Positions 1 through 64,000 of a DNA stretch of 64,000 bases are shown one piece after another (position 1 is the stretch's first letter; each line of letters starts with the position of its first letter). The notes beneath the pieces were generated by a model. That model saw only the letters and a program-made list of their open reading frames with translations, did no database searches and had not been told where the DNA came from. The DNA is from Haloplanus rubicundus. Its GTDB lineage: Archaea; Halobacteriota; Halobacteria; Halobacteriales; Haloferacaceae. A program made the translations under genes and the position numbers. The stretch lies in NCBI RefSeq assembly GCF_003342675.1, contig NZ_CP031147.1, positions 124,001-188,000 of the forward strand, in the 5' to 3' direction.

Positions 1-2394
1 CAAGACACAGACTCGATTCAGTTCGAACTCGTCGAGGCGCTGGCCAAGCACAATCGCCTGTTTGTCGTCGGCGATGATGATCAGGCCATCTACGAGTGGC
101 GTGGGGCAAACAGCGAAAACATCGGGTCGAAGCTGACTGCCACGTACCAACCGAATTTGATTGATAAGGAGTTGGACCTGAATTTCCGCTCGAAGCAGCC
201 GATACTGAATCTGGCCAACGACGCGATCACAGCGCTGGAGGACCGCCGGAGTGACAAACAACTCACGGCGTTTGGCAAGAAACGCGACGCGACGGACGGA
301 GTGGCCTATATCGATACCTCACCACCGGATGGGGAGGATGCGTTGGATGATGACGAGTATCAGGCGAATCAGATCACGACAGCTATCGCCGGCCTACTGC
401 GTGGGGATTTCGACCCGGTCGAGGAATCGTATGACCTAGAAGATATTGCGATTCTGGTTCGGAAGAACAGGCATGCCGAACCGCTAATCCAGTCGTTCGG
501 TGAAGCGGGGATTCCCTTCGAATTGGTCGGCGATCTCGCAACCGAATCCGTCGGCGTCGAAACCGTGCTCGCGTACTTGCGAGCAATCGCGGCACCGTCA
601 GATGATGTCAGCGTCAGGCGCGTTCTTCTTATGCGATATCGCTTGAGTGAGGCGGATCTTCGACTGTTGGCCGACTCAGCTGATCGGCTTATTGATGCCG
701 TCTTTTCGGCCAATCCGTCCGAGCTGTCGGAACCGGAGCGATTCGTCACGGCCCGTGATCACTTCCATCATTTGTTCTCGCGACGGCATCTGCTCTCGGT
801 GCAGCAACTCTATCACGAACTGTTGCACACGACGGACATCGAGTGGTTCCTGACACACACTGAACGTCGTGAACTCAAAGGACTCGAGGAGTTGATCGCT
901 GAGTACGGTGATGGCACCTCTCAACCCCCGCTTGATGCAGACTTTCTCGACTATCTCGATCACCACGACTCGATTACGGACGTGACGGATTCAGCGCCGA
1001 ACGAGCAAGGTGAGAGCGCGAGTGACGCCGTCTCTATTATGACGATCCACAAGGCGAAAGGGCTGGATTTTCCGGTGGTAGTGATGCCGGAATTGACGGC
1101 AGATCAGTGGGCACCCCGAGCACGTTCGTATGCGGATCTGGTCGAAGCAGTGAATGGGTGTGGCTTCTGGGAAGCTGATCAGATCAAACGCGACCAACAA
1201 GAAGCACGTCGACTACTCCACGTGGGGATCACGCGTGCCGAAGAACAACTGATCCTATGCGGCCATGGTGAGGCCCCTGAGACGCCTGATGAGGGCGTGA
1301 CATTGGACTATATCCAACGGTGGATTGGGGATGGCATTCGCTGGGACGTTTCAGCCAGTTCGTTTCCAGTGTGGGAGCAGATTCAAGAGAGCCTCCCCGC
1401 CTCTGCTCAAGACTGGACCGAACTCGTGAGCGAGGCCTCGCCACGCCAGACGGAGGCCGTCGCGACGTATGACGGGGGGGAGTTAACGTACCAAGCGGCG
1501 GTCGAGACGGTGCTTGATCAGGCTGATCGGCTTCTGAATGGGACGTTATCCGACGGGGAGCCTGCATCGATCAATATTCAATCGGATGCGTTCACGACGA
1601 TTGAGACCCCTTCGATCCGTCGCAGCCACAGTTACACCTCACTCGGCACCGTCGAGGACTGTGCTCGCAAGCATTATCTGGATCACGTGGTGTACGCGCC
1701 GGAGCTGCCGCGGCGGTTGCGACCGTCGGTGGACAGCGATGGCAGTGAGACTGATACCAACGATGCACCGTCTGTCACGGCGACGGATACCGGAGCATCG
1801 AACCGGGAGATTGGGGTACTCTTCCATGAGACGGCGGAAGCAGCGATCGACCGAAACCGAACCGAGCGTTCCGAGTGGCGGGAAATCTGCGAACAACTCG
1901 CCGTTGAGCGCGGGTTAGAGCAGGCACTCGAGGATGCACTCGACTGTGTCGATCGCTTCTTCCAGACGCCAGTTGCGGACTGGACCCTTCTCAGTGCCGA
2001 ACACTCCTTTGGGATCGAGATCGAGGACTACTATGTCGTAGGGGAAATCGACTGTCTCGCCCGACGACCCGACGGTGAACTGGTCGTCCTAGACTACAAG
2101 GCGACCGAGTCAGCGAAAGGTGAAACGAATCGGCAGCTCCCGCTGTACATCCTAGCCTGCGAGGAGTTGTTCGAGGAGTCGATCACGACTGCCGGCTACG
2201 TTTATGTTGGCGATGTGGGGCCCGATATCGATCTTCGAACGTACGACGATGACCGTCTCGAGGATGCGAGAACGCGGATTCTCGGTGGTCTCCAGAAAGC
2301 GAATACGAGCTCTTATGCGGACTATACCACTGGCGAGCACTGCAAGTGGTGTCCGCATAACGAACTCCCGTGTAGCGGGTTGCATGGCGAGTAG
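1..2394 (+). CDS. UvrD/RecB-like DNA helicase-nuclease with Fe-S cysteines (5' partial)
   Basis: The reading frame is open from base 1, so the start lies outside the window. It opens just after SF1 motif II and shows motif III (VGDDDQAIYEWRGA, residues 24-37 counted from base 1), motif IV (LDLNFRSKQP), motif V (TIHKAKGLDFP, about 347) and motif VI (LLHVGITRAEEQL, about 405). The C-terminal third is a RecB/Cas4-type PD-(D/E)XK nuclease: FHETAEAA (about 608), GEIDCLARR and VVLDYKATE (about 680-705). A cysteine near 554 plus CKWCPHNELPC (781-791) is the C...CX2CX6C layout of the AddB/Cas4 4Fe-4S cluster. Known role of the family: ATP-driven unwinding with ssDNA cleavage in repair or defence. The stop is TAG at 2392. 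Missing N-terminal motifs I and Ia cannot be judged. Confidence 0.9.
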   Translation, partial: QDTDSIQFELVEALAKHNRLFVVGDDDQAIYEWRGANSENIGSKLTATYQPNLIDKELDLNFRSKQPILNLANDAITALEDRRSDKQLTAFGKKRDATDGVAYIDTSPPDGEDALDDDEYQANQITTAIAGLLRGDFDPVEESYDLEDIAILVRKNRHAEPLIQSFGEAGIPFELVGDLATESVGVETVLAYLRAIAAPSDDVSVRRVLLMRYRLSEADLRLLADSADRLIDAVFSANPSELSEPERFVTARDHFHHLFSRRHLLSVQQLYHELLHTTDIEWFLTHTERRELKGLEELIAEYGDGTSQPPLDADFLDYLDHHDSITDVTDSAPNEQGESASDAVSIMTIHKAKGLDFPVVVMPELTADQWAPRARSYADLVEAVNGCGFWEADQIKRDQQEARRLLHVGITRAEEQLILCGHGEAPETPDEGVTLDYIQRWIGDGIRWDVSASSFPVWEQIQESLPASAQDWTELVSEASPRQTEAVATYDGGELTYQAAVETVLDQADRLLNGTLSDGEPASINIQSDAFTTIETPSIRRSHSYTSLGTVEDCARKHYLDHVVYAPELPRRLRPSVDSDGSETDTNDAPSVTATDTGASNREIGVLFHETAEAAIDRNRTERSEWREICEQLAVERGLEQALEDALDCVDRFFQTPVADWTLLSAEHSFGIEIEDYYVVGEIDCLARRPDGELVVLDYKATESAKGETNRQLPLYILACEELFEESITTAGYVYVGDVGPDIDLRTYDDDRLEDARTRILGGLQKANTSSYADYTTGEHCKWCPHNELPCSGLHGE

Positions 2395-2574
2395 TTGATC
2401 GCGGGTCTAAGCTAGAATCGCAATTCGAGAACAAAGCCCACAATTAGTGGGAGACGTGAAGGGCACAGCAAATGCTGAAAAATAGATTTATTCGGCTCGA
2501 AACCCTCGATCGAAGATATGCTTCAGTGGCGGTGCTGAATAAACAGTGCGCACATACGGCAAATATAGTCAGGA

Positions 2575-2988
2575 TTAGTAGTGTTCTTGATACTCTTGCC
2601 ACCAGATGTCGTTTATTTCGTCATAGCTTGCCTGCTCCAAATGAAGCTCAATAAAGCTTTTCAGCGAATGCATTGTCCCCTCTACTTTGACAATACCCCA
2701 GTCCCAACTTCCCCAGCTTGACTCCCACCCACGAGAGGAGAACTGCTCACCATTAAAATAGAACTCGCGCTTCTCTTCAAGCTCTTGATCTTTGACCCTC
2801 AATTTCCAATCCATTCTCCTATCACCGGCCCACATCCGAACTAAACCTATATATTCGCCGTTCTCGATTTTCTTTCCGAAAATCCCACTTTCCACTTCAC
2901 TACCTCCCGGAACGAAGTTCATTATACTCCCTCCTGGAATGAATTCTGTCGAGATCTCGGATTCCGAGTAGTACTCTAAATCTTCCAT
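2575..2988 (-). CDS. Hypothetical acidic protein, 137 aa
   Basis: Open frame of 137 codons rich in Glu, Trp and Tyr, with no family I recognise. It starts MEDLEYYSESEI and contains two PGGS segments near residues 18 and 28, followed by a Trp-rich stretch (WESSWGSWDWG, about 87-97). No signal peptide or membrane segment. It stands alone between the helicase-nuclease gene and the next plus-strand gene, with an AT-rich upstream region. Composition is lower in GC than its neighbours, consistent with recent acquisition. Function unknown. Confidence 0.55.
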   Translation of the reverse strand: MEDLEYYSESEISTEFIPGGSIMNFVPGGSEVESGIFGKKIENGEYIGLVRMWAGDRRMDWKLRVKDQELEEKREFYFNGEQFSSRGWESSWGSWDWGIVKVEGTMHSLKSFIELHLEQASYDEINDIWWQEYQEHY

Positions 2989-3265
2989 TTCAGTAAATTA
3001 ATAGTCAGAATGCATTGATAATACTTCCCATCGGCATAATTTATAGCTCTATTGATATGTATACTTAACGAGTGGCTTCTGACTTATTGGGTATACGCCG
3101 ATCAATATGGCGTCGGTGTACGGACTCTGCTCAACACATCCTCTGTATCGGTTGCGCCAGTTCTGTCAAATATATCCTATAAAAAGGGGTAGGTAGAAGG
3201 CATCTCTGGGCTTCTTATTTTGAATCACCCCGAAGTATTTGTGTGAGTATAATCAACAAAACGAT

Positions 3266-3610
3266 ATGAATGAGCGGCGGCGGAAAGACAAAGCGCATGA
3301 TGTCGGAGACTCAATGCCGGGGACAGTTGGTGACAGTCAAGGGACAATTCATGACCGGCGAGGTGGGCCGTCATTTGACCCAGACGATGACGTGATTGTG
3401 CCTAGTGAGAGTAACAACCAGTCCAATAAGCAGCATGAAGACGGCCATAGCTCGAATCTGAACGCCCGTAACGAGGAGAACAAGGGCCAAACTAAGCGAA
3501 TGAAATACGCGAAAAAGTATGGTAATTCGTGGCCCGAGGACCGCCAACGGCGATTCCTACGTGAGCATGATGTGTCGGCAACAGAGATGGGCTGGAAGCT
3601 CACCGAATAA
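3266..3610 (+). CDS. Hypothetical low-complexity hydrophilic protein
   Basis: Start chosen at ATG 3266 (MNERRRKDK); an upstream GTG at 3239 is possible. The product is about 114 aa, highly hydrophilic, rich in Asp, Asn, Gln, Arg, and without hydrophobic core until the last third, which reads MKYAKKYGNSWPEDRQRRFL. It is probably disordered over residues 1-80. It lies 100 bp before the UPF1-like helicase gene in the same direction. No family recognised; the coding call rests mainly on the open frame and acidic/polar composition. Confidence 0.4.
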   Translation: MNERRRKDKAHDVGDSMPGTVGDSQGTIHDRRGGPSFDPDDDVIVPSESNNQSNKQHEDGHSSNLNARNEENKGQTKRMKYAKKYGNSWPEDRQRRFLREHDVSATEMGWKLTE

Positions 3611-3709
3611 GCACGATACTAGTGGAACTCCTATTCAACAGTCGCCGTTTGCACTGCTTGAGTGATTACTCCGTGCTGGCGACTGATGCAACGCTTCACG
3701 ATCCCATTC

Positions 3710-5941
3710 ATGAAAGATAACCCATTCAAAAACTGGTCCCGTGACGACGGACGGCTTCTGAGTACCTCTTTCGCACATGATCATTATTCGTCGGTTTCTG
3801 TCGCCGAAGCCTACGATCATGCTGTTGAGACAGCCGATCTTGAAGCCACCTCAAGAGGAACGTACGTACTCCCACTGTTTGAACCAGATGTGCCTGAGCC
3901 GACTCATGAGTACGTTTTTTACGATCATGAGACACAAGAGGTGAAATACTACGACACTGAAAAGCGCCGGATTAACTGGCTGTCGCCAGATGAAGTCGCG
4001 ACGATACGGCTCGGCCAAAGACTCCGCTGGTGGCACCCTGATCAAAGACAGCAGCTTGAGACGCTTGACGACGATCAGGTGCCTCCAGAAACGGTTGTTC
4101 CTGTTACCACGCTTAGTGACCGAGAGACATCCGAATTCTTTGATGAAATGCGAGAGCTGGTCAAAGAAGAGCGGAGGGCGGATAAGAAGAAAAATCAAGA
4201 GCGATATGACGAGCTGGGCCTTGAGACAGCTCTGCGTCGGGAACTGATGGCAGGTCCACTTATTCCGATCGGCACAGCCCGCTATGAAGACGGTCAAGCG
4301 TACAAGTTTCAACTCTCAGCCGAAGAAGATGCTGACAATGAAACGGAACCCAACCTCCGCGATGATGCCGGTGTCTTCACCGACAATCAGTATATCGCAG
4401 CGGTACGTGGACACAAGAGTCAAACCTCGACCGAAATGGAAGCAGTCTACGTCGGAGATACAGAAGTATGGCTCCGTCCAGTAAATACAACAATTTCAAC
4501 GAATTCATCTCGTCATAACGCACTTACTGACGACGAAGCAACGGTATGGCTCCACGATCTGCTCAACCCCCTCCCGTATGACCGTCGAATAGACGCAATC
4601 AGAGAGGTAAAAAATAGTCGACAAAAGCAGCAGCTGCTCAGCGGGGACAGAAATGTTACCTTCGAATCAAACAAGTATGCCGTCCCAGAGCCAGCGATTA
4701 CGCTCAACGACTCGCAAAAGAAGGCTCTCGTCTGGGCCAAGGCTGCGAACGATTGTCTCTGTATTCATGGTCCACCAGGGACTGGAAAGACACGTACTCT
4801 AACGGCCTATATTCGGGATCTCGTCGCTCGGGACAATCGAGTGTTAGTCACTGCTCACTCAAACCAGGCCGTCGACAACCTTCTTGTCGGAGATAGTACT
4901 GTCGACGAACCCGAAAAGGCGACACTCCACGCGATGGCTCAAGACGACGATACTGACCTCAGCATTGCACGTTCTGGAAATAACTCTGAAAATCAGGTCG
5001 TCAGGAGTTATTACCAAGGTGTCTCACCGGGAGAAGCAGATATCGTTGCAGCAACCACCAGTGGGGCCGCAAATTTCTCATCCGACAACTTCGATGTTGG
5101 CATAATTGATGAGGCGACGCAGGCTAGTCGCGCTGCGACTGCTATCGCGTTCAGCGTTTCTGAGAAACTTATCCTTGCTGGGGACCACAAGCAACTCCCC
5201 CCATTCGCGGCGTCTGATGATAAGCTCGGTGACGAACAGCGACTTTCACTATTTGAGACATTAATGAACCGGTATGGCGACGATATCGCAGTCATGCTGC
5301 AGACCCAATACCGGATGAACGAAACCATCGCATCCTTTCCTAACCGAGCCTTCTATGACGAGAAATTGAAAACGGCAGATCAAAATCAAGACTGGACTGT
5401 TGATGGCCTCTCCCCCTTGATGGGGATCCACATCAAAGGATCTGAGCAGAAGCGAGCGGCAAGCCACTCTTATTATAATCCTGACGAAGCGGAGGCTGCC
5501 GCGAAGCAGGTGAAGTTACTCACTAACAGTGATCTTTCGCCAAGCGATATCGGGGTGATTGCAGCGTATAGGGGGCAAGTCAAAGAAATCAAACAGCAGC
5601 TTCGACAACTGGACATTCCGCGTGCTCATCAAGTATCGGTGGATACGGTTGATGCTTTCCAAGGGAGCGAGCGTGAGGCAATTATCGTCTCGTTAGTTCG
5701 AAGCAATAGTAGGGGAGCAAGTGGATTCCTGACGATGCCTGATGAGGGCCCTCGGCGACTCAACGTCGCACTCACTCGTAGCCGCAAGCGCTTGGTCATC
5801 ATCGGGGATTGGGATACACTCAGTGAATACGCGGCTCATCGTGATCATGACGAGAGTTGTAGTGAATTATATGCCGAATTAGAAGGCTTCATTCGGGAGA
5901 TCGACAAAATGCTTGATGTAGAGGCACAATCAGCCCAGTAA
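3710..5941 (+). CDS. UPF1/DNA2-type SF1 helicase
   Basis: A 743-aa superfamily 1B helicase. The ATG at 3710 (MKDNPFKNW) is preferred; in-frame GTG 3662 and ATG 3686 also exist. Residues 1-330 form a poorly conserved N-terminal region. Then follow Walker A (HGPPGTGKT, about 352), motif II (IIDEATQAS, about 465), motif III (GDHKQLPPF, about 490), motif IV (QTQYRMNE, about 531), motif V (VDAFQGSERE, about 645) and motif VI (LNVALTRSRKRL, about 684). The family unwinds RNA or DNA with ATP. No nuclease domain is visible. It is convergent with the DrmB-like gene 180 bp away; similar helicases are common in defence islands, but a link with the Drm genes is only inferred from position. Confidence 0.88.
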   Translation: MKDNPFKNWSRDDGRLLSTSFAHDHYSSVSVAEAYDHAVETADLEATSRGTYVLPLFEPDVPEPTHEYVFYDHETQEVKYYDTEKRRINWLSPDEVATIRLGQRLRWWHPDQRQQLETLDDDQVPPETVVPVTTLSDRETSEFFDEMRELVKEERRADKKKNQERYDELGLETALRRELMAGPLIPIGTARYEDGQAYKFQLSAEEDADNETEPNLRDDAGVFTDNQYIAAVRGHKSQTSTEMEAVYVGDTEVWLRPVNTTISTNSSRHNALTDDEATVWLHDLLNPLPYDRRIDAIREVKNSRQKQQLLSGDRNVTFESNKYAVPEPAITLNDSQKKALVWAKAANDCLCIHGPPGTGKTRTLTAYIRDLVARDNRVLVTAHSNQAVDNLLVGDSTVDEPEKATLHAMAQDDDTDLSIARSGNNSENQVVRSYYQGVSPGEADIVAATTSGAANFSSDNFDVGIIDEATQASRAATAIAFSVSEKLILAGDHKQLPPFAASDDKLGDEQRLSLFETLMNRYGDDIAVMLQTQYRMNETIASFPNRAFYDEKLKTADQNQDWTVDGLSPLMGIHIKGSEQKRAASHSYYNPDEAEAAAKQVKLLTNSDLSPSDIGVIAAYRGQVKEIKQQLRQLDIPRAHQVSVDTVDAFQGSEREAIIVSLVRSNSRGASGFLTMPDEGPRRLNVALTRSRKRLVIIGDWDTLSEYAAHRDHDESCSELYAELEGFIREIDKMLDVEAQSAQ

Positions 5942-6122
5942 TAGATTATGTTATTCAGGACGGCTATCGTATAGTCACTGGATACGCACATATATTGGAC
6001 TCTTCTGTGCATTCACTTTCTATTCAGCAACTGGTTTGTGCCAACCTCCGAGGGATTCAACAAATCCTGTTATTCCGGTTTGGCCATCTAAGGTATGGCT
6101 TCGTAGAGAGAGAGATTTGACG

Positions 6123-8075
6123 CTAAATTTGGGTGAACCCAACAGTATCGACGCCATCGAAGTGGCCGCCGAAATAGACCGACCGACTGAGATTCCGATT
6201 CGAGTTCTGGCAGGTCACGTTCGACAGGAACAGACAGTCTTCACACGCCGAGTTATGATCCCGACGGCACACCGTGTCGTACGTACAGTAATCGGTTTCC
6301 TCGAGTTGATCGACGACGTCGGGAAAGCGCTCCTCGAAGAGGGTGAAAATCGAGCCCAAGCTGAAGTCCGTATCCGAACGCTTGTAGATGATCACCGACA
6401 TCGTTCGGGGGAGAAGGTGCTCGACAAGGCTATCACGACCGTACCCCGAGAGCGTCCCGATCGACTGGATGACACTATGTGAGAAGGTATGCAGAAGGGA
6501 GTAGACGTGCCGAGAGACAGGATCGGACTCGGGATCGAGCTCTTCGAACCGCGACGGCCGAGCGACATTCGACAGGAACCAACGGTCCAAGTTTTCTATG
6601 TGGTCATCCTCGACGAGGTCATTCTCGACGAGCCAGTCGACCACGGCCTGTTTATCCATCGTGAGCATGACCGCTTCGGCGTCGGTCGTCTGTGCGAAGA
6701 CTTCCGTATCTCCCCACTGCCCACTCGAGAATAGATTCAACAGGGGCGACGGATCGCCCCCCTCCTCACCTTCTGGAGGCTGAGATGTGGTTCCGCCATC
6801 AGTTTCGGCTGTCTCGCCATCCGAATCATCATCTGCCCGGCTGCCAGCAGATTGCTGAGCCCGATGGCCGCCCGGTGACGGTTCGATACGTGAATAGCCG
6901 TACGAGACGGTCGTGATCGGGAAATTCTTGATCAGTCGAACTTCCTCGAGGTTGAGTTGGTCGCGGAGCTCGCAGTACCGCTGTACTGAATCGGCCTCCA
7001 GGTGGGTCTCCGGGCCCTCTTCCGAGGCAAGATCGGCGAACGTGTACGAGGTGATGCGGTCGCCTTCGTCATAGTCTGGATTGACTACCGAGAGGTATTC
7101 GAACAGTTCCTCACTCAATTTGATCTGATCAACGCCCGAAAGACGGTCGGAGAGAAGGTGTTTTGTCTCGTCGCGATGGGCCTGAATATCGACAGTCAGC
7201 CGCTGTTCGGCCATCGTCAGTGCCTCGTCACGGCTCTCGGCTTCACCCGTCTCAATAAGTTCCATGGCCTTGCTGAGCTTCTCCTGTTCACTGGGGCCCG
7301 TATTCCCAGCTCGTTCCAAGAGATAATCGCTGACGATCTGAATCTGGTACTGGTCGTTGCTCACCAGCGTATCCAGATCCTTGCGGACGTTGATGAGCCG
7401 CTCCGTCTGGGGGTAGAACGTCTGTGAGGCGGAATGGGGTAGCAATTTCCGTGCCTGCTGATCGTACTCACACTCGGGGTTGAAACATTTCCCGCTCGGG
7501 CGGAACTCCTGTTTTGCATTACATCCCGCTGCCGTACACACCCAGTAGGCACTCTCGAAGCTCACGCCGGGGTTCCGAAAGGACATGCCAGCGCCACAGT
7601 GTTCAGGGGCGTACATCTCCTGTATTTGACCGCACCGACACACTACCACGAACTGCATCTGGTGATGGTCCCGCAGGCGCTCTCCGCAACGCTCACAATC
7701 GAGGCTACGGGTACCCTTCGAGGAGAAATCGCGAATTTCTTCGGGGCGAAACTGGTTGACGCACCCACAGTTTCCACAGGCAAACGTCCGTGGGAAGACC
7801 TCGAAATTCGCCGCTCCAGGGGTGACGATAGACGCATTTTCCGGGGCGAGGGAGAGCCGGTCCCAGTTCGGCCAATCGATTGCGTGCCGACTGATACGCC
7901 GGAGGATGTACGCATCCGGCAGATCCGAGGCTTTCGACCGGCCGGATTCGTCTCGATCCTCATGAATCCGTGTGACGATACCGCTCAGGTCACTTTCGGC
8001 GTGATTGAACGTGTTATCTGGGAGATAGTCGAAGAGAAATTTCGACTTTTTCCGTTCCATCGTCATGCTAGTCAC
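6123..8075 (-). CDS. drmB: DrmB-like protein (DUF1998), DISARM
   Basis: 650 aa. The C-terminal part (about 500-640) carries the DUF1998 hallmarks: HTFSHSVIQSIGTLSGYG followed by a cysteine cluster (CTYDTVCRRDHNSACEDC). The N-terminal half holds several zinc-binding pairs (CGNCGC, CERCGERL, CRCGQIQ, CNAKQEF...CFNPEC). DUF1998 proteins act next to helicases; in DISARM, DrmA and DrmB form a DNA-binding complex that blocks phage DNA without the methyl mark. The start overlaps the end of the DrmA-like gene by 8 bp, so the two are translationally coupled. It is the last gene of the long minus-strand run. A Gln/Gly/Asp-rich linker near residues 390-440 is probably flexible. Confidence 0.82.
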   Translation of the reverse strand: MTSMTMERKKSKFLFDYLPDNTFNHAESDLSGIVTRIHEDRDESGRSKASDLPDAYILRRISRHAIDWPNWDRLSLAPENASIVTPGAANFEVFPRTFACGNCGCVNQFRPEEIRDFSSKGTRSLDCERCGERLRDHHQMQFVVVCRCGQIQEMYAPEHCGAGMSFRNPGVSFESAYWVCTAAGCNAKQEFRPSGKCFNPECEYDQQARKLLPHSASQTFYPQTERLINVRKDLDTLVSNDQYQIQIVSDYLLERAGNTGPSEQEKLSKAMELIETGEAESRDEALTMAEQRLTVDIQAHRDETKHLLSDRLSGVDQIKLSEELFEYLSVVNPDYDEGDRITSYTFADLASEEGPETHLEADSVQRYCELRDQLNLEEVRLIKNFPITTVSYGYSRIEPSPGGHRAQQSAGSRADDDSDGETAETDGGTTSQPPEGEEGGDPSPLLNLFSSGQWGDTEVFAQTTDAEAVMLTMDKQAVVDWLVENDLVEDDHIENLDRWFLSNVARPSRFEELDPESDPVSRHVYSLLHTFSHSVIQSIGTLSGYGRDSLVEHLLPRTMSVIIYKRSDTDFSLGSIFTLFEERFPDVVDQLEETDYCTYDTVCRRDHNSACEDCLFLSNVTCQNSNRNLSRSVYFGGHFDGVDTVGFTQI

Positions 8076-11000
8076 CTCCGGAGGTTAGTTCGTCGACGAA
8101 GTCCTGATTGTTGTACTGCGGTGTCAGGGATCCCTGATCACCGATATCCCTGAGACTGATCATCGGTTCCTTACCCTCCGGAAATTGCGGATACGACATA
8201 CTCGGTAGATCCTGAATCCAGAATTGCCACACGTTGTTGGTTTTTCGGCGAACTTCATCGTAGAAGTATGGGTTGGTGTAGTGATCGTTCTCCAGCCCGT
8301 ACGCTCGCTCAACTAAGGACTGCAGTCGCTCTTTGGTGAGTTCTCCGTATCGATCGTTCGTCATCAGCTCGTACAGGTGATTGGCCTTCTGGACGTTAGC
8401 GGGCTCCGGACCGTTATCATCGAGTGCCAGCTCGTACTGTCGGTACATTTCGGGTCGGTAGTACTGGATGAGCAGTGAATTGAGGATCCCAGTGAACGTC
8501 CGGTCGATGCCGAATTTCGCCCATCGGTCGATCGGAACCGGCTCTACCGTCCGGTCAAGGTATTCGTGTAGTTTCTCGAAATATCGATAGCGATGATCGT
8601 CGCGTTCTTTTAATGGGTCGAAGACGTCGAGAACGAATCCGACAACCCCGGATTGACGGCCGACACGGCTGCTGGATTGAATGTACTGGAACGTCCGTCG
8701 CGGATAGCCGTAGAACAACATCATATTGAACCGATCAACGTCGATCCCGTGTCCGATAAAGCTCGTCGACGGGACCGTGTCGATTCGCTCGCCGAACGGT
8801 GTCTCGCCGGGATCTTCGAGCTGAGCCAAGAGTTCGGGATTTTCCGTGTCTGCTGTGAGTTGTCGCTCTCTGATCGGGTGTTCATACCCCTCTCGCTTCA
8901 TTTTCCGAACCGCATACTTCGCGATGTTCTCTCGATAGCGATCCTTCCGGCGCTTGTTATTGAAGTAGACGACGCTGGTCTCGTAGAGGTCGAGAATATC
9001 GGCCTTTTCAGCTTCCGACAGCTCATCGATCCCAGCCTGTGCTGCAAGTTCCGCTGCAGGCGTGTCGTATGCATCCCGGATCAGCTGGTGGTAATCGATG
9101 ACGGTATCCAATACAGCGTACAGATGCGAGCGATTGGCCGGGGTGAACCCAAGATACTCGCGCTCGATCGTCTCCGTCAGTTCCCCATAGAACGTCTCGC
9201 CACGAACCGGTCCGTCCGCTGGGAACCGTGTGGCGTCTTTCTGGAACAGGTGTTCGATCTGTCGTTCGTATTCGGCAATCGTCGCTGTCGACGTGAGAAT
9301 TTTGGGCTGCTTACCGTGGATCTCCTCGCATAACGTCTGATACAGGGTCTCGTAATGTGCGGCGAAGGTTCCCAATTCCTCATTAAGCAGGTGGACTTCA
9401 TCGACGAGATGAAGTGTTGGCACCGGATCGTACGCCTCGTCTGGATCGACCTGTTCCAGTTCTTCGGGGTCTCGGTCACAGAGCTGATGTTCGGAGCATT
9501 TCCCCGAGTATCCGTAGCCGTGATCCGGACACCATGTCGTGTAATTGCCGAGGAGATTCGCAAATCGGGGTTGTTGCCCGGTGATTGCGATCTTATCCAG
9601 CGACCCCAGCAGAATCGACGGGACGTACCGATAGATATCTCGATCGATAACGTACAGCGGGAGCCGTCCTAAGCAGTCATCTCCGGTACAGGTGTGGAAG
9701 ACACTGTTTGCTTCGGAATCGTATTCGACGGAGATAGAGCTATGACAGAGCGGGCATGAATCAATCACCTGACAGCGGTCTTCGAGCTGTTCTTGGCTCT
9801 CCTGAAACATCTCGCGGAACGTGTCTCGGTTAGTGCCGATGGAGTTGGGAGTGTCATAACTTCCGGCGAAAAATCCGAGCGAAAACGGCTCACCGGCGCC
9901 GCTCAATCCCAGTTCGGACTCGCTTCTGCGAATCTGTTCCGCATGAAGCATGCTCTCCAAAAATCGACTCTTTTGCTGACGGCTCAGTAGTCGCAACGGG
10001 AATCGAATCCACGCGGTAACTCCCTGGTCTTTGCCTCGGAGCCGATCATAAAAGAGATTGAAAACGATCAGGCCGAGATATGCCTCGGTTTTCCCACCGC
10101 CGGTGGGGAACCACAGTACGTCAGCCAATTCGTCGTAATCTGTCGCTAATTCGGGATGCTCACGCCGCGCGATAGCGGAGAGATTGCTCACGATGAACAC
10201 CAGCTGGAACAGCCGCCAGCCGGGGAACTCGTGTTGCCGGGCGTTGACTTCATTCATCAACTGGAAGGCTCTGAGCGCCTGTGGGTCCTCCTCTAACACC
10301 GTGAGACCGTGTTTGAACCGTTCGATCTCGGTGGCGAAATCCTCAGCGTCCGCATCGAATTCAGCTAACTCGGCTGCATCAAGATCGAGTTCTGCAGCCA
10401 CCTCGGTTCGCCGAGGGCCCGTCCAAGCATCGTGGTATGCCTCCATCCCATCGGCAATATCCCGAAGCACCCCAAGTGTCTCCCCACGGGCCAGTTCCGC
10501 AAACTCCGTGTTGTACTCCGTATTGAACTCGAATTCGTAAACCGGCGCCGTCGGGACAGGCGTTGTTTTGACTGTTTTTGGCGATGTGGTCTTGTCCACA
10601 GTCGTTGAACAGTTCCTCCCCTTTGCCCACATAGTCTGATCGTACCGGTAATCTTCCGGGATCAGTTCGAATGTATACGGCTTGAGCGGTGCTGTGAGGG
10701 TGATCTGGGGATTGAACAAATACCGTTCACCGGGTCCGTCGTTGGGATCCGACGACTCGGCGGTCGGGGGGTGATTCGAGAGGGTCAGCTCAAGCTCGCC
10801 GTCTGACATCGACGCTCTAAATCGGACATCCCAGTCGAGGGCATCCGGACTCAGGCGTTGGAGATCGCTTTTGTGCCCGTCGAATTCGCTTTCCGATAGA
10901 TCTACAAGATCTTCTGCCGAGGATGTCGGCGGGTCGATTGAGTGGTCGACGATCGCGTGTGCTTCAGCGAGAGAAGCAACCTCCTCTCTCAACGTCTTGT

Positions 11001-11499
11001 TCAGTTCGGTGGTGATATCTCCAGCTTGCTGTTGAAGTTCAGCAACCGTGAGATCCCGCTCGACGGCCACGGAACCGCGTCGGAAGAACGGCTCGTCGAA
11101 CCCATAGAGGATGTCATCGTCGATCTGGCTCCGATCGACCTCTTCCCACGTATCCACATCATCGGCCCCCTCGGCAATACTGATTTTCCCAGCACGAATC
11201 CGACGCTCTTGGATCGACTGATACTCCTCAAAAGTGGGCGCACTGGGCACGTAGAACTCGAATCCAACATGAAGCGAGATGGTTGCTTCTCGCTCGGGTT
11301 GACATTCGAGGCTAATACTGCTGGGTCTGGTTTTCGCGTCGAACTCTTCGCGATCAGCGCTTCCGTACTCCGGTGAGAGATTTGCGATGTAGTATTTGTC
11401 GCTGGGTTGATCACCGACGCAGAAGGGCTTGTCCCGCCCCCTGGCACGCTTGATTGTCTCTGCTATTAGATACTGGCCGACATGGTGTGTTTTATTCAT
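8068..11499 (-). CDS. drmA: DrmA-like helicase, DISARM
   Basis: 1143 aa SF2-type helicase. Walker A is WFPTGGGKTEAYLG (about 460); a zinc-binding insertion follows (CPLCHSS...CTGDDCLG, about 580-610), then the DEVH-type motif II (LVDEVHLLNEELG, about 690), motif III STATI (about 750) and the C-terminal helicase domain with SFIGHGIDVDRFN and QSSSRVGRQSG (about 940). This layout, followed at once by a DUF1998 gene, is that of DISARM DrmA. The start overlaps the DrmE-like gene by 4 bp and the end overlaps drmB by 8 bp. Expected role: ATP-dependent DNA translocation and recognition of foreign DNA. The general helicase/DUF1998 alternative (for example a repair pair) cannot be excluded from sequence alone. 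Confidence 0.82.
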   Translation of the reverse strand: MNKTHHVGQYLIAETIKRARGRDKPFCVGDQPSDKYYIANLSPEYGSADREEFDAKTRPSSISLECQPEREATISLHVGFEFYVPSAPTFEEYQSIQERRIRAGKISIAEGADDVDTWEEVDRSQIDDDILYGFDEPFFRRGSVAVERDLTVAELQQQAGDITTELNKTLREEVASLAEAHAIVDHSIDPPTSSAEDLVDLSESEFDGHKSDLQRLSPDALDWDVRFRASMSDGELELTLSNHPPTAESSDPNDGPGERYLFNPQITLTAPLKPYTFELIPEDYRYDQTMWAKGRNCSTTVDKTTSPKTVKTTPVPTAPVYEFEFNTEYNTEFAELARGETLGVLRDIADGMEAYHDAWTGPRRTEVAAELDLDAAELAEFDADAEDFATEIERFKHGLTVLEEDPQALRAFQLMNEVNARQHEFPGWRLFQLVFIVSNLSAIARREHPELATDYDELADVLWFPTGGGKTEAYLGLIVFNLFYDRLRGKDQGVTAWIRFPLRLLSRQQKSRFLESMLHAEQIRRSESELGLSGAGEPFSLGFFAGSYDTPNSIGTNRDTFREMFQESQEQLEDRCQVIDSCPLCHSSISVEYDSEANSVFHTCTGDDCLGRLPLYVIDRDIYRYVPSILLGSLDKIAITGQQPRFANLLGNYTTWCPDHGYGYSGKCSEHQLCDRDPEELEQVDPDEAYDPVPTLHLVDEVHLLNEELGTFAAHYETLYQTLCEEIHGKQPKILTSTATIAEYERQIEHLFQKDATRFPADGPVRGETFYGELTETIEREYLGFTPANRSHLYAVLDTVIDYHQLIRDAYDTPAAELAAQAGIDELSEAEKADILDLYETSVVYFNNKRRKDRYRENIAKYAVRKMKREGYEHPIRERQLTADTENPELLAQLEDPGETPFGERIDTVPSTSFIGHGIDVDRFNMMLFYGYPRRTFQYIQSSSRVGRQSGVVGFVLDVFDPLKERDDHRYRYFEKLHEYLDRTVEPVPIDRWAKFGIDRTFTGILNSLLIQYYRPEMYRQYELALDDNGPEPANVQKANHLYELMTNDRYGELTKERLQSLVERAYGLENDHYTNPYFYDEVRRKTNNVWQFWIQDLPSMSYPQFPEGKEPMISLRDIGDQGSLTPQYNNQDFVDELTSGGD

Positions 11500-13736
11500 T
11501 CGTCGTTGAGGATGGTGATGGATTCGACCGTCGCTTTGCGGATATCTTGTGAGAACTGGTCGACGTCATCGGGGAGATCCGTCTGGAGGTCGCTACTGAT
11601 GCTGCCGCTCATCTGCGATTCTATTGCACGCCTCGCACGACGGCCGATGTTTCGGTGCTCCGTCCGAATCCGTTTCATCGCTTCCGCCGTCGCTTCATAC
11701 GTCGGCTCCATCTCCGGTTCAAGAACGGCTAACACGCGTCGGACGTCCGCCGGATCTTGTGGGCCAATTGCCTCGCCTGTATGCCAGTTCGAGATCGTCG
11801 ACTGGTCGGAGATATCAGAGCCATGCTCTTGAATCGCCGCAAGGAGTTCTTCGCCCGACCACTCTCCGGACAGACCTTCATTCAGAATCGTCCGCCACCG
11901 GTCGACGATCGATTCCGCCTTTCGCAGTCTGTCTTTCTGGTGGGCGGATTCGACGAACAGGTCGTAGATGTCGTCTGCGACTGCGTCGAGCAGCAAGAGT
12001 GTATCCCCCACAACAAGGTCTGCTGCTTGCTTACGCGCGATATCCCCGTTATCCTTGAGAACACTCACACGGGCTTGTTTTGACAGGTGTTTCGTTTCGC
12101 CATTTGAGAGTTCGACTTCGAAATCAGGGTTCGCTGACGATGTCCCGCCGCCCCCTCCAGAACCGGAGGTGACGGTCGTCCCACCGCCTTCGAAATCCTC
12201 TCTCAATGTTTCGGTTGGATCCGCTTCCTCGTCGGCCCGTGGTTCGTACTCGGCGGCCGATTCTCTGGACTCCGTTTCCTGTTTTTTACGGCCGCCCATT
12301 TGACCGATTTCCTGCCGTTCGATAGGGATGCCGATCTGTCCCATTCCCTCTTCCAGTCGATTTTCGACGAGCGGGGCCCACGGTTCAAATTGCAGAAACG
12401 CGATTCGCCCAGCTGTCGGGAAGTCATACAGATACGAATCGGCATCCAGTGGTCGAGCGACGATGATTTCACCATCTGGAGCCGGTTCGATATCGTCGAC
12501 CGTGCGAATGGATACTTTGTCCGCGAGTTGTCGGTCTTCTAGTGTGAGTGCCCGCAGGATCGCTTTCCGTTCGAAATCATTCCTGACGACAACGATCCGG
12601 GACCTGTCCAGGTCCCCGTTCGTTTCCGTCGTAATCAGTCTCAAAAGTTGCTCTTGGACCGGGTGATTAGTATTGAGACGGCCGTGAAGCGCATTCGCTG
12701 CTTCGCAGTAGTTGATCAGCACACTTCCTGTCCTCCCATCGAGCCGTTGTGCCTTCCCGCGGAGGTTCTCCAGTAGTTCTCGAACCCCTTGTTGGTAGTA
12801 ATTTTCCGCGACGACGGCATCCCAGTATTCTGGCTTGACTGGGAGCCGCGTGAGGAGGTTGAACAGCCACCCGACTTCCATCTTGATGACGCCCTGAACG
12901 TCTTGGTTCGCCTGAATATCGTCCCGCATCGCGCTGAGATCGGTGACGATATCGTACATCTCCGGATCGCCAACAACGATCTGTTCAACCGTGGTCTCTT
13001 CCGTGTTGATGAGACGTTCGAACTGCGTCGTAAGACTTGGATTCTCCGGAAGCGATGTCGGCTCAGCTGTCGTGAGCAGCTCGTTTGAGACGTGGAGGGT
13101 GTTCATTTGCTCTTTCAGGGCCTCCGTCGCGGGCGTCAGTTCGTCCGTATAAAAGATGAAAGGGCATTCACTAGCTTCATACAGGGCCATGATGGCGTCG
13201 AATCGCCTCGCGACGTTCCCCCACTCGGGCTTTCGAAGATCGACAAACACCATACCGACAGTATTGCCTGATCGCTCCCAATCGAATTCGAAGTTGTTTT
13301 TCGCCGTATGCATATCGGCCTCCAGCTGTATCTGTGAGAGTCGATCGATCGGCTCTCGGTCGATCAACCTAGGACAGCGGCCGATGCCATCCTCCCGGAG
13401 ATCATCGATTTTCGAGACATACCCCTGATGAAGCGCCGGGAATGCGAGCAAGGACTTGCCACCGCCAACGATGCCTTTCTCAGGGAACCGCGGGTCCTGA
13501 GTGCGGACGTAAGCGATACTGAGGCCTATCGGAATCCGATTTGACGGGATTGGATCGTGGATTAACAGGGATCGGCCCCGCTCGAGACTGCGGAGCGTTT
13601 CCTCAATTACCGCCAGTTCAGTCTCACCAAACGGATACGACTCCCCGTCCAGTTTGATGTTCGCGGGGAACCAACGGGTCAGATAATCCCGTCCGCGACA
13701 GGCATGTGCATGTGAGGCAATCGAATTTATAGTCAT
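11496..13736 (-). CDS. DrmE-like protein, DISARM class 2 component
   Basis: 746 aa. Residues 50-120 contain a glycine-rich P-loop-like segment (GIVGGGKSLLAFP, about 88-100); residues 150-180 (VGMVFVDLRKPEWG) and 370-440 look like Rossmann or RecA-type strands. A Gly/Ser/Thr-rich linker near 510-530 separates a C-terminal helical domain with an HTH-like stretch (DQSTISNWHTGEAIG, about 640-655). Position (directly upstream of drmA and drmB, 4-bp overlap), length and domain arrangement fit DrmE, the class 2 DISARM subunit of unsettled function. I rely on context more than on a certain sequence match, hence the moderate confidence. The upstream gene overlaps it by 4 bp. Confidence 0.6.
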   Translation of the reverse strand: MTINSIASHAHACRGRDYLTRWFPANIKLDGESYPFGETELAVIEETLRSLERGRSLLIHDPIPSNRIPIGLSIAYVRTQDPRFPEKGIVGGGKSLLAFPALHQGYVSKIDDLREDGIGRCPRLIDREPIDRLSQIQLEADMHTAKNNFEFDWERSGNTVGMVFVDLRKPEWGNVARRFDAIMALYEASECPFIFYTDELTPATEALKEQMNTLHVSNELLTTAEPTSLPENPSLTTQFERLINTEETTVEQIVVGDPEMYDIVTDLSAMRDDIQANQDVQGVIKMEVGWLFNLLTRLPVKPEYWDAVVAENYYQQGVRELLENLRGKAQRLDGRTGSVLINYCEAANALHGRLNTNHPVQEQLLRLITTETNGDLDRSRIVVVRNDFERKAILRALTLEDRQLADKVSIRTVDDIEPAPDGEIIVARPLDADSYLYDFPTAGRIAFLQFEPWAPLVENRLEEGMGQIGIPIERQEIGQMGGRKKQETESRESAAEYEPRADEEADPTETLREDFEGGGTTVTSGSGGGGGTSSANPDFEVELSNGETKHLSKQARVSVLKDNGDIARKQAADLVVGDTLLLLDAVADDIYDLFVESAHQKDRLRKAESIVDRWRTILNEGLSGEWSGEELLAAIQEHGSDISDQSTISNWHTGEAIGPQDPADVRRVLAVLEPEMEPTYEATAEAMKRIRTEHRNIGRRARRAIESQMSGSISSDLQTDLPDDVDQFSQDIRKATVESITILNDE

Positions 13737-14215
13737 ATTTTACTTGAAGGGCTCACTGGGCCGGCGAGGAGGATGTCACCACGAGGATAGTGGGGACATC
13801 CCCCATCGCTCGGATGATCTACATTGCGAATTGTTACTCGATCACAACCACATTTAAGAACTTTCCTGAGGGTATCAATTATGAATCTGCTGGGGGAGGG
13901 TGATTTTGGTCTGTCATAGTGGCTAGCTGTTGAACTCTTTTGAGGTATCCCAGTGGCCCATTCATCCAGAGCGAAACGGATTCGTTTGGAGATCTGCCCG
14001 GCCCGGTCGATATCGCTCTGGCTCAAGCTTGGGTAGGCTATGATCGGACAACCAAGATGATCATCTCGTGGTTTCCTGCGAGGGTCGCGGAGAGCCGCAT
14101 CTGTTACGTCACCGTATCTTGAATCGATACGTTCCGCAATTGCGAATTCATCCGATTGATCAATGGTGTCACCACGGGTCAATCCGCTATGCTTACTTTG
14201 TGATTTGTCTGTCAT
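13733..14215 (-). CDS. Small unknown protein coupled to the DrmE-like gene
   Basis: 160 aa if it starts at ATG 14215 (MTDKSQSKHSG); an upstream in-frame start exists at 14281. It ends in an ATGA overlap with the DrmE-like gene, so it is in the same transcript. The N-terminal half is helical (SQSDIDRAGQISKRIRFALDEW, split here at residues about 80-100), the C-terminal part contains KCGCDRVTIRNV and a second cysteine (GGCPHY), which could bind a metal. No family recognised. A gap of about 106 bp separates it from the PIN-like gene upstream, so a promoter for the Drm genes could lie there. Confidence 0.6.
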   Translation of the reverse strand: MTDKSQSKHSGLTRGDTIDQSDEFAIAERIDSRYGDVTDAALRDPRRKPRDDHLGCPIIAYPSLSQSDIDRAGQISKRIRFALDEWATGIPQKSSTASHYDRPKSPSPSRFIIDTLRKVLKCGCDRVTIRNVDHPSDGGCPHYPRGDILLAGPVSPSSKI

Positions 14216-14321
14216 AATCACGGTTGGGGAGCCATTCATCGGTGAGACCATCATCATTCGTTGACTTGGGCTAGGGCCCACGATTCCCGGGGGTTCAGTT
14301 CCAGCAATTCTGGGATGAAGT

Positions 14322-15365
14322 TCATTTCGTCGCCTCGTATTCGGTTGTTACCGCACGATCACGCCGAAGTTTCTTACGAACGTTCTCGCTTCTACAATCG
14401 ACATCCAGACGACGTCGTTGCCAGTCCTCCCCAGATTTGCCGTTCCACACCCCGTACAGGGTTACTTTTGGGAGTCGCAGAACGCCGAACAGCACCGAAA
14501 GCGTGTAGAGCGCATCCTGCAGTTCGTCCCATGTGACGGTTACCTTTCGTGGAATGTCAACCGGAAAACTCACATGTTGTGCAAGTACCCTTGCCTCACG
14601 AGCCATCTCGACGAACCCGTGGTCGTTGCTGAGAAGAATGACTCGCTTCCGGCTATTTTGGTCGTACTCCGCGTAGGCGTCCACGATGGCTTCGTCGCCC
14701 GTCTCACTCTCGATCGTATCCGCGTACCGATGGTCGCGGAGGCGACGATATTCGTAGAGTCCGAGGAATCCTTCACGATTCGCCCCGGCCGGCTGATTGT
14801 CCAGCCGTGCGAACTCGGACCCGAACGCATCCTCAAGGGCTCGCGTCTCGTAGTGGTTGTAATGCCAGTTGAGTTCCTCGTAGATACCCGTCGCGAGGGC
14901 AAAGCCATTGACTGGACTCCGACCGTTGTCGTCACTGTATCGCTCCGGATCCAATTGGAGTACATCCGGCATCCGCCAGGCGAGGAGGTTCGTATCGATA
15001 CCCAGTGCCACGGGTTGATGGCCGGCGTCAAGGTCGGGATACCCCTGTCGGCGGAAGAACGTCTCCACGTCCTCGCGATTTTCGATGTCGACGAGGCCAC
15101 CAGCAACGAGCGCTCGGATGTAGGTATCCTTGTCAGGCAGGTCATCGTAGGCCTGTTCGCCGTATGTCGTGTGGAGTTCCTCGCGGGAATCCTGGTACGT
15201 GAGCGCACCCTGTGTGAATCGGACCGTGGTTGCGACGGGATCAGAAAGGTCGATCTCAAGGAGTTCTCCGATCTCTTCACACGGGTGCCGAACACTAACC
15301 GACGTAATCCCCTCGGTGTACAGCGCGTTGAGGAGATGCGTGATGTGGTGGCGGGCAAGTTTCAT
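14322..15365 (-). CDS. PIN-like nuclease, partner of the CARF-like gene
   Basis: 347 aa. Residues 1-115 form an N-terminal domain of unknown type. From about 118 there is a PIN-like arrangement: VALGIDTNLLAW (Asp124), GIYEELNW (Glu163/164), a central TGDEAIVDAY (Asp224, Asp229) and VILLSNDHGFVEMA (Asp248), matching the four acidic positions of PIN ribonucleases. A C-terminal extension of about 75 aa is basic near its end. The start codon overlaps the stop of the CARF-like gene (TAATG), so expression is coupled. Inferred role: an RNase effector controlled by the upstream sensor. The PIN call is by motif; the fold needs structural support. Confidence 0.65.
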   Translation of the reverse strand: MKLARHHITHLLNALYTEGITSVSVRHPCEEIGELLEIDLSDPVATTVRFTQGALTYQDSREELHTTYGEQAYDDLPDKDTYIRALVAGGLVDIENREDVETFFRRQGYPDLDAGHQPVALGIDTNLLAWRMPDVLQLDPERYSDDNGRSPVNGFALATGIYEELNWHYNHYETRALEDAFGSEFARLDNQPAGANREGFLGLYEYRRLRDHRYADTIESETGDEAIVDAYAEYDQNSRKRVILLSNDHGFVEMAREARVLAQHVSFPVDIPRKVTVTWDELQDALYTLSVLFGVLRLPKVTLYGVWNGKSGEDWQRRRLDVDCRSENVRKKLRRDRAVTTEYEATK

Positions 15366-15838
15366 TAGAAGACCTCCTGGAAGTCGACGAGTTCGACCAC
15401 TGGTCTGGGGACATCGGGATACAACCGGCCGTAGAAGCGGTTGTTCGAGACGTAGAGATAGAAGACGTGGTCGGCCTCAAACTGAATCCCCGCCTGGAAC
15501 GCGATCGCCGACATGAACTTTCGACCGGGAGTGACATCGACCGCCGCCGTACCCCCGTCGGCCTGTATCTGGGCAATCGGTTCACGAAAGTGCTCGACGA
15601 TCCCGTGGAAATCTGTCTCCGTATCGAGCTGCGTCACGGAGAGGTCAGGATCCTCACCGCCGTATTCGACGACCACACGCTCCATCATGGACGTGATATC
15701 ATCGAACTGGTCACCGACGCCAGGATTATCCAGCACGTACAGTTCGTCGGGGAGGAATCCCTCTTCACAGGCCGCGATGAGAGGATTAATGACCGCCTCC
15801 AGGTTCGTGCTCATGGTTGTGAGCCACGCATCGACCAT
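15365..15838 (-). CDS. Single-domain CARF-like nucleotide sensor
   Basis: 157 aa. It has the Rossmann-like layout of CARF domains: N-terminal strand-helix with MSTNLEAVINPLIAAC (about 9-24), a second strand DELYVLDNPG (31-40), and near the end of the third strand the ligand-loop motif AAVDVTPGRKFMSAIA (98-113), which resembles the D-x-T-G-x-K-x-M loop of CARF proteins that bind cyclic oligoadenylates. The length is that of one CARF domain with no effector attached. The next gene, coupled by a 1-bp overlap, is the PIN-like nuclease, so sensor and effector appear split over two genes. No type III CRISPR gene is present in the window. Confidence 0.65.
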   Translation of the reverse strand: MVDAWLTTMSTNLEAVINPLIAACEEGFLPDELYVLDNPGVGDQFDDITSMMERVVVEYGGEDPDLSVTQLDTETDFHGIVEHFREPIAQIQADGGTAAVDVTPGRKFMSAIAFQAGIQFEADHVFYLYVSNNRFYGRLYPDVPRPVVELVDFQEVF

Positions 15839-15841
15839 TAC

Positions 15842-16228
15842 TCATCGACCCCCCGACTGAGCGGCGTTGGCTTTCCATTGCTCGTGCTCGATCTCCGGAT
15901 GCCGGACTGCTACGCGTTGAAGTGATTCGTACATGACGTGGAGTTCTACGATCATCGTGTGGGCCTTCTCACGGAGGTCTGTAAGTTGGTCCTCTGGACT
16001 GGTGTCCGTCAACGTCCGTTGCTGCTGCGGGAGGCGAAGCTGTGTGAGGTAATCCAGAATAGCACCCGTACCGCTGGCTAACTGTGGGAAGATCTCGGCA
16101 ACCTCGTAGACTGCGCGTGGGTGGTCAGCAATGATCTCCTCGGCGCTCTTGAATTCGACCGGTCGACCTAGTGCGTCACCACAGGCAAGGCCGAGTAAAC
16201 AGCCCTGTGCGTTCGCTGTCTCATTCAT
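15842..16228 (-). CDS. ADP-ribosylglycohydrolase N-terminal stub joined to an unknown tail
   Basis: 128 aa. Residues 8-31 (GCLLGLACGDALGRPVEF then KSAEEI) match the N-terminus of DraG-type ADP-ribosylglycohydrolases, and nearly repeat the start of the gene at 29336. After residue 33 the similarity ends: the remaining 95 residues are helical and contain no TDDT metal site or later acidic clusters, so no glycohydrolase activity is expected. The start overlaps the HTH gene by 8 bp and the stop lies 3 bp before the CARF-like gene, so it has been kept in frame within the operon. It may be a recombination product now serving another role, or a passenger. Confidence 0.6.
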   Translation of the reverse strand: MNETANAQGCLLGLACGDALGRPVEFKSAEEIIADHPRAVYEVAEIFPQLASGTGAILDYLTQLRLPQQQRTLTDTSPEDQLTDLREKAHTMIVELHVMYESLQRVAVRHPEIEHEQWKANAAQSGGR

Positions 16229-16547
16229 CGTCAGTCACCAAGACTTCGTCAGCATGGTTCTCGATCAGCGTGAGGAAGGTCTCAACCTCGTCGTACTGAG
16301 GGCCCTTCATAACCGCTCCAGTTTCCCGATTCCAGTCGATATATCCTGCCGCCTCTAACTTTGGGAGGTGGACGTGATACAGTTCAATCTCCGAGCTGTC
16401 CAGAGCGTCTGGCCCCTGGAATGGCTCCAGCCTATCGTCTCGCTTCAGCCTGTAAAGTATCTCCCGCCGCTGTTGCTTCGATAGGACTTCCATGATACGA
16501 TCCACCTTCGAAGACGCGAACACGTCGGGCGGTCCCTTGTCAGTCAT
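16221..16547 (-). CDS. ArsR-like winged-helix regulator (DUF7344-like)
   Basis: 108 aa from ATG 16547 (MTDKGPPDVF). The pattern VDRIMEVLSKQQRREILYRL (about 16-35), then ELYHVHLPKLEAAGYIDW (about 54-71), and a final helix with DEVETFLTLI is the haloarchaeal DUF7344 winged helix. These act as DNA-binding transcription regulators. It overlaps the HEAT-repeat gene by 8 bp and the glycohydrolase-stub gene by 8 bp, so it is co-transcribed and could control the operon. A longer in-frame start at 16616 would lie inside the upstream gene and is not needed. Confidence 0.75.
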   Translation of the reverse strand: MTDKGPPDVFASSKVDRIMEVLSKQQRREILYRLKRDDRLEPFQGPDALDSSEIELYHVHLPKLEAAGYIDWNRETGAVMKGPQYDEVETFLTLIENHADEVLVTDDE

Positions 16548-18333
16548 CGCGTTGGTCCCCTTTGTTGATCTGGACGAGCGCCCACGATGCCCTCGTGCGG
16601 ACATCGGCGTTGTCATCAGCCTGTGCTCGATCTTCCAGGGGCGATACCGCTACAGAGGCGGAGAGGTGTCCGAGCGCCCAGCAAGCGTTCTCACGGACGA
16701 GCGGATTCTCGTCCGACAGCAGCTCCACGAACGTCGGCGTGACGTGTTCGACCGACTCCGGGAAGTCCTCGGCTACGCGGCTAAGGGCACCGCTCGCATT
16801 GATTCGCGTGTAGGTGTCCTCAACCGTCAGTAATGCGGTGATCTCCTCGGTGTACGGCTCGACCACGTCGGTGTGAACGATCGCCACGTCGCCGATTAGT
16901 CCGATTGCGTTGTTCCGGAGCTTGGGGTTATCGGCGTCGAACAGAGTTGCGACATCGTCGACGATATCGACGGCGATGCTCGGGTACTCGCCCACGATCC
17001 GTCCAAGCCCAGCGGTCGCGTTCAACCGAACGCTGTCGGACAACGAGTCACGGAGGGTGACTTCTCCAAGTGTCTCGGCGACCGGTTTGACTTCCTCCGG
17101 ATACTCGCGCGTGATCCGCGAGAGTGCGTACACCGCGTACTGGAGTCCGTCGGCGTCGTCCTCAATGATCGTTGCAAGCGACGGTACGGCGTCCACAGCA
17201 TCCTCGGGGTTTTCCTCAGCAATCGCGGCGATACATCTGGTCGCTTCACGCCTGACGGAGACAATGTTCGACTGCAGATACGGTACGAGTTCGTCGGTGA
17301 GCGGAGCGATCGCCCTCGGATCGGCATCACCAATGGCGCGGAGAGTGGCCAGCATGTCGGCCCGAGCGGGTAGCTCGTCACGTGTCAATAGTGACCGAAG
17401 GATTGGAATCGCCGGCGTACAGTCCTCTGGGCGCACTGCCGCCACCCGACGGAGTGCCTGGGCTGCGTCCTTTTCCCGGAACAGATCAACGTCTTCGCGA
17501 TCCAGAAGAGCGAGGATCGATGAGATACGGACCGCCTCTGGATTCACATCCGCGAGTCGGCGGAGCCCAGTTGCCTCCTCGGCAGGCGTCTCTGCGCTCG
17601 CCGTGTAGAGATTCGGTGGGGGATCGACCACGGAGAGCAACTCGATTGCGTCGACGGGAACGGTGAATTGGTCACTATCTGGGGCGAGCGGCGTGCACTG
17701 GAGCGCCGGCGCTGCCGAGGGGCGTTCGAGTGTCACCGCGTGAAGGGAGACGTCGTGGCACAGCTGCGTTCGTTCGGCCCCATCGTCGATGTACGTGAGT
17801 TCGAATCCGGGCGCATCGGTGTGGTCGTCGAGAAACGACGATAGCATCGACGCGTTCGCAGGCATGATTCCGGCAGACGTCGGGAGTCCACCGTCGGTCA
17901 TTATGTCACGAACCCATGGGAGGTCGGGATGGATGTCTCCCCGTTCGACCGCGGGAACGAACTCCCAAGCGTGGTAGTGCTCCCACGCGTCGACATCACT
18001 CAGATCGAGGTCGTCGACAACGACGTAGCCGTCCGCGTCCGGGTGCAGGTCGGCGATGAGTGATAGCTGCTCGCGCCGGAGTGGGAACTGCTCGTACCGA
18101 CCATCGGGCTGTTTCTCGCCGAGCCACTCGTCCCAGTCGTCGGGGTGGCGGCCGACGATGTCGACGACACCCGGAATTGCGTCCTCCTCGGCCAGCGTCT
18201 GATTGCCGATGGCGTAGACCGCGTGTGGCGTCTCATGGGCGAGATGACGCACCCACTCCAGCGGGACTGCGTCGTGGCGGGGATGTGGATTCACGTCGAC
18301 GGTCCAGTCACGGTCGAACGCGAATACGAACAT
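16540..18333 (-). CDS. HAD-like domain fused to HEAT repeats
   Basis: 597 aa. The N-terminus (MFVFAFDRDWTVDVNP) has the DxDxT/V nucleophile motif of HAD-fold hydrolases, with a later DGYVVVDDLDLSD (about 101-113) as a candidate acidic motif IV. From about residue 255 to the end run HEAT/Armadillo-type helical repeats of about 38-42 residues (for example NPEDAVDAVPSLATII, SVRREATRCIAAIAEENP), predicted to form a solenoid for protein or nucleic-acid binding. The start touches the stop of the vWA gene (TGATG). HEAT proteins paired with vWA proteins in haloarchaea suggest an assembly or sensing complex; the phosphatase activity is only a motif-based guess. Confidence 0.72.
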   Translation of the reverse strand: MFVFAFDRDWTVDVNPHPRHDAVPLEWVRHLAHETPHAVYAIGNQTLAEEDAIPGVVDIVGRHPDDWDEWLGEKQPDGRYEQFPLRREQLSLIADLHPDADGYVVVDDLDLSDVDAWEHYHAWEFVPAVERGDIHPDLPWVRDIMTDGGLPTSAGIMPANASMLSSFLDDHTDAPGFELTYIDDGAERTQLCHDVSLHAVTLERPSAAPALQCTPLAPDSDQFTVPVDAIELLSVVDPPPNLYTASAETPAEEATGLRRLADVNPEAVRISSILALLDREDVDLFREKDAAQALRRVAAVRPEDCTPAIPILRSLLTRDELPARADMLATLRAIGDADPRAIAPLTDELVPYLQSNIVSVRREATRCIAAIAEENPEDAVDAVPSLATIIEDDADGLQYAVYALSRITREYPEEVKPVAETLGEVTLRDSLSDSVRLNATAGLGRIVGEYPSIAVDIVDDVATLFDADNPKLRNNAIGLIGDVAIVHTDVVEPYTEEITALLTVEDTYTRINASGALSRVAEDFPESVEHVTPTFVELLSDENPLVRENACWALGHLSASVAVSPLEDRAQADDNADVRTRASWALVQINKGDQRDD

Positions 18334-20492
18334 CAGTCACTCACCTCGCGCGGCGTCGCGGGCGCCTGCTGACACAGTGTTTCCAGGAGTTCCACCTCCT
18401 GCTGCATCGACTCATCATCCACAGCCGCCATCTCATCTGCGAGGTAGCTGCGAAGCTGGTCGAATCGCTCGGTATATCGATCAGGAACGACCAGCGGTAC
18501 GGACTCGCGCTCGTGCTGGCCACGCTGGTCGGGGAGCAACCAGTCGTCGACGCCAGTCGCAGCGTCAGCGCGATCGTGGAGGTCAGCCGCCCACGTCCGG
18601 AGTTCGCGAGCGTATCTAGCCAGCGCGACGGCCTTCCGGACGCCCTCATGGGCATATGTACCGGACTCGTTGGAAACGTCGACGGTGACGCGCTCGGTGT
18701 ACTCGCCACCGTCCCGTTCCGTCCACGAGGCGACCAGATCCAGATCGGCATCCTGGCTCGTCTGCTCGAGGCGGACGAGGACGACGCCGCCCCGAGCTTC
18801 GCCATCCTGCTTTGCGGAGGGGAACAGCGTCCCGACGTGCATCAAGCGGTCGGTCGCGGCGTCCGCGGACGGCGATCCGTGGACTGCCTCGATCTCGTAG
18901 CCGTCCGCGTCGAGATCGAGGTTCAGGTCGTACACCAGCGGGGTGACCATGTAGTCGAACTCCTCGCCCAGCCGACGCTCGAACTCCGCGGTCGAGTGGA
19001 CGAAGTAGTGATTCGCCCCGCGGATGCCCGACAGGGTGTCCGCCAGCTCCGCATTCGCATCCAGCCCCATGCCGATGAACGTCGTGTGGACACCCTCGGC
19101 GGCCGCGTCCGCGAACAGCTGCGTGAGTTCGCTGTCCCCCGTCGTCCCCGTGTTCGGCATCATGTCGGTCATAAAGACGACACGGCGCTCGACGTCAGGA
19201 CTGGGCGTCCCGTCGACCAACATGTCGACGGCCGCCTCGAATCCGTCCGCGAGGTTCGTACTGCCGCCAGCAGCGATCTCGCGGATGTGGCGACGGATCG
19301 CCGGCATGTCAGTCGTTCCGACGTCACGGAGCGGCTTCGCGACGTGGGCGCGGTGGTTGTAGAGGACGACGCCCAAGCGGTCCTCGGCGTGGAGCTGCTC
19401 GGTGAGCGCGCACAGCGACTGAGTTGCCGCTTCGAGTTTCGTCGCCGCATCGTCCTCGGCCTCGCGCTTGCGCCCGTGTTCGTCGTAGTAGTACGCGTCG
19501 AAGGAGCTGTCCATCGACCCAGAGACATCAAGGACGGCGACGAGATCCAGCCGCGGCCGCTCGAACTCGTCGACCGAGAGCGTCGAATTCAGCCCGACCG
19601 ACAGGTAGCGCTCGGTCTCCCCACTGATCGGGTGGTCGCTCACGGCGGCCGCGTAGCGCGGTGCGAACAGGGCCTCGGACTCGGTCCGCGTGCCCGTCTC
19701 GAAGTGATAGTCGTAGAACAGCCCCTCGTCGCTGATCGCCTCCGGCTGTGGCGTATACCCGTTCGCGACGTTTTCCCGAAAGTTGGCCACGTCTTTCGCC
19801 CCGCCAGCGGCGAGTCCGACTGTCTCCGGGCTCGCCATGTCCGCACTTGCTGGCGCCGGTGATGCACTCTCCATCACCTGGTTTTCGAGCATCTGATCGG
19901 CCTCGGCGGTCTCCCGAAGTTCGTACGCGTCGACGTGGTGCCCACAGGACTCACAGACGTAGTCGGGTGGGGTGACCGACCTGTCGTCGTCCATCGGCAT
20001 CCAGTCGTCGACGAGCGAGCGGTCCTCCCGAACGCGACGAACAGTCGCTCTGGCATCGATTATTCCGAACGGTTCGTCGAGAGAGAGCTGTGACGCGGCT
20101 TGCGTGACGGCTGCTCCAGCTGCATCGACGACCTGTCCTGGTCGAAGCCGTCCTCCGCAATCAGGGCACTCTGGACCGATGTCGTCTCCTGAGGAGACGG
20201 GAACCGCGCCCAGCAGCCCCGAGATGCAGTGGGTTGCCCCGATTTTCAGGCTCTGGAGTGCCTCGCTGTCAGGTGTGGCAAGTACCGTGAACTGCCGCCC
20301 CGATTGATCGGCGACCAGCAAGCGGTGGACGTGTTCTCCGTCGCAGTCGATGGCTTCCCGGGTGATGAATTCGACTGCGATATCGTGACGCTTCCCATCC
20401 TCTATGTCCGCGTACGTCGTATCCATAGTGTCTGTTTGGCCTGCCATTCCCCGGGCAGCCAGCGGGTAATTGACGACGGTGTGTTCGTTCAT
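18333..20492 (-). CDS. von Willebrand factor A protein with N-terminal zinc-ribbon region
   Basis: 719 aa; the first gene of the long minus-strand run. Residues 30-100 look like a small beta-rich domain, followed by two CX2C pairs (CPDCGGRL, about 124, and CESCGHHV, about 180) likely to bind zinc. The vWA domain begins near 308 with the MIDAS motif AVLDVSGSMDSS; the Thr (GGSTNLADGF) and Asp (FMTDMMPN) MIDAS positions follow. A C-terminal region of about 200 aa is mixed and helical. vWA proteins bind partners through a metal, often with AAA+ or HEAT proteins. No signal peptide or membrane segment, so cytoplasmic. Alternative starts at residues 16 and 23 exist. Confidence 0.82.
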   Translation of the reverse strand: MNEHTVVNYPLAARGMAGQTDTMDTTYADIEDGKRHDIAVEFITREAIDCDGEHVHRLLVADQSGRQFTVLATPDSEALQSLKIGATHCISGLLGAVPVSSGDDIGPECPDCGGRLRPGQVVDAAGAAVTQAASQLSLDEPFGIIDARATVRRVREDRSLVDDWMPMDDDRSVTPPDYVCESCGHHVDAYELRETAEADQMLENQVMESASPAPASADMASPETVGLAAGGAKDVANFRENVANGYTPQPEAISDEGLFYDYHFETGTRTESEALFAPRYAAAVSDHPISGETERYLSVGLNSTLSVDEFERPRLDLVAVLDVSGSMDSSFDAYYYDEHGRKREAEDDAATKLEAATQSLCALTEQLHAEDRLGVVLYNHRAHVAKPLRDVGTTDMPAIRRHIREIAAGGSTNLADGFEAAVDMLVDGTPSPDVERRVVFMTDMMPNTGTTGDSELTQLFADAAAEGVHTTFIGMGLDANAELADTLSGIRGANHYFVHSTAEFERRLGEEFDYMVTPLVYDLNLDLDADGYEIEAVHGSPSADAATDRLMHVGTLFPSAKQDGEARGGVVLVRLEQTSQDADLDLVASWTERDGGEYTERVTVDVSNESGTYAHEGVRKAVALARYARELRTWAADLHDRADAATGVDDWLLPDQRGQHERESVPLVVPDRYTERFDQLRSYLADEMAAVDDESMQQEVELLETLCQQAPATPREVSD

Positions 20493-20764
20493 CCCGGAAA
20501 CGAGAGGGAGTAACCACCATCACGATGCGTCTTTTTCCACCTTCACACTCACCAGTGTGCGCCAAGATGGGATAAATCCTTCGCCAATAAGCAAGATAGA
20601 GCAGATGTTAGATGATAAAGGCCCATCATAGTGTTCTTTGTAGGGTGTTTGGTGGAATACTATACTCTGGAGGATGGATTATTAGTATGTAACCGCCTCT
20701 ATACTGTTGAGTATTGAGTCGAAACAATCATTGCGAAGGACCCCGAGGATTAGTCAACAAACCC
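20493..20764. promoter_or_regulatory. Divergent intergenic region
   Basis: About 270 bp between the vWA gene (minus) and the DUF4143-type ATPase gene (plus). It is clearly more AT-rich than the flanking genes, especially 20570-20715, as expected for promoters in both directions. Several TATA-like stretches are visible (for example around 20660-20690), but no single start site can be assigned. No open frame of note. Confidence 0.45.
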
Positions 20765-22330
20765 ATGCCTATCGACGCTGGTGACGCTCTCGTCCGGGCG
20801 CTTCACGACCATAATCCGTGGTGGGAACACGGGACAGAAGCATTCTCACTCCCGGCACGGCAAAAGAGCGATTTCTATCATCTCGCCCGTCCCGACGAGT
20901 CCGGCAGCCAGTTCGAGGACCAACCGCTTCTCGCCCTCGTTGGACGGCGGGGCGTCGGGAAAACCACGCTCCTCAACCAGTTCATTCACCATCGCATCGA
21001 GGCTGGCGACGATCCGGAACGATTCCTCTATCTTCCCTTCGACGCCGACCCGCTCTACCAACTCCAATCGGACGAACAGCTGCGACGCGCAGTTCGGTAC
21101 TACGAGAGCAGGGTTCTCGGCCGCATCGAAGCAGACCACCCACACTTCATCCTCATCGACGACGTCCACCAGATCGAGCATCCGAACAAGCCGACCATCG
21201 ACGGGTGGGGCGTCCCCGTCGCAGAATTGCTCGAGGACGTCCCGGGACGACACGTCGTCGTGACTGCTAGCGCCGGCATCCAGATCGAACGGGAACTCGA
21301 AAGCGTCGCGATGCCGGCCGAAGACTACGATGTTCAGCCCATTCTCCCCGAGAAGTTCCGGGACTACCTCTTCACGCTATATCCAGATCTTGAGGAAGAA
21401 GACACTCGCGTGAGCCCCACCTCGCTGCGAACCGGAGAGAACAGCCTGCCAGCGGCTCTCCAGAGTGGCGAGATCGAGTCACTCGTCGCAGAGCTTCGAC
21501 AGAAGTACGAGAAGGTTGCAGACGTCGAACGACGCATCCAGTCACAGGTCGTCGACTATCTCGCGATGGGTGGGACCATCAGCTACGACCTTGACGGCGC
21601 CGCCGAGTCGGCAGCGGACCTGACGGCAGATGACTACGTGCAGCTGCGCGAGGACGTTCGCGATGCCCTCTACCAGGAGGTCCCCGGCTTCGAATCGATT
21701 CAGACGATCGCGGATCTCGAACGCCTCTGCGCGCTCGCCGCCCGGAACCGAGGAACTGAGCCGTTCCGGTATCAGGACCTCGTCGAACTGTTCGACGTCG
21801 ACCGGCGGACGATCGCCGATAGCTACCTTCCCGCGCTGGCAGAGCTGTACCTGTTAACCGGCGTTACCGAGTACGACAACAGCCGCCCCCGGTCGGTGCA
21901 ACTCTACCTCCGTGACACAGGGCTAGTGACCGCGCTCGCCGACGGCGACGCCTCAACCGTCCGAAACGATTTTGACCGCGAGGCCGACCTGGCCCGCGTC
22001 GCGGCGTTCGACCACACGATGCGGTTCGCCTACGGGATCAACGCCATCCAGGGCAATGACGAGACGCCCGCCGTCCAGTACTGGCGCGGGCGAGAGGGTG
22101 AGGTCGACTTCGTCTTCGAGGTGGACGGAACCCCCGTCCCGATCGGCCTAGCGTATCGGTCACGCGAGCGGGAGGAGTCACTCGAAGCCGTTCGAGAATT
22201 CAAAGAAGCGTACGATGTGCCACTTGGATTCCTCCTCGCTGGTGATACGGTTCGAGGCAGACAACCTATTGAAGATCTCGGTGATGGAATCGTCCAACTT
22301 CCGTACTGGTTGTACTTGCTCCTATGTTAG
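20765..22330 (+). CDS. AAA_14/DUF4143-type ATPase
   Basis: 521 aa from ATG 20765 (MPIDAGDALVRAL). Walker A LVGRRGVGKTTLLNQF (about 58-73), Walker B HFILIDDVHQIE (about 127), and a helical region are followed by the DUF4143 C-terminal domain, where VQYWRGREGEVDFVFEVDG (about 437-455) is the usual nuclease-like strand pair. The EVK that normally follows reads IGLAYR, so the catalytic Lys of the PD-(D/E)XK-like core seems lost. Such ATPases are widespread in archaea, often mobile. It is divergent from the vWA operon; an insertion sequence end begins directly after its stop. Confidence 0.82.
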   Translation: MPIDAGDALVRALHDHNPWWEHGTEAFSLPARQKSDFYHLARPDESGSQFEDQPLLALVGRRGVGKTTLLNQFIHHRIEAGDDPERFLYLPFDADPLYQLQSDEQLRRAVRYYESRVLGRIEADHPHFILIDDVHQIEHPNKPTIDGWGVPVAELLEDVPGRHVVVTASAGIQIERELESVAMPAEDYDVQPILPEKFRDYLFTLYPDLEEEDTRVSPTSLRTGENSLPAALQSGEIESLVAELRQKYEKVADVERRIQSQVVDYLAMGGTISYDLDGAAESAADLTADDYVQLREDVRDALYQEVPGFESIQTIADLERLCALAARNRGTEPFRYQDLVELFDVDRRTIADSYLPALAELYLLTGVTEYDNSRPRSVQLYLRDTGLVTALADGDASTVRNDFDREADLARVAAFDHTMRFAYGINAIQGNDETPAVQYWRGREGEVDFVFEVDGTPVPIGLAYRSREREESLEAVREFKEAYDVPLGFLLAGDTVRGRQPIEDLGDGIVQLPYWLYLLLC

Positions 22331-22339
22331 CTTCTCCCT

Positions 22340-22712
22340 GATATCCTCCCACGGCTAGCCGTGGAGTTCCCCCACTGGGGGTTGAATCCACGGACACGAA
22401 GAGGTTCGCAGGTTCGTCGTCACGCTGGACGATGAACCGCGTTTCGGGCCGTGCCAGTACGGCCCCCGCCTCAGACAGCGGTTTCAAGAACTTGCCCAAG
22501 GCTCGTTTACCGATATTCAGCGCATCGGTCTTGTCCGCAGTGCCGTCCAGCCCACACTCAGGATACTCGACCCGCCCCTGCGACTTTCGGACACCTTCAG
22601 CGGCACAGCGGTTGCACGTTTTCGACATGTCGTACTCCTCAATCAACTGTACGTTGATGCCCGTGTCGTGGGCCTTGTACCCGATGTAGTTGAGCAGGCG
22701 GGCGAACGGCAT
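22340..22712 (-). pseudogene. tnpB: TnpB C-terminal remnant (IS200/IS605 family)
   Basis: The translated minus strand gives the end of a TnpB RNA-guided nuclease: LIEEYDMSKTCNRC and VEYPECGLDGTADKTDALNI hold the RuvC-III/zinc-finger part (CX2C...C) and the final catalytic Asp in DALNIGKRAL. The second CX2C pair is damaged (YPEC). Everything upstream of about base 22712 (most of the RuvC domain and the N-terminus) is missing; a different gene tail begins at 22731. The open frame formally runs on through the terminal hairpins to 22266. It cannot be active. Typical length of the family is about 400 aa; about 115 remain. Confidence 0.8.
22349..22381 (-). repeat. Terminal hairpins of an IS200/IS605-family element
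   Basis: A perfect palindrome CCACGGCTAGCCGTGG (22349-22364) is followed by CCCCCACTGGGGG (22369-22381). This pair of hairpins just beyond a TnpB C-terminus is the usual right end of haloarchaeal IS200/IS605-type elements, and in active elements is also the 3' end of the TnpB guide RNA. It starts 18 bp after the stop of the ATPase gene, which places the insertion point there. Confidence 0.65.
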
Positions 22713-22730
22713 CTTGTGGGTCTTGTCGTT

Positions 22731-22976
22731 GCCTTACCGTCCTTTGTCGTTGTCCTTGCGAATCCCGCCGAGGTCATCGAGACGTACTCGGTCGGCAACC
22801 TCGACTACCTGCGGGCCTCCGTCGAGGACATCGGCGCCAAGACCGTCTGCATCGACGACGTGGAGATCGAGCGAAAGCAGGACCCACTCGACGCGCTCGA
22901 ACCGGCAACGGCCACCCTCTTCTCGGTACCCACTGGATCGAATAGTATCCGGATGGACGGATTCGCGGCAAAATAG
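22731..22976 (+). pseudogene. C-terminal fragment of an unrecognised gene
   Basis: Reading ALPSFVVVLANPAEVIETYS onward to a TAG stop gives 81 codons with strong haloarchaeal codon use (GTC, GAG, GAC) and an acidic composition, but no start and no upstream continuation: the sequence to its left belongs to the TnpB remnant on the other strand. It is therefore probably the tail of a gene cut by the insertion and a later deletion. No domain recognised. Confidence 0.45.
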
Positions 22977-23433
22977 TCCGATCCGGAACAGCGCTCGTGT
23001 CTCCACTCAGCCGGCTTTCCCTATCGGGTGGTTGCCTATACGGAGCCAGTGACTGAGCGTGTCACCGGATCGGCGTCGACTGAACGAGGCCGTGTTCCGG
23101 CTGTCAGTAGCGGTCTCGGCGCGAAAAATTGCGTGATCCCGTCGCGTCTCTTCCCGGATCGGAGCGATTCACTGGGGGTATACGCGATGTTTGAGTAGTC
23201 CCGGGCAGCGGTGACTCTCCGAGGTTCGAATCTTAGGCTCAATCAGAAGTCACTTTAAGAATCTCTGATTCGCTTTGGCAGAGAATTCATCCAGTCTGTT
23301 TGAAGATTAAAGAAGTGAGATGATATGTATTCCACTTATATAGACAGCACAACGTTTGCCGCGGCCGCTGAACGGTACTATAGATATATTGGATATAGCA
23401 ACGTTGAAACAGCTGTTAGCGTAAGACACATCG
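22977..23433. other. Intergenic stretch without a recognised gene
   Basis: No open frame with convincing coding character on either strand. It contains the first copy of an imperfect 40-bp direct repeat (23196-23235) and becomes AT-rich from about 23240, where the promoter of the GIY-YIG gene is expected. Confidence 0.5.
23196..23235 (+). repeat. Imperfect direct repeat, copy 1 (tRNA T-arm-like core)
   Basis: 40 bp beginning TAGTCCCGGG and ending GAGGTTCGAATCTTA. It matches 24856-24895 at 31 of 40 positions by eye. The GGTTCGAATC core resembles a tRNA T-arm, the usual target of archaeal integrases, but the flanking bases do not fold into a full tRNA. Confidence 0.5.
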
Positions 23434-24780
23434 ATGGAATCGGCGCTCTGGAAACTAGAGGAGAATGCGATTCGCTCGCACACTACGGAGAAATTACGAG
23501 ACTTTACAGTAGATTCTGAAGGTGATTTCTTTGTTTATGTCTTAGAATGCGAATCAGAAGTCAATCTACAGCGGGAAATAGAAGACTACGATGGCCAGAA
23601 AATTGAGGAAACCCTGGAAGATGGAGAGAATGCATGGATAAATTATCCTGCCACAATCCGCCCTCCAATCGGTGATCACCACTCTAACTTCCCGAAATGG
23701 GTCGAACAAGCTGTAGAAGCAGACGAAGTTTACTACGTCGGTCAAACATCGGATCCGGTAGATAGAATTGCTGCGCACGCAACGGCTAGCGACCGCTCGG
23801 CTTATGCGAGCCGCTTATTCCCGCCGGTTTCAATCACGCACATAGAACGAGTTCAAAGCAGGAATAGGGCCCAAGCCTTGGAGGATACCATCGCTCAGTT
23901 CATCAGCTTCGGCTGTGAAATCGAAAGTGAAAATTACTCCGGTTACGGGAAAGTACCGGAAGAAATCCATAGTAGGCTAAAACGATTCGCTAACCCAGAC
24001 GGCCCGAATTTGGAGATAGCCAACGGGCGAAATTTGGCTGCATTTCATTCAGCACCAGACAACCGCTGGACTACCGCACTCCTTTACAAGCTTACTGAAA
24101 TTCCGGATCCGATAGCACCTTGGGACACACACAAAGAATATGATGGCTTCCCGATCGAAAAATCGATCGTAGTGGATTGGTATCTGAAATCTCTGGAATT
24201 CATCGCAGAGCATGCTACATCCTTCCAATACCAAGAGGATCTTCTTTTATCTCAAATTGTCGAATTTGAGGAGTGGCTAGAAGCCTCAGAAAGCTATCCA
24301 CAGCGTGGCGATCCAGAAGAAGAGTATTGGAATGCCGACGAAGGAATTGAATCGATCGAAGAGGGGAAAGAGTATTTCGAGCAGCTAAAAGAAATCGGTC
24401 AGAAACTAGTCGTAGAACCGTTTCTAATCGAATATCGTAAGAAAACTCGGGAATTGCATTCAGAGCCGCTACGATTTGCTTACAGCGAGAAGACACCCAA
24501 TATCGAAGCGAATTCTGGTTCGGATAGTGCCCCCAACCAGAGTCCTTCAACAAAGCCAACACCGAATCAGGAATCAGTTTCGCTATCTGGAGAAGAACGG
24601 AAGCGTCTGAAAGACGTGATCCAAATGTCACCCACATCAAACGGCGAACTTCAGGACCACTGGAACCTTCAGGAGAGTGCAGATGTATATTATTATTTGG
24701 AGGACCACTTTTCAGAGTGGTATTATCGTGACTCAGATAGCATGATCCGAGCGGCTGACGACGCAGAGGATCAAATATAG
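23434..24780 (+). CDS. GIY-YIG-type nuclease with C-terminal helical domain
   Basis: 448 aa from ATG 23434. FFVYVLECE (about 32-40) and, after an insertion of about 60 residues, VYYVGQTSDPVDRIAAHA (about 99-116) form the GIY-YIG core, followed by the expected Glu in QALEDTIAQF. The long insertion between the two motifs is unusual. The rest is helical; the last 70 residues (SGEERKRLKDVIQ onward) look like a winged-helix unit. GIY-YIG nucleases cut DNA in repair, homing or restriction. The gene is AT-richer than its surroundings and is flanked by imperfect direct repeats, both signs of transfer. Confidence 0.65.
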   Translation: MESALWKLEENAIRSHTTEKLRDFTVDSEGDFFVYVLECESEVNLQREIEDYDGQKIEETLEDGENAWINYPATIRPPIGDHHSNFPKWVEQAVEADEVYYVGQTSDPVDRIAAHATASDRSAYASRLFPPVSITHIERVQSRNRAQALEDTIAQFISFGCEIESENYSGYGKVPEEIHSRLKRFANPDGPNLEIANGRNLAAFHSAPDNRWTTALLYKLTEIPDPIAPWDTHKEYDGFPIEKSIVVDWYLKSLEFIAEHATSFQYQEDLLLSQIVEFEEWLEASESYPQRGDPEEEYWNADEGIESIEEGKEYFEQLKEIGQKLVVEPFLIEYRKKTRELHSEPLRFAYSEKTPNIEANSGSDSAPNQSPSTKPTPNQESVSLSGEERKRLKDVIQMSPTSNGELQDHWNLQESADVYYYLEDHFSEWYYRDSDSMIRAADDAEDQI

Positions 24781-24855
24781 AGTTCTGGTGGCTATTCCAC
24801 AGGGGCGATAAAACACGGAATAACCGGTTAATTGGGATTCGTAACAAAATGGGGA

Positions 24856-24895
24856 TAGTCTCGGGTAACAGTGAAATTCGGAGGTTTGAATCTTA
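24856..24895 (+). repeat. Imperfect direct repeat, copy 2
   Basis: 40 bp beginning TAGTCTCGGG and ending GAGGTTTGAATCTTA, the partner of 23196-23235. The two copies enclose about 1.66 kb that holds only the GIY-YIG gene. Copy 2 is followed within 45 bp by the left end of an IS5-like element. Confidence 0.5.
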
Positions 24896-24938
24896 CAGAG
24901 ACACCGAACTGCATTTGTTCTCCGATTTAGAACCATGT

Positions 24939-25809
24939 GGCCCTGTTGAAATCCTCAGAGAGTTACGGTTTGCCCGGTAGTCTGACCGGATGGAAGCCCT
25001 TCCGAAGTCTCGGTTACTCCAATTCGTCGAGCAACCAATACAGTTGGCTCGGCGAACTGTCTCTCGTTACTCCTCGAAGTTCTCAAAATGGCGGTACACG
25101 CTTCATCAACATATCGTCCTCCTTTGCCTCAAGATTCAAAAGAATACGCCGTACCGGACGCTTTGTGACGAACTTATCGAGATGCCACGGATTCGGAGCG
25201 CCCTTGATCGTGAGGAAATCCCGTCTCCTTCGACGTTGTGTAAAGCGTTCAACCGCCTTGACATGGCAATTTGGCGGGTTCTTCTCAATCTCTCAGTCAC
25301 GCTTCTCCCGACCAACGGTGTCGTCGAGATCGATGCCTCTGGTTTTGATCGCAGTCATGCCTCGAAGTACTACACGAAGCGAACGAAGCTGACGATCCAG
25401 TAGTTGAAAGTTACACTTCTCGTGGACACAAGAGCGAATGCTATCCTTGATATCCACGTGACGACCACCAGAAAACACGATTCAAAGATCGTGCCGTCGC
25501 TCATCAAGCGAAACACCGGTTCGGTAGCAATTCTCTTCGGTGACAAGGGGTACGATGACCAGACAATTCGAGAGTTAGCCCGTGAAGATGATGTTCGTTC
25601 GTCATCAAGCATCGAAAATTCACGTCGCTCCACAAGACGTGGAACTTCCGGTTGGACGCCGACCTCTACGGGCAACGTAGTCAGAATGAGATGGTGAATT
25701 CTCGTATTAAACGGAATATGGCGCATTCGTCCGTTCACGACGCTGGTGGAAGCAGTTCCGTGAACTTGTGGTCGCCTGTATTATTCACAACGTTGACAAG
25801 GTACTCTGA
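24939..25809 (+). mobile_element. Decayed IS5-like insertion sequence
   Basis: The left end is taken as GGCCCTGTTGAAATCC (24939-24954), which has the look of the terminal repeat of haloarchaeal IS5-group elements. The right end is not certain: no clean inverse copy follows the transposase stop at 25809, although GATATTCAACTG near 25851 could be a worn match. The element carries one broken transposase gene. Confidence 0.6.
24990..25809 (+). pseudogene. IS5-like DDE transposase, interrupted
   Basis: Frame one reads MEALPKSRLLQFVEQ through VVEIDASGFDRSHASKYY (first catalytic Asp) and meets a TAG at 25401. The same frame continues LLVDTRANAILDIHVT and ILFGDKGYDD (second Asp). A frameshift follows near 25600-25630, and another near 25710, after which YGAFVRSRRWWKQFRE and CIIHNVDKVL end at TGA 25807. 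At least one stop and two frameshifts make it non-functional. Intact relatives are about 270-290 aa. Confidence 0.85.
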
Positions 25810-26305
25810 ACGTTAGATATAGACGGACAATATTTCGGATTGTCAGGCGGCTGATATTCAACTGTTTGTCATTCGACGCGGTGACGTTGTCCGCGGAGAA
25901 TCAGTATTGCACCAGCAATTCCGAGCAGCCACTGGGGTCCGACGACTGTTAGGCTCCGCTCTGTTCCCTGATGTTCCTGCACCACGGTTGGATAGACGAT
26001 GTAGTAAGATCAACTCGTGCCCGGCGTGCGGGGCGACAGACTTCTGTTGCTACGAGATACCCGAATAGGGAGTTCTGTCGAAATTCTCGGCAACTGAGAC
26101 GATCCCTTGCTGAATATAGAGGATGAAGTCAACGTAATAACTCGGAGCCATGGCCGTCTTCATAAGATCACTCTGATTGTTTGATTATATAGCCAAGAAT
26201 CATATCATATATTATAAGAAATATTTATGTATAGTAATGTCTGCTGGTTGTAATAATACGAGACGGCGCCCCAACCTATATGTCAAACCTTCTCATGCGT
26301 GTAAT
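25810..26305. other. Gene-poor stretch with decayed fragments
   Basis: No intact gene. On the minus strand 25869-26012 reads as a short hydrophobic protein tail (QWLLGIAGAILILRGQRHR then stop). On the plus strand a segment ending at 26066 reads INSCPACGATDFCCYEIPE before a stop, like the end of a zinc-ribbon protein. The two overlap, so at most one was coding. Bases 26170-26300 are very AT-rich and probably hold the promoter of the next gene. Confidence 0.35.
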
Positions 26306-26779
26306 ATGGCCAACAGCCAATCTTGGCGGACAGCAGAGTCACGGGAGGAATTTATACATGATCTCACGGAGGGTGCTCTCCACATATTGGAAAACGACTA
26401 TGACTTTGCAGGTATATTCGAAGGAACTGAATATAAAAATCTGTCAGACTTATATGATAGAAGTGCCTTGTATGGTAACCCACTAACCGATATAACTCAT
26501 ACCTCGCTTGAAGACAAGCCCGTGCCCAAAAATACTGTCGAATATCTCAAACAAGAGGATACTCTCTATGCGGGAGTGGCTAAAGCAACAAAATCGGGCG
26601 TGAAGCAGATGGCAACCAAAGTGGACCAATCTATAAGCGAATTTGGACCTGAACGCCTTTTCCAATATATGGCCGGAATTGCACGAACAATCTCCGATCA
26701 TATCGAAGTAAAACCGTGGATGAATAAGACTGACGCGATATTTTTTAATGACCCCACATACATTACTTCCGTGAATTAG
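26306..26779 (+). CDS. Hypothetical protein, 157 aa
   Basis: Start chosen at ATG 26306 (MANSQSWRTAESREEF); an in-frame ATG at 26237 would add 23 residues of unlikely composition. Acidic N-terminal half (SREEFIHDLTEGALHILENDYDF split at about 13-35) and a more basic, helical C-terminal half (VKQMATKVDQSISEFG). No membrane segment, no family recognised. Base composition is much more AT-rich than the surrounding genes, which points to foreign origin, perhaps viral. Confidence 0.5.
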   Translation: MANSQSWRTAESREEFIHDLTEGALHILENDYDFAGIFEGTEYKNLSDLYDRSALYGNPLTDITHTSLEDKPVPKNTVEYLKQEDTLYAGVAKATKSGVKQMATKVDQSISEFGPERLFQYMAGIARTISDHIEVKPWMNKTDAIFFNDPTYITSVN

Positions 26780-26910
26780 GATATCTTGTAGGCCGCTCTG
26801 TCCGGACTTGTGCTGCATATGCGCTCTGTATTCAGCACGACCACCGAAACCTATCACTAGTTGAGGGTTTCAACAAAATAGAATAGTTCTATGACATCCT
26901 CGTCGATATT

Positions 26911-27087
26911 CTATGTAGATCCGAATACAGCGACCAAGACAAGAATTGTACCGACGATTCCGAGTACGAACGCGACGATATCATAGGGCGGCACCTCTCC
27001 GAACAATGTCTCGAGAAGCAAGCCGATAAGAGTGACCTGAAGACTTTCTGTATGGTATCCACGTGCGATACTTACTCTGAAGACCAA
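26911..27087 (-). CDS. Possible small membrane protein or remnant
   Basis: 58 codons from a TTG at 27087, or the tail of a larger lost gene. Two hydrophobic stretches (VTLIGLLLETLFG and DIVAFVLGIVGTILVLVAVF) would span the membrane. No ATG start and no recognised family; an in-frame stop lies just upstream. Listed because the hydrophobic pattern is unlikely by chance. Confidence 0.3.
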   Translation of the reverse strand: MVFRVSIARGYHTESLQVTLIGLLLETLFGEVPPYDIVAFVLGIVGTILVLVAVFGST

Positions 27088-27130
27088 TCAAACAAGGGTA
27101 CGAGACTTGTTCTATGACAACCTCAAGGAT

Positions 27131-27553
27131 CTACTGGGATATATCGAGAGAGGTTGTCAGCTGTTGCTGTGTTTCCAGCCCTGATTGGAAGCGGTTGAGG
27201 ACTTCTGTTTGGTGCTGTGGGCAGGCCATGAGGGCGACTGCTCCGGTTTGGATCGGGATTACTGGTTGATATAGATTGTAGTGTGCGAGCTGACAACTAG
27301 GGCAATGGATACCTCCAGCCGGTCGATGCTCTATGATGTCTGCTCTATCGGTGGTAGTGAGTTCGCAGATAGAAACGAACTGGTCGACATGGTCTCCGCA
27401 ACCGATGACAGGGATAGTAAGCTGATCCAAAAGCAGAAATGAAACACTGTCGTCGTCATGGCTATGAAGAGCGGACTCACAGTCCTCGCACTGGATCGGT
27501 GGATGGCCTTGGATGTCGTCAGGAGCCGACCGAGTAGCATCTACTGGAGGCAT
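27131..27553 (-). CDS. Zinc-finger-like hypothetical protein, 140 aa
   Basis: Contains CEDCESALHSHDDD (about 23-36), a further Cys/His (GCGDHVDQF, about 52), IHCPSCQLAHYN (about 85-96) and a final ACPQHQTEV, enough for two zinc sites. The strands between them are hydrophobic (FLLLDQLTIPVIG). No catalytic motif seen. It is a monocistronic gene on the minus strand with ATG at 27553. Haloarchaeal genomes hold many such short zinc proteins; the role is unknown. Confidence 0.6.
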   Translation of the reverse strand: MPPVDATRSAPDDIQGHPPIQCEDCESALHSHDDDSVSFLLLDQLTIPVIGCGDHVDQFVSICELTTTDRADIIEHRPAGGIHCPSCQLAHYNLYQPVIPIQTGAVALMACPQHQTEVLNRFQSGLETQQQLTTSLDISQ

Positions 27554-27670
27554 ACTGAGATGTATACAAATAGATTGAATCGCCAGACAGGTAAGTTATG
27601 GGAACAGTGGGGTGCCTCTATCGCGTCCTCTGCGCCCAACCAATCCAAACCAAGCGCGATTCGGACCGGG

Positions 27671-28504
27671 TTACACCGTGCGGTGTGCCTCTACTGTTTC
27701 TGGGGCGTATCCGGCCTCCTGCAGGTTCGTGAGGACTTGGTTGATGGTTTCGAGAGTGTCATACAGGTTTTCTGTGGTGCGGCCGCTGCTGAGGAACTCG
27801 TTGCTGTCAGTGTTCTCGACGAGGAGGTTGGCGTGGGCGTCGTCGTTGCGCAGGTCAGTGACGTCGTGAAGTCGGGAGTCTGCACCGCCTTTCGTCGAGA
27901 AGCCGCACGCTTGCCAGCAGGCTTCGACGCTGGTGACGATGGTTTCGAGCGTGGAAAATTGTGCGTAGTGGAGTTCGGCTAACGCGACGTTGGCGGCTTG
28001 TGCGTCTTCGTACCGGCCTTCGATCTCGTCGAGTTCGTCTGCGGTGACAGGCGTGGTTTTCCAGTCCGATTTCTTGTCGAGGATGAGTTCGCGGAGGTGT
28101 TCTTCGAGGTAGGTGATGCGGTCGAAGAGGTAGATGCGTGCTGGGGCGGTGTTGAGATCGGCGCGGGTGAGGATACCGGTGACGTGGTTGTGGCCGCCGA
28201 GAAAGTAGACTGGGTTCTCAATGAGTGCGGACAGGACGTCGGTGAACGAGGTGTCTCCACTGATCATGTAGCCGATGGTCAGTGGGGTGAGGTGGTCCTC
28301 AAGGGTATCGCCGTCGTCGTCGGTTGTGACGTCGTCTTTGTGGATAAATCCGATTGGGTCGTCGTCCGCGTAGACCGGGGCGGCGTCGTAGCCGTTGTCA
28401 GCGAGCCACTCGGCAGCGGTGCTTGGTGGCGTATCACGTTGGAGGTATTCGACAGAGCGAGTGGCGAGTTCGGCTGCGGTGCAGTCGTAGAGGTCGCGGG
28501 GCAT
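27671..28504 (-). CDS. CBS-domain protein with C-terminal HEPN-like domain
   Basis: 277 aa from ATG 28504 (MPRDLYDCTAAEL); the longer frame to 28630 is rejected because it adds improbable residues across a promoter-like region. The N-terminal half has two CBS-like repeats (VEYLQRDTPPSTAAEWL ... PVYADDDPIGFIH, and TIGYMISGDTSFTDVLSAL ... HVTGILTRADL), which usually bind adenosine nucleotides. The helical C-terminal half ends with DLRNDDAHANLL, an R-x4-H motif with Asn after the Arg, the catalytic signature of HEPN RNases. So a nucleotide-controlled RNase is plausible. It is divergent from the next gene. Confidence 0.65.
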   Translation of the reverse strand: MPRDLYDCTAAELATRSVEYLQRDTPPSTAAEWLADNGYDAAPVYADDDPIGFIHKDDVTTDDDGDTLEDHLTPLTIGYMISGDTSFTDVLSALIENPVYFLGGHNHVTGILTRADLNTAPARIYLFDRITYLEEHLRELILDKKSDWKTTPVTADELDEIEGRYEDAQAANVALAELHYAQFSTLETIVTSVEACWQACGFSTKGGADSRLHDVTDLRNDDAHANLLVENTDSNEFLSSGRTTENLYDTLETINQVLTNLQEAGYAPETVEAHRTV

Positions 28505-28595
28505 ATCGCTCGGTGGGGGGCCGAGGGTAGTCAAAATGAGGGTGAAGAAGTGAAGGGGAGCAGTGCCAACCCGCCACAAAATTAATGTCCATAGG

Positions 28596-28606
28596 ACATA
28601 TATTTC
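28596..28606 (+). promoter_or_regulatory. TATA box of the gene at 28616
   Basis: ACATATATTTC lies about 15-20 bp before the chosen ATG at 28616, within an otherwise GC-rich region. In haloarchaea most transcripts are leaderless with the TATA element 22-28 bp upstream, so the real start could be slightly downstream, or the ATG at 28616 is preceded by a short spacing. Confidence 0.35.
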
Positions 28607-28615
28607 TATTTGATT

Positions 28616-28972
28616 ATGCTCAAAGGGCATTTTGAATCGGCGGGGGAGAGTATCGAATACGGTGCTGCTGGCTGCCTCTTCCCCGTCGATGAACTGGATG
28701 CGACAGTCCTCCAGTACCGAGATGCCCAGATCACGCTCGACGATGTCAATGGATCAGATGTCATCGTCGTCGCCCCGACGAGTCTTGCAACCAGTTACTT
28801 CCTCACCCAGTACGCACTCACCGCAATCCCGGTCGACAGTCTCTCCACTGCGGTTCAGACCCAGCTCGCTAACGAACTTAACGACCCCGTAGACACGTTC
28901 GAGCTCATCCAGATCGGCAAGTGGAACCGAGACAGTCCAAACCACTCGCTCACTGAATTCACGAGCGTCTGA
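28616..28972 (+). CDS. Hypothetical protein, 118 aa
   Basis: Starts MLKGHFESAGESIEYG at ATG 28616. Alternating hydrophobic strands (GSDVIVVAPTSLATSYFL, about 46-63) and a C-terminal helix suggest a small alpha/beta fold. No recognised family. It is transcribed away from the CBS-HEPN gene, whose start lies 111 bp off, and is followed 50 bp later by another small gene in the same direction. A role as a partner or antitoxin to the CBS-HEPN protein is possible from position only. Confidence 0.55.
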   Translation: MLKGHFESAGESIEYGAAGCLFPVDELDATVLQYRDAQITLDDVNGSDVIVVAPTSLATSYFLTQYALTAIPVDSLSTAVQTQLANELNDPVDTFELIQIGKWNRDSPNHSLTEFTSV

Positions 28973-29022
28973 ACCCGGTCTGTAGACGCACAGAACCCAA
29001 AAGCCCCACCAAACGACTTCGA

Positions 29023-29292
29023 ATGACTGAGACACTCGCCGATGAGTATCCGGAAGCCGCCCCGTACATCCAGCAAGCTGTCGACGAACACGGCGAAGAG
29101 TGGGTGCTGGAGAATTACTACCAGCAACTCTACCCGCTTAGGAGACTCATAAAGATGCCCGAAAAGGACGAACTCCCGTTCTACGACGCGGACAAGCACG
29201 ACACGATGACGGAGAAGGAACGGATCGAAATGTATCAAGCATGGGCCGAATATCGAGAAAACCTCCGTACCGGAACGAAACCTAACGAGTGA
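29023..29292 (+). CDS. Hypothetical small acidic protein, 89 aa
   Basis: Begins MTETLADEYPEAAPYIQQ and is helical and charged throughout (EHGEEWVLENYYQQLYPL, about 23-40). No cysteines, no membrane segment, no family recognised. It lies 50 bp behind the gene at 28616 and 43 bp ahead of the ADP-ribosylglycohydrolase gene, so the three may be one transcript. Confidence 0.55.
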   Translation: MTETLADEYPEAAPYIQQAVDEHGEEWVLENYYQQLYPLRRLIKMPEKDELPFYDADKHDTMTEKERIEMYQAWAEYRENLRTGTKPNE

Positions 29293-29335
29293 CTCCCACC
29301 CTACATTTTTCTCAGCGGTAGTTCTTGAGTGACGT

Positions 29336-30243
29336 ATGGATTTGGATCGGGCGCGTGGTGTCCTCCTTGGGCTAGCGTGTGGGGATGCGCTTGGCCGGCC
29401 AGTCGAGTTTACGTCTGCGTCGGAGATCAGTGCTGAACATGGACGGCTCGACGAGATGGTCGGGCATGGCACGTGGAACCAGCCAGCCGGGACGATCACA
29501 GACGACACCGAACAAGCGCTGTGCATCGCCCGAAGTCTGGTAGAACACCAAACGTTCGATCCGACGGATATCGCAGAGCGGTTCGTCGCGTGGTACGACA
29601 GCAGGCCGTTCGATATCGGGCGCATGACGATGCGGTCGCTCAGCCGCCTCAAACACGGCGACCAATGGGACGAGGCAGGCCAGCACGTTGGGAGCAGAGC
29701 CGAGAAGGCCAGAACGCAGGCAACGGGAGCGTGATGCGGTGTCCACCACTCGCCATCCCATACGCGAATGACTGGGGCCGACTCGTCGAGGTAAGTCGGC
29801 AGTCCTCACAGATCACGCACGCTGACTCACGATGTACTGATGGCTGTGCGATCCTGAATCTCACAGTGGCTGGCCTCCTTGACGATGCGGATACGCCGTT
29901 GCAGGACGCGCTTGACTACGTCGGTGCGGACGTGCCTGATGAGCTTGTGACGGCACTCCAACCGCTCGCTCATGGTGACTCTCCCAGCAAGCTGGAGACG
30001 TCGGGATACGTCGTACATTCGCTGCAGATGGCACTTCACGACGGGTTATTCGCAGACAGTGCTGAGGAAGCGATTGTGACAGCCGTGAACCGCGGCGGTG
30101 ATACGGACACGATTGGCGCGATTACGGGTGCAGTCGCTGGGGCGCGGTTTGGAGCGTCAAAGCTTCCGGAACAATGGCTGAATGGTATCGACGAGGTCGA
30201 TGAACTCGAATCATTAACGGAGCAACTCATTAAGATAGCGTGA
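29336..30243 (+). pseudogene. ADP-ribosylglycohydrolase (DraG family), frameshifted
   Basis: Two overlapping frames make up one DraG-type protein of about 300 aa. The first frame gives GVLLGLACGDALGRPVEF, TITDDTEQALCIA (metal-binding TDD) and runs to about 29690; the second continues WEQSREGQNAGNGSVMRCPP, SSQITHADSRCTDGC and, near the end, NRGGDTDTIGAITGAVAGA, which holds the second metal site (GGDTDT). The break lies at about 29685-29692 and would be repaired by one extra base near GTTGGG. Family members remove ADP-ribose from proteins or nucleotides. Either the gene is dead, or this is a sequencing error. The N-terminus is nearly the same as the stub at 15842-16228. Confidence 0.85.
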
Positions 30244-30282
30244 GCCTCGTTCTCACGCTCAAGCGGATTCCCAGTTCGGTAT

Positions 30283-31041
30283 TCACGACGACCACCATGT
30301 CTTCCCACCAGGGTGTGCATAGAGAATTTCTGTCGAACCAGACTCCGCTTCGGCCGAGAGCCACGTGTCGACAGCCCATCCAATCTTCCGGTTCTTCTTG
30401 TACGTATGGGTATTTAGGTCGAGGAAGTCAGGTTGAAAAAGGTAGTTGTAGTGAGAAAAGACGATGAGATAGGTATCATCGGTTGGCAGGTCGTTGAGTC
30501 GGTTGAGATCGTGTTCGAGTTTTCGGTTTGTCGTGTGGAGTTTTTCGACGGCGTCGTCCCGACGCATTTCCGCTTTCGATGCTGAGCGGAGGGTTGCTGT
30601 GGTCAACTCGTTTGAGAGGACGTTCTGGTTAGTGATGAACTTCAGTTCGAAGGCAGCTGTGACATCGCGCTCATCGTAGCGCTTCGATCCCCCATTCCAC
30701 GAAACCGGATACGATAGTTCGTCGTCAAAGACGACGACGTCAATTTGTTCGTTTGGCCCATCTGGGTCAGAGAGATTCACTTCCGGATGCACACGGGACA
30801 AGGATCCATCGTTCCGACCACTTTCTGCAATCCGGTCGATGTACGGTCGCTTGTACTCAGCGTAATTCCCATCTGTTGTGAGTGCTGGGTTGTGACAGGT
30901 GGTATAGAGTGCGTCTTCGTTTTGAAGGATATCTCGAAGTCGTTCGACGAGCCGGCACTGCATATCGGCTTCCATACTAACGTCAAGTGGGGTTTCGAGG
31001 AACCAATCTGCAAGCTCGTCAGCCACAGTGCGATACTCCAT
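30283..31041 (-). CDS. PD-(D/E)XK-like nuclease, restriction-type
   Basis: 252 aa from ATG 31041 (MEYRTVADELADWF); the longer frame to 31248 adds unlikely residues. A helical N-terminus leads to a core with HPEVNL (about 116), QIDVVVFDD (about 131-139) and, after about 25 residues, AAFELKFIT (about 163-171): the E...D...ExK set of PD-(D/E)XK nucleases. The rest is helical with a Tyr-rich strand (YLIVFSHYNYLF). No helicase or methylase neighbour is fused to it. It is followed on the same strand, upstream in transcription, by the HNH gene, 40 bp away. Confidence 0.55.
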   Translation of the reverse strand: MEYRTVADELADWFLETPLDVSMEADMQCRLVERLRDILQNEDALYTTCHNPALTTDGNYAEYKRPYIDRIAESGRNDGSLSRVHPEVNLSDPDGPNEQIDVVVFDDELSYPVSWNGGSKRYDERDVTAAFELKFITNQNVLSNELTTATLRSASKAEMRRDDAVEKLHTTNRKLEHDLNRLNDLPTDDTYLIVFSHYNYLFQPDFLDLNTHTYKKNRKIGWAVDTWLSAEAESGSTEILYAHPGGKTWWSS

Positions 31042-31081
31042 ACGTCTGAAAGAACATCCGTGTCCTAATGTGTACGGTGCG

Positions 31082-32125
31082 TTATAGCCACGAGAGGCCA
31101 GTGTTGAGTTCTTCGAGGAAGGATGGACGGATCTCCACAGTGGGTGGGAGGGAGAGTTGTTCGCCTTCCCGGTCAAGAATCGTTTCGCGGAGGAACGGGT
31201 GGGCTGGGTCGAATGCGGGACTTGCTTGGATGCGGTAGTCGCTGTCAATGGTGAACAGCGCGGCGTCGAACGCGCGGTGGTGCAGTGAGTTCAATACGAG
31301 AACGTTTTCCGGATGTTCGGCGAGTTCTGGGTGTTGACTTCGTGGGAGGATGTGTGCGAGATCAAGCAGCTCATCTTCTCGAATATCGGTCAGGGTACAC
31401 GCGTGGTCGTAGCGGTCGAGTATGTCTGCCCGGAAGGCGTCGCTTACGGTGATTTCGGATGTTTCGTAGCGGCGAATCCGGCCACTCGAATCGAGGGGTT
31501 CTCCGGTCGGCCACTGGGCCACCTCTCCGGTCTGGATCCACTGCTGCCAGACGGCCGGTGCCTCGCTGTCGTCGTTCTGCCGGGCGCGGTCGTGCAGCCA
31601 CGTGACGGGGACGGCGTTGGTGTTGAGGATCGAGAAGTGAAACTGGTAATTCGGGACCTGGGTCCCGTCATCGGCCTGGTATGCGTGGACTTCGAAGTGG
31701 TCGGGAACGCAGAGCCCACAGAACTCCACGACGCCTGATTCGGGTTTGCGGAACACGAGGACGGGCGGGACATCCTCGCGCCGACCGGCTGCAGCGCTGT
31801 CGAAGGCGGCCTTGATTTTCTGGTTCTGCGCGGATTTATCGTAGGGGTTTGAGGTCTTTGCGTCGCCCCAGTAACTGATGTAGCCGGCGTTGACGGCGAG
31901 CGTGTCCTCCCACGGGTCGTCGTGCTGAGAGATGCCGCTGTCGTTGGAGACGAGCACGAGCGCAGCAGGGGTATCGGACCGGTCCGCACCGAGATCACGG
32001 ATTCCACCTGTGTTTTTGATGCCGGTGTCGAGCGGGCCACGGATCCATCGCAGGAACTGATCCTCCGGGTTGCGGTAACTGCCAGTGTCACGGTATTGCT
32101 GCCCGACCCGAAAGGCGTGTTGCAT
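31082..32125 (-). CDS. HNH endonuclease with restriction-enzyme N-terminal domain
   Basis: 347 aa. The N-terminal 190 residues (RWIRGPLDTGIKNTGG, ISYWGDAKTSN, PPVLVFRKPESG, FHFSILNTNAVPVTWLHD) resemble the DNA-recognition part of modification-dependent enzymes of the AspBHI/ScoMcrA kind. The C-terminal HNH nuclease reads ILDRYDHACTLTDI then LAHILPRSQHPELAEH, ENVLVLNSLHHRAFD (about 265-310), giving the two His and the Asn of the beta-beta-alpha metal fold; the zinc cysteine pairs are absent except one. Likely function: cleavage of modified foreign DNA. The gene stands in a run of minus-strand accessory genes between about 30.3 and 34.0 kb. Confidence 0.7.
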   Translation of the reverse strand: MQHAFRVGQQYRDTGSYRNPEDQFLRWIRGPLDTGIKNTGGIRDLGADRSDTPAALVLVSNDSGISQHDDPWEDTLAVNAGYISYWGDAKTSNPYDKSAQNQKIKAAFDSAAAGRREDVPPVLVFRKPESGVVEFCGLCVPDHFEVHAYQADDGTQVPNYQFHFSILNTNAVPVTWLHDRARQNDDSEAPAVWQQWIQTGEVAQWPTGEPLDSSGRIRRYETSEITVSDAFRADILDRYDHACTLTDIREDELLDLAHILPRSQHPELAEHPENVLVLNSLHHRAFDAALFTIDSDYRIQASPAFDPAHPFLRETILDREGEQLSLPPTVEIRPSFLEELNTGLSWL

Positions 32126-32175
32126 GATACCGCGGCATTACGTCTGTCAGTCAATAAATGCCTGCGTGATACGCG

Positions 32176-32445
32176 CTACTCGTCCGTTTCAGCCTGCGGT
32201 TCAAGTGGTTCGAACGTTCTGAGCTGGTCACCCAGCTGCTCTCGGAAGTCGTCGGTTGACGTTACTTGGATGCTTCCCGGCATCGATCCGTAGTCGTCCC
32301 AGTTCGAGGTGTATCGGACGACGCGTGAGTGAAGCTCCTCACTTCCGGTTTCGAAGTCGTACTGGTCGAAGACGTGGTGAACGTCGAGAACGAGCACCGC
32401 TCCGTGTTCGTCGTGTTCGTAGATCGTGTTGCCGGTGACTCTCAT
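32176..32445 (-). CDS. Hypothetical protein, 89 aa
   Basis: MRVTGNTIYEHDEHGAVLVL at the N-terminus suggests a beta-strand rich domain; the remainder is acidic with a helix (STDDFREQLGDQLRTF, about 62-77). No catalytic motif and no membrane segment. It precedes the HNH gene by 50 bp in the direction of transcription and may share its transcript. Not recognised. Confidence 0.5.
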   Translation of the reverse strand: MRVTGNTIYEHDEHGAVLVLDVHHVFDQYDFETGSEELHSRVVRYTSNWDDYGSMPGSIQVTSTDDFREQLGDQLRTFEPLEPQAETDE

Positions 32446-32501
32446 CCTTTCTTTTGTTCAGATTGGTGCGCTGGACTATGTATTCGGGGGCGGATCGACA
32501 A

Positions 32502-32879
32502 TTATGCTATCGCGCCGGTGTCTTCCGCAACTACCGTTCCAGTCTCACAGACCGGGCATTGTTCGTCGACGAGTTCATCGATGGTCTTGACCGCGTTCGA
32601 CCCACTCCGGACACGCTTTCTCCTCCCGATCCAAGTTCAGGTCTACCTGGGTTTCACAGTGGATACAGAAGCAGTGCGTATTGAATCCGGTGCGACGGTC
32701 AATCTCCTCTTGCGATGCGTCCTCGCCAATCACTTCTCGCGCTCGCCCCATCTCTCCGGGATGTGGGCAGTGGGCGCGTTCGCAGCCGCCCGCAATCGGG
32801 TACATGAGTACCCCCAGCCGGACGGCATTTCTAACTCACAGTCCGGGTTCGTACAGTAGAAATTGAATATCTGGGGCAT
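32502..32879 (-). pseudogene. Zinc-ribbon protein with two frameshifts
   Basis: Three frames join into one Cys-rich protein of about 125 aa. First: MPQIFNFYCTNPDCELEMPS from ATG 32879. Then, after a shift near 32805, GGCERAHCPHPGEMGRA and RRTGFNTHCFCIHCETQVDL to EKACPE. Then, after a shift near 32600, GSNAVKTIDELVDEQCPVC and ETGTVVAEDTGAIA with a TAA at 32502. The regular spacing of CX2C and CX4C pairs across the shifts shows a formerly continuous gene with three zinc sites. Function unknown; either decayed or affected by sequencing errors. Confidence 0.65.
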
Positions 32880-32984
32880 TGGTTCGGCGATCATCAGGAT
32901 ACCAGCAATCAGTTTCCCTGAACCGAGTCGTATTCGGCCTAGTAGCGTCGGTGAAACCGCACACTACCTTGCTGTGCTGGACCG

Positions 32985-33422
32985 TTACTCAGTCCAGAAT
33001 GCTTCGATTCGTTCGTCGAGACGAGTAAGAACGGTGGCGAGTACGTCCCGCCATTCGTCCGGATGGTCCTCGTCCTCGCCTAGTGTCGGTGCATCTGGGG
33101 GCGGGTGGAAGTGCTCACGGGTGTTGTGGTCGTTCGGGTGGCGGTCCCACCGGCACTCCCAGGATTCCCCCGTGTTGTATTGCTCAGCGTAATGGATGTT
33201 GAAGTCGTCCGTCTCGAACCACCGAATGCGGAGATACGCACGCGTGACTCCGCCGGGGAAGTACCCGAGGTCGTAGTCTGCGACGACAGAATTCGGTGCA
33301 TAAGCGGGGCGTGCTTGGATATCGTCGAAGCGAGCGCTTCGAGTGAGGTGTGCGGCAATCCGGTCGAGAAGTTCTGCATCGATAGGGCCGGTACGGGGCG
33401 GATCGGCCGGGTTGTCAGGCAT
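32985..33422 (-). CDS. TumE-like toxin (DUF6516-type)
   Basis: 145 aa from ATG 33422 (MPDNPADPPRTG). The segment VVADYDLGYFPGGVTRAYLR (about 46-65) followed by CRWDRHPNDHNTREHFHPPP (90-109) is the His/Asp-rich pattern of the TumE family, small toxins found next to an HTH antitoxin. The conserved D-H...H-H-H residues may form the active or metal site. Its start lies inside the end of the HTH gene (8-bp overlap), so the pair is co-translated. The longer frame to 33866 runs through the HTH gene out of frame and is rejected. Confidence 0.65.
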   Translation of the reverse strand: MPDNPADPPRTGPIDAELLDRIAAHLTRSARFDDIQARPAYAPNSVVADYDLGYFPGGVTRAYLRIRWFETDDFNIHYAEQYNTGESWECRWDRHPNDHNTREHFHPPPDAPTLGEDEDHPDEWRDVLATVLTRLDERIEAFWTE

Positions 33423-33984
33423 CGATGTGACCGGAGGAACTCCCAGCGGCTGGCTGGTCACGCCGCGCAGCGTCGAGGAGGGCCGCTCTGCGTTCGAGTG
33501 TTTCCCACTCGGAGAGTGCCTCCCACACGTCTTCGGTTGCCATATTCCGGCTGGCTTCGACGAGGGAGACGTCATCGGGGTCGTCTGCGTCGAATTGGTC
33601 TCTGTAGTCTTCGATCTGGTCGACGGCGTCCGAAAGCGCCTCAACGATCTCTTGTTCGGAGTAGTCCTCGCGGATGTGGTCGATGCGTCGCCACTGGAAG
33701 TACGCGTCGTTGCGCTCGTATCGGACCGGGCGGCCGTCGTGGCGGTGGACCAGTCCCATCTCGTCGAACCACTCCAGATAGTCTCGAGCCGTCTCGGTAT
33801 CGCAGTCAGCGAGGTCAGCGATAGCGGATACCTTGGTGGGGGTCCGAAGCCCAGTAACGACGTCAAGAAGTCGCTCGCGGATCGGTCCGCCCTTGAGCAG
33901 CGATTCGGGTGACTCCAATTCGTCGATGTCTGGCGGTGATTCGTCGCCAGAGTACGCGTCGTCTGGAATGTCAGTGATGTCCAT
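33415..33984 (-). CDS. HTH protein (DUF7342-like), likely antitoxin partner
   Basis: 189 aa from ATG 33984 (MDITDIPDDAYSG). IRERLLDVVTGLRTPTKVSA then IADLADCDTETARDYLEWFD (about 36-75) is a winged-helix DNA-binding domain; DEMGLVHRHDGRPVRYERND is the wing. The C-terminal half is a long acidic helix pair ending in a Ser/Gly tail. Together with the overlapping TumE-like gene it forms a toxin-antitoxin unit in the order antitoxin then toxin. It probably represses its own promoter, in the AT-rich segment 33985-34070. Confidence 0.7.
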   Translation of the reverse strand: MDITDIPDDAYSGDESPPDIDELESPESLLKGGPIRERLLDVVTGLRTPTKVSAIADLADCDTETARDYLEWFDEMGLVHRHDGRPVRYERNDAYFQWRRIDHIREDYSEQEIVEALSDAVDQIEDYRDQFDADDPDDVSLVEASRNMATEDVWEALSEWETLERRAALLDAARRDQPAAGSSSGHIDA

Positions 33985-34120
33985 TCGTGAGCCCCTCTTA
34001 GCGTGGCTTAACACCTGAAGCGACAAATATCTATTGTAAACTGAATTATTTCTGCTTCAGATAATTATAGAAACGCGCATCTCGTTTCCGCACCGGCAGG
34101 TCTGGTTCGATCCCCAGCGG

Positions 34121-34177
34121 TTACACCTTCAGCATGTGGTCGTAGATACGTTCGGTGGTTTGGATACTCCGGTGACG
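34121..34177 (-). pseudogene. Tyrosine recombinase/integrase C-terminal tail
   Basis: The minus strand reads RHRSIQTTERIYDHMLKV and a TAA stop. This is the end of an XerC/D-type integrase: the HRS...TTERIYDH block carries the nucleophilic Tyr and the preceding His region. Only 18 residues remain; upstream the sequence switches abruptly to a fragment of the AAA+ gene. The tail marks an old integration or recombination point. Confidence 0.6.
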
Positions 34178-34380
34178 AAGACGGATTGCTCGTACGAGCA
34201 CACAAGGGCTTGGCTGTATCGAGGAGGCAGATGAGTTGGACGATAACGCCCTCGGCGCGGCACTGACGGCCTTTGGGGAGGCCGGGAAGCTCGAAATCCG
34301 ACATATGCAGCTTCCAGCGCAAGTTCGTGGGATATTCCTCGGGAATTACCGCTCTCGCGAGGAGATCATCGCCCACATCG
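34174..34380 (+). pseudogene. Fragment of the AAA+ ATPase gene (copy of part of 42015-43661)
   Basis: The bases from GACGAAGACGGATTGC to about 34380 match the reverse complement of about 42385-42580 closely. Translation gives DDNALGAALTAFGEAG and MQLPAQVRGIFLGNYRSREE, nearly the same as the full gene. One base is missing near 34223 (after GCTGT), which breaks the frame upstream of DDNAL. At 34380 it runs in frame into the PolB remnant. Confidence 0.85.
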
Positions 34381-36278
34381 ACCGCTTCACCCCACTCGCC
34401 CGGCAAGCACGCCAGCTGTCGGACTATCCAGTCGGGGATCTCGCCTGTTTCAACGTGGACTTCTCGCGAGAGTTCTGATACTGTCTAGAGACCGGCACCG
34501 ATCCGACACCGGCGAGCGAGCTGTCGACGCTCCGGCTCAGCGTCCCGGTGACCGAAACGAGCAACGATGTTTATGGAGAGCTGTCCGTCGCCGGCGACAC
34601 CGTCACTGGCTCGCCCTCAGAGCTCTTGACCGCCGTCCAAGCGGCACTCGACGCACACAATCCGGACGTCCTGATCTGCTCGACGAGCGAGATCGTCCCG
34701 ACCCTCCACGAGATGGCGGCGGACGCCGGCGTCGACGACTTCTCGTTGAGTCGGTGGCCGGATGTGGACTACCAGCAGATCGCGAGCCGGTCGACGTACT
34801 CGAGCTACGGTCGAATCGGCCACTCCCCGGCGCGGTACAACGTACCCGGGCGGGCGATCATCGACGAGTCGAACACGTTCTTCTACGGGGAGACGAACCT
34901 CGACGGCGTCCTCGACCTCGTGTCGCGCTCGAAAAAGCCCGTCCAGGAGCTCGCGTGGGCGTCGATCGGGAACGTCCTCACTGCCATACAGATCTGTGAG
35001 GCTCACGACCGGAGCGTCCTTGTCCCGTGGAACTCCTGGTGCCACGAATTCCACAAGCCTATGCGGACGCTCCACGACGCCGACCGCGGCGGGTTCATCT
35101 TCGCGCCCGAGGTCGGCTTCCACGAGAACGTCCACGAACTCGACTTCTTCTCGTTGTACCCGAACATCATCTGTACCCGGAACGTCTCACCGGACGTCAT
35201 CCGGTGTGACTGCCACCCCAACCGTGAGGATGTCCCCGGCCTCGGGTACTCGATCTGCGACGACCGGAGCTACCTCGTCGACGTGCTACAGCCGATCATC
35301 GACGCTCGCGACGAGATCAAGGCGGCCATCCGTCGCAAGAAGGATCGAGACAACCCCGACAAGGACTGCCTGGCGGAACTCGAGGGACGGTCCGGAGCGC
35401 TGAAGTGGATACTCGTTGCCTGCTTCGGCTATCAGGGGTTCAGCCACGCGAAGTTCGACCGCATCGAGTGCCACGAGGCAATCAACGCGTTCGCTCGGGA
35501 GATTCTGCTGACGGCGAAACAACGGCTGGAAGCGGGCGGCTGGCGCGTCGTCCACGGTATCGTCGACTTCAGATGGGTGACGCCGGACCCCGACGTCGAC
35601 GACGAGGACCGCGAGGACCTCGAGGCGCTCGCGACGAAGATCACGGAATGCGTCGAGATTCGGCTCGAACACGAGGCTCACTACGGCTGGGTGGCGTTCG
35701 TCCCGCAGCGCGAGAGCGACGCCGGCGCGCTGATGAAGTACTTCGGGAAGGTCGCCGGCGACGACGATTTCAAGATCAGAGGCATCGAAGCTCGACAGCG
35801 CTCGACGCCGCCGTTCATCGAGGACGTCCAGCGGGACTGTCTCGAACGGCTCGACGCGACCCGGTCGCCGGACGTAGTGCTTGATTGTCTCCAGGACGCC
35901 ATCAAGCGGCTCCACGCTGGAACGGTGCCTGTTGCGGAACTCGTCGAACGGAATCGCGTCTCCAAGCCACTCGAAGGGTACACGCAGAACACGCAAAACG
36001 TGGCGGCGCTGAAGCGGGCTCGCGAGCAAGACCTCGCCGTCCACCCCGGACAGGACATTGAGTATGTGGTCGTCGACGACGAGAAAACCTCGCGAGAACG
36101 GGTCGCGTTGGCTCACGAGGAGGTAGAGTCGTACGATCCGTCGTACTACGAGACGCACCTCGTCAGAGCTGTCGAAAGTCTGTTATCGCCGTTGGGCTGG
36201 GATCGGTCGAGGATTCGTCGAAAGTTCGCGAAGACACGAGTAACGAAGCTTTCGGCGTTTATTGATACCGATGTTTGA
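34381..36278 (+). pseudogene. polB: PolB-type DNA polymerase, N-terminally truncated with an internal stop
   Basis: From IDRFTPLARQARQLSDYP the frame runs to a TGA at 34476 (REF-stop-YCLETG) and continues without further break to 36278. It shows family B motif A (DFFSLYPNIICT, about 198-209 counted from GTG 34548), motif B (KWILVACFGYQGF, about 286) and a motif C of HGIVDFRWV (about 336) in place of the usual DTD. The N-terminal exonuclease part is missing. Translation could resume at GTG 34548, giving 576 aa. Archaeal PolB2-type enzymes often have altered motif C, so loss of polymerase activity is likely but not certain. The TGA could be a C-to-T change from CGA (Arg). Confidence 0.75.
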
Positions 36279-36293
36279 GAGACGTCGACTATA

Positions 36294-36333
36294 GTTACCC
36301 CACAGACCAAAATATTCTGTTTTGTGGGGTAAC
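36294..36333 (-). promoter_or_regulatory. Palindrome-flanked promoter, worn copy
   Basis: GTTACCCCACA (36294-36304) and its exact complement TGTGGGGTAAC (36323-36333) enclose an 18-bp AT-rich spacer (AATATT). The same arms occur at 39465-39505 in front of the gene at 39074. Read on the minus strand, TGTGGGGTAACTATAGTCGA follows, whereas the other copy reads TGTGGGGTAACTATGGTCGA: the start codon has become ATA. It is probably a relic of a second copy. Confidence 0.65.
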
Positions 36334-36351
36334 CACGGAATCAATCCAATC

Positions 36352-36371
36352 ACACCCCTCTATCGATGTGT
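36352..36371 (+). repeat. Origin iteron 1
   Basis: Exact consensus ACACCCCTCTATCGATGTGT, followed by TCGA. One of nine copies around the Orc1/Cdc6 gene. Confidence 0.85.
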
Positions 36372-36636
36372 TCGATCTGACCGCCACTCTGGGCTTAATC
36401 AATCAGAAAATCCGTGTCTCAACATCATTCGTGAAATCGCCTCGTGTTCAACTAATGCGGTAGCACGGGATCGCCCTCCTCAAACGCGAGTAAGGCGAGC
36501 GGCAACGCATAGTCGGTGACATTCAGCAATCTACGTAGTCAATTCGATAGAAATCGGAATACTGAGACGGATTTCGTCGGAGATAGGAGTATGAGTGGCA
36601 CGCGCGAGTACTTCGCGCCAGATGTCGAGAAGACAG

Positions 36637-36656
36637 ACACCCCTCTATCGATGTGT
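36637..36656 (+). repeat. Origin iteron 2
   Basis: Exact consensus copy, also followed by TCGA, 265 bp after iteron 1. Confidence 0.85.
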
Positions 36657-36836
36657 TCGACCTCCATGCTGACAAGGTGAGATAGAAGCTCTCGAGGATG
36701 GTCCCGTGATCATTGACAAGAAAACCGTCGTTACAAGGCTCGTAGGGTGCGATACCGGCAGAACACGGCACCACTCATACACCACGATTTCTGACGTGAG
36801 AGATGGACAGAATCACGAGGGAACTCAACACATCGA

Positions 36837-36856
36837 ACACATCGATAGAGGGGTGT
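36837..36856 (-). repeat. Origin iteron 3, inverted
   Basis: Exact consensus in reverse orientation, facing iteron 2 across 180 bp. The enclosed segment is the likeliest place for strand opening, though it is not strikingly AT-rich. Confidence 0.85.
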
Positions 36857-37017
36857 GTGAGTGGCTAGTCTAGAAAGCTAGAAGAAGAAGGCGAGGCCAC
36901 GCTCTCGTCAACGGCGTTTGTCGGTGTTTTCCACCGTGATTTGCGGGAAATCGTGTCGTAGCTGGCCTCGCGTTGGTCCCGACAGTGCCTTCTCCCCCCA
37001 CCCTCTCGAACTCGTGA

Positions 37018-37037
37018 ACACATCGATAGAGGGGTGT
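37018..37037 (-). repeat. Origin iteron 4, inverted
   Basis: Exact consensus in reverse orientation, about 160 bp ahead of the Orc1/Cdc6 start. A worn copy (ACACTTCGATAGGGGTGGGG, 37157-37176) lies still closer to that start and could mediate self-control. Confidence 0.85.
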
Positions 37038-37198
37038 GTCTGTCCCACGATTCCCATCAACGTCGTGGAACACTTCGTCAGCCGTTCCCGTTGTCATCGC
37101 CAATTTCCAGTCGAAGCCGCGATATTTTTGAGAACAATCGACTGATTCCCCGGATCACACTTCGATAGGGGTGGGGAAGATTTTTGTCGTCGGACTGT

Positions 37199-38665
37199 AT
37201 GGTTCCCGCCATGGGTGCCGAGGACTCCGAGAATTCTCCATCTGATCTCGAGGCGAGGGGGGACGACTCGTCAACAGATGACGAGACGACACAGGTCGAT
37301 CTCGCGTCGAGTTCCTCAGATTCTGAGCGGGATTCTGTCCCCTCTTCGACTACGGAATCCGACGAAAATACGTCGCAGTCGATCGAGGACATGCTACTCG
37401 AATTCGACGAGCAAGAAGGATTGATCCGTGACCGTTCACTCCTCGACCCGAATTACGTAGTTGAAGAGGACCGAATCGTCGGTCGCGACGAACAGCTCCA
37501 GGAAGTGACGAAGATGCTGCGCGTGGCGCTCGGCGATAACCGCCCTCCGAATCTCTTTCTCTACGGACCGTCCGGGACGGGAAAGTCGCTTATTACGAAG
37601 GCTGTTTGCCACAACATCAGTCGTATCTGCGAGTCACGGGATATTCAGTTCGGGACGATCGAGGTTAATTGCCAAGATCTCGACACACTAGGTGTTGCTG
37701 TCTACGAACTAGCGAGTCAAGCCGCGGACGAAGCAGGTGTCGACATCGACGTTCCGAAACATGGTGTCGCGACCAAGGAAAAATGGGACGAACTATATCG
37801 CATCGTCAACGAGAATTTCGACTCCGTCGTATTCGTCCTCGACGAACTCGATATGCTGGTGGGTCGCCGTGATAAACAGGATCCGGCATTTTCGCGACTG
37901 CTCTACCAACTGTCCCGGGCCGGGGCCAACGACGAACTAACCGCGTACATCTCTGTCGTTGCCATTTCGAACGACGCGAGGATGATGGAATCCGTCGGGA
38001 GCCGTGCGTTGAGTTCGTTCACCCCGGAAGACGTTCACTTCGATGACTACGACGCGAATCAACTCCAGGCCATTCTGCGTCGACGGCAGGATGCGTTCCA
38101 CGACGATGTCTTGGATGGCGACGTGATTCCACTTGCCGCCGCGTTCGCCGCACAAACACACGGTGATGCGAGAAAGGCGATCGACTTGATGCGCGTCGCC
38201 GGCGAACTTGCCGAACGAGAAGGTGACGACCGCGTTCGCGAGGAACACGTGCGGGAAGCCCAGGACAAAGTCGAGAAAAACCGTGTTCTGGAAGTCGTCC
38301 GCGGCATCAGCACGCAGAAAAAACTCTGTCTATACGCGACGGCAGCCGTCGCTGCACAGACCGACGACGGGTCGGCTCGCAGTACGACCGGCTACCGTGT
38401 CTATCAGTTCCTCACTGACTCGATCGACGCCGATCAGTACCACCAGGAGACCTACGTCAACAAAATGAAGGAGTTGACGACGTACTCCCTCGTCGACTTC
38501 GAGCGCCGGAGTCACGGTCCCAGCTCCGGAATGTTCCTCGAATTCCAGTTCGGCGAACGCCCCGAGACGATTCTCGAGACGCTTCGCGAAGACTCTCGGA
38601 TCGATATGGTCTCGCCCGAGGAAGTCGAATCGGTCGTGAAAGCGCAGATTCGAAACGAAACCTGA
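37199..38665 (+). CDS. cdc6: Orc1/Cdc6-type replication initiator
   Basis: 488 aa from ATG 37199 (MVPAMGAEDSE); ATG 37211 and TTG 37184 are alternatives. After an acidic Ser-rich N-terminal tail of about 80 residues come the Orc1/Cdc6 lead-in IVGRDEQLQEVTKMLR, Walker A (LYGPSGTGKSLIT, about 120), Walker B (FVLDELDMLVG, about 210), sensor 1 (VVAISNDARMM) and sensor 2 (HGDARKAIDLMRVAG, about 325), then a C-terminal winged helix (VVRGISTQKKLCLYA onward). It binds origin repeats and opens DNA with ATP. Iterons lie on both sides of the gene, so it almost certainly recognises them, making this a self-contained replicon module. Confidence 0.93.
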   Translation: MVPAMGAEDSENSPSDLEARGDDSSTDDETTQVDLASSSSDSERDSVPSSTTESDENTSQSIEDMLLEFDEQEGLIRDRSLLDPNYVVEEDRIVGRDEQLQEVTKMLRVALGDNRPPNLFLYGPSGTGKSLITKAVCHNISRICESRDIQFGTIEVNCQDLDTLGVAVYELASQAADEAGVDIDVPKHGVATKEKWDELYRIVNENFDSVVFVLDELDMLVGRRDKQDPAFSRLLYQLSRAGANDELTAYISVVAISNDARMMESVGSRALSSFTPEDVHFDDYDANQLQAILRRRQDAFHDDVLDGDVIPLAAAFAAQTHGDARKAIDLMRVAGELAEREGDDRVREEHVREAQDKVEKNRVLEVVRGISTQKKLCLYATAAVAAQTDDGSARSTTGYRVYQFLTDSIDADQYHQETYVNKMKELTTYSLVDFERRSHGPSSGMFLEFQFGERPETILETLREDSRIDMVSPEEVESVVKAQIRNET

Positions 38666-38698
38666 GCGTGGACTGTTCCTCAACCGACTACGAAGGGG

Positions 38699-38718
38699 AC
38701 ACCCCTCTATCGATGTGT
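38699..38718 (+). repeat. Origin iteron 5
   Basis: Exact consensus, 33 bp after the Orc1/Cdc6 stop, followed by AT instead of TCGA. Confidence 0.85.
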
Positions 38719-38801
38719 ATCAGGCGGGTGTTACCGCGTCTCACTCAGATACCTACCTCAAGTGCTGAGTTCGTAGAGCCAGCTTGCGTCAGACGCGCGT
38801 C

Positions 38802-38821
38802 ACACACCTCTATCGATGTGT
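38802..38821 (+). repeat. Origin iteron 6
   Basis: One mismatch to the consensus (A for C at position 5). Confidence 0.8.
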
Positions 38822-38965
38822 ATTCGAACTCAATATCGACTCTATCGGTAGAAATCGGCGATCTTGGATTGACCGCTTCTGCGAACTGGCCCGTTGACTG
38901 ACGGCATATCACCGTTCGTCTCGATACGTTTCGAACTCGATCAAACTCCGTCTGCTTTGCAGAAC

Positions 38966-38985
38966 ACGCACCGCTATCGATGTGT
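38966..38985 (+). repeat. Origin iteron 7
   Basis: Three mismatches in the C-rich half; CTATCGATGTGT is intact, and TCG follows. Confidence 0.65.
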
Positions 38986-39008
38986 TCGCCAGATTGCTTT
39001 GCTTCTAC

Positions 39009-39028
39009 ACACCCCTCTATCGATGTGT
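39009..39028 (+). repeat. Origin iteron 8
   Basis: Exact consensus, 23 bp after iteron 7 and just before the 3' end of the gene at 39074. Confidence 0.85.
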
Positions 39029-39073
39029 ATTCACGAAATTCGCGCCGTGACCGAACTCGAGGTTGTGAGAACA

Positions 39074-39463
39074 CTACTCTCGCGGATTGACTGGCGCAAT
39101 ATACTCGTTCTTCCAGGAATCGCCTTCGCGCCACTGCCAGTAGAAGTATCGGTACGATTTATCGCCGGTTTCCTTCGTCGTTTTCACCGTGATGTACGCG
39201 CTACCCGTCGGGACATCTTCGTAATCCTCTGGATCCGTCGAGATCTCGCGCTCGTCTAGCTCCTCGAGCTCTTCTTCATCGACTTCTTCCTCGGCTCGTC
39301 GACGCTCGAGTTCTTCCTCCCGTTGTCGACGTTTCCATTCCGCCAAATCAGCCGCGTACGCCGCGACTGCTTCCAACCGTTCCGGGGATTGGTTCTCGAG
39401 TGGCTCACGCAGATACTTCGGTAACTCAGGTGCGGGCGGTTTCTCCGGACCGTCCTCGACCAT
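39074..39463 (-). CDS. Conserved haloarchaeal acidic protein next to the origin
   Basis: 129 aa from ATG 39463 (MVEDGPEKPPAPEL). Pro-rich N-terminus, a long charged helix with KRRQREEELERRRAEEEVDE (about 44-63), likely coiled coil, and a C-terminal beta-rich part with Tyr/Trp (YRYFYWQWREGDSWKNEYI). The last part looks like a small nucleic-acid or protein-binding module. I do not recognise a named family. The promoter is bracketed by the palindromic operator at 39465-39505, so the gene is probably tightly controlled. The gene lies between iterons 8 and 9, within the replication region. Confidence 0.7.
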   Translation of the reverse strand: MVEDGPEKPPAPELPKYLREPLENQSPERLEAVAAYAADLAEWKRRQREEELERRRAEEEVDEEELEELDEREISTDPEDYEDVPTGSAYITVKTTKETGDKSYRYFYWQWREGDSWKNEYIAPVNPRE

Positions 39464-39464
39464 A

Positions 39465-39505
39465 GTTACCCCACAACGGCGTGTCATATCACTCTGTGGG
39501 GTAAC
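39465..39505 (-). promoter_or_regulatory. Palindromic operator with TATA box for the gene at 39074
   Basis: Arms GTTACCCCACA (39465-39475) and TGTGGGGTAAC (39495-39505), 11 bp each and perfectly complementary, are separated by 19 bp that contain GATATGAC on the minus strand, 25-28 bp ahead of the start codon: the expected TATA position for a leaderless transcript. The proximal arm begins 2 bp from the ATG, so a bound dimer would block both TATA and start. Confidence 0.7.
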
Positions 39506-39525
39506 TTCGAGATTCGACGACGTAC

Positions 39526-39545
39526 ACTCCCCGTTATCGATGTGT
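39526..39545 (+). repeat. Origin iteron 9
   Basis: Three mismatches to the consensus; TATCGATGTGT intact. The most distal copy. Confidence 0.6.
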
Positions 39546-39905
39546 AAACTACTGCGTTACCCCGTGTTCCGGCTGATTTCTCGATTTTCGACCTTCGACA
39601 AACGCGGGTGAACTCCCGAATCGCCAATAACACTCATCGGGCTATCCGAGGATATCGCTCGGCGTGAACAACGAGAGGTCGTCTCGTTCGGCAGCGGTGC
39701 TGCGGATCCTGTCGGAGAACCCCGAGACGTACTTGTTGAGAATGGGGTCCAAAAAGAGAAAAAGCTCCCACGGGACTGCTCCGAGAGGAGCGCAAGCGAG
39801 AAATGCGGAAAACCGAGATTCATGGTTGTATCGATTATATGATTTATTCCTTGAATATTCAGCGGGACAGTAGCTTCTTGTGAGCGCATAACAGGATTAC
39901 CAGAT
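39546..39905. other. Non-coding stretch after the origin region
   Basis: No convincing gene. Short frames exist on both strands (for example 39664-39873) but show no haloarchaeal codon preference. The last 80 bp are AT-rich and should contain the promoter of the wHTH gene. Confidence 0.4.
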
Positions 39906-40199
39906 ATGAGCGATGATCTCGAACTCACACAAGGCCAACGAAAGATAGTAGAATTTCTCCAAGGAGGCGGTCCTCGGTCGTTTGACGCAATCAAATCTGC
40001 TGTTGGATGGGGGACTGAATCGACAGAAACAGCAATCAAAAATCTCCTTAGCAAGGAAGTTATCCGCGAAGCCAAGTCGCCACTTTCTAACTTTGCTAGC
40101 GATTCGCCATCGAGCAACTCGTGGATTCGGTCCCATTCGTTCGAGGTAAGGGACGAATTCGAGCAGGACAGATCCACGGACATGAGATCATATTGGTAA
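39906..40199 (+). CDS. Small winged-helix protein, 97 aa
   Basis: MSDDLELTQGQRKIVEFLQG, then FDAIKSAVGWGTESTETAIK and NLLSKEVIREAKSPLSNFAS describe a winged-helix DNA-binding domain over residues 8-65, followed by a polar tail. A repressor of about this size would suit the nearby operators, but this is inferred from closeness only. The opposing long frame 39557-40183 is a shadow. Confidence 0.6.
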   Translation: MSDDLELTQGQRKIVEFLQGGGPRSFDAIKSAVGWGTESTETAIKNLLSKEVIREAKSPLSNFASDSPSSNSWIRSHSFEVRDEFEQDRSTDMRSYW

Positions 40200-40360
40200 C
40201 ATTGGAAAGTCCGGCCTCGTTGGAGATAGGTTCCAACAGTCGTGCTGAGCGGGGGAACTAATTCATCACTCGATCTCTAGCTGGCCGCTCCCGCTATCTC
40301 CCCCACTACCGTTCTCGTCCCATTCGAGCTCAAACTCGATACTCAATCGTGTTTGGATTA

Positions 40361-40516
40361 ATGGCCTTCCGAACGCTAATGACACAACTACTGCTGGAGG
40401 CGGAGTCAAACGTCATCGTAGAGTGTCGCAGATGTGGAACGGGCGTTTCACCGAAGACCGAGGAGTGCCCGAACTGCGAGAGTGGAGAGTTCTCTCAATA
40501 CGAAGTTCTGGACTAG
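40361..40516 (+). CDS. Very small zinc-ribbon protein, 51 aa
   Basis: A short frame from ATG 40361 (or ATG 40379, 45 aa). It reads VIVECRRCGTGVSPKTEECP then NCESGEFSQYEVLD, a single treble-clef or rubredoxin-like knuckle with CX2C...CX2C. Such one-knuckle proteins of under 60 residues are abundant in haloarchaea and several affect growth or stress response. The four Cys with typical spacing make chance unlikely. Confidence 0.6.
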   Translation: MAFRTLMTQLLLEAESNVIVECRRCGTGVSPKTEECPNCESGEFSQYEVLD

Positions 40517-40691
40517 ATGCCACATACACGACGGAAGGTTTGTAGAGAGGGGATCATTTCCGACGTACCACGCTGATACAGACTGAGGCGGAGCCGCACG
40601 GTTGTAGTAGAGATGAGTTCCGGATTCGAAATTCGGAGTGATAGGCGTCTTGCGTTTGCTCTTTATAATCTCGGGTGTCAATAACAATCAC

Positions 40692-41348
40692 GTGACCGAC
40701 GCTCCGCGTACGATCGGTCTGATAGCTGACGTGCATGTGAACCTTCCGGCTCTGGAAGCGGTCCTGACGGACATGCCTGACACCGATGCCCTCGTCCACG
40801 CTGGCGATGTGGCCGGATACGGACCGTGGCCGAACGAGTGTGTGGCCATGCTTCGGGACCGTGATACCATCAGCGTCCGCGGTAATTACGATCAGACGGT
40901 TATCGACGGGGAGGCGTACGAATCGAGTGACCGATACGCCCAGAACAATCTCACCGACGACAACATGGCGTGGCTCAGAGGGTGTCCGGACAAACAGTCA
41001 CTCTTCGACGACCGAGTCGTGGTGGTTCACGGACATCCAGACGAGCGATTTCGATATACGGAGGCGGAGAAGTTCTCATCTGGGCTTCTCGGTCATGAAG
41101 ACGTCCTCGTTCTCGGACACACTCACCAGCAGGCCACGGCCGAATTCGATGAGGGGATCGTCGTCAATCCAGGGAGCGTGGGTGACCCCCGAGATGGCGA
41201 CGAACGGGCGGCGTACGCCATCCTCGACCTTTCGACTTGGTCGGTGGATCTGCGACGCGTCGCCTACGATATCGACCGCGTCGTGGCGGCGGTCGAGGAG
41301 AGTAGCATCTCGGCCTATCACACGAACCGATTCCGTAATGAAGGGTGA
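40692..41348 (+). CDS. Metallophosphoesterase of the YfcE/MJ0936 type
   Basis: 218 aa from GTG 40692 (VTDAPRTIGLIADVH); an ATG 18 codons upstream is less likely. Metal-binding motifs in order: LIADVHVNLPAL, VHAGDVAGYGPWP, SVRGNYDQTV, VVHGHPDE and VLGHTHQQA, then the usual NPGSVGDPRDGD. The family hydrolyses phosphodiesters with two metals (often Mn or Ni). In GNYDQ a Tyr takes the place common for His, as in several phosphodiesterase relatives. Alone in its transcript; possibly a house-keeping or nucleotide-signal hydrolase. Confidence 0.88.
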   Translation: MTDAPRTIGLIADVHVNLPALEAVLTDMPDTDALVHAGDVAGYGPWPNECVAMLRDRDTISVRGNYDQTVIDGEAYESSDRYAQNNLTDDNMAWLRGCPDKQSLFDDRVVVVHGHPDERFRYTEAEKFSSGLLGHEDVLVLGHTHQQATAEFDEGIVVNPGSVGDPRDGDERAAYAILDLSTWSVDLRRVAYDIDRVVAAVEESSISAYHTNRFRNEG

Positions 41349-41558
41349 GACGAATCAACTGCTCCGAATCGCCCTTCTCCACAGTTGTCCTTCTGAGAGA
41401 TTCGACGTTCTTGCTCGAGATTGCCCTCTCATTGCGAGTATTAACCAACAATCGAGGGGTACAGCGGCGTCTGTTGGTTAAGAATTTCCCCAATAGTTTC
41501 GTGCCCCGACGAACTGAGCGCTTGACCTCGAAGTCCGTTGCGCGATACTAAAAAAGGA

Positions 41559-41981
41559 TCAACCGAGTCGGGGGTCGAGCGAGTACACGAGAATGGTATC
41601 TGCCACGACGTTCCCGGTGAGTGTGCGCTCCGCGTAGAGACGATGGACGTGTTGCGTGGTAATCCCGATCCGGCCACTAAACTCACGATCGACGTATTCT
41701 GGGCCTCTCAATGCATTCGTAATCTCCTCCCACATCCGGTCTGCGATCTGGCAGATCGCCACCGTGTCGTTCCGTTGTAGTTCGGAGTAGCCGGTACAAT
41801 CCTGAGTGAGTGAGTCACGAAGGTCACGACGGAGCCAGTCAATCTGCTGATCGATGACTGTCAGTGCTCGATGGATATCCATCGGTGAGTCGCCCCCGGG
41901 TTCATAGACTTCCATGATTAGCCCATGCTCGAACGGATGTGGCCAGTTCGTCCGCCAGACATCAACCACGGATTCTCTCAC
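41559..41981 (-). CDS. Hypothetical protein behind the AAA+ operon, 140 aa
   Basis: A helical acidic protein (DIHRALTVIDQQIDWLRRDL, about 35-54; TVAICQIADRMWEEITNALR, about 73-92). ATG 41981 is used; ATG 41915 (MEVYEPGGD) is an alternative. It lies 33 bp behind the AAA+ gene on the same strand and is probably the last gene of that operon. No family recognised. Confidence 0.55.
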   Translation of the reverse strand: MRESVVDVWRTNWPHPFEHGLIMEVYEPGGDSPMDIHRALTVIDQQIDWLRRDLRDSLTQDCTGYSELQRNDTVAICQIADRMWEEITNALRGPEYVDREFSGRIGITTQHVHRLYAERTLTGNVVADTILVYSLDPRLG

Positions 41982-42014
41982 TTCGGTTCGGACTGCTGAC
42001 CTCGATCGGCTCCA

Positions 42015-43661
42015 TTATCTTGCCACCAACTCGAACGCTGTCTCGTAGTCAGCGAGAGTCAAATTGCGGTGGTTGAGTCGGGCGATGGTGTATGCAACGG
42101 TCATAATCGAAACTCCTTCCCGTACGTTTCCCACCGCCTCGATCCGTTCTTGTTTGAAACGTTTGATGTTGCGCAACTCCGGCTCGGGGATCGCTGGATC
42201 GAACTTCCGGATCCAAGCGATGTACTTCTTGAGCTCGCCCGTTTGTTCGGGGGCTTTCGGCTGCCTGAAGTGATCGTACTGCCAGTCGATAGCTGCGTCA
42301 CGCTCGCTATCGGTCAGTCGGTCGAATTGGAGGACAAACTCGAATCGATCGAACACGGCTTCGGAGTGAGCGGCGATGATCTCTTCCCGAGAGCGATAGT
42401 TCCCGAGGAGTATCCCACGAACCTGCGCCGGGAGTTGCATATCTCGAATTTCGATCCGACCGGCCTCGCCAAAGGCCGTCAGTGCCGCGCCGAGGGCGTT
42501 GTCGTCTAACTCGTCGGCCTCCTCGATCACGGCCAGGCCCTTGTGTGCTCGTACGAGCAATCCGTCTTCGTTACTGTTCTTGTTGTACGTGAGATCGGCT
42601 CTCGATACGCGAGCCCCGTCGATACTGAATGCGCCGAACTCCTCGACCAGGAAGTTCTTGAACGCGGATTTACCGGTTCCGGGCGGGCCGAACAGGATCG
42701 CGTTCGTTCGACCCTTGGTGTCGTGAGCATCTTCGGGCGAAGCCAACACACAGAGAATCGCTCGTTTCGCCCGGTCGCGAAACTTCACCGCCGGTGCGAC
42801 GTAGTCCGCCCAGTAGTCGAGAGCGTCGTGATCGTCGAGGATGGCCTCGAAGCGCTCGATGTCAGCCTCTGTGACGGACTCCTCCTCGAGGACTTCTTGG
42901 AACTTCGGTACTCGCCGATCGAGTTCGTCGGGTACTGTCTGGTCAGGCGTCGAGATTGGACCGTTCGCCCCCTCGTCGAGTTGCTCCAGCGTCGCCGTGA
43001 TCACGGGCACGAGTTCTGCAGCGACGGTGTACGTGCGGCCGCTACTGGACCCTTTCCGAGTCGAGATGCCGGTGACCTGTCCCGGTAGTTCCGCGCCGTT
43101 CGATACCCACAGTTTACCGCCGTAGTGTGTACTGCCTCTGGCGCTGGCATCAGAGAAATCGGTCAATATGCGACCGCGGAACGTCCGGTCGTTCTCGACG
43201 ATCCCGCGTAGAAACGCTCGCATCCTCTCGTTGTCCCCCACGAGTTGTTGCACTTCGGTAGCGATGGCTTCCCACTGCTCGGTCGACGGTCCAGATCGTA
43301 CGACGAGATCCTCGTCGTTCATCAACAGCGTGTAATGATATCCAAAGAACTTGCCGAAGCCACTGGTATCCGGTTCGGCTACCTCGAAGATTCGGTGCAG
43401 GTTGTCGCGAGTCGCGACGTATTCGGCGAGCGCCGTTCGAGCGGCTTCTTCGTCCGAACGTGCATCGTTCCCATCCGTATCGAACCACTCCACACCCAAG
43501 GTTACCCCGAGTTCGTCGTACGTCCCGCCTCTGTAGTACCGCGCGAGAATCAATTCGACTTCCTCGGCCTTTGAGAACGGCCAGTCCCCTCCAGAGAGAC
43601 GCGAAGCTACGTCACTCGCCAGTGGTGCTGAGTCGTCCGAACCGATAGGCGATCCGTTCAT
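42015..43661 (-). CDS. AAA+ ATPase (MCM/MoxR-like), plasmid type
   Basis: 548 aa. Residues 1-270 form an N-terminal region with a Gly/Arg-rich turn (GISTRKGSSSGRTYTV). The AAA+ core has Walker A (LFGPPGTGKSAFKNFL, about 318-333), a DLTYNKNSNEDG loop, Walker B with an Ala-Asp-Glu extension (LAVIEEADELDDNALG, about 373) and RSREEIIAAHSEAVFDRFEF (about 415-434), which holds arginine-finger candidates, then a C-terminal helical lid (EGVSIMTVAYTIARLNHR). The order resembles MCM and MoxR ATPases rather than clamp loaders. It may be the replicative helicase of the element or a remodeler. The start overlaps the next gene upstream by 4 bp. A fragment of it is copied at 34174-34380. Confidence 0.75.
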   Translation of the reverse strand: MNGSPIGSDDSAPLASDVASRLSGGDWPFSKAEEVELILARYYRGGTYDELGVTLGVEWFDTDGNDARSDEEAARTALAEYVATRDNLHRIFEVAEPDTSGFGKFFGYHYTLLMNDEDLVVRSGPSTEQWEAIATEVQQLVGDNERMRAFLRGIVENDRTFRGRILTDFSDASARGSTHYGGKLWVSNGAELPGQVTGISTRKGSSSGRTYTVAAELVPVITATLEQLDEGANGPISTPDQTVPDELDRRVPKFQEVLEEESVTEADIERFEAILDDHDALDYWADYVAPAVKFRDRAKRAILCVLASPEDAHDTKGRTNAILFGPPGTGKSAFKNFLVEEFGAFSIDGARVSRADLTYNKNSNEDGLLVRAHKGLAVIEEADELDDNALGAALTAFGEAGRIEIRDMQLPAQVRGILLGNYRSREEIIAAHSEAVFDRFEFVLQFDRLTDSERDAAIDWQYDHFRQPKAPEQTGELKKYIAWIRKFDPAIPEPELRNIKRFKQERIEAVGNVREGVSIMTVAYTIARLNHRNLTLADYETAFELVAR

Positions 43662-44428
43662 CCCTGATCCCCTCTGTTCCGGAAGTCCTGCTTATCTTCC
43701 CCCCGCTGGTTAAGCCGTGTCTCTCCGGCAATCGACTCGTTGAGGAGGTACTCGAGGATCTGTTCTGTTCGCCGCGTGGTCGCTCCCCGGTCGGCGACTG
43801 GCGTGTCGCTGTGCTCGATCGCGACGAATCCGCGTGGGGTCAGTTGAAGCGCTGAAACACGCTCGCCGAGTAGTTCATCCGTATCCGGGCCGTCGAACTG
43901 TTCAGCTACCTCATCAGGGATGTCTTCCACTAGGAAGTGTTCCCAGTATCTCACCACAGAGCGCTGATAGCCGTTCACTGTCGAGACGGTACTGTCCCCA
44001 TCAGCTAAACTCAGTATGACTTCGTGAGCCATCCCGTTCGCGTGATCACTGATCATGGTTTCCCGCAGGGTGCGGCGTCGATCATCGTCCGTAAGCGGGA
44101 TCCACTCCTCGTCGCGTTCGACAGCGATGGGCCACCCCGTTTCCACGAGGAGACGAGATTCGCGCGCCTGGGTCTCCGGTAGCGCAAACGTTCGACTGGT
44201 CGTTTCGAAGAGGACCATTTCCTCTTTACCGACCGGTCCGACCGTTCGCTGGCGTGACCGGTTCAGCTGCTGTTCGTACGCTTCGGGTAACTGTGGGGTG
44301 AGATCCGAACTGACCTCGGGCCATCGCGAAGACTGCTCGGTGGGTTTCCCGTCTGCGTCGAACGCTCCGAGTGAGGCTGTCGAGAGTAACGTGCTCCCGA
44401 CGGCACCGAGATACTCACGTCGGTTCAT
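43658..44428 (-). CDS. Tat-signal-like exported protein, 256 aa
   Basis: MNRREYLGAVGSTLLSTASL is a twin-arginine signal (RREYL plus hydrophobic stretch) of the haloarchaeal kind, without a lipobox Cys. The mature part is mixed alpha/beta (EEMVLFETTSRTFALPETQ, about 67-85; VSALQLTPRGFVAIEHS, about 190-206) and ends in a charged tail. It is coupled by 4-bp overlaps on both sides. The pairing of a putative exported protein with an AAA+ ATPase is unusual. Function unknown. Confidence 0.6.
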   Translation of the reverse strand: MNRREYLGAVGSTLLSTASLGAFDADGKPTEQSSRWPEVSSDLTPQLPEAYEQQLNRSRQRTVGPVGKEEMVLFETTSRTFALPETQARESRLLVETGWPIAVERDEEWIPLTDDDRRRTLRETMISDHANGMAHEVILSLADGDSTVSTVNGYQRSVVRYWEHFLVEDIPDEVAEQFDGPDTDELLGERVSALQLTPRGFVAIEHSDTPVADRGATTRRTEQILEYLLNESIAGETRLNQRGEDKQDFRNRGDQG

Positions 44429-45120
44429 CGATCAGCCCCCCGCAAAGCATCTGCCCGCGCCCGATCGAGTAACGTTCGTGGTCTCCACGGTCCCTGTCGA
44501 GAGCCGAACACGACGGTAAGGATCGCCTCTCGATCGGTCGTATCCAGCACCCAGTGTTCGCTGCACTGTGTCGAGGTATCTGGATCGAGCCAATCGATGC
44601 CGGCTGTCGATATCGCGTCGAAGTGGATGGCTGCGTTTCGATGTACGTCCGCCGCATCGTAGTCGGCGGAAGAGGCGTCTGTCCACTCGACACCTGATCG
44701 ATCGTAGAGTCGATCCATGTACTCCTCGAACAACTCCGACATCAGCTTTCGAACGACCGACGCATCACTTGGATCGTGAAGGGTCACGCATCCCGTGCTC
44801 ATGACATACCGCGGATTAGCATCATCGAGGCCTTCGACGAACCCGCGTGCCGAGAACTGATGCTCCTTGAAACGATCCTCGCGAGCCATCAGTCTACGCG
44901 CGAACGGCGTCGGATCGTCGACATCGTAGGAGGTGAACGCTTCCGGTACGGCTGCGGCTGTGGCGAGAGGTTCGTTCCGGCTTGGAGTTTCTTTTCGGTC
45001 ATCCAGTAGTGTCAGTGTGCCCGGCGCGACTGCCATCGACCGGAGATACTCTCGTCTTGACGCCTCCGACAGGCCCATCGACTGTTCATCATCCGCAGTG
45101 TCGGGTATATCGTCAGTCAT
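44425..45120 (-). CDS. Second Tat-motif protein of the AAA+ operon, 231 aa
   Basis: After 20 acidic residues comes SRREYLRSMAVAPGTLTLL (about 21-39), similar to a Tat signal but with a weak hydrophobic core, so export is uncertain. The rest is acidic and Tyr/Asp-rich (LFEEYMDRLYDRSGVEW, about 130). It overlaps its neighbours by 4 bp each. It shows no clear family; the shared RREYL element suggests it derives from the same ancestor as the previous gene. Confidence 0.55.
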   Translation of the reverse strand: MTDDIPDTADDEQSMGLSEASRREYLRSMAVAPGTLTLLDDRKETPSRNEPLATAAAVPEAFTSYDVDDPTPFARRLMAREDRFKEHQFSARGFVEGLDDANPRYVMSTGCVTLHDPSDASVVRKLMSELFEEYMDRLYDRSGVEWTDASSADYDAADVHRNAAIHFDAISTAGIDWLDPDTSTQCSEHWVLDTTDREAILTVVFGSRQGPWRPRTLLDRARADALRGADR

Positions 45121-45776
45121 CGGTCGGGAGACTCCTGGTTGGCTGCCGGGTCGCAGTCGAGGTCCGGTTCGACGTCAACGCTCACGATCGCTGTCTGTGG
45201 AAGCCGTTCGAAGGTGGTCCGTTCGAGTTCGCCTTGAACCATGTCTGGTGTCGCTTCGATTCCGAGACTCTCAGCGGCGGCCGCCAGTTGCCCGGGATCT
45301 GCCTCCGAGCAAAACAACAGGCGATCGAACAGTGCTAGGTTCTCGGGGGTCATTCCTTCTCGATCGAAGCGCTGGAGACAGCGTTCGACGGTTGGGAACG
45401 GACCTCGACGGATCTCAAGTTCGACGGAGACGTCCTCTCCGTAATCGAGCGTCGCATTTCGGATGGCTTCGGACAGCCGCCACTCGAGGTCGTCGCCGTT
45501 GTGGAGCATCCCGTGAACGAACAGCGCCAGCGCATCTTGCGTCGCGACGCGGATATCCGCGAGGTCACGGTCTTCTCCTTCGGTGAACACCGATTCGATA
45601 TCCGAGTCACGAAGCGTCGGGTAGAGCACTCGGATATCTTCGAGCGTGGTTTCGAGTCGATCACAGGCGCGCTCTCGGAGCTCGTTTCGCTTCTTCTGTG
45701 ATGTTTCGCTGTCGTGTAACCGCTCACGCTCAGTCGGTGTCAACAACCCACTCGGTGCCGTGGAGTGTTCGGTCAT
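45117..45776 (-). CDS. First gene of the AAA+ operon, unknown acidic protein
   Basis: 219 aa from ATG 45776 (MTEHSTAPSGLLTPTER). Helical throughout: RNELRERACDRLETTLEDIR (about 30-49), then DIRVATQDALALFVHGMLH (about 74-92) and FPTVERCLQRFDREGMTP (about 126). No membrane segment. A 4-bp overlap links it to the next gene. The divergent promoter region 45777-46017 lies directly upstream. Confidence 0.6.
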   Translation of the reverse strand: MTEHSTAPSGLLTPTERERLHDSETSQKKRNELRERACDRLETTLEDIRVLYPTLRDSDIESVFTEGEDRDLADIRVATQDALALFVHGMLHNGDDLEWRLSEAIRNATLDYGEDVSVELEIRRGPFPTVERCLQRFDREGMTPENLALFDRLLFCSEADPGQLAAAAESLGIEATPDMVQGELERTTFERLPQTAIVSVDVEPDLDCDPAANQESPDR

Positions 45777-46017
45777 TTGCGGCCCCCTATCCAGGATACT
45801 CGGTACTCCGAAGGATCGAACCTCTGTATGGGTCTGCAAACTCGGTGACCGAGATGTCCGTGGATACCAGTCGTGAGCACGCTACGCCGAATATCGGAAA
45901 GCGACGCTCGGTTGGGATGATTTGGATATGAGATGTCTGAGTACATATACCAAAACTCAGTACATATGCACGAAAAATAAATCCATCGATCCAAAAGTTC
46001 ATTACCATCGGTGCATT
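45777..46017. promoter_or_regulatory. Divergent promoter region with AGTACATAT direct repeats
   Basis: 240 bp between the AAA+ operon (minus) and the AbrB-like gene (plus). AGTACATAT occurs at 45940-45948 and 45959-45967, 19 bp apart, in an AT-rich area with AAAAATAAAT near 45973. The repeats look like operators or paired TATA regions, possibly for the adjoining AbrB-like protein. Confidence 0.5.
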
Positions 46018-46479
46018 ATGACGGCTATGCCGCGACCATCGATTGACGAGAGCCTCGCCGAGGAGATCAGACGGATCCATCGGGAAACACAACAAGAAGC
46101 TGCTGGGAGTTTTCAGGAGGCCTTGGACACGGTCGTTCAGTTGGCTTTACAACAGACAGAGTTGGAGGAGCGAACCTCTGAGGACTCTACGGGGTGGTAC
46201 CCAGGGAAATACGCTGGGAGGGTCGTCAGTAAACTCGTTGACGGTGCTGGTGATGACCAATCTACGTCGTCGGTGTCTGGCGCTTCTGGAGGCGAGGCAG
46301 ATCCGAGTTTGCTTCCCACCCGTTCGCCTGAAGAGATGGCGATCTTCAAAACGCGACTAGAGGATGGTCACACAGTCACGTTCCCGGAAGCGGAAGCAGT
46401 CGCCCTCGGGATTGAGGAAGGAGACATCCTCCAAGTCTACGCGTACGGGCTTGATGTCCGAATGGACGAGGATAAATAA
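46018..46479 (+). CDS. AbrB/SpoVT-like regulator
   Basis: 153 aa from ATG 46018 (MTAMPRPSIDES); ATG 46027 also possible. A helical N-terminal half (IRRIHRETQQEAAGSFQEAL, about 16-35) and a disordered Ser/Gly linker lead to MAIFKTRLEDGHTVTFPEAE and AVALGIEEGDILQVYAYGLD (about 110-149), the swapped-hairpin AbrB fold. Such proteins are DNA-binding transition regulators or antitoxins. It is divergent from the AAA+ operon and first of three plus-strand genes, so it likely controls both. Confidence 0.65.
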   Translation: MTAMPRPSIDESLAEEIRRIHRETQQEAAGSFQEALDTVVQLALQQTELEERTSEDSTGWYPGKYAGRVVSKLVDGAGDDQSTSSVSGASGGEADPSLLPTRSPEEMAIFKTRLEDGHTVTFPEAEAVALGIEEGDILQVYAYGLDVRMDEDK

Positions 46480-46538
46480 CGAAACTGTACCGATGATCGA
46501 TTCCATACGAGTATCCCGCGGTCACGACTACGACTGAC

Positions 46539-47096
46539 ATGCACCACGACGAATTCAGTACGGCGCTTCGAACCCTTATCGACGACTCGCTCGCCAACGG
46601 TTGCCCTCCGGCAGTTCTCGTTCAGGAACTGCGTTCGGTGGCACAACAACTTGAACAGGAGCAGCGTCGCGGACAGGAGAGCGAGCAGTATCCGTGGCCG
46701 ATGATCGCTCCCGGACGTGGGGCCAGTCCTGGGTGGACCGCAGGCCCGGCAAAGCGAGTGACGATTGACGATCACTCCCAGTATCATCCGCCACCGGAGT
46801 GTGTCTCAGATCTATCGGACATTGGGAGCGACGACATCGTCGTCACACCAGCGTTCGCACCGTGGATGTGGGACGAGATGGTACATCCAACAGGACTGCT
46901 CATCTACGACGAAGCGCAGTTGACTGGAGTCGGAGCGGTTGGCGCTCGTGAATACGGGATACCCACAGTGATCGGTTGTCCCGAAGTGTCGTCACGGATC
47001 GCGACAGGCGATGCACTCGCGCTTAATGGCACGACTGGCGAAGTCTTTCGGCTGATGCTTCAGCAACAACGCGAGGAGATGCCGCAGTATGACTGA
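46539..47096 (+). CDS. Stand-alone PEP-utiliser mobile domain lacking the catalytic His
   Basis: 185 aa. A helical N-terminal half (LRSVAQQLEQEQRRGQES) is followed by a region close to the swivelling phosphohistidine domain of PEP synthase and PPDK: DDIVVTPAFAPWMWDEMVHP (about 98-117), then GVGAVGAREYGIPTVIGCPE (about 128-147) and GDALALNGTTGEVF. Where the enzymes have the phospho-accepting His (CHAAI or SHAAI before ARE-GIP) this protein has GVGAV, so it cannot carry phosphate in the known way. The stop overlaps the next start by 8 bp (ATGACTGA). Role unknown; a binding or scaffolding use of the fold is inferred. Confidence 0.65.
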   Translation: MHHDEFSTALRTLIDDSLANGCPPAVLVQELRSVAQQLEQEQRRGQESEQYPWPMIAPGRGASPGWTAGPAKRVTIDDHSQYHPPPECVSDLSDIGSDDIVVTPAFAPWMWDEMVHPTGLLIYDEAQLTGVGAVGAREYGIPTVIGCPEVSSRIATGDALALNGTTGEVFRLMLQQQREEMPQYD

Positions 47097-47823
47097 CGAT
47101 TCGAACGGATCCGAGACTGACGAGGAGCTACCCAAACCGTTCGAGGACTACCTCCTCGACTGGACCGACGTTGATGGCCTTCCCATACCACTGGGTGCCT
47201 ACGTGAGAGCGAAGGGGGGAGAGAAAGACGGAGACAGAAACAGCTGTATCGACCCTAAGCTGTTCGTGCTTGATGGTGACTGGATAGTCCATGCCGAGAC
47301 GGGCGCGAATTTCCCAGTCGCGATGGTCACGGCGGACTCGCAATCCGGTGCCGCTGTTTCACTTTCTACGGTCGGAGATCATTGGGCACGGAATGCGGCC
47401 CTCGGTTACGATCCCGCTTTCGGGACGTTCGCTGTCGTCGGCTCTACCCGAGACGCGGTGAACCATCAGTTCGGTGGAATCGAGTTCTACAGTCCGAAGA
47501 CACTCAACGAGTTCGAAGAAGTGGTCGATACTGCCGACCATCCGGTTGGGATTCTCATTCCCAGTACCGACACGACTGCGCGCCGTCCCAATATCTACGT
47601 CTGTGATACTGTCGACGGACATCAACCATGGTCGGTTCTGCATCGATGTGCTCTCGACGGCTTCTCAGCGCTTCGCGAACGATACAAATTGGTCGCTGAC
47701 GAACTGGGCGAGTCGTTCAATCCGACACCACCTTCGGAGCGAACGGACGGGAGTCGTGATCGCGGCGGGAACCCCGAGAGAGCAAAGGACTTACACCAGA
47801 TATATTGCGATAAATTCAGTTAG
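47089..47823 (+). CDS. Unknown protein coupled to the PEP-like domain gene, 244 aa
   Basis: Starts MTDDSNGSETDEELPKPFED. Beta-rich middle (SCIDPKLFVLDGDWIVHAE, about 44-62; FGTFAVVGSTRDAVNHQFGG, about 110-129) and a helical end. No catalytic motif, signal or membrane segment. Last gene of the AbrB / PEP-like trio, co-translated with the preceding gene. Not recognised. Confidence 0.6.
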   Translation: MTDDSNGSETDEELPKPFEDYLLDWTDVDGLPIPLGAYVRAKGGEKDGDRNSCIDPKLFVLDGDWIVHAETGANFPVAMVTADSQSGAAVSLSTVGDHWARNAALGYDPAFGTFAVVGSTRDAVNHQFGGIEFYSPKTLNEFEEVVDTADHPVGILIPSTDTTARRPNIYVCDTVDGHQPWSVLHRCALDGFSALRERYKLVADELGESFNPTPPSERTDGSRDRGGNPERAKDLHQIYCDKFS

Positions 47824-48063
47824 ATTCAGCCCCGATTACCTTCCAGGCGCATTATCCCAATCACCCAACTGTTCTCCGATCCCAAAACCCCGGTTCGTTG
47901 ATAAGTAGTAAACAGTACAGTAAGGTCGTGGCTGCGCGCGCAGCGACCAGCGGGAGCGAGCACGGAGCGGAGGGTGGGGCGGTGGGGTCTGGGTCGGTCT
48001 GGCGTTCAGTAAAAAAAGAGACTGTATTGGGCTATTCGTCCCACCACCGCCCACGATCCGGGC
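47824..48063. other. Intergenic, GC-rich, no gene seen
   Basis: 240 bp without a credible frame. It includes a GC-rich block 47930-48000 and a run of seven A (48011-48017) followed by an AT-poor stretch; nothing else recognised. Confidence 0.35.
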
Positions 48064-48153
48064 GCACAGGAGACCCTCCAAGAGATCTACGACTGGGTTG
48101 AGAAGACCGCTGAGATCGAGCGCTACGAGTCAGCCCCGCGTCCCGAACGGTGA
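48064..48153 (+). pseudogene. C-terminal remnant of a PadR-like HTH gene
   Basis: AQETLQEIYDWVEKTAEIER then YESAPRPER and a TGA. It lines up with the end of the intact HTH protein encoded at 49855-50268 (AEETLQRIYETI ... YENAPRPDGV). The rest of the gene is absent. It is in the opposite orientation to the intact copy and upstream of the Mrr-type gene. Confidence 0.65.
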
Positions 48154-48244
48154 GTGATTCAGCGATATAGCGTTGATGATGTCTCTTGGGTCATAAATTC
48201 GGTAACGTATTTGTTAGTCGCCACTTATTCTTCACCCATCTCGG

Positions 48245-49609
48245 ATGGCTGTCTTGGACGACCTCTCTGGATTCGAGTTCGAGGATTTGATGGAGGACGT
48301 GTTCCGCAACCTCGGCTACGAGAACGTCCGCCAGGCTGAACGAACGGCTGACGAGGGTCGAGACGTACTGATGGAGGAGGTCGTCGACGGCACCCGTCGG
48401 GCGGTTGTCGTTGAGTGTAAGCACACGGGAACCGTCGGGCGACCGGTCGTCCAGAAGCTCCACTCGGCCATCGCTACGTTCGATTTCGACGGTCCCAAAC
48501 GCGGGATGGTCGTCACGACCGGCCGGTTCACGGGGCCTGCCGAGGAGTACGCTGCACGCCTCCAGCAGAACGACGATCCTTATCCCATCGAACTGATCGA
48601 CGGCGCAGATCTCCGGGAAATAGCCGACGAGATTGGCCTCGATCTCTACAACGGCCGGATCGAGATTCTCTGTGACGAAACACTCCGACCGTACGATCCG
48701 GCAGCCACTGTCGACGCGCCCGTTCAGGAGGCGTTCCGCGACATCGAAAACATCGAGGCCGCCGGTCTTCCGGCGCCACACTCGCAGGTGACGTTTCGGC
48801 CGGTGGTCGCGATCACCGCCGATACGAACGCTGTCTTCGAGACGTCGGTGGGCGTCATCCACCGGATCAACGACCGCACACAATTCGTCGTCCACGCTGA
48901 ACGCGGACATCCACGGGTGGCCGACGACGACATCGCGACGCTGGTGACCGAGAGCTTCCACACGACGGTTGACCTCGACGCCGATCGATTCGAAGACGTG
49001 TTCGACGAGATTTCGGAGCGTCGGTTCGGCCAGACACAGACCGAGTACAAGGAGTGGGCTGTCGACCGCCTTCGGGACTACCACACGACGACGGTAACCT
49101 ACACTGGCGACAACAACGTCACGTACAACAAGACCTGTGAGCCGAATCTCTCGGACATCTCTGTGCAATCGATTGAACCGGTGTATCTTCCTGAGGTTCG
49201 CCATACGACCGAGATACAGGAGTACACCTACCCCTACGAATACTACGCGGCGGGACCCTCGCGAGTGACGACCGAGGATGGAATTCATCGCTGCGTCCAC
49301 TGCGAGACGAGCGGCGTCGACGAGACGTACACCTACTGTCCGAACTGCGGGGCGATTGCCTGTGGCAGCCACATCAAGACCGAACGGCTGGAAGGGGAGC
49401 CGGTCTGTACGGGCTGTGCGGTCACGGAGCGATTCGCGTTGAAGACGAAGTACTTCTACGACGAGGAGAATCTCGAGGCGTTCCGCGAGGAGTACGCCGC
49501 GATGCCGATTCACGAGAAGGCGATGGAGAACAAGCTCCTCGCTGGAGGCGGCTTGATCACGATGGTGCTGGTTATTCTAGCTTTACTCGTGCTGGGCGGT
49601 ATCGTCTGA
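48245..49609 (+). CDS. Mrr-type restriction endonuclease with zinc ribbon and C-terminal membrane helix
   Basis: 454 aa. FEFEDLMEDVFRNLGYENV (about 10-28) opens an Mrr_cat PD-(D/E)XK domain; TADEGRDVLMEEV (about 35, Asp) and RAVVVECKHT (about 51-60, ExK) supply the catalytic residues. A long middle region (about 150-340) is beta-rich and unfamiliar. Near the end CVHCETSGVDETYTYCPNCG, a further CGSH and CTGC form zinc sites (about 350-395), and the last 25 residues (LLAGGGLITMVLVILALLVL) are a transmembrane helix. Membrane anchoring of an Mrr nuclease is unusual. It could act on DNA entering the cell. Single gene. Confidence 0.8.
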   Translation: MAVLDDLSGFEFEDLMEDVFRNLGYENVRQAERTADEGRDVLMEEVVDGTRRAVVVECKHTGTVGRPVVQKLHSAIATFDFDGPKRGMVVTTGRFTGPAEEYAARLQQNDDPYPIELIDGADLREIADEIGLDLYNGRIEILCDETLRPYDPAATVDAPVQEAFRDIENIEAAGLPAPHSQVTFRPVVAITADTNAVFETSVGVIHRINDRTQFVVHAERGHPRVADDDIATLVTESFHTTVDLDADRFEDVFDEISERRFGQTQTEYKEWAVDRLRDYHTTTVTYTGDNNVTYNKTCEPNLSDISVQSIEPVYLPEVRHTTEIQEYTYPYEYYAAGPSRVTTEDGIHRCVHCETSGVDETYTYCPNCGAIACGSHIKTERLEGEPVCTGCAVTERFALKTKYFYDEENLEAFREEYAAMPIHEKAMENKLLAGGGLITMVLVILALLVLGGIV

Positions 49610-49854
49610 GCCGGCGTGTTCTCATCAGACACATTCCGGTAGCTGAATCCTTCAGTTTGCATATCCGCGATGAGTGGTGGGTGTTAACGAAGTGAGGGAC
49701 ACTCGTGTTAGTGGAAGAGGAATTTCGCTGTCGCGAGAGCGTCGGTGGCTCGTCGAAGATCAGTGGTCACCTCCTGTTAACCAACAAAGCGTCTGACCGC
49801 CCCAGACCGTCTGAAGAGTACGAATAGCAAACTATTCCGGAGTAGAAGGGACCG

Positions 49855-50268
49855 CTATACGCCGTCAGGTCGGGGTGCATTCTCGTACTTGATCATCTTC
49901 TTGGGCTTCTCGGAGATGGTCTCGTAGATCCGCTGGAGCGTCTCCTCGGCCGCAAGCAACTTGTGGTCCTTGAGGAACTCGCGACCCTCCTCGGTGAGCC
50001 CATAGAACTTCCAGGGATAGCCCTGCCGGCGCTGATCATCGTCCAGGGCGACTTCCTTGACGATGCCGACGTCAATGAGCTTCTGGATGTGCTTGTAGAC
50101 GGTCGCATCGCTCACACTGGGGTTGAGCTCCACGAGTTCGTACATCGACGGGAGTTGTTGGGGATGGGCGAGAATATCGTTGAGAAGTGAAAACCGGGTC
50201 TGCTGTGTAATGAAGTGGACGAGTTCGCGTGGTGTCGTGTCGTCATCGTCGTCCAAACTGGCGCCCAT
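49855..50268 (-). CDS. PadR-like winged-helix regulator
   Basis: 137 aa. TQQTRFSLLNDILAHPQQLP (about 22-41), SMYELVELNPSVSDATVYKH (42-61) and IQKLIDVGIVKEVALD form the winged helix; KFYGLTEEGREFLKDHKLLA continues it, and a C-terminal helix probably dimerises. Haloarchaeal regulators of this kind bind operators of nearby genes. It is 130 bp behind the PIN/RHH pair on the same strand and downstream of it. A stray paralogous tail lies at 48064. Confidence 0.75.
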   Translation of the reverse strand: MGASLDDDDDTTPRELVHFITQQTRFSLLNDILAHPQQLPSMYELVELNPSVSDATVYKHIQKLIDVGIVKEVALDDDQRRQGYPWKFYGLTEEGREFLKDHKLLAAEETLQRIYETISEKPKKMIKYENAPRPDGV

Positions 50269-50397
50269 ACCTATCTGTTAGACTGAACGTAGCAAAGTAA
50301 TTTACTCTAGAGTAAACTACACAGACCACTCACTCCATTTGATGGGTTGCTCGATTCGCGTACTATCCATCGGCGACGACAGCCACTCGTGGAATGG

Positions 50398-50967
50398 TCA
50401 CGCATCGAGGCGTTGGAGCAATTGCGTGACGTAGGGACTATTCTCCCAACTACGATGCGGGCTGATCGTCGTAATCAGTGTGCTCGCTTCTTCCGTGGTC
50501 AGATGCCCATTCCGGGCGTAGTCCACGATCAGCCGCGGTGTCGGGACGATCCGTGGCCCCTGTAGTACGGTGTGGATGAGGGGGAAGTTCGTCCCGCCGA
50601 ACTCGTCGGTGAGAAACCCGTCCACGTCGAGCGCATTCGCGAGGACGATGCCATCGGTTTCGCCGTCGTCGAGGCCGAAGGTCGGCCGTGAGTCTGGCGT
50701 ATCGTCGCGCTCGTATGGATCCTCGACCGTGTAGTGGCTGCGGGCTGCGAGGACGTTGTTCGCGGCTGCGCCGTGGATATCCTGATACTGTGTGATGTCG
50801 CGGAGTTCGGTCACGACTTCCGGTGGGACGAACACTTCACACGAGGTGAGGAGATACTGGAATGGGTCTGAGGTGCCGGTATCGACGGCTGCGTCGGCCC
50901 GAGGCACGACGAGACTGACGAGTGCGCTGGTGTCGGCGACGACCGTTCGCAGTCGCTGGCCGCTCAT
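50398..50967 (-). CDS. PIN-domain toxin (VapC-like)
   Basis: 189 aa. TVVADTSALVSLVVP (about 8-22, first Asp), VFVPPEVVTELRDI (about 45-58, Glu), LDDGETDGIVLANALDVDGF (about 99-118, two acidic residues) and LTDEFGG (about 120, Asp) give the full PIN set, in the VapC order. These RNases cut tRNA or rRNA. Its start overlaps the upstream RHH gene by 4 bp (ATGA), the usual arrangement with the antitoxin first. Confidence 0.8.
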   Translation of the reverse strand: MSGQRLRTVVADTSALVSLVVPRADAAVDTGTSDPFQYLLTSCEVFVPPEVVTELRDITQYQDIHGAAANNVLAARSHYTVEDPYERDDTPDSRPTFGLDDGETDGIVLANALDVDGFLTDEFGGTNFPLIHTVLQGPRIVPTPRLIVDYARNGHLTTEEASTLITTISPHRSWENSPYVTQLLQRLDA

Positions 50968-51329
50968 CGATCGTCGTCAGCGGTGTCGATTGCCGTCGCG
51001 TCGCCATCGTAGATGTCAACGTCGTCGGGGGCAGCGAGATCGAGTGGCTCGTCCTCGAGGTCCGCTTTGAGAAGCCGGAGCCGCTGGGCGGTCTCAGCGC
51101 CGACCAACTGCTTGACCGTCTCGAACTCAAGCTGGTCGTCGTAGTACTTGGTCGCGACGAGTTCTTGGAACGTCTCACTATCGGCGGTATCTTCGATGTA
51201 CTCGCGAATTGCCTCGACAAGCAAATCCGTCCGATCCTTGTCGAAGAGCTCCGCGATCGCGTCCAGCCGGTCGACGAGATACTCCGGCGACTGGAAGTGC
51301 ACTCGTCGCGGATCGTCACTCGCACTCAT
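50964..51329 (-). CDS. Ribbon-helix-helix antitoxin of the PIN pair
   Basis: 121 aa from ATG 51329 (MSASDDPRRVHFQSPE). RRVHFQSPEYLVDRLDAIAE then LFDKDRTDLLVEAIREYIED (about 8-47) is a ribbon-helix-helix DNA-binding unit; the acidic C-terminal half (LEDEPLDLAAPDDVDIYDGD) would wrap the toxin. The longer frame to 51416 is rejected. Expected to repress its own promoter in 51330-51420. Confidence 0.75.
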   Translation of the reverse strand: MSASDDPRRVHFQSPEYLVDRLDAIAELFDKDRTDLLVEAIREYIEDTADSETFQELVATKYYDDQLEFETVKQLVGAETAQRLRLLKADLEDEPLDLAAPDDVDIYDGDATAIDTADDDR

Positions 51330-51427
51330 TCTATGTGCAAGTTCTGCACATAGTTGCATAACGGTTTCGGCGACTGCACAGAGCTTGCACATCAGAGCAC
51401 TTGGAACAGGACTCACTCACGCCAGTC

Positions 51428-51759
51428 TCAGCCGTCGTTCTGTGCGTTCAGTTCGTCGAGAAACCAGGTGGCTGCCGTCCCGATCCGAATGCCGTCGACA
51501 GTACTTAATTCGAGGCCATTCGTGGCGGTCCGGAACGGTTCGTTGTCGACGAGGATGCGGTGGATGACTGTGCGAATGGGCTCGATCCTGTCGGTATCGA
51601 TGATGGTTGCCACGCCGTATGGAAATATGCGTCCTCGTGTTCGTCTCGCAGGGTTTGCGCCCGTTGCATCACGAGATCGACCACTTCATCAACCGATGCG
51701 TGGTCGGGATTCTCGGTTTGCTCACGAACGCTATAGATTACACTCGCGCCTGTGAGTCT
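51428..51759 (-). pseudogene. Frameshifted, N-terminally truncated protein
   Basis: The downstream part (51428-51613) reads MATIIDTDRIEPIRTVIHRI through DGIRIGTAATWFLDELNAQN. Upstream, another frame reads SVDEVVDLVMQRAQTLRDEH then EDAYFHTAW, which would join it as FHT-YGVATII after a one-base correction near 51613. No start is visible before the stop at 51760. The joined protein looks natural, so a decayed gene or a sequencing error is likely. If intact in other genomes, the 61-aa frame alone is not the gene. Confidence 0.4.
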
Positions 51760-51805
51760 TTAGAGTCGCCAAAGGAACCAACACACCCGATTCCAAGTGT
51801 GGTAT

Positions 51806-53197
51806 ATGGACCTACCGATCGGACCTAGGGCGACTCACTTACTGGAAACGTGGGGGGTCGTCGCAGAGGCAAATCCAACTGGCCCAGCATACGATCTCAC
51901 ACACCCAACGCGTTCAGCTCAGTACCGAGAGCGCCTAGAGATGTTCGTCGAAGAACCTTCAGAATCGAATTTCGAAGCGCTCTGGAACGAACAGGTACTC
52001 GCATCCGCGAGTGAGTGGTTTCCGAGTACCGCCCGCAGTCTCTGGTCCGGTACGCTCGAAGACCTGGCCGTATTTTTCGACGAGATTCGAACAAGCGGGC
52101 AGTACGACGACTCATGGGCACAGCGAGTTAGCTGGGGACAGGTCATCCCCGAACTCTACTCGAGGGGACGCGACGGCCCCATCGTGAGCCAACAGGCACG
52201 GAACGGTCTCCGTAAATTCGGCATCGACCCTGCCAGCGATTTCGACGAGGTTGTCGACCAACTCACGTCGTTCGAAGAGTTCTATCGCGATATCTCCGGT
52301 CACGTGACAGCATCGACCACCAAACCGATTCCCATCTACGAAGAGATCGACCAGTTATTTGCTCTCGTTACGACGGCCACACAAGAGGATATCAGCGCCG
52401 AGGCATCCGGTCCACGAGATGAACTTTACTCCGCTCTCCGTGGCTATCCCGCTTCGTCGGCAACGGATCGTGGCCCGATCGAGATCGACTTCGAGGCAGC
52501 GACCCCAGCTATCGACGGCCATATCGCGGCGCGTCGAAATGATGCCTACGCTGACTTGGAAACCGATCACTGGGCTGGCGGACACTACGAAACGTGGAAG
52601 TGGGACTTCGCTGCGTATATCGCGAACGATGTCGCGAATGCGTACCAACTCACGGATCTGTCGGCCGACGAGATTGAACCCTTCTTCGATGCCTTCTGGA
52701 CCAATTCGGACGAGTACACTGACACGGACATGCTCTCGACTCCCGTGCCGCAGTATCTGCTTGGACGGTGGGGTGTCGTCCAACTTGGCGATTTCCGGGA
52801 GACGTGTGAAGAGGATCCGGAGCGAGCTGCGGCCGTTCTCTCGATGCTCTTTTCGGAGGACGAACATCTGGTCGACCGACTGGAGCAGTTCTACGAGTTC
52901 GCGGCGAGTGACAACGTTTCCGACGGGAACTTGCTCCGCATCGCGTCGACGCTACTGATGGGTGTCTATCCCGACGACTACGTGAACTTCCAGTACCAGC
53001 GATTCGAGACGTTCTTCAGTAACTGCAGTAACGCCGAGTCCCTGGAGACCGGATTCGACGCTCGCCAGTACTATCGGATCGTCCTCGCCTGCCGTGACCT
53101 TCGGGATGCGATGCAATCGGAACTCCCCGATGCGTCGATGCTCGATGTCCACACCCTAATTCGACTCTATCAGGACTTTCGTGACGACTCCGAATGA
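51806..53197 (+). CDS. Unknown protein, first gene of the PLD/GIY-YIG cassette
   Basis: 463 aa from ATG 51806 (MDLPIGPRATHLLETW). Helical and acidic all through. Segments such as PQYLLGRWGVVQLGDF (about 310-325) and LRIASTLLMGVYPDDYVNFQ (about 375-394) recall the N-terminal helical domains of McrB-like defence proteins, but no ATPase or nuclease motif is present. The stop overlaps the start of the next gene (ATGA), so both are made together. Not identified. Confidence 0.65.
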   Translation: MDLPIGPRATHLLETWGVVAEANPTGPAYDLTHPTRSAQYRERLEMFVEEPSESNFEALWNEQVLASASEWFPSTARSLWSGTLEDLAVFFDEIRTSGQYDDSWAQRVSWGQVIPELYSRGRDGPIVSQQARNGLRKFGIDPASDFDEVVDQLTSFEEFYRDISGHVTASTTKPIPIYEEIDQLFALVTTATQEDISAEASGPRDELYSALRGYPASSATDRGPIEIDFEAATPAIDGHIAARRNDAYADLETDHWAGGHYETWKWDFAAYIANDVANAYQLTDLSADEIEPFFDAFWTNSDEYTDTDMLSTPVPQYLLGRWGVVQLGDFRETCEEDPERAAAVLSMLFSEDEHLVDRLEQFYEFAASDNVSDGNLLRIASTLLMGVYPDDYVNFQYQRFETFFSNCSNAESLETGFDARQYYRIVLACRDLRDAMQSELPDASMLDVHTLIRLYQDFRDDSE

Positions 53198-55626
53198 TGG
53201 GGAAGGCGGTTTGCGTTCGCTCCTCCAAATACGGATTCAGCGAAAATCTGCGACCCCGAAGAAATCGAATCAAATCCGTATCTAGGGGAGTCGAGTTGAG
53301 TGACTTCCCTCCTGAAGCGGGTCAATTTGTCGATGGTGAGCTGTTGATGCCTGTGACTGAGCGTTCATTCTGTGGTGAGCAAATCGAAGCACGACCCTGG
53401 AATGAATTCGAAGTTAATCTGGGGTGTGATCACTACTTCGAGATCGAATCCTCCATCACATTTAGTAGATATCCTGACAGTCGCTACTTCATGGAATGGG
53501 CGACGACCATCAATCTGGGGGGATTTGGGAATGCAGCCGAGATGGAATGGGAAACCGTCAAGAGTTGGGATTCGTTCACGGAGTTCTTTGAGGGGGCAGT
53601 CCACATAGATGCGGTCACCTACTGCGAATCTCCCGAATTGCTTCTTGATCTGTTCGAACAGCATGACGGAAAACTGGAGTCGATGGATGTCCTCGTCGGG
53701 AATCGCGAGGAGTATCAGTCGTCCGTCGACGACGTAACTGTCGCGCGGCAGTTGCAACGATACTACCGCGAGGACAAACTGATTGTCCGCCTCAAAAACA
53801 GGAAAGTCGTCCACTCCAAACTCTATCGGATCGTCAAGGACGGCGACGAGGTGACACTCATCTCGGGGAGTGCAAACCTCTCGTACAACAGTTGGAAGAA
53901 CCAGACGAACAGCGTCGTCGTGTTTCGGACAGAAGTCGACTCACAGTTGGACCAACAGTTCAAGACGTGGATCGACGACCACCGTGAACAGTACGCCGAT
54001 ACGGTGTTCATGGAGGATCTAGTGGCGGAACTGGAGGCACTTGACGATCAAGAGGAGAAGGATCGACGAATCGAACTGTGGATCGATAACCGGGACACAC
54101 AGTTGACAGAACGAGGTGAGATTCACTCGAACGTCGGCCAGGAGTTGGAGGAACTCGGGCAGGAAGTCGATCGAGTCGTCGGCGTCACGGACGACCCGGA
54201 AGCGGCCGATGAGGTCGTTACGATTCAACACGAGGAGGTAGGGGTGGAAATCGACGACGAATCGAACGGCTCTATGGAGGCTGATGATAATGAGCAGTCG
54301 TCGACAGGCGTTACCGGCGCCAAGACACCGGAGTATACGATCACGCTGCCCACTCAGGGATTCGAGACCGATGGGTATCTCGACCGAGTAAAAACTGATC
54401 TGAAGCGTCGTGGTGCGGACGTTGGGTCCGACGCCATCACCACCTCCGTGGAAGGGTACACCAACTACCTCCAGACACGCTACGACGTGCCGAAGATGTG
54501 GGTGGACGAAGAGAACTGTCGCGTCCACCTCCAACACGGCGAACACCACCGAATCCTGACGGCGGATCACGAGCCCTCACCCGAAGTGCTCAATGCCGCA
54601 CTCCAGAATATCCAAGATTATATCGAGACCATTGATCGGTGGGGGGAGACGAATAATGCCCGAGCTGTCAAGGCCCACATGTACGAGGGGATCCTCTACG
54701 GACTGTGGGCGCCGTTTGTGAACCTCTACGCGCGCCAGTTCTACGGTAACGTCACGCTCGATAACGCCCTCCAATATCTCTACATCTTCGGCGAATCTGA
54801 TGCTGGCAAGGACAAGTTCTCGGAGTTCGTGTTGCGATTGATCTCCGACGATCTGGTACGAGGCGGGGCAGACGCCGACGATGTGGGCAAAAATCAGATT
54901 CGGGCGCTTCGTGACCTAGATACGGTCTTCCCGTACGTTGTTTCGGACATCGCCAAACAGAAAATCGAGCGGGTCGACACGCTACGGAACTTCTGGCAGG
55001 ATTCGTGGCACCCATCAAACGACATCTCCTATCCGACGCTCATCTTCACCAGCAACGACTCCCGGCCGAACGACTGGTTCCGCAACCGGGCGAAGATGCT
55101 CCACTTCGATGTTGCCTTTCCCTCGAATCCTGAGGACGAAGGCTTCTACGAAGCACAGGAAGACCTGAACGAGATTCTCGATGCAACCAATCCGATCTTC
55201 GCGTACGTATCTCGGCGTATTTTGGAAGACGAGATGTATCTCGATGCTGGCGGGACGGTCGACGACGTGCGACGGATCTTCCTTGATTTCTACGACCGAC
55301 TGGATCGGGAACGGCCGAAGTACTTCCCCGAGCGGCCCGCGAATCGCCGCTACAATATTGGAAAGCGCAAGTGGCGACAGGCATTCCACCGGGACGATGT
55401 GACCTTCGAACGCCGAGAGAACCATCTCATCGCTGATTTCGATTTGGAACCGCACGAACTGTACAGCTATCGAAAGACGCTTCCCACGAAGATGCGCCCC
55501 GAAAAGAGCGGTCGCAACATCATCGTTAAGAATCCCGATGACTTTGAGGAGTGGTTGGAGATGGACGATCTGCGTGCGGACGATGAGGAAGCAAGCGGAG
55601 GACTCCTGCAGCGACTATTCCGGTAG
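53194..55626 (+). CDS. PLD-type nuclease fused to a P-loop ATPase (SF3-like)
   Basis: 810 aa. Residues 1-90 are a variable N-terminal region. Residues 90-250 form a phospholipase D-like domain with VVHSKLYRIVKDG and LISGSANLSYNSWKN (about 203-235), the HxK...GSxN signature; only one such half is seen, so a dimer would be needed for catalysis. A coiled, acidic linker follows (250-370). Residues 370-810 hold a helicase-like P-loop domain: YIFGESDAGKDKFSEFVLRL (about 529-548, Walker A with Asp before Lys), FPYVVSDIAKQK and PTLIFTSNDSRPNDW (sensor 1-like Asn). The fusion of PLD nuclease to a viral or plasmid type ATPase is uncommon. It sits between the unknown gene and the GIY-YIG gene. Confidence 0.7.
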   Translation: MMGKAVCVRSSKYGFSENLRPRRNRIKSVSRGVELSDFPPEAGQFVDGELLMPVTERSFCGEQIEARPWNEFEVNLGCDHYFEIESSITFSRYPDSRYFMEWATTINLGGFGNAAEMEWETVKSWDSFTEFFEGAVHIDAVTYCESPELLLDLFEQHDGKLESMDVLVGNREEYQSSVDDVTVARQLQRYYREDKLIVRLKNRKVVHSKLYRIVKDGDEVTLISGSANLSYNSWKNQTNSVVVFRTEVDSQLDQQFKTWIDDHREQYADTVFMEDLVAELEALDDQEEKDRRIELWIDNRDTQLTERGEIHSNVGQELEELGQEVDRVVGVTDDPEAADEVVTIQHEEVGVEIDDESNGSMEADDNEQSSTGVTGAKTPEYTITLPTQGFETDGYLDRVKTDLKRRGADVGSDAITTSVEGYTNYLQTRYDVPKMWVDEENCRVHLQHGEHHRILTADHEPSPEVLNAALQNIQDYIETIDRWGETNNARAVKAHMYEGILYGLWAPFVNLYARQFYGNVTLDNALQYLYIFGESDAGKDKFSEFVLRLISDDLVRGGADADDVGKNQIRALRDLDTVFPYVVSDIAKQKIERVDTLRNFWQDSWHPSNDISYPTLIFTSNDSRPNDWFRNRAKMLHFDVAFPSNPEDEGFYEAQEDLNEILDATNPIFAYVSRRILEDEMYLDAGGTVDDVRRIFLDFYDRLDRERPKYFPERPANRRYNIGKRKWRQAFHRDDVTFERRENHLIADFDLEPHELYSYRKTLPTKMRPEKSGRNIIVKNPDDFEEWLEMDDLRADDEEASGGLLQRLFR

Positions 55627-55711
55627 TGCAGAGGAGTACGCTGAAATTTGGTCGACATAGAGGAGAGTGGTTTCGAACCCCGTCAACAGTCAACGGAGTA
55701 ACTCACCCCGA

Positions 55712-55719
55712 AGATTATA
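55712..55719 (+). promoter_or_regulatory. TATA box of the GIY-YIG gene
   Basis: ATTATATT lies 24-31 bp before ATG 55743, the normal distance for a leaderless haloarchaeal transcript. This supports the shorter start over GTG 55626. Confidence 0.5.
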
Positions 55720-55742
55720 TTGAGTACCCTCGAAAATCTGGT

Positions 55743-56558
55743 ATGAACATTTCCGCCCTTACTCACTCATTTCAATTCGTGGATTCTATCTCAGTGGATC
55801 GGAACGAGGCGGGGTCAGTCGATATCAAGATGCCACAACGGCGCTACGAGAAGGCAGATGAGTATCACGTCCATCGCTACGGTTGGGGGCCGTTCTGTGG
55901 ATTCTCTGTAGATACAACAGATTACGTCGGGGTCGAAGGTGTCTACCTATTCACTGCGGGATACGAAATCAAGTACGTCGGGGAAACGGTTGATATCCAC
56001 AATCGGATTGGATCAGGATACGGGAATATCTCTCCCAGAAATTGTTTCGAGGGAGGGCAACAGACAAACTGTCGGATCAACCACCTTATCTTGGAGACGG
56101 TCCGTAACGGGGACCAAGTCGCTCTTTGGGTTGAAGAGACGGAGAATCGAAAGCTTCGTGAAACGGAATTGATTGAGCAGTGTGATCCCCCGTGGAACAA
56201 GACTTCAGCGACGTCTCCAAGTGTGACTATCCAGCAACCAGGTTCCCAAAGTCCGGAATCTCAATCGACAAACCAAAGCGATAGTTCGTCGTCAGTCGTC
56301 GCTACCGAACAAACGAGGAACGGAAAGTACGCACCACTGTATGACTATTTAGAAACTATCGAATCCGATCGCTTCCATCTCTCTATGGACGAAATCGAGG
56401 ACATAATCGAAGCCCCACTTCCGGCATCGGCAAAAAAATACCCACAGTATTGGCGTTCGAGCAGTCAGGCCCACGCGAAAGTATGGGCCGAACTTGGTTG
56501 GGAAGCGAACCCCGATTTTGACGATATGTCCGTCACTTTCGAACGGGTGGAAGAGTAG
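55743..56558 (+). CDS. GIY-YIG nuclease with C-terminal DUF7662-like domain
   Basis: 271 aa from ATG 55743 (MNISALTHSFQFVDS); GTG 55626, overlapping the previous stop, is possible but less likely given the TATA box. GVYLFTAGYEIKYVGETVDI and HNRIGSGYGN (about 70-99) carry the GIY-YIG motifs, the Arg and a Tyr; the Glu lies in RKLRETELIEQ (about 145). The C-terminal part starting NGKYAPLYDYLETIESDRFH and containing SAKKYPQYWRSS, WAELGW resembles DUF7662, a small domain often attached to nucleases. Third gene of the PLD cassette; possibly DNA cleavage in defence. Confidence 0.7.
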   Translation: MNISALTHSFQFVDSISVDRNEAGSVDIKMPQRRYEKADEYHVHRYGWGPFCGFSVDTTDYVGVEGVYLFTAGYEIKYVGETVDIHNRIGSGYGNISPRNCFEGGQQTNCRINHLILETVRNGDQVALWVEETENRKLRETELIEQCDPPWNKTSATSPSVTIQQPGSQSPESQSTNQSDSSSSVVATEQTRNGKYAPLYDYLETIESDRFHLSMDEIEDIIEAPLPASAKKYPQYWRSSSQAHAKVWAELGWEANPDFDDMSVTFERVEE

Positions 56559-56647
56559 TCGGAAATTCTGGGGGAAGGAGAGTGCGATCTATACAGTGAC
56601 AAAGAATGGATCCGCATTCGCTTAGATGGAATTAGATTTCCTCCGAG

Positions 56648-58231
56648 CTACCGGAGTCCGGCCGTCGGGTCATCGTCAAACGGATCTTCGGGAACTGGGT
56701 CGAACTCACTCGAATCGTTCAGATCTCTATCGGTGATCGGCTCGATTTCGGTATCTGTCCTCTCCGTGGCAACCCCTGCAGAGGGGAAGTCCTCGATGGA
56801 GATTTTCCGTGCGTCCCGCCGTGCAGCTTGGCGCTTCGCATCCGTGACTAATTCCTCGATGTCGGCGCCGCTGCAGCCGGCAGTGTGTTTCGCCAGCGTC
56901 GCCAGTTGGTCGCCGGTGAGTTCGTGCGGCACGTCCTCAAGCTTCGCTTGGAGAATCGCGTGTCGGCTCTCTTCCTCGGGCAGTCCAATCTCGATATGCG
57001 ACGCGAGCCGTCCCGGCCGGAGGATCGCGGGGTCGATATCCTCTGGCCGATTGGTTGCGCCGACGACAATGGCCGTTCGATCCCCAGCGGTGAGATGAAC
57101 GAGCAATTCGCTGGTGATTTTTCGATCCTCAGCGTGGGCGCCGCCGGCACCGACATCCCGTCCGCCGAAGAGGTGTTCGGCCTCGTCGAGGAAGATAACG
57201 CAAGGGCCGACAGCGGCAGCCTCCTCGAATAAGTGGCGCACTCGCTGTGGCCCTTCGTTGATCCACTTGCTGGTCACATCCGCCGGCCCCAACTCGACGA
57301 ATGGGACGTTGAGTTCGCCGGCGAGCGCTCGGGCGAACAGCGTCTTGCCTGTCCCTGGTGGACCATGGAACAGGATTCCTCGTACGGGCTCGATCCCGAA
57401 GCGATCATAACGGTCGTCTCCGCGTGCCCTCGCCCGCGTTGGCTGGAGGACCTCCTCGGCGAGTCGCTCTTTGACATCGTAGTAGCCGCCGATGTCGTCG
57501 AAGCCGACGTCCGAACGAGTCCAGTTGTACTCGTAGTCTGGAGTATCCAGGGCTTTTGCCGCGACCCGTGAAGCTTCTGGGTTGGTCGCGTCAGCGATCT
57601 TTTCAGAGGAATCTGAGTTGGTCACCCGGGTCTCTGAACTGTCGGGTTCAGTTCGTCCATCGTCCATAATCTCGCGAAATTTCTCGTAATCGACGGACGG
57701 CTGGTGGTACTCTCCAGTGGCGTAGTAATAGCCGTTCTCTCCTCGTGGGTCGTAGAACGTCAGAGCAACGAACGAAGCAGCGATTCCCAGTCCGAGTGCC
57801 GCCTGGATTTGTGGACTATTCGGACTGACGTTACTCAGGAAACTCAACTGCGAGACAGAGACGAAGGAGGATGCCAGCGTCAGACCCTCCGTGAGGAGTA
57901 AGAGCACCACGAACAATTCGTACACCTGTGCGAACGGGTACAGTCCGATGTCCGCTATCGTTCTCAGACCCGGAACACCGAGACCTCCTGCGATGAAAAC
58001 GAATAGAAGAGCGAACCCCAGTCCGACAGCGGCAGTTGGCGGCAGATTAAGCAATGGTGCGATCAACCACATATGGACGTACGCCAGCGCAGTCAACGCA
58101 AGCATGAAGAACAACCGGTAGAGATCCCGCTTCCGGTGTTCCCGTTCCATAATTCGATAGGTCGCATACTCCACTATCGCGAAGAATCCGAGGAAAGCGG
58201 CGACGGAGAGCGCAGTACCGAGAAAACTCAT
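56648..58231 (-). CDS. Membrane-anchored AAA+ ATPase (FtsH/Cdc48-like core)
   Basis: 527 aa from ATG 58231 (MSFLGTALSVAAFLGF). Five or six transmembrane helices fill residues 1-170 (for example FFMLALTALAYVHMWLIAPL). The cytosolic AAA+ core has FDDIGGYYDVKERL (about 253), Walker A FHGPPGTGKTLFARALAG (about 287), Walker B CVIFLDEAEHLFGG (about 342) and NRPEDIDPAILRPGRL (about 392) with arginine fingers. No zinc protease domain follows, so it is not FtsH. The C-terminal tail is acidic. It stands just before the conjugation genes on the same strand and may remodel the transfer machine. Confidence 0.8.
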   Translation of the reverse strand: MSFLGTALSVAAFLGFFAIVEYATYRIMEREHRKRDLYRLFFMLALTALAYVHMWLIAPLLNLPPTAAVGLGFALLFVFIAGGLGVPGLRTIADIGLYPFAQVYELFVVLLLLTEGLTLASSFVSVSQLSFLSNVSPNSPQIQAALGLGIAASFVALTFYDPRGENGYYYATGEYHQPSVDYEKFREIMDDGRTEPDSSETRVTNSDSSEKIADATNPEASRVAAKALDTPDYEYNWTRSDVGFDDIGGYYDVKERLAEEVLQPTRARARGDDRYDRFGIEPVRGILFHGPPGTGKTLFARALAGELNVPFVELGPADVTSKWINEGPQRVRHLFEEAAAVGPCVIFLDEAEHLFGGRDVGAGGAHAEDRKITSELLVHLTAGDRTAIVVGATNRPEDIDPAILRPGRLASHIEIGLPEEESRHAILQAKLEDVPHELTGDQLATLAKHTAGCSGADIEELVTDAKRQAARRDARKISIEDFPSAGVATERTDTEIEPITDRDLNDSSEFDPVPEDPFDDDPTAGLR

Positions 58232-58476
58232 CGAATCATCCGAAGGATATCCTCTGAAGGTTCGCGAGGGGGCGAGCGTGGCGGTTGGCACCGGCGAGCC
58301 GTGCTGGGGGTGTGGTCATGCGAGCCGCGCGATGGTACAGCCATCGAGAACGGAGCGGACAGAGGCGCTCGCGATGGTCTATGTTTGTTTCATGGTGGGG
58401 ATCGAATATAACTTCTCGCCAATCTTCCCTGAACTGGCTTGAGCACTCAGTCAGTACTGAGGCGTCGCGTATTGAC
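58232..58476. other. Intergenic between the AAA+ and VirB6-like genes
   Basis: 245 bp, no credible gene. It should hold the promoter of the AAA+ gene (minus strand). Confidence 0.35.
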
Positions 58477-60459
58477 TCATATCGTCTCGGAAGGCCCCTC
58501 TCCGGTGTCATCGTCCCACGGGGAGTCCGTAGCCTGCCCGGGGCCATCACGCTGCGTTGACCAGTCGATGTCGGCATCTTCTGCAGAGCCATCCGACTGA
58601 GGATTGTTTCCGGGACCAATGAGGTGTTTTCCGCCGCGCTTGCCGATTTGGTGGGCTGCGTAAGGGCTCCGTGTCATCGCTCCTGCGAAGACAATCCCAC
58701 TGGCCTTTCCCGCCTGAACACCGGCTTTCCCGATCCGCTTGCCAGCTCGGCCGGTTGAGACAGTAACTTGACCCGGCGCTTTCGCGGCGACTTGGGCGGT
58801 CCTGATCCTTTTCACACTCCGGGCCGATCTCGAAGCGTTCTCTCTGAGCGATTGTGCCTCCTCGCTGAATTGCTGGGCCCTGTTGTTGATGTTCATCGTC
58901 GTCTCCTCACCCGCCGAGGTTTCGTAGGTTACCGTCCCGTCGGCATCCGGGACTACTGTCGAGATCCCCTCCGCAGGTTGATCACAGTCGGTCAGGATGC
59001 CGCGGTCGGCTGCCTCGGCGACATCGAACTCGCCGCTCTGATACGCCTCGGTCAAGAAGTCGCGGTTCGAATCCGCCTCGGCAGCGGCATCCATCTGCTG
59101 AGAAATTGTTCTCCGATGTGTGTCGATACTCTCAGAACCGACTATCCTTCGAGCACTGGCTAGACTAGTTTCCTTTGCTCTAGAGCCCAGACTTTTGACT
59201 GCTCCTCCGGTTCTACTCGCTGTCGCTTGGGCTGCCTGTACCCTGGGAATTTCTGTCGTCTTCCGCCACGCGTAGTCTTTAGTTTTGGAGAGTGCCCCGG
59301 GTGCCGTATCCACGCTGTCCTCAGCAGGCGGCTCACGCGTACTGAGCGCGTCCGAGATACTGTTTCGCATCGTCCCGCCGACGCTCGAGTTGGCAGTTCC
59401 TGCTGAAGGGTCGGTCGCCGTCCCACCTGACGACCCACTCCCAACAGAGCTGCCACTTCCGGCACTCGACCCACCGGCCCCGCTTGCTCCATCAGCCGAG
59501 GACTTCGAGGCACTGCTCACGGCACCGGAGCCTGCACCGGCGCCGACAGCAACCGCCCCAACCCCAGTGGCGGCGATTGCGGCAGCTACGGTCGTCGTGA
59601 ACGCGGCGTCGACGCCGAGGGGCTGGCCGGCCCAGCCGATGGTCTTCCAGATCGTGACGAACAGAATGATCGGGAAGATCAGCGCCAGCGCCGAGGCCGT
59701 GTAGAACGAGGCAATATCACCCGAACTGGCGACGCCCCCAGTTGCAATCACATCGAACACTCGCATCACGAGCGCGATGATCGGGCCCACTAACAGGGCG
59801 TACACGCCCATCCGAAGCCACGTCGAGGCGAACCTGCTGATCGCCTTCATCGGTCCCCAGTTCGCATACCAGAGGACGGCGAAAAACGGCGCGCCTACCG
59901 CGACTGTGATTACGATGAACTGCCGGAGGACGAGTAACACCGAGGAGAGAATGGTTGCAAAGAGCATCAACGGGACAGCCACCGCGAGCGCGACGAGTTG
60001 AATTCCCGTGCCGAGGGTTGCCCCCCAACTCCCGCCGAGATCGGCGTCGAAGGTGAGTTCGAACGCCGCTGGGGCGAGGGCATTCGTCACGCCATTCGAC
60101 GCCTCGATCAGGAACCCAAACAGCGGCTTCGAGATGGCAATGAAGACGATGACGGCAACGATCCGGGCGACCATGTTCCACAGCGTCGCCTCCTGATCCT
60201 CACTAAACGGCATCACGATGAGCCCCGCCGCAATAAGGATCGGGAGCAGGGCTATGGAGAGTTCGAACACACTGTCCCACGCGTCGACAAACTGGGCGTC
60301 GGTCAGGATAGTCGGGTTGATCGTGAGCAGTGGCTTCAGCCCGAAATTGAACATCACGTTGATCGCCCCAACCAGGAGCGAGCGGAGGAACTCGATGATC
60401 GCTCGGACAATCGCATCCGGAAGCCAACCAAGGTCCAAGAGGTCAGCCACGGCACTCAC
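58477..60459 (-). CDS. VirB6/TrbL-like conjugation membrane protein
   Basis: About 660 aa from GTG 60459 (MSAVADLLDLGWLP); GTG 60450 and ATG 60495 are alternatives. Residues 10-300 contain six to eight membrane helices (LLPILIAAGLIVMPF, IVAVIVFIAISKPLFGFLI, LVALAVAVPLMLFATILSSV, MGVYALLVGPIIALVM), followed by an Ala/Gly/Ser-rich low-complexity stretch (about 305-370) and a long soluble, helical C-terminal half. This arrangement, together with the VirB4-like gene directly upstream, marks it as the polytopic channel component of a type IV secretion-like apparatus. The end lies about 245 bp before the AAA+ gene. Confidence 0.75.
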   Translation of the reverse strand: MSAVADLLDLGWLPDAIVRAIIEFLRSLLVGAINVMFNFGLKPLLTINPTILTDAQFVDAWDSVFELSIALLPILIAAGLIVMPFSEDQEATLWNMVARIVAVIVFIAISKPLFGFLIEASNGVTNALAPAAFELTFDADLGGSWGATLGTGIQLVALAVAVPLMLFATILSSVLLVLRQFIVITVAVGAPFFAVLWYANWGPMKAISRFASTWLRMGVYALLVGPIIALVMRVFDVIATGGVASSGDIASFYTASALALIFPIILFVTIWKTIGWAGQPLGVDAAFTTTVAAAIAATGVGAVAVGAGAGSGAVSSASKSSADGASGAGGSSAGSGSSVGSGSSGGTATDPSAGTANSSVGGTMRNSISDALSTREPPAEDSVDTAPGALSKTKDYAWRKTTEIPRVQAAQATASRTGGAVKSLGSRAKETSLASARRIVGSESIDTHRRTISQQMDAAAEADSNRDFLTEAYQSGEFDVAEAADRGILTDCDQPAEGISTVVPDADGTVTYETSAGEETTMNINNRAQQFSEEAQSLRENASRSARSVKRIRTAQVAAKAPGQVTVSTGRAGKRIGKAGVQAGKASGIVFAGAMTRSPYAAHQIGKRGGKHLIGPGNNPQSDGSAEDADIDWSTQRDGPGQATDSPWDDDTGEGPSETI

Positions 60460-60534
60460 CTTCCAGTATCGGTGACAGCGACGTCGACCAGACACACGGT
60501 CGGGGGAATCGGCTCTCGGTGAGTGGTGGCCGCA

Positions 60535-62910
60535 TTACTGATCCTCCCCGCGGTCAGATCGGTGGTCATCAGCAACTGCTCCGTTGCTCGCCCCGGTGGC
60601 ATCACTCTCCACTCCCCGGACATCGGCGCTGATGCCGTCCTCGTGGGATTCCTGCATCGCCATTTCGAGATCCATGTCCCGGTTCATCACGTGGGGGAGG
60701 TCGGCCAGTTCGAGTTCCGTCAGGAGAACGTCATCCTCTGGGTTGTTGCCGGAAACGACACCGTCGATCTCCGCCAACCACTCCCGTGGATCAAGCGTAT
60801 CGTCGAGGACGTGATGCTCGAACGGGCCGCTTCGCACCTCTAGCCGGCGGCGGCCGTGGACGCTGGTCGCGAGCAGGCACTCCGAGTAGTTCGAGTCCTG
60901 CCCGCGGGCGGCTGACTGGATGAACCGGATCTCGTCACTCGACAGCCCGTAGTACTGCTGGGTCTGTTCGGAAACCGATTCGGCGTAGAACAGGCACTTC
61001 ACGTCACAGTTCTCGTAGACCTCGCGGCGTTCGTTCGTCCGGACGAATTCGTGAGAGGTCTGACTCATCAGCGTCAGGCCGGCCTCGTAGTGCCGAGCAT
61101 GACGGATGTACAGGTTGATGAGATCCCGCGCTGCCGGTCGACCCAGCAGGTAGTGGGCTTCGTCGAACGTAACGTCCACCTTGTAAGGTGAGCGCTTGGC
61201 TTCGAGATAAGCCCACGAGAGCATGGCGTGGAGGATGAGTGGCATCTCGCCGGTGTCGGCGAACGAGCTCATATCCATCACGACTAGTCGCGAGGAGAGG
61301 TCGAGATTCGTCTGGCCGTTCAGATTGTGATTGATGCCGCCGGGTTTGAACGACTCGAACTTCGGCTGGAGATTCCGTGCCAGCTCCTGGTGGTGATTGG
61401 TCGGCGTGACGATCGTATCCGAGATCGAGATCCCGCTACCGTCCGAGGACTCGCCTGTCGGCTGCTCACCGTCCTCCCCGACTTCGGTCACTCCGTAGGA
61501 CTGGAACAGATCGAGTTCGGCCTCGTCGATCACGTCCGCCTCGCGTGCCGCCTCAAGCCCGCCGGCAGCGATCACGGTGACACCGCGAATCAGATCATCG
61601 AGCGTGGGTGACTCCCGAGCGTAGGTCTCGTACTCGCCGAGGATGATGCCCTTCGAGATGTAGGCGTAGTGGGCGGCCTGGATGAGCACGCCCTCCTCGC
61701 CGGCCGACATCCCATCGCGCTGATCGAAGTGGGTGTGCAGCATCTCGATCACCGATCGGATGGTGAGTGCGTAGGTGTCGTCGCCCGTCTCCTGCTCGGC
61801 CGTCGCCGGCGGTGAGATGTCCATCGGATTGACGGTGTAATTCCCACCAAAGCGGATCACTTCGCCGCCGAGAGACTGTGCGAACCGCGGGTAGTCGTCG
61901 CCGGCGGGATCGAACAGGATACACTGGACGTTCGCATCCGCGAGCAGGCGCCGGTAGATCTCCAGCTTGCGGAAGTAGCTCTTGCCTGACCCTGTCTTCC
62001 CCGAAATCGCCATCGAGTGCCCGGAGAGTGCATACCGGTTCAGGATGACGGGGCGCTTGGTGTCGTCGAAGCCCAAGAGCACGCCGTTCGGGTCGTAGAT
62101 CGAGGGCTCGACGAGATTGAAGAACGTCCCGAGTGCTTCGAGTTGGATCGGGTGGGTGTTGTCGACGGGATCGGTCACCACCGGGGTGATAGCGTCCATC
62201 GCGTCGAGTTGCTGGTGTTTCACCGGACTCAGTTCGACATCCTGCTCGGCGAGGATCGCTTCCACCCGGTCGAGCATCCCGTCCAGGTCGTCTCGGGAGT
62301 CGGCGACCAGTTCGAGGTAGATCGCCACGTCGTACAGCTTGGTCGTGCCGCGGATAGTCCGCTGGAGTAGGCGTTCGAGGTCCTCGCGGTCGAGTTGGTC
62401 TTGATAGGTATCGGTCCGGCCGCGTTTTTGCTTCAGCGCAAGCGAGGTGACCGCCTGCGTGTAGCGCTTCTGGAGCTGCCGGCGAACGTCCTTCGGTTCC
62501 CGTGGCCGGACGTGAAACGTCAGTCGGAGGTCGACATCGGCGAGCGTGAGTGGCACGAGCCATCCGAGACCCACTTTCCGGGGGAGCGAGGTGACGGTCA
62601 GGATCTGTGAGACGGTGCCGTCGCGGATCTGGAATTGCGGGTGATCCTCGACGAGCCGAGGAGCGACGATTCGCTTGTCGAGTTCGCCCCGCTCTTCGAG
62701 GGTCTCCATCGCGTTCGCGAGCCCAACCTCGTCAGCCTGTAACTGGTAGGCGGCCCACTCGATGTTCTCGGTGGTGGTCTCGCGGTCGAGGAGGTGCAGG
62801 TAGTCGATGGCGTGCTGCGTCTCCTCGCCGGACAGGTCGTCGATTGGGACGGCTTCGACGCCGTCATCGGGCCCGTCGAGACCGAGCGCGTGTTTGAGTC
62901 GCTGGATCAT
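60535..62910 (-). CDS. virB4: VirB4-like type IV secretion ATPase
   Basis: 791 aa. N-terminal 250 residues form the mixed VirB4 domain (VSQILTVTSLPRKVGLGWLV, LRLTFHVRPREPKDVRRQLQ). Then the HerA/VirB4 ATPase: Walker A AISGKTGSGKSYFRKLEIYR (about 300-319), ILFDPAGDDYPRFAQSLGG (about 325), Walker B KVDVTFDEAHYLLGR (about 583) and LTLMSQTSHEFVRTN (about 612) as the motif III/sensor region. It powers DNA or protein transfer at the membrane. It has a 75-bp gap to the VirB6-like gene and lies 66 bp behind the next membrane protein gene; all are in one operon. Confidence 0.88.
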   Translation of the reverse strand: MIQRLKHALGLDGPDDGVEAVPIDDLSGEETQHAIDYLHLLDRETTTENIEWAAYQLQADEVGLANAMETLEERGELDKRIVAPRLVEDHPQFQIRDGTVSQILTVTSLPRKVGLGWLVPLTLADVDLRLTFHVRPREPKDVRRQLQKRYTQAVTSLALKQKRGRTDTYQDQLDREDLERLLQRTIRGTTKLYDVAIYLELVADSRDDLDGMLDRVEAILAEQDVELSPVKHQQLDAMDAITPVVTDPVDNTHPIQLEALGTFFNLVEPSIYDPNGVLLGFDDTKRPVILNRYALSGHSMAISGKTGSGKSYFRKLEIYRRLLADANVQCILFDPAGDDYPRFAQSLGGEVIRFGGNYTVNPMDISPPATAEQETGDDTYALTIRSVIEMLHTHFDQRDGMSAGEEGVLIQAAHYAYISKGIILGEYETYARESPTLDDLIRGVTVIAAGGLEAAREADVIDEAELDLFQSYGVTEVGEDGEQPTGESSDGSGISISDTIVTPTNHHQELARNLQPKFESFKPGGINHNLNGQTNLDLSSRLVVMDMSSFADTGEMPLILHAMLSWAYLEAKRSPYKVDVTFDEAHYLLGRPAARDLINLYIRHARHYEAGLTLMSQTSHEFVRTNERREVYENCDVKCLFYAESVSEQTQQYYGLSSDEIRFIQSAARGQDSNYSECLLATSVHGRRRLEVRSGPFEHHVLDDTLDPREWLAEIDGVVSGNNPEDDVLLTELELADLPHVMNRDMDLEMAMQESHEDGISADVRGVESDATGASNGAVADDHRSDRGEDQ

Positions 62911-62976
62911 GGCTGAAGGGGGGTGCTTGGCGTAGCGAGGGGTGGTCGAGCGTGGTGTTGTCCCCGAGGACGGGTC

Positions 62977-64000
62977 TCAGCCATCGCTTGCCTCCGTGCG
63001 AGCCCCGGTATCCTCGGACACGGGTGGCGCCTCTTGCGCTGGAGCATCGTCGACGTGGTCGAGGGCAACTCGGCGTGATCGAACGGCGAAGCCAACCGCC
63101 ACGACGAGGACGAAGAGGCCGGCGGCGTACACCGGCACCACCACCGCCGTCTGACCGGTTGGGGTGCTGGTCCACTGAGCCGGGTAGGCCGCCTCGAATA
63201 GCGCGATTGCCGCGGCCGCCACACCGACTCCGAGGACGGAGAGGCTCTTCGCAACCTGCCGTGAGGGGAGTAGCACGACCAGACTCAGCAGGAAGGTCGG
63301 GAGGCTCCCGGCGGCGAGACCGAAGGAAACCTCCCGTACCAGGAGGGGTGGGGCGTCGACGGGAAGCTGCTGGGCACTCCCGAGGAACGCACCGAGCGCG
63401 ACGATCGCGAGGACGAGGCTGGCGACGAACGTGCCCGTGCCGAGGTAGACCGACGCCGGCGAGTGGTAGGTCTCGCCGCGCCCGATCGGTCCGACGCTCC
63501 GGACGTACCACTGGAGAAGGCGCGAGCCGTCGACGGCTTCGACGTACTCCGCTTGGACGCGCCCGTCGTATGGGAGGTCACCGACTGTCTCGGGGCGGTC
63601 CTCCGGTTCGGACTCTTCAGCGGCGGTTGTCGCCTCTCGGTCGGCGTCCTCGAAGATACTCTCCAGATCGAGGAGACCACCGTTGGCATCGGTGAGGGCC
63701 TCGTCTGCGACTCCGACGAGCGTACCTTGATTGAACGCGAGTGGCGGCTCCCGTCCGCGGTACACGCGGTACAGTACGTCGAGAACAGCTTCGCGGGAAT
63801 CGAGGATGTTCGACTCGACGCGAGTCCGGGGCAACTGGGACGCGACGCGCTGGGCGCGGGCCCACACCTCGTCGAGGTAGAATTCCTCGGCGTCGACGGA
63901 TCGAGAACGGGTGGGGAGCGGGAGGGCGTCGCGGACTCCGTCGAACCGGCTGCCACCTTCGCTCTCATCCTCGCCCTTTTCGACCGCAACGGCAACAAAG
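62977..64000 (-). CDS. Conjugation-operon membrane protein (5' partial)
   Basis: The frame is open to the window edge, so the start lies beyond it. About 340 residues are visible. The first half is soluble, with an acidic linker (ATTAAEESEPEDRPET). The second half has about four or five membrane helices (TFVASLVLAIVALGAFLG, LPTFLLSLVVLLPSRQ, VVVPVYAAGLFVLVVAVGFA) and a short acidic tail. It is directly upstream of the VirB4-like gene and probably part of the same secretion complex. No named family recognised. Confidence 0.7.
   Translation of the reverse strand, partial: FVAVAVEKGEDESEGGSRFDGVRDALPLPTRSRSVDAEEFYLDEVWARAQRVASQLPRTRVESNILDSREAVLDVLYRVYRGREPPLAFNQGTLVGVADEALTDANGGLLDLESIFEDADREATTAAEESEPEDRPETVGDLPYDGRVQAEYVEAVDGSRLLQWYVRSVGPIGRGETYHSPASVYLGTGTFVASLVLAIVALGAFLGSAQQLPVDAPPLLVREVSFGLAAGSLPTFLLSLVVLLPSRQVAKSLSVLGVGVAAAAIALFEAAYPAQWTSTPTGQTAVVVPVYAAGLFVLVVAVGFAVRSRRVALDHVDDAPAQEAPPVSEDTGARTEASDG

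Follow-up and report, generated by a model that had tools for sequence, protein, structure and literature searches.

A DrmE-DrmA-DrmB gene set without drmC or an adjacent C5-methyltransferase in Haloplanus rubicundus and related haloarchaea

Class 2 DISARM is composed of DrmMII, DrmE, DrmA, DrmB and DrmC. How DISARM spares the host is unsettled: methyltransferases are encoded, yet structures suggest DNA shape as the main cue. The question is raised anew by a stretch of 64,000 nucleotides from Haloplanus rubicundus (hereafter the window), in which an initial annotation had noticed DrmE-, DrmA- and DrmB-like genes in tight overlap, with neither a methylase nor a separate DrmC within reach. A clade that keeps these three genes under selection after losing the methyltransferase and the PLD nuclease would allow a direct test, and a genome devoid of any C5-methyltransferase would be a natural test of a DISARM lacking its own DNA tag. 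Do these genes form a DISARM core, and by what means might they tell self from foreign DNA?

The three core genes

The tight overlap is borne out: drmE, drmA and drmB are open, intact frames, drmE sharing 4 bases with drmA and drmA 8 bases with drmB (Table 1). Profile searches, proposed at the outset as a check, assign all three proteins to Drm families. DrmE matches Pfam DrmE_N (202.7 bits) and DrmE_C (172.6 bits) far above the Pfam cut-offs and passes NCBIfam DrmE_fam (score 129.4, cut-off 80). DrmA matches the PADLOC DrmA model at 3.9e-124 and scores 372 bits with NCBIfam DrmAS, under that model's cut-off of 950. The weakest assignment is that of DrmB, which matches PADLOC DrmB at 1e-35 and the solved chain 7s9v_B at 1.8e-7 by phmmer, with 83 bits to NCBIfam DrmB_fam, under the cut-off of 240; its C-terminal region is of the DUF1998 type, with the cysteine cluster retained. 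The locus thus has both marks of DISARM, a DrmA-type SF2 helicase and a separate DUF1998 protein, DrmB, encoded beside drmA, as well as the DrmE that marks class 2. A 182-aa frame at 13733..14281 (minus strand), considered as a further component, is probably no gene, being the upstream region of drmE; it matches no family, and the loci fetched from other genomes contain no homologue.

Table 1. The DrmE-DrmA-DrmB locus and flanking features, in window positions.
Feature	Position	Strand	Length	Assignment
AddA-like UvrD helicase, 3' part	1..2394	+	1171 aa (entire protein)	PD-(D/E)XK nuclease domain
Upf1/IGHMBP2-like SF1 helicase	3662..5941	+	759 aa	Pfam AAA_11/AAA_12; PADLOC MkoA-like, 1.6e-85
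DrmB	6123..8075	-	650 aa	PADLOC DrmB; phmmer to 7s9v_B
DrmA, SF2 helicase	8068..11499	-	1143 aa	PADLOC DrmA; 7s9w structure match
DrmE	11496..13736	-	746 aa	Pfam DrmE_N and DrmE_C; NCBIfam DrmE_fam
CARF-PIN / CARF / ADP-ribosylglycohydrolase remnant / HEAT / VWA module and divergent ATPase gene	14299..22330	-		Outside the DISARM core

The helicase motifs of DrmA are conserved, with an intact Walker A sequence (TGGGKT, residues 466-471) and a DEVH box, as are a C-terminal LRDI motif and the presumed base-contact position. Its AF2 model (pLDDT 84.6) superimposes on the solved DrmA structure 7s9w with a Z of 32.3 over 930 aligned residues, beginning at chain residue 130. For DrmE, the AF2 model (pLDDT 77.5) predicts a double-RecA, SF2-helicase-like core (approximately residues 1-480) followed by a C-terminal domain. 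A fold search with residues 1-480 returned Hef as the top Foldseek match (8e-7), with a Z of 12.7 to T4 UvsW. A canonical P-loop is absent at the motif I position of DrmE; a GxxGxGK[ST] string found in clade members (absent in G270) was rejected as a P-loop, since it is modelled before the second strand, off motif I. DrmE is, on the evidence of the model, probably not an active ATPase, and as a helicase-like part of the minimal set it merits study.

Missing partners and mobile flanks

No drmC lies beside drmB, where the next gene is the convergent Upf1-like helicase, and no homologues of DrmC within 9 kb, or of drmMII within 9 kb of drmA, were found; the prospect of a drmC or drmM just outside the operon, which would have spoken against the initial annotation, is thereby removed. 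PLD matches elsewhere in the genome fall in frames of 556-1311 aa. A hidden DrmC was considered for a frame of 307 aa to the left of the AddB-like gene, on account of a chance HxKxxxxD motif, but Pfam assigns this frame to the metallophosphoesterases. Profile searches of the operon found neither DrmMI nor DrmMII, nor a DrmD-like gene, and an SNF2 helicase further left scored best as BrxHII. The C5-cytosine methyltransferase family PF00145 has zero matches genome-wide, with controls positive in 10 of 14, which excludes C5-cytosine self-marking from elsewhere in the genome. The suggestion that self DNA is protected by a distant methylase accordingly fails for a C5-cytosine enzyme and survives for four amino-methyltransferase genes of the island. 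These (PglX and three N6_N4_Mtase genes), along with a complete type-5 BREX, lie 12-29 kb left of drmB, beyond the window, in BREX and restriction-modification blocks, so that what is missing nearby is the cognate 5mC enzyme and not every methylase. A neighbouring 293-aa methyltransferase gene is shorter than its relatives.

The left flank does consist of helicases, as first described, but the supposed UvrD helicase corresponds to the 3' portion of an AddA-like protein that begins outside the window. With its partners, an AddB-like gene of 707 aa and a PDDEXK gene of 323 aa, both left of the window, it makes up a trio (G000:C1:119840-126394), and such a trio is also convergent with drmB in the clade genomes G270, G328 and G447. 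DrmEAB and these AddAB-like helicase-nuclease genes share an exchangeable cassette of ~20 kb, which also holds the Upf1/IGHMBP2-like gene; the homologue of the latter in G270 (50% identity) sits on the other side of drmE.

The CARF/PIN genes noted on the right are indeed present, but as a separate unit and not as part of DISARM. The module is 94.2% identical to locus L213 over 8023 bp, and in loci from five other genomes all alignments end at 14299-14319, just before drmE, placing a border between the stop of CARF-PIN, at 14322, and drmE. In other genera CARF-PIN is 93-97% identical and occurs without DrmEAB. The CARF/CARF-PIN/HEAT/VWA block (14.3-22.3 kb) is therefore an independently mobile module, and its sharp border weakens the proposal that upstream sensor genes regulate the core, although a related CARF pair does lie beside drmE in the near-identical loci of G328 and G447. 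The ADP-ribosylglycohydrolase gene of the module, too, is shorter than its relatives.

A haloarchaeal clade lacking drmC

Comparison with other haloarchaea, as initially recommended, shows that the trimmed gene set recurs and that its brevity is not local decay. Six further loci with the window's gene set, in other species, exclude chance, and the seven loci with drmE-drmA-drmB and neither drmC nor drmM form one DrmA clade (support 100/99), the frequency of which is approximate given a genome set of one genome per species. In the DrmA tree its sister loci carry drmE-drmA-drmB-drmC and a C5-methyltransferase. None of the seven clade loci has drmC, whereas 30 of the 31 outside do, the exception being one separate drmC-less case. 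The clade ancestor lost both drmMII and drmC. An adjacent recognised methyltransferase also seems to be missing in many other haloarchaeal DISARM loci; the distinguishing trait of this clade is the loss of drmC. The frames of all three genes are open in 7/7 loci, and pN of 0.14-0.27, well under a saturated pS of ~0.8, shows that purifying selection maintains the trimmed set. A literature search on DISARM/BREX hybrids and on drmC-less haloarchaeal DISARM, which covered few subscription journals, brought up no paper on this clade.

Self-recognition, rival readings and known systems

On balance we favour, with some reserve, a reading of DrmEAB as the trimmed core of a class 2 DISARM in which foreign DNA is told apart chiefly by its structure, any nuclease being supplied in trans. 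DrmA and DrmB would probably assemble into a helicase complex able to load where viral DNA is exposed as single strands or 5' overhangs, with intact host duplex excluded by its structure; once loaded, DrmAB would translocate and block viral replication. Such structure sensing is carried over from Serratia DrmAB, which is activated by 5' overhangs and for which DNA structure has been put forward as the basis of self/non-self discrimination (PMC9142583). DrmE may serve as a helicase-like scaffold or regulator. If DNA is destroyed at all, separate nucleases acting in trans would be responsible, and locally the foremost candidate is the AddAB-like helicase-nuclease; self-protection would be independent of a cognate 5mC methyltransferase. 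More tentatively, the same might hold across the whole clade as a methylation-independent DISARM in which DrmEAB alone, with no methyltransferase or nuclease dedicated to it, discriminates by DNA structure and draws its nuclease from interchangeable partners, AddAB-like or BREX modules for example. Counting against a structure-only reading is the methylation-dependent ATPase activity reported for Serratia DrmAB (PMC9142583); with PglX and amino-methyltransferases in the island, and one such gene near every clade locus, methylation could still matter.

An m6A or m4C mark from a neighbour could have replaced that of the lost DrmM, the source here being the type-5 BREX enzyme PglX or a type II enzyme, and in relatives HmaB, from a BREX-related system, or other type II enzymes. 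The amino-methyltransferase genes found near all seven loci are PglX and N6_N4 enzymes in the window genome and G270, and elsewhere genes of 533 aa (G433), 455 aa (G328, G447), 485 and 454 aa (G480) or an HmaB-like gene (G060); in G480 and G270 one stands directly upstream of drmE, and conservation of the presumed base-contact position of DrmA also speaks for such a mark. These enzymes, however, belong to different families and systems, none is conserved with the core, and such genes abound in defence islands; the nearest one to the window's core is 12 kb off, and the restriction-modification block that holds it recurs in an island lacking DrmEAB. We regard this explanation as unlikely, if still a serious one. 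Less probable again is a composite system of DrmEAB, the AddAB-like helicase-nuclease and possibly type-5 BREX, in which AddAB replaces the DrmC nuclease. The AddA-like gene adjoins the core in 4/7 clade loci, its gap to drmB being 38 bp in G270, 65 bp in G328/G447 (DrmA ~60% identical to that of G270) and 3.7 kb here, and no AddA match lies within 9 kb of any of the 23 distant DISARM loci, only near neighbours being counted because a core AddA paralogue matches almost every haloarchaeon. In G270 the AddB-like gene begins 17 bp after pglZ, and here the whole block lies in one cassette. On the other hand, G433, G480 and G060 show no AddA-like gene in their fetched flanks, a related gene is present at G299, a locus of the sister clade, and type-5 BREX operons that lack DrmEAB are likewise followed by AddAB-like modules, so these modules may not serve DISARM; the convergent orientation, moreover, allows no shared transcript. 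That the locus is a relic, stripped of essential parts and non-functional or merely carried in the island, seems very improbable: the loss of drmC and drmM and the nearby decay evident in the two shortened genes speak for it, but the frames are open in every clade locus, with conserved catalytic motifs, and over long divergence nonsynonymous change stays several times below synonymous.

Set beside known systems, the favoured trimmed core most resembles class 2 DISARM, with homologous DrmE, DrmA and DrmB in the same order and a sister position in the DrmA tree; it differs in that the locus has neither the DrmMII C5-methyltransferase nor the DrmC PLD nuclease, and the genome has no PF00145. Serratia DrmAB (class 1, PDB 7s9v/7s9w) shares the DrmA fold, helicase motifs and C-terminal R-x-[VI] motif, whereas here the N-terminal ~130 residues, the region of the EVE-like domain described for class 1, are absent, as are DrmD and DrmMI from the operon. 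The trigger loop, described as 57 residues long in Serratia, is here reduced to part of a 28-residue segment, a difference that may alter how the structural gate operates and so counts against the favoured reading; since every haloarchaeal DrmA examined has a short segment at this place, its brevity is no clade-specific trait. ARMADA, BRIGADE, TALON, Druantia and Dpd likewise have a central YprA/DrmA-type helicase. Separate helicase and OB-DUF1998 genes are described as consistent only in DISARM (PMC12458937), and we reject membership of ARMADA, BRIGADE or TALON because the two are separate genes here; no ArmA/ArmB-type genes occur in this operon. A complete type-5 BREX (BrxA, BrxB, two BrxC, PglX, PglZ, BrxHII) adjoins the cassette both in G270 and in the window genome, but DrmEAB is a separate unit and not a BREX component: 5/7 clade loci have no BREX genes in their fetched flanks, many genomes have BREX without DrmEAB, and the other type-5 BREX loci examined lack it. 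DrmC is dispensable and often missing in DISARM (PMC9142583); this, together with the frequent lack of a methyltransferase in haloarchaeal DISARM, makes DrmEAB a variant of that system, not a new kind.

The drmE-drmA-drmB operon and its relatives

The three minus-strand genes that the initial annotation read as DISARM-like in the window (G000:C1:124001-188000, from a haloarchaeal genome of 3.77 Mb) are borne out by profile searches (Table), and the operon, whose genes overlap by a few bases, indeed contains neither drmC nor drmM. The predicted structure of DrmA (pLDDT 84.6) matches the solved Serratia DrmA (7s9w) with Z 32.3 over 930 residues.

Table. Features of the window discussed here (window positions)
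Feature	Position	Strand	Remark
drmB	8075-6123	-	PADLOC DrmB match 1e-35; most diverged of the three
drmA	11499-8068	-	PADLOC DrmA match 3.9e-124
drmE	13736-11496	-	Above Pfam and NCBIfam family cut-offs
CARF-PIN/CARF/ADP-ribosylglycohydrolase/HEAT/VWA module	14299-22330		Spread almost unchanged across genera
ADP-ribosylglycohydrolase gene	15842-16228		Remnant; ~480 internal residues missing
AspBHI-N domain + HNH	31082-32125
DNA polymerase B, Cdc6/Orc1, TrbL-like genes	34548-60495
PLD / NgoFVII-like nuclease domain protein	53194-55626		810 aa; candidate trans nuclease on the contig of DrmEAB

Searches for DrmA relatives covered the order, three families and GTDB contigs. The absence of drmC and drmM recurs in six further haloarchaeal loci, giving seven close loci with drmE-drmA-drmB only: the window, G270, G433 (a Haloquadratum MAG, L033), G480, G060, and the almost identical G447 and G328. 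Six others carry drmE-drmA-drmB-drmC and a C5-methyltransferase, which in five of them lies immediately upstream of drmE; a further two (G544, G066) are intermediate, and 23 distinct loci are distant. In a maximum-likelihood tree of 38 DrmA sequences, the seven trimmed loci form one clade (100/99), the six sister loci another (98/94), and both group together (100/99). The drmC gene lies 3' of drmB in all six sister loci, in G544 and in all 23 distant loci, so that among the sister, intermediate and distant loci it is missing in G066 only. Judged from this gene content, drmC loss is a feature of the trimmed clade, and the simplest history would be that the clade ancestor lost drmC and drmMII once and that G066 lost drmC separately. 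DrmC had already been reported as dispensable and frequently absent (PMC9142583). Between clade members, pN is 0.14-0.27 for drmE, drmA and drmB while pS is saturated near 0.8, and the three genes are therefore maintained. At G060 (L044), the trimmed core is convergent with HKD-SNF2 helicase, HmaB-like methyltransferase, DUF7680 and DUF499 genes, a set resembling the genes of a type-2 BREX-related system (PMC12839542).

An exchangeable setting

Left of the window (L080, L081, L082) lies a complete type-5 BREX: BrxA, two BrxC, BrxB, PglZ, PglX (2252 bits) and BrxHII (1588 bits). It is followed by genes for an Mrr-type nuclease and three N6_N4 methyltransferases, one of them shorter (293 aa vs 412-416 aa in relatives), and then for AddB-like (707 aa; so labelled from gene order and weak UvrD-family matches), PD-(D/E)XK (323 aa) and AddA-like (1171 aa) proteins. 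Because the AddA-like gene ends at 2394, the initial annotation saw only its 3' part. In G270 (L040, L136; cf. L080, L082 in the window genome), the AddB-PDDEXK-AddA genes begin 17 bp after the type-5 BREX operon, and different AddA-like modules occur near other type-5 BREX-like loci.

Two blocks of the window genome recur on contig G113:C2, one with the BREX and restriction-modification genes (86-89% nucleotide identity) and the other being the CARF module (87-91%), but the segment between them differs. In the window genome it spans 19.8 kb (-5451 to 14304, negative positions lying left of the window edge), with metallophosphoesterase, AddB-like, PD-(D/E)XK, AddA-like, Upf1-like, drmB, drmA and drmE genes; in G113:C2 it spans 10.8 kb, and its genes include those for AddB-like (1116 aa), AddA-like (1277 aa) and metallophosphoesterase (469 aa) proteins. 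With the same flanks around a different middle, DrmEAB and an AddAB-type module together occupy a slot whose content can be exchanged. An AddA-like gene is convergent with drmB at a gap of 38 bp in G270 and 65 bp in G328/G447, and sister locus G299 carries a related one; within 9 kb of the 23 distant DISARM loci there is no AddA match. Since type-5 BREX can be followed by AddA-like modules where there is no DrmEAB, a partnership of DrmEAB with the AddAB-like proteins is plausible at most.

The initial annotation had also proposed the upstream sensor genes as regulators. Loci in other genera align to the CARF-PIN/CARF/HEAT/VWA module with identities of up to 94.2% over 8 kb (with G313). As these alignments all end at 14299-14319, between CARF-PIN and drmE, and the CARF-PIN copies of the order mostly lie away from drmA, the module is probably a recently placed neighbour of DrmEAB, which weakens the proposal. 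In G328 and G447, however, a more distantly related CARF pair is divergently oriented to drmE, so that a functional link may exist. The module is close to AddA-like genes in four of five loci chosen by CARF-PIN identity only (L210, L211, L212, L214 and others), and such genes directly adjoin it in G061, G069 and G049; a CARF-AddAB link is possible. To judge by its replication and TrbL-like genes (Table), the 225 kb contig seems to be a plasmid or to derive from one.

Methyltransferases and self-discrimination

The other proposal, that a methylase elsewhere in the genome protects self DNA, is excluded for a C5 enzyme, as the C5-methyltransferase family PF00145 is absent from the whole genome (controls were detected). 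Amino-methyltransferases might still play this part: the three N6_N4 genes and PglX lie left of the window edge, the nearest methyltransferase gene ~12 kb and PglX ~29 kb from drmB. A Pfam scan of ten genes in the window's right part found no DNA methyltransferase. In about 15 of the 23 distant DISARM loci, queries with DrmMII, PglX and other methyltransferases gave no match; among ten neighbour proteins sampled from six such loci, PADLOC identified no methyltransferase. On this partial sampling of neighbours, the lack of a recognised methyltransferase beside DISARM is nothing special in haloarchaea. The domains of the AspBHI-N/HNH protein suggest a restriction enzyme that depends on modification (5mC). 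A host with such an enzyme might be damaged by a DrmMII that makes 5mC, and the lack of PF00145 would be in keeping with this.

Most likely, by analogy with steps described for Serratia, a helicase complex would load where viral DNA exposes ends or single strands, and structure would keep it off intact host DNA. It has been reported that 5' overhangs activate DrmAB and that nucleases are possibly borrowed by DISARM (PMC9142583).

Comparison with known DISARM

The DrmE core is predicted to adopt a double-RecA helicase-like fold, without a canonical P-loop at motif I. A GxxGxGK[ST] string (~residues 86-93; GIVGGGKS in the window), which the model places ahead of the second strand, is common in clade DrmE and absent from that of G270 and the sister clade. 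In DrmA, an LRD[IV] motif at the C-terminus is conserved throughout the compared proteins and is equated by position with Serratia R1294-x-V1296, the profile alignment to 7s9v ending before it. The DrmA model starts at Serratia residue ~130, so the N-terminal region is absent here; in class 1, an EVE-like domain has been described in that region (PMC12458937). At the trigger-loop position, the window protein has a segment of 28 residues (P32-P59), and the haloarchaeal DrmA proteins examined all have 26-42, as opposed to a loop of 57 in Serratia. By gene content and substitution pattern, the reduction from class 2 DISARM to DrmEAB is real, extends over the whole clade and is selected. Two features of a strict definition of DISARM, the methyltransferase and DrmC, are lacking, and the system is therefore better called a 'DISARM-derived DrmEAB core', which by analogy is expected, as the leading reading, to work like DISARM.

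Follow-up and report, generated by a model that had tools for sequence, protein, structure and literature searches.

In Haloarcula hispanica, oriC2 combines an upstream origin with a downstream ORB cluster, with the latter acting as a negative regulator (PMC3936714). An orc/cdc6-associated origin was also predicted in 2012 on pL131 of Natronomonas pharaonis (PMC3528665, Table 1), in a study that groups initiators at an identity of at least 80%. The locus analysed here, which lies in a window of 64,000 nucleotides (by which we mean the whole stretch of DNA that was analysed), resembles the H. hispanica oriC2-cdc6E region with oriC2D (PMC3936714) in its layout of a putative upstream origin, an initiator gene, a downstream cluster of the same box and boxes that appear to be initiator-specific. 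It is situated at 160–163 kb of C1, a replicon of 225 kb (225,191 bases) in the genome of a Haloplanus-like archaeon, whose main contig comprises 3.4 Mb. Judged from its sequence, the locus is very probably an ORB-type origin with a cognate initiator, a known kind of origin; that the region as a whole is the replication origin of C1, with a dedicated Orc1/Cdc6 protein, is the best explanation and appears highly probable. An AAA+/winged-helix gene (37211–38665) is found here together with at least two inverted ORB repeats, a G-string and an initiator-specific box, as expected for haloarchaeal origins adjacent to orc1/cdc6 genes. The elements of the locus are as follows (positions in the window):

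36294–36333: palindrome GTTACCCCAC-N20-GTGGGGTAAC, left edge of the putative origin, 18 nt ahead of the first box
36352–36371, plus strand: origin box, outer left; 0 mismatches, 40.8 bits including the next 2 nt
36637–36656, plus strand: origin box on the left of the central inverted pair; 0 mismatches, 40.8 bits
36657–36836: spacer within the central inverted pair, presumed unwinding site
36837–36856, minus strand: origin box on the right of the central inverted pair; 0 mismatches, 40.8 bits
37018–37037, minus strand: origin box, outer right; 0 mismatches, 40.8 bits
37157–37176, minus strand: tenth, weak box, directly 5' of the orc start; 22.5 bits
37211–38665, plus strand: gene for the orc1/cdc6 initiator (484 aa), with AAA+ domain, Cdc6 lid and a winged helix at the C-terminus
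38699–38718, plus strand: downstream box 1; 0 mismatches, 38.6 bits
38802–38821, plus strand: downstream box 2; 1 mismatch, 38.0 bits
38966–38985, plus strand: downstream box 3; 3 mismatches, 29.1 bits
39009–39028, plus strand: downstream box 4; 0 mismatches, 38.6 bits
39077–39463, minus strand: p129, a protein of 129 aa from an unnamed family linked to origins; its stop codon occupies 39074–39076
39465–39505: palindrome GTTACCCCAC-N21-GTGGGGTAAC, just 5' of the p129 start
39526–39545, plus strand: family-C-type box; 3 mismatches to ACACCCCTCTATCGATGTGT, 34.9 bits with the family-C model and 24.3 bits with the family-A model

Nine iterons flanking an Orc1/Cdc6 gene, six of them exact, had been reported in a preliminary description of this DNA, and we recovered them in the same positions and orientations: at up to three mismatches, ACACCCCTCTATCGATGTGT matches nine times in the window (six sites without mismatch, one with one and two with three), with 0 matches in 100 dinucleotide shuffles of the window. 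Upstream, the two plus boxes do face the two minus boxes as described, although a tenth, weak minus box (37157–37176) had been missed; of the five copies described downstream, all are indeed on the plus strand, but the one at 39526 scores better as a family-C box (34.9 versus 24.3 bits) and probably belongs to another initiator family. The genome-wide spread of the iteron that the same description had considered was not found, with nine of the ten matches in the whole genome (3.77 Mb) lying at the Orc1/Cdc6 locus and a single one, with two mismatches, on another contig (C3:67222); the reversed pattern, used as control, gave 0 matches. The same picture was obtained using a family-A box model whose training set comprised 47 family-A loci, all from outside the Haloplanus group: over all 225,191 bases of C1 exactly ten sites reach at least 22 bits, all of them at the locus, whereas six random sequences as long as C1 yielded 16.1 bits at best. 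Read on the opposite strand, the box terminates in GAGGGGTGT, a G-string at the box end.

Profile search assigns the product of 37211–38665 to the orc1/cdc6 replication initiators (TIGR02928, 431.8 bits), and it has domain matches to PF22703, PF09079 and PF13191. The gene is intact, the boxes beside it are near-perfect, and a search for Orc-type initiators at E ≤ 0.001 returned no other match on C1. Orthologous genes accompanied by a box of identical type occur on plasmids in other haloarchaeal genera. We divided these and related initiators into families A, B and C by our own identity cuts and not by a tree. Family A (n = 50) comprises the window and 49 of 71 named loci, the other 22 being excluded at below 79% identity; family counts also leave aside five loci of 71–77% identity (L115–L118 and L134; at least two boxes in three of the five), and L226 was not used. 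Family B initiators (65–71% identity) are found with the box ...CTATCGATTTGTTC and family C initiators (47–57% identity) with ...ATCGATGTGTAA: few box positions separate the three families, the ATCGA core is constant, and the own-family model scores best for 690 of 702 boxes, mostly from training loci. Fixed differences between A and B initiators fall in a putative ISM-like loop and in the putative wing of the winged helix. Residue 441, methionine in families A and C and serine in B, tracks box position 17 (G, G and T in A, C and B, respectively); other sites do so too, and no specificity residue is put forward on this basis. One orthologue of 80% identity (L133) has no box at up to four mismatches.

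The other Orc genes of the genome have their own boxes, and a box-model scan of four other Orc regions of the same genome revealed no A-type site nearby. Since the box is confined to the locus, travels with the orthologues, changes with the initiator and is absent near other Orc genes, an origin with a dedicated initiator is indicated. The comparison shows that the box changes when the initiator changes, and suggests that it is read by the adjacent initiator; the proposal that only its own initiator reads it is supported by the confinement of the box, its travelling with orthologues and its altered form in families B and C. The further proposal that it differs from the common haloarchaeal origin box holds for its specific half only: the C/G-string half is common to other haloarchaeal boxes, including those of the Orc genes on C3 and C2. 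Natural variation across the three families of this widespread plasmid origin allows the specificity of initiator for box to be read.

The upstream arrangement of plus boxes followed by minus boxes is maintained in 48 of 50 family-A loci, and in 38 of these 48 the central pair is separated by 184–210 bp from start to start; the inverted upstream boxes are the probable origin core. Box strength in family A follows a uniform order, with upstream boxes (median 40.8 bits) above downstream (36.5) and gene-proximal ones (26); the gene-proximal box is the weakest minus box in all 35 loci with at least three minus boxes, and the position equivalent to 37157–37176 is occupied in most relatives. In our proposal, the initiator would bind the two plus and two minus boxes that face each other around the spacer of ~180 bp, remodel the DNA and load the MCM helicase at the upstream cluster; the four downstream tandem boxes would take up spare initiator and so damp initiation, and via the weak box before its gene, a probable autoregulation site, the initiator would restrain its own transcription. 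With three levels of sites ranked in the same way (origin, downstream array, gene-proximal box), titration and autoregulation become testable across many genera. The central spacer exhibits no clearly A+T-rich unwinding element: A+T content is 48.3% at the locus, with a family mean of 52.2% against 43.3% in the gene, a mild enrichment, and only 5 of 48 loci have their least stable 50-nt window within the spacer. Helical phasing of the box spacings was discarded, as the vector length showed no preference for 10–11 bp.

Downstream of the gene, four own-family boxes lie within 370 bp of its end, and this is conserved in family A. The tandem array is somewhat favoured to be a titrating regulator, and given the precedent of H. 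hispanica (PMC3936714) it is more likely a regulatory sink than an origin core. That these boxes instead form another origin, or belong to the replicator core, appears unlikely: origin function can sit downstream, as suggested by family C, where a plus-then-minus pair is found 3' of the gene in 11 of 14 loci; however, the boxes are in tandem and not inverted in family A (plus only in 46 of 50 loci, none in two, mixed in two), as they are in family B, where they run in the opposite direction (all minus in 19 of 20 loci), and the downstream cluster of H. hispanica on its own showed no ARS activity (PMC3936714). Opposite tandem directions in A and B would be expected of an array that works in either orientation.

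An origin that looks intact as an ori-cdc6 pair but is dormant or degenerate, with C1 copied from elsewhere, is very improbable. In H. hispanica, ARS activity was indeed lacking for two of the seven origins that had been predicted and showed the characteristic structure (PMC3528665), and the GC skew of C1, discarded as proof of an origin, has no clean V or minimum at the locus (160–163 kb) and reaches its minimum near 120 kb; yet the locus holds the sole Orc1/Cdc6 gene of C1 at E ≤ 0.001, intact and with near-perfect boxes, and the single origin of the H. hispanica megaplasmid could not be deleted (PMC3936714). Likewise very improbable is that the boxes serve as operators for a transcription regulator of Orc type, comparable to Sulfolobus Orc1-2, reportedly a damage-response regulator (PMC9738581). 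One box does lie directly before the orc gene, and the C3 box is found ~0.15–0.2 kb upstream of an ORF named by eye as OB-fold/RPA-like, but the dense clusters are limited to the initiator's flanks and reach no other promoters in the genome, and their inverted geometry is origin-like. Lone boxes away from origins, such as C3:67222, also occur in relatives; the idea that this box marks an Orc-controlled replication gene was rejected, with the OB-fold/RPA-like ORF unmatched at all 14 lone-box loci fetched from relatives.

Two palindromes edge the putative origin, each followed by a plus box, after 18 and 20 nt, respectively. They belong to a 41-bp element with the consensus TTA(A/C)CC(A/C)AC-N20-22-inverted repeat, in the forms GTTACCCCAC-N21-GTGGGGTAAC and TTAACCAACA, which is scattered over haloarchaeal plasmids, dense beside Orc genes and linked to the p129 family, itself often encoded beside Orc genes; a p129-family protein with matched palindrome was found in two thirds of sampled genomes. 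A simple mobile repeat was rejected as explanation because the loop is tightly 21 nt long (80 of 134 distinct T-type and 21 of 41 G-type palindromes) and palindrome type tracks p129 subfamily. The p129 module and a family-C-type box also occur beside a different Orc. For p129 itself a fold was predicted with mean pLDDT 75.9 and pTM 0.42, and neither the PDB nor viral sequences gave a match at E ≤ 0.001. We tentatively consider, as a possibility we hold to be doubtful, that the iterons form one part of a module for replicon control and that p129 and its cognate palindrome form the other; p129 would bind the palindromes and so link replication to segregation or to the control of genes across the plasmid. 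Among the matches listed for the palindromes in open-access literature text, a first search gave primers and unrelated matter and a second none containing the word haloarchaea; if p129 binds the palindrome, a layer of plasmid control not found in this searched literature would emerge.

Comparison with known systems places the locus as follows. In oriC2D, which is chromosomal, 722 bp hold 11 boxes (PMC3936714), whereas the present locus exhibits four own-family downstream boxes on a 225 kb replicon, and the two are likened by layout. Haloarchaeal oriC1 with the classic ORB shares inverted boxes, outward C/G-strings, a spacer near 180 bp and an adjacent Orc gene; in the host's oriC1 (at about C2:403.5 kb), an inverted pair with outward G-strings encloses 181 nt, but the specific half of the box differs and none of the models A, B and C finds a site of at least 9 bits in this region. 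Bacterial plasmids with iterons, like the DnaA/datA system, also have initiator boxes at the origin, close to the promoter of the initiator gene and in an array that titrates the initiator, although an AAA+ initiator of the Orc1/Cdc6 family and archaeal MCM are present here: the logic is alike, not the descent. The initiator of pL131 is 81.2% identical to that of the window, and together with its matching boxes (0–2 mismatches, L091) this places it in the same origin family. At up to four mismatches pL131 has four upstream sites, in the order minus, plus, minus, minus, and closest to the gene is a weaker box on the minus strand; neither a p129 match nor a palindrome was found at its locus. The box gave no match in the main text of the open-access papers searched. 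ORB-type origins with initiator-specific boxes and the pL131 prediction of 2012 are already known, and the present locus is a further member of this kind.

From its sequence features, the locus is a predicted Orc1/Cdc6-dependent plasmid origin with a private 20-bp box, and as such is ordinary in kind. The initiator (Orc, 484 aa) has an AAA+ domain, a Cdc6 lid and a C-terminal Cdc6 winged helix. Against TIGR02928 (orc1/cdc6 family replication initiation protein) it scores 431.8 bits, the cut-off being 181.3; Aeropyrum 2v1u and Sulfolobus 2qby are among the closest solved structures. At E<=0.001 its gene is the only Orc-type match on contig C1 (225,191 b; the window covers its bases 124001-188000), with seven more matches, some of them fragments, on the other host contigs C2 (3,401,387 b) and C3 (147,062 b). 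The features of the region are (window coordinates):

34548-36278, plus strand: type-B DNA polymerase ORF (NF004418, 1136 bits)
36294-36333: palindrome
37157-37176, minus strand: gene-proximal upstream box
37211-38665: orc gene
39077-39463, minus strand: p129, a small protein of 129 aa
39465-39505: palindrome beside the p129 start
41441-41481: palindrome
42015-43661, minus strand: ORF that contains an MCM P-loop domain and resembles BrxL-like ATPases, several kb away from the origin

The polymerase ORF spans positions 146-715 of the 717 in its model, and hence the N-terminal part is missing from the called start.

The nine box copies listed in the preliminary description are all present (six exact, one with one mismatch and two with three), whilst 100 dinucleotide shuffles of the window gave 0 matches. 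The genome-wide search proposed there returned 10 matches at <=3 mismatches, nine of them at the locus and the tenth at C3:67222 (2 mismatches); the reversed pattern gave 0 matches in the whole genome. Across the class, an Orc match at E<=1e-80 was found in 235 of 391 genomes and at least one box at <=3 mismatches in 207 of 391, with the reversed control giving 0 or 1 per strand. In PLSDB, 208 plasmid records match Orc at E<=1e-60, the best match being >=80% identical in 42; the Haloplanus sp. GDY1 plasmid NZ_CP098515.1 (154,567 b) carries orc at 92108-93559, and certain relatives lie instead on chromosome-size contigs (for example genome G281, 3.45 Mb).

A set of 92 loci including the window was cut by identity to the window Orc into families A (>=79%, 53 loci), B (65-71%, 20) and C (47-57%, 14), with 5 in between. 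At least two boxes are present in 52/53 A, 20/20 B and 14/14 C loci, and mononucleotide-shuffled flanks contained none; the one A exception, L133, has an Orc of 80% identity and no box at <=4 mismatches. The A consensus is ACACCCCTCTATCGATGTGT-TC with G at position 17 in 97%; B boxes have T there in 100% and end in TTGTTC, and C boxes have the middle GTCATCGA and end in GTGTAA. The model of the own family scores a box best in 690 of 702 cases (A 436/440, B 170/172, C 84/90), a partly circular figure as most loci trained the models. Around the host's other Orc regions the three models find nothing at >=9 bits, and these regions have repeats of their own: a classic ORB inverted pair near C2:403.5 kb, ACACCCCTCGGTGTGAATGG on C3 near 28 kb and CACCCCACCGTGTCGAGTGTTC near C2:1.282 Mb. 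These results support the earlier suggestion that the box is probably tied to its own initiator. Since the CACCCC half is common to at least two of these other repeats, the other half of the box appears to carry specificity.

The window served as held-out test case for a model trained on 47 A loci, none of them of the Haloplanus group: exactly 10 sites at >=22 bits were found on all of C1, all at this locus, the best score in six random sequences of C1's length being 16.1 bits. All nine copies exist, but the one at 39526 suits family C better (34.9 bits, 24.3 with A) and a tenth, the gene-proximal upstream minus box, had been overlooked.

The C3 match is a lone A-type box (L068:7223-7242, 31.5 bits) on a 147 kb contig, with an OB-fold/RPA-like ORF (named by eye) ~0.15-0.2 kb downstream. 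Relatives (L260-L266; G368, G337, G369, G282, G138 and G299) also have lone or paired A-type boxes, which lie either at least tens of kb away from the cognate origin or on a different contig; these are possibly extra initiator sinks or remnants.

Layout was counted over 50 A loci, namely the window and the 49 at >=79% identity among 71 named loci. Upstream boxes run plus then minus in 48/50, with the central pair 184-210 bp apart, start to start, in 38/48; downstream boxes are all plus in 46/50, absent in 2 and mixed in 2. Upstream boxes have a median strength of 40.8 bits, downstream boxes one of 36.5 bits and the gene-proximal box one of 26 bits: in all 35 A loci with at least three upstream minus boxes, the gene-nearest is the weakest and lies 128-165 nt past its neighbour. 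Family B loci have a tandem array downstream as well, in the reverse sense (all minus in 19/20, none in 1), and in family C a plus-then-minus pair lies downstream in 11/14, with upstream boxes mainly minus. Across families the sense of the inverted pair is thus constant, unlike that of the tandem array, as would suit an origin core combined with a sink of indifferent orientation. The initiator would then bind the upstream pairs, open the DNA and load MCM; spare initiator could be held by the downstream boxes, whilst the weak gene-proximal box may restrain orc. Weak points of this reading are a central spacer with no clear A+T-rich element, a GC skew of C1 that is indecisive for origin location and the lone boxes elsewhere; our analysis does show the anatomy, the confinement to the locus, the conservation and the covariation of boxes with initiator. 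The preliminary description had read the locus well.

The less ordinary part of the locus is p129 with its palindrome. The protein has no significant family match (best Pfam E-value 0.042), and in its fold, predicted with moderate confidence, a three-stranded sheet comes after a long helix. It occurs in 98/145 class genomes; members of the family (L230-L259 and the window) have 107-129 aa and the motif Y-[FY]-Y-W-Q-W-R. An Orc gene (31-100% identity) lies within 1.5 kb flanks in 19/30 p129 loci. The 39526 box stands upstream of p129 together with the palindrome, and the same box-palindrome-gene stretch precedes the p129 homologue of G135 (L231), where Orc is 36% identical; the likeliest reading is that this box belongs to a p129 module attached to the present origin. 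In Haloplanus ruber a p129-like remnant (L155:4526-5011) overlaps the downstream box array, which suggests that a copy of the module once stood there and has been lost in part.

The dispersed palindrome has arms of 10 nt around a loop of 21 +/-1 nt, and its two variants track the subfamily of the adjoining small protein (GTTACCCCAC for the 129-aa form, TTAACCAACA-like for the 107-aa form). Read by eye, it is present within 110 nt upstream of the start codon in 28/30 p129 loci; a stricter 90-nt scan of 72 named Orc loci placed it before 12/24 p129-type genes with assignable start. The TTAACCAACA palindrome occurs in 84/98 genomes with p129 versus 12/47 without (Fisher p 1.4e-12; 145 genomes, kinship ignored). 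The 145 genomes hold 634 copies, ~1.25 per Mb (assuming 3.5 Mb per genome), and 517 kb of Orc loci contain 50, both types counted, ~97 per Mb, a comparison that mixes plasmid with Orc enrichment. There are nine sites on C1 (outside the list, C1 coordinates 34168, 39379, 39950, 42250, 85414 and 222703) and one G-type each on C2 and C3. Amongst ORFs starting beside palindromes, p129 is the largest group (14/81, some loci overlapping); TFB and ParA (named by eye) also occur. One host copy (C2:1205049-1205090) is followed, after ~50 nt, by an Orc-like match (C2:1205141-1205554).

Searches of the main text of open-access papers did not return the exact box string. Orc-adjacent origins have been predicted in 15 haloarchaea with initiators grouped at >=80% identity, and that study links box to initiator, describes some genes as flanked by boxes on either side and includes the single Cdc6 of N. 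pharaonis pL131 among those associated with an origin (PMC3528665). As the pL131 protein is 81.2% identical to the window Orc and carries the same boxes, the family was already predicted at that level, and the locus adds a new member. Two further sources agree (review PMC4010727; PMC4441112). In H. hispanica every Cdc6 acts specifically on the origin next to it, and an ORB cluster downstream, itself inactive as an origin, lowers oriC2 activity and could not be deleted while oriC2 was present (PMC3936714). This is the experimental precedent for the proposed combination of a downstream box sink with an origin served by its own initiator.

Follow-up and report, generated by a model that had tools for sequence, protein, structure and literature searches.

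A haloarchaeal AgaP homologue with a putative SF3-type motor, probably serving in defence without an Argonaute partner

The window analysed here, 64,000 nucleotides of Haloplanus rubicundus DNA, contains a gene (ORF 2) whose product joins a PLD nuclease to a P-loop domain. We think it probable that this PLD-ATPase is an Argonaute-independent DNA-degrading defence enzyme of the AgaP type, located in a defence island among unrelated neighbours. The interpretation draws on homology, on the conservation of both active centres, on the predicted fold and on gene neighbourhoods; what the window copy does is extrapolated from a relative at 36% identity. A defence function for the gene is well supported by its homology to AgaP, a protein studied experimentally.

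The locus and its genes

Three open reading frames occupy the plus strand at 51806-53197, 53194-55626 and 55626-56558, exactly where the earlier note had placed them. With the starts of the second and third revised as explained below, the features of the locus are:

51806..53197, plus strand: ORF 1, free-standing two-half helical module
53460..53472, plus strand: TATA-like, AT-rich sequence ATTTAGTAGATAT, a putative element about 19-31 nt ahead of the proposed start at 53491
53491..55626, plus strand: PLD-ATPase gene (ORF 2), homologue of AgaP; 711 aa when counted from listed-ORF Met100
55743..56558, plus strand: ORF 3, GIY-YIG endonuclease region and DUF7662, proposed start ATG 55743
55941..56207, plus strand: GIY-YIG region of ORF 3, listed-ORF residues 106-194, phrog_1111
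56328..56510, plus strand: DUF7662 of ORF 3, residues 235-295, Pfam 8e-9

The true start of ORF 2 is probably the ATG at 53491 (Met100 of the listed ORF) rather than 53194, because relatives with 62-82% identity begin at or close to Met100, with the common motif M(E/D)W(S/T)T..INLGGFG (subject to small variations), and because the 99 codons ahead of it lack both the acidity of the gene and its codon bias (GC3 of 0.51 versus 0.70). By the same reasoning, ORF 3 probably starts at ATG 55743, since its relatives align only from residue 26-38 onward (the sixth best from residue 8) and its first 39 codons have a lower GC3 (0.38 versus 0.54). A TTATAT sequence is found 28 nt upstream of this ATG. Judging from the starts of relatives and from codon bias, the 4-bp overlap between ORF 1 and ORF 2, previously taken as a feature of the genes, is probably an artefact of the ORF listing. 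The revised starts would thus leave gaps of, probably, 293 bp between ORF 1 and ORF 2 and 116 bp between ORF 2 and ORF 3, and ORF 2 and ORF 3 could possibly each be preceded by a promoter of their own.

ORF 1 had no family match in Pfam, PADLOC or NCBIfam and a single marginal match in PHROGs; PADLOC models gave weak matches only for the other two ORFs, and a sequence search of solved structures with all three produced nothing meaningful. The two halves of ORF 1 are found separately in larger proteins, in each case upstream of a GPPGTGKT AAA_5 (McrB-type) ATPase. For this reason ORF 1 is classed, by sequence, as an N-terminal module of the McrB type that stands on its own, and as a probable sensor. 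It lacks an ATPase domain, and next to it no McrC was recognised. An internal duplication was discarded, as the two halves do not match each other. In the predicted structure, residues 228-463 were best matched by SsOgg, MagIII and MutY (best Z 6.9), and a profile of ORF 1 did not match any of 30 haloarchaeal HhH-GPD sequences (E 0.25 or worse). With fold matches on one side and a negative profile comparison on the other, the idea of a HhH-GPD glycosylase-like base sensor was set aside; a HhH-GPD-like fold of the second half is hinted at by the model and constitutes a weak lead.

For ORF 3, the description as a GIY-YIG protein with a DUF7662-like part proved correct. The endonuclease family phrog_1111 covers the GIY-YIG region (1.8e-9), a GVY...YVG motif can be read in the sequence, and the DUF7662 match is that listed above; the Pfam search reported no GIY-YIG match.

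Other genes of interest surround the locus. Just upstream of ORF 1, on the minus strand (50398-51416), overlapping genes for ribbon-helix-helix-like and PIN-like proteins are possibly a toxin-antitoxin pair. On the other side, the locus adjoins conjugation-type genes on the minus strand (56648-63999), encoding a membrane AAA ATPase, a TrbL/VirB6-like protein, a VirB4/HerA-like ATPase and DUF7139. Given these genes and its size, the 225 kb contig is likely to be a plasmid or an integrated element. A second defence-type region, at 6123-20492, looks DISARM-related: a DrmE-like protein (PF24955/PF24957; 11496-13736) adjoins a helicase of 1143 aa, and genes for vWA and HEAT-repeat proteins lie beyond them.

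Nuclease and motor of the PLD-ATPase

The motifs considered in this section are:

53812..53877, plus strand: PLD half-site HSK...GSAN, listed-ORF residues 207-228
54790..54816, plus strand: Walker A GESDAGKDK, residues 533-541; G533, G538 and K539 identical in 84/84 relatives
54937..54948, plus strand: Walker B-like VVSD, residues 582-585; D585 in 84/84
55036..55089, plus strand: sensor-1 TLIFTSN and R632; N621 and R632 each in 84/84, SF3-like arrangement

AgaP is the PLD partner of an Argonaute in Natrinema pellirubrum, where ago and agaP are co-transcribed and restrict plasmids and a virus (PMC11442185, Cheng et al. 2024). Plasmid restriction requires the PLD centre, and virus immunity proceeds mainly through the Argonaute centre, with AgaP enhancing it; in a heterologous host, AgaP is toxic when expressed without its Argonaute (PMC11442185). 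The relatives of ORF 2 include the N. pellirubrum protein encoded at NC_019963.1:121396-123429. In this protein the catalytic residues are numbered H105, K107 and GSxN at 157, and this numbering agrees with that given for AgaP in PMC11442185, which identifies the protein as AgaP. The window protein aligns with it over its full length (36% identity, 711 alignment columns, E 3e-132).

The presence of a PLD half-site in ORF 2 had been proposed earlier, and Pfam matches (PLDc_2, E 3.9e-6; RE_NgoFVII, 2e-5) agree with it, as does the conservation of the HxK...GSxN motif: the H, K, S and N residues are identical in 84/84 relatives and the G in 83/84. Full-length homology and shared PLD residues (H, K, G, S, N) thus place the PLD-ATPase, at the sequence level, in the AgaP family. 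The distance between HxK and GSxN is 15 residues in the window protein and in most subgroups versus 49 in AgaP, for which a separation of about 50 residues has been reported (PMC11442185). Hence the "split motif" of AgaP is, on these alignments, an insertion peculiar to its own subgroup.

No Pfam family spans the C-terminal half of ORF 2. In the predicted structure (pLDDT 82.9), the N-terminal part (first 180 residues) matches the PLD restriction enzyme NgoAVII (4rct, Foldseek E 5e-7) as well as SauUSI (7clg) and Nuc (1byr). The C-terminal part matches the SCCmec Cch helicase (5dgk) in the region 335-671, where 251 residues superpose with a Z of 11.8 and an rmsd of 4.7, and it also matches the SV40 T antigen (1n25, E 8e-4). 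A profile of this half aligned collinearly with haloarchaeal DUF5906 SF3 helicases over 175 columns (E 9e-5, hhalign probability 59%), passing through Walker A, Walker B, sensor 1 and the arginine region. Control profiles of Rad50, McrB-type proteins and HerA covered only 18-30 columns around the P-loop; the Rad50 control scored above DUF5906 yet spans 18 columns, and an AAA_14 control extended over 86 columns with lower significance (E 0.004). From the predicted fold and this modest profile match, an SF3-type motor is the best assignment for the C-terminal half. Walker A, Walker B, the sensor-1 asparagine and the arginine follow one another in SF3 order within what the model presents as an SF3 fold. 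The helicase-like P-loop domain with GESDAGKDK noted earlier can therefore be specified as SF3-helicase-like.

Such a motor raises the question of whether the PLD-ATPase could be the relic of a replication protein, viral or plasmid-borne; a viral replication protein was what the earlier note said would speak against its proposal. Its predicted fold is like that of viral SF3 helicase/primase proteins, and relatives are carried by haloarchaeal plasmids. A viral-fold library likewise returned SF3/D5 helicase-primases and viral PLD proteins, at low TM-scores that we read as shared fold. Nevertheless, we give this explanation hardly any credence: no relative of ORF 2 was found in 50,697 phage records or in IMG/VR, a PLD nuclease with all its catalytic residues is fused to the motor in the relatives examined, and defence neighbours recur. 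A viral replication origin of the motor was accordingly rejected for want of a viral sequence relative.

Gene neighbourhoods in Halobacteria

The earlier note had viewed the three genes as a possible defence cassette. The defence role of the middle gene stands, through its homology to AgaP; the single cassette does not, the trio being confined to the window among the genomes compared, and genes that seldom occur together were an outcome that the note itself had named as refuting its proposal. In 391 Halobacteria genomes, a sample of the class, the ORF 1 family occurs in 36, the ORF 2 family in 95 (50/86 genera) and the ORF 3 family in 12; neither the trio nor the ORF 1-ORF 2 order was found in any of the other genomes, and relatives of ORF 1 and ORF 3 have different neighbours from one locus to the next. 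A congener (G391) carries ORF 1 at 82% DNA identity, with the match stopping at the end of the gene, and has neither ORF 2 nor ORF 3. Directly downstream of this lone ORF 1 relative, a nucleotidyltransferase-like and HEPN-like pair was recognised by eye (L185 8181-9045). ORF 2 is also present in 8 of the 12 genomes with ORF 3, above expectation (p 0.002) and not adjoining, and in 14 of the 36 with ORF 1 (p 0.03); co-occurrence raised this weakly is as expected of defence-rich genomes.

These data bear on whether the locus forms one dedicated restriction-type system, in which ORF 1 would recognise modified DNA, the PLD-ATPase would translocate and cut, and the GIY-YIG protein would make a second cut. 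Three defence-type genes lying close together on one strand, the occurrence of ORF 1 modules upstream of McrB-type ATPases elsewhere and the excess of ORF 2 in ORF 3 genomes are all compatible with such a system. It is nonetheless very unlikely, considering that its gene order recurs in no other genome, that G391 has ORF 1 alone and that the overlaps are start-site artefacts. On the neighbourhoods of relatives, a three-gene cassette was rejected, and ORFs 1 and 3 are read as other defence-type genes of the same island, probably transcribed separately.

The neighbours of PLD-ATPase relatives were tabulated with a simple gene caller and our own clusters, subfamilies being clusters at 50% identity. 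Argonaute was found at most 2 genes away in 20/84 loci, representing 5/10 subfamilies, and Mre11-Rad50, often with NurA and HerA, at most 8 genes away in 24/84 loci, representing 7/10 subfamilies; the respective chance expectations (about 0.01 and less than 1) are rough and ignore the clustering of defence genes in islands, and the counts include related loci that are not independent. In 6/7 tested genomes with a PLD-linked Rad50, a second, more divergent Rad50 is encoded elsewhere, which suggests that the PLD-linked Mre11-Rad50 set is mostly accessory. A further recurring partner is a UvrD/PD-(D/E)XK helicase-nuclease accompanied by a Cas4-like nuclease. One group of loci (L131 8923-17463 and similar ones) keeps the order Argonaute, PLD-ATPase, a 686-aa protein with no Pfam match, Cas4-like nuclease and UvrD-PD-(D/E)XK helicase-nuclease. 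In four others (L120, L121, L122 and L157), a ThiF-type E1-like protein (588 aa) and two small proteins are encoded directly 3' of the PLD-ATPase gene (L120 11112-13697).

The window copy adjoins neither an Argonaute nor an Mre11-Rad50 set. No Piwi match was obtained across its genome, and the accessory Rad50 gave only a marginal match there. Four relatives (L114, L115, L147 and L151) have an Mrr nuclease immediately downstream, and the window contains a member of the same cluster:

48245..49609, plus strand: Mrr-type endonuclease, same cluster as the Mrr that directly follows the PLD-ATPase at four loci

Situated about 3.9 kb upstream of the PLD-ATPase, this gene is at most a displaced partner.

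The link to Mre11-Rad50 is broader across subfamilies than the link to Argonaute, and some ORF 2 relatives are annotated as tyrosyl-DNA phosphodiesterase. Both facts would suit an enzyme of DNA repair or end processing that works with accessory Mre11-Rad50-NurA-HerA, the Argonaute link being secondary. Repair as the main role seems unlikely, given the patchy occurrence of the family (95/391 genomes), its location on plasmids (20 records) among defence-type neighbours, and the plasmid and virus results with AgaP, which point to defence. Repair and defence may, at any rate, use the same chemistry.

Proposed role and relation to known systems

Returning to the defence enzyme of the AgaP type, the presence of one half-site per chain makes it probable that two or more chains must come together to complete the PLD active site. 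The C-terminal SF3-type ATPase would form a ring, either on foreign DNA or loaded at its ends, and, presumably by translocation, drive or gate the nuclease, and invading plasmid or virus DNA would be degraded. In relatives, recognition or DNA ends might be supplied by Argonaute or by accessory Mre11-Rad50-NurA-HerA. As no Argonaute was found in the window's genome, the enzyme would have to be controlled there either by its own motor or by some further factor, for which the nearby Mrr nuclease is a possible candidate. AgaP proved toxic in a heterologous host when Argonaute was absent, and this would be a difficulty for an orphan copy unless its control differs.

More tentatively, one can picture the PLD-SF3 protein at the centre of a broader system for DNA degradation in haloarchaea that has yet to be described. 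Its SF3 motor, shaped as a ring, would pass DNA to the PLD nuclease, and the place of the front end could be taken in turn by Argonaute, by accessory Mre11-Rad50-NurA-HerA, by AddAB-like helicase-nucleases or by Mrr, the Argonaute-AgaP pair (APAP) being one version.

The family itself was already known; what is new relative to the AgaP paper is the apparent motor domain and the accessory Mre11-Rad50-NurA-HerA neighbours, the main text of PMC11442185 presenting AgaP as a PLD nuclease and making no mention of ATPase, SF3 or Mre11-Rad50. If a motor with an invariant active site is indeed joined to the nuclease, then the phenotypes of AgaP, namely plasmid loss, toxicity without Argonaute and selective suppression of viral DNA (PMC11442185), may depend on ATP-driven DNA handling. 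The recurrent Mre11-Rad50-NurA-HerA neighbours suggest that the PLD-ATPase also works independently of Argonaute immunity, the window being a case in point.

Among known systems, McrB-type AAA_5 restriction proteins contain both halves of ORF 1 as N-terminal modules; compared with McrBC, ORF 1 lacks the ATPase (McrB GTPase) domain and a recognised McrC neighbour. SCCmec Cch and D5/DUF5906-type SF3 helicases, which are replication or mobile-element proteins, resemble the C-terminal half of ORF 2 in predicted fold and motif order; to our knowledge they have no PLD nuclease part. The ATP-dependent restriction enzymes SauUSI and NgoAVII likewise combine a PLD nuclease, matching in fold, with an ATPase motor. 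Their motors are SF2 helicases, whereas that of the window protein looks SF3-type and is C-terminal to the PLD domain. With respect to APAP, the window gene has no adjacent co-transcribed Argonaute, its genome gave no Piwi match, and the HxK-GSxN spacing is 15 rather than 49 residues; the protein is nevertheless a full-length homologue of AgaP (36%), with the same PLD catalytic residues and the same C-terminal P-loop domain.
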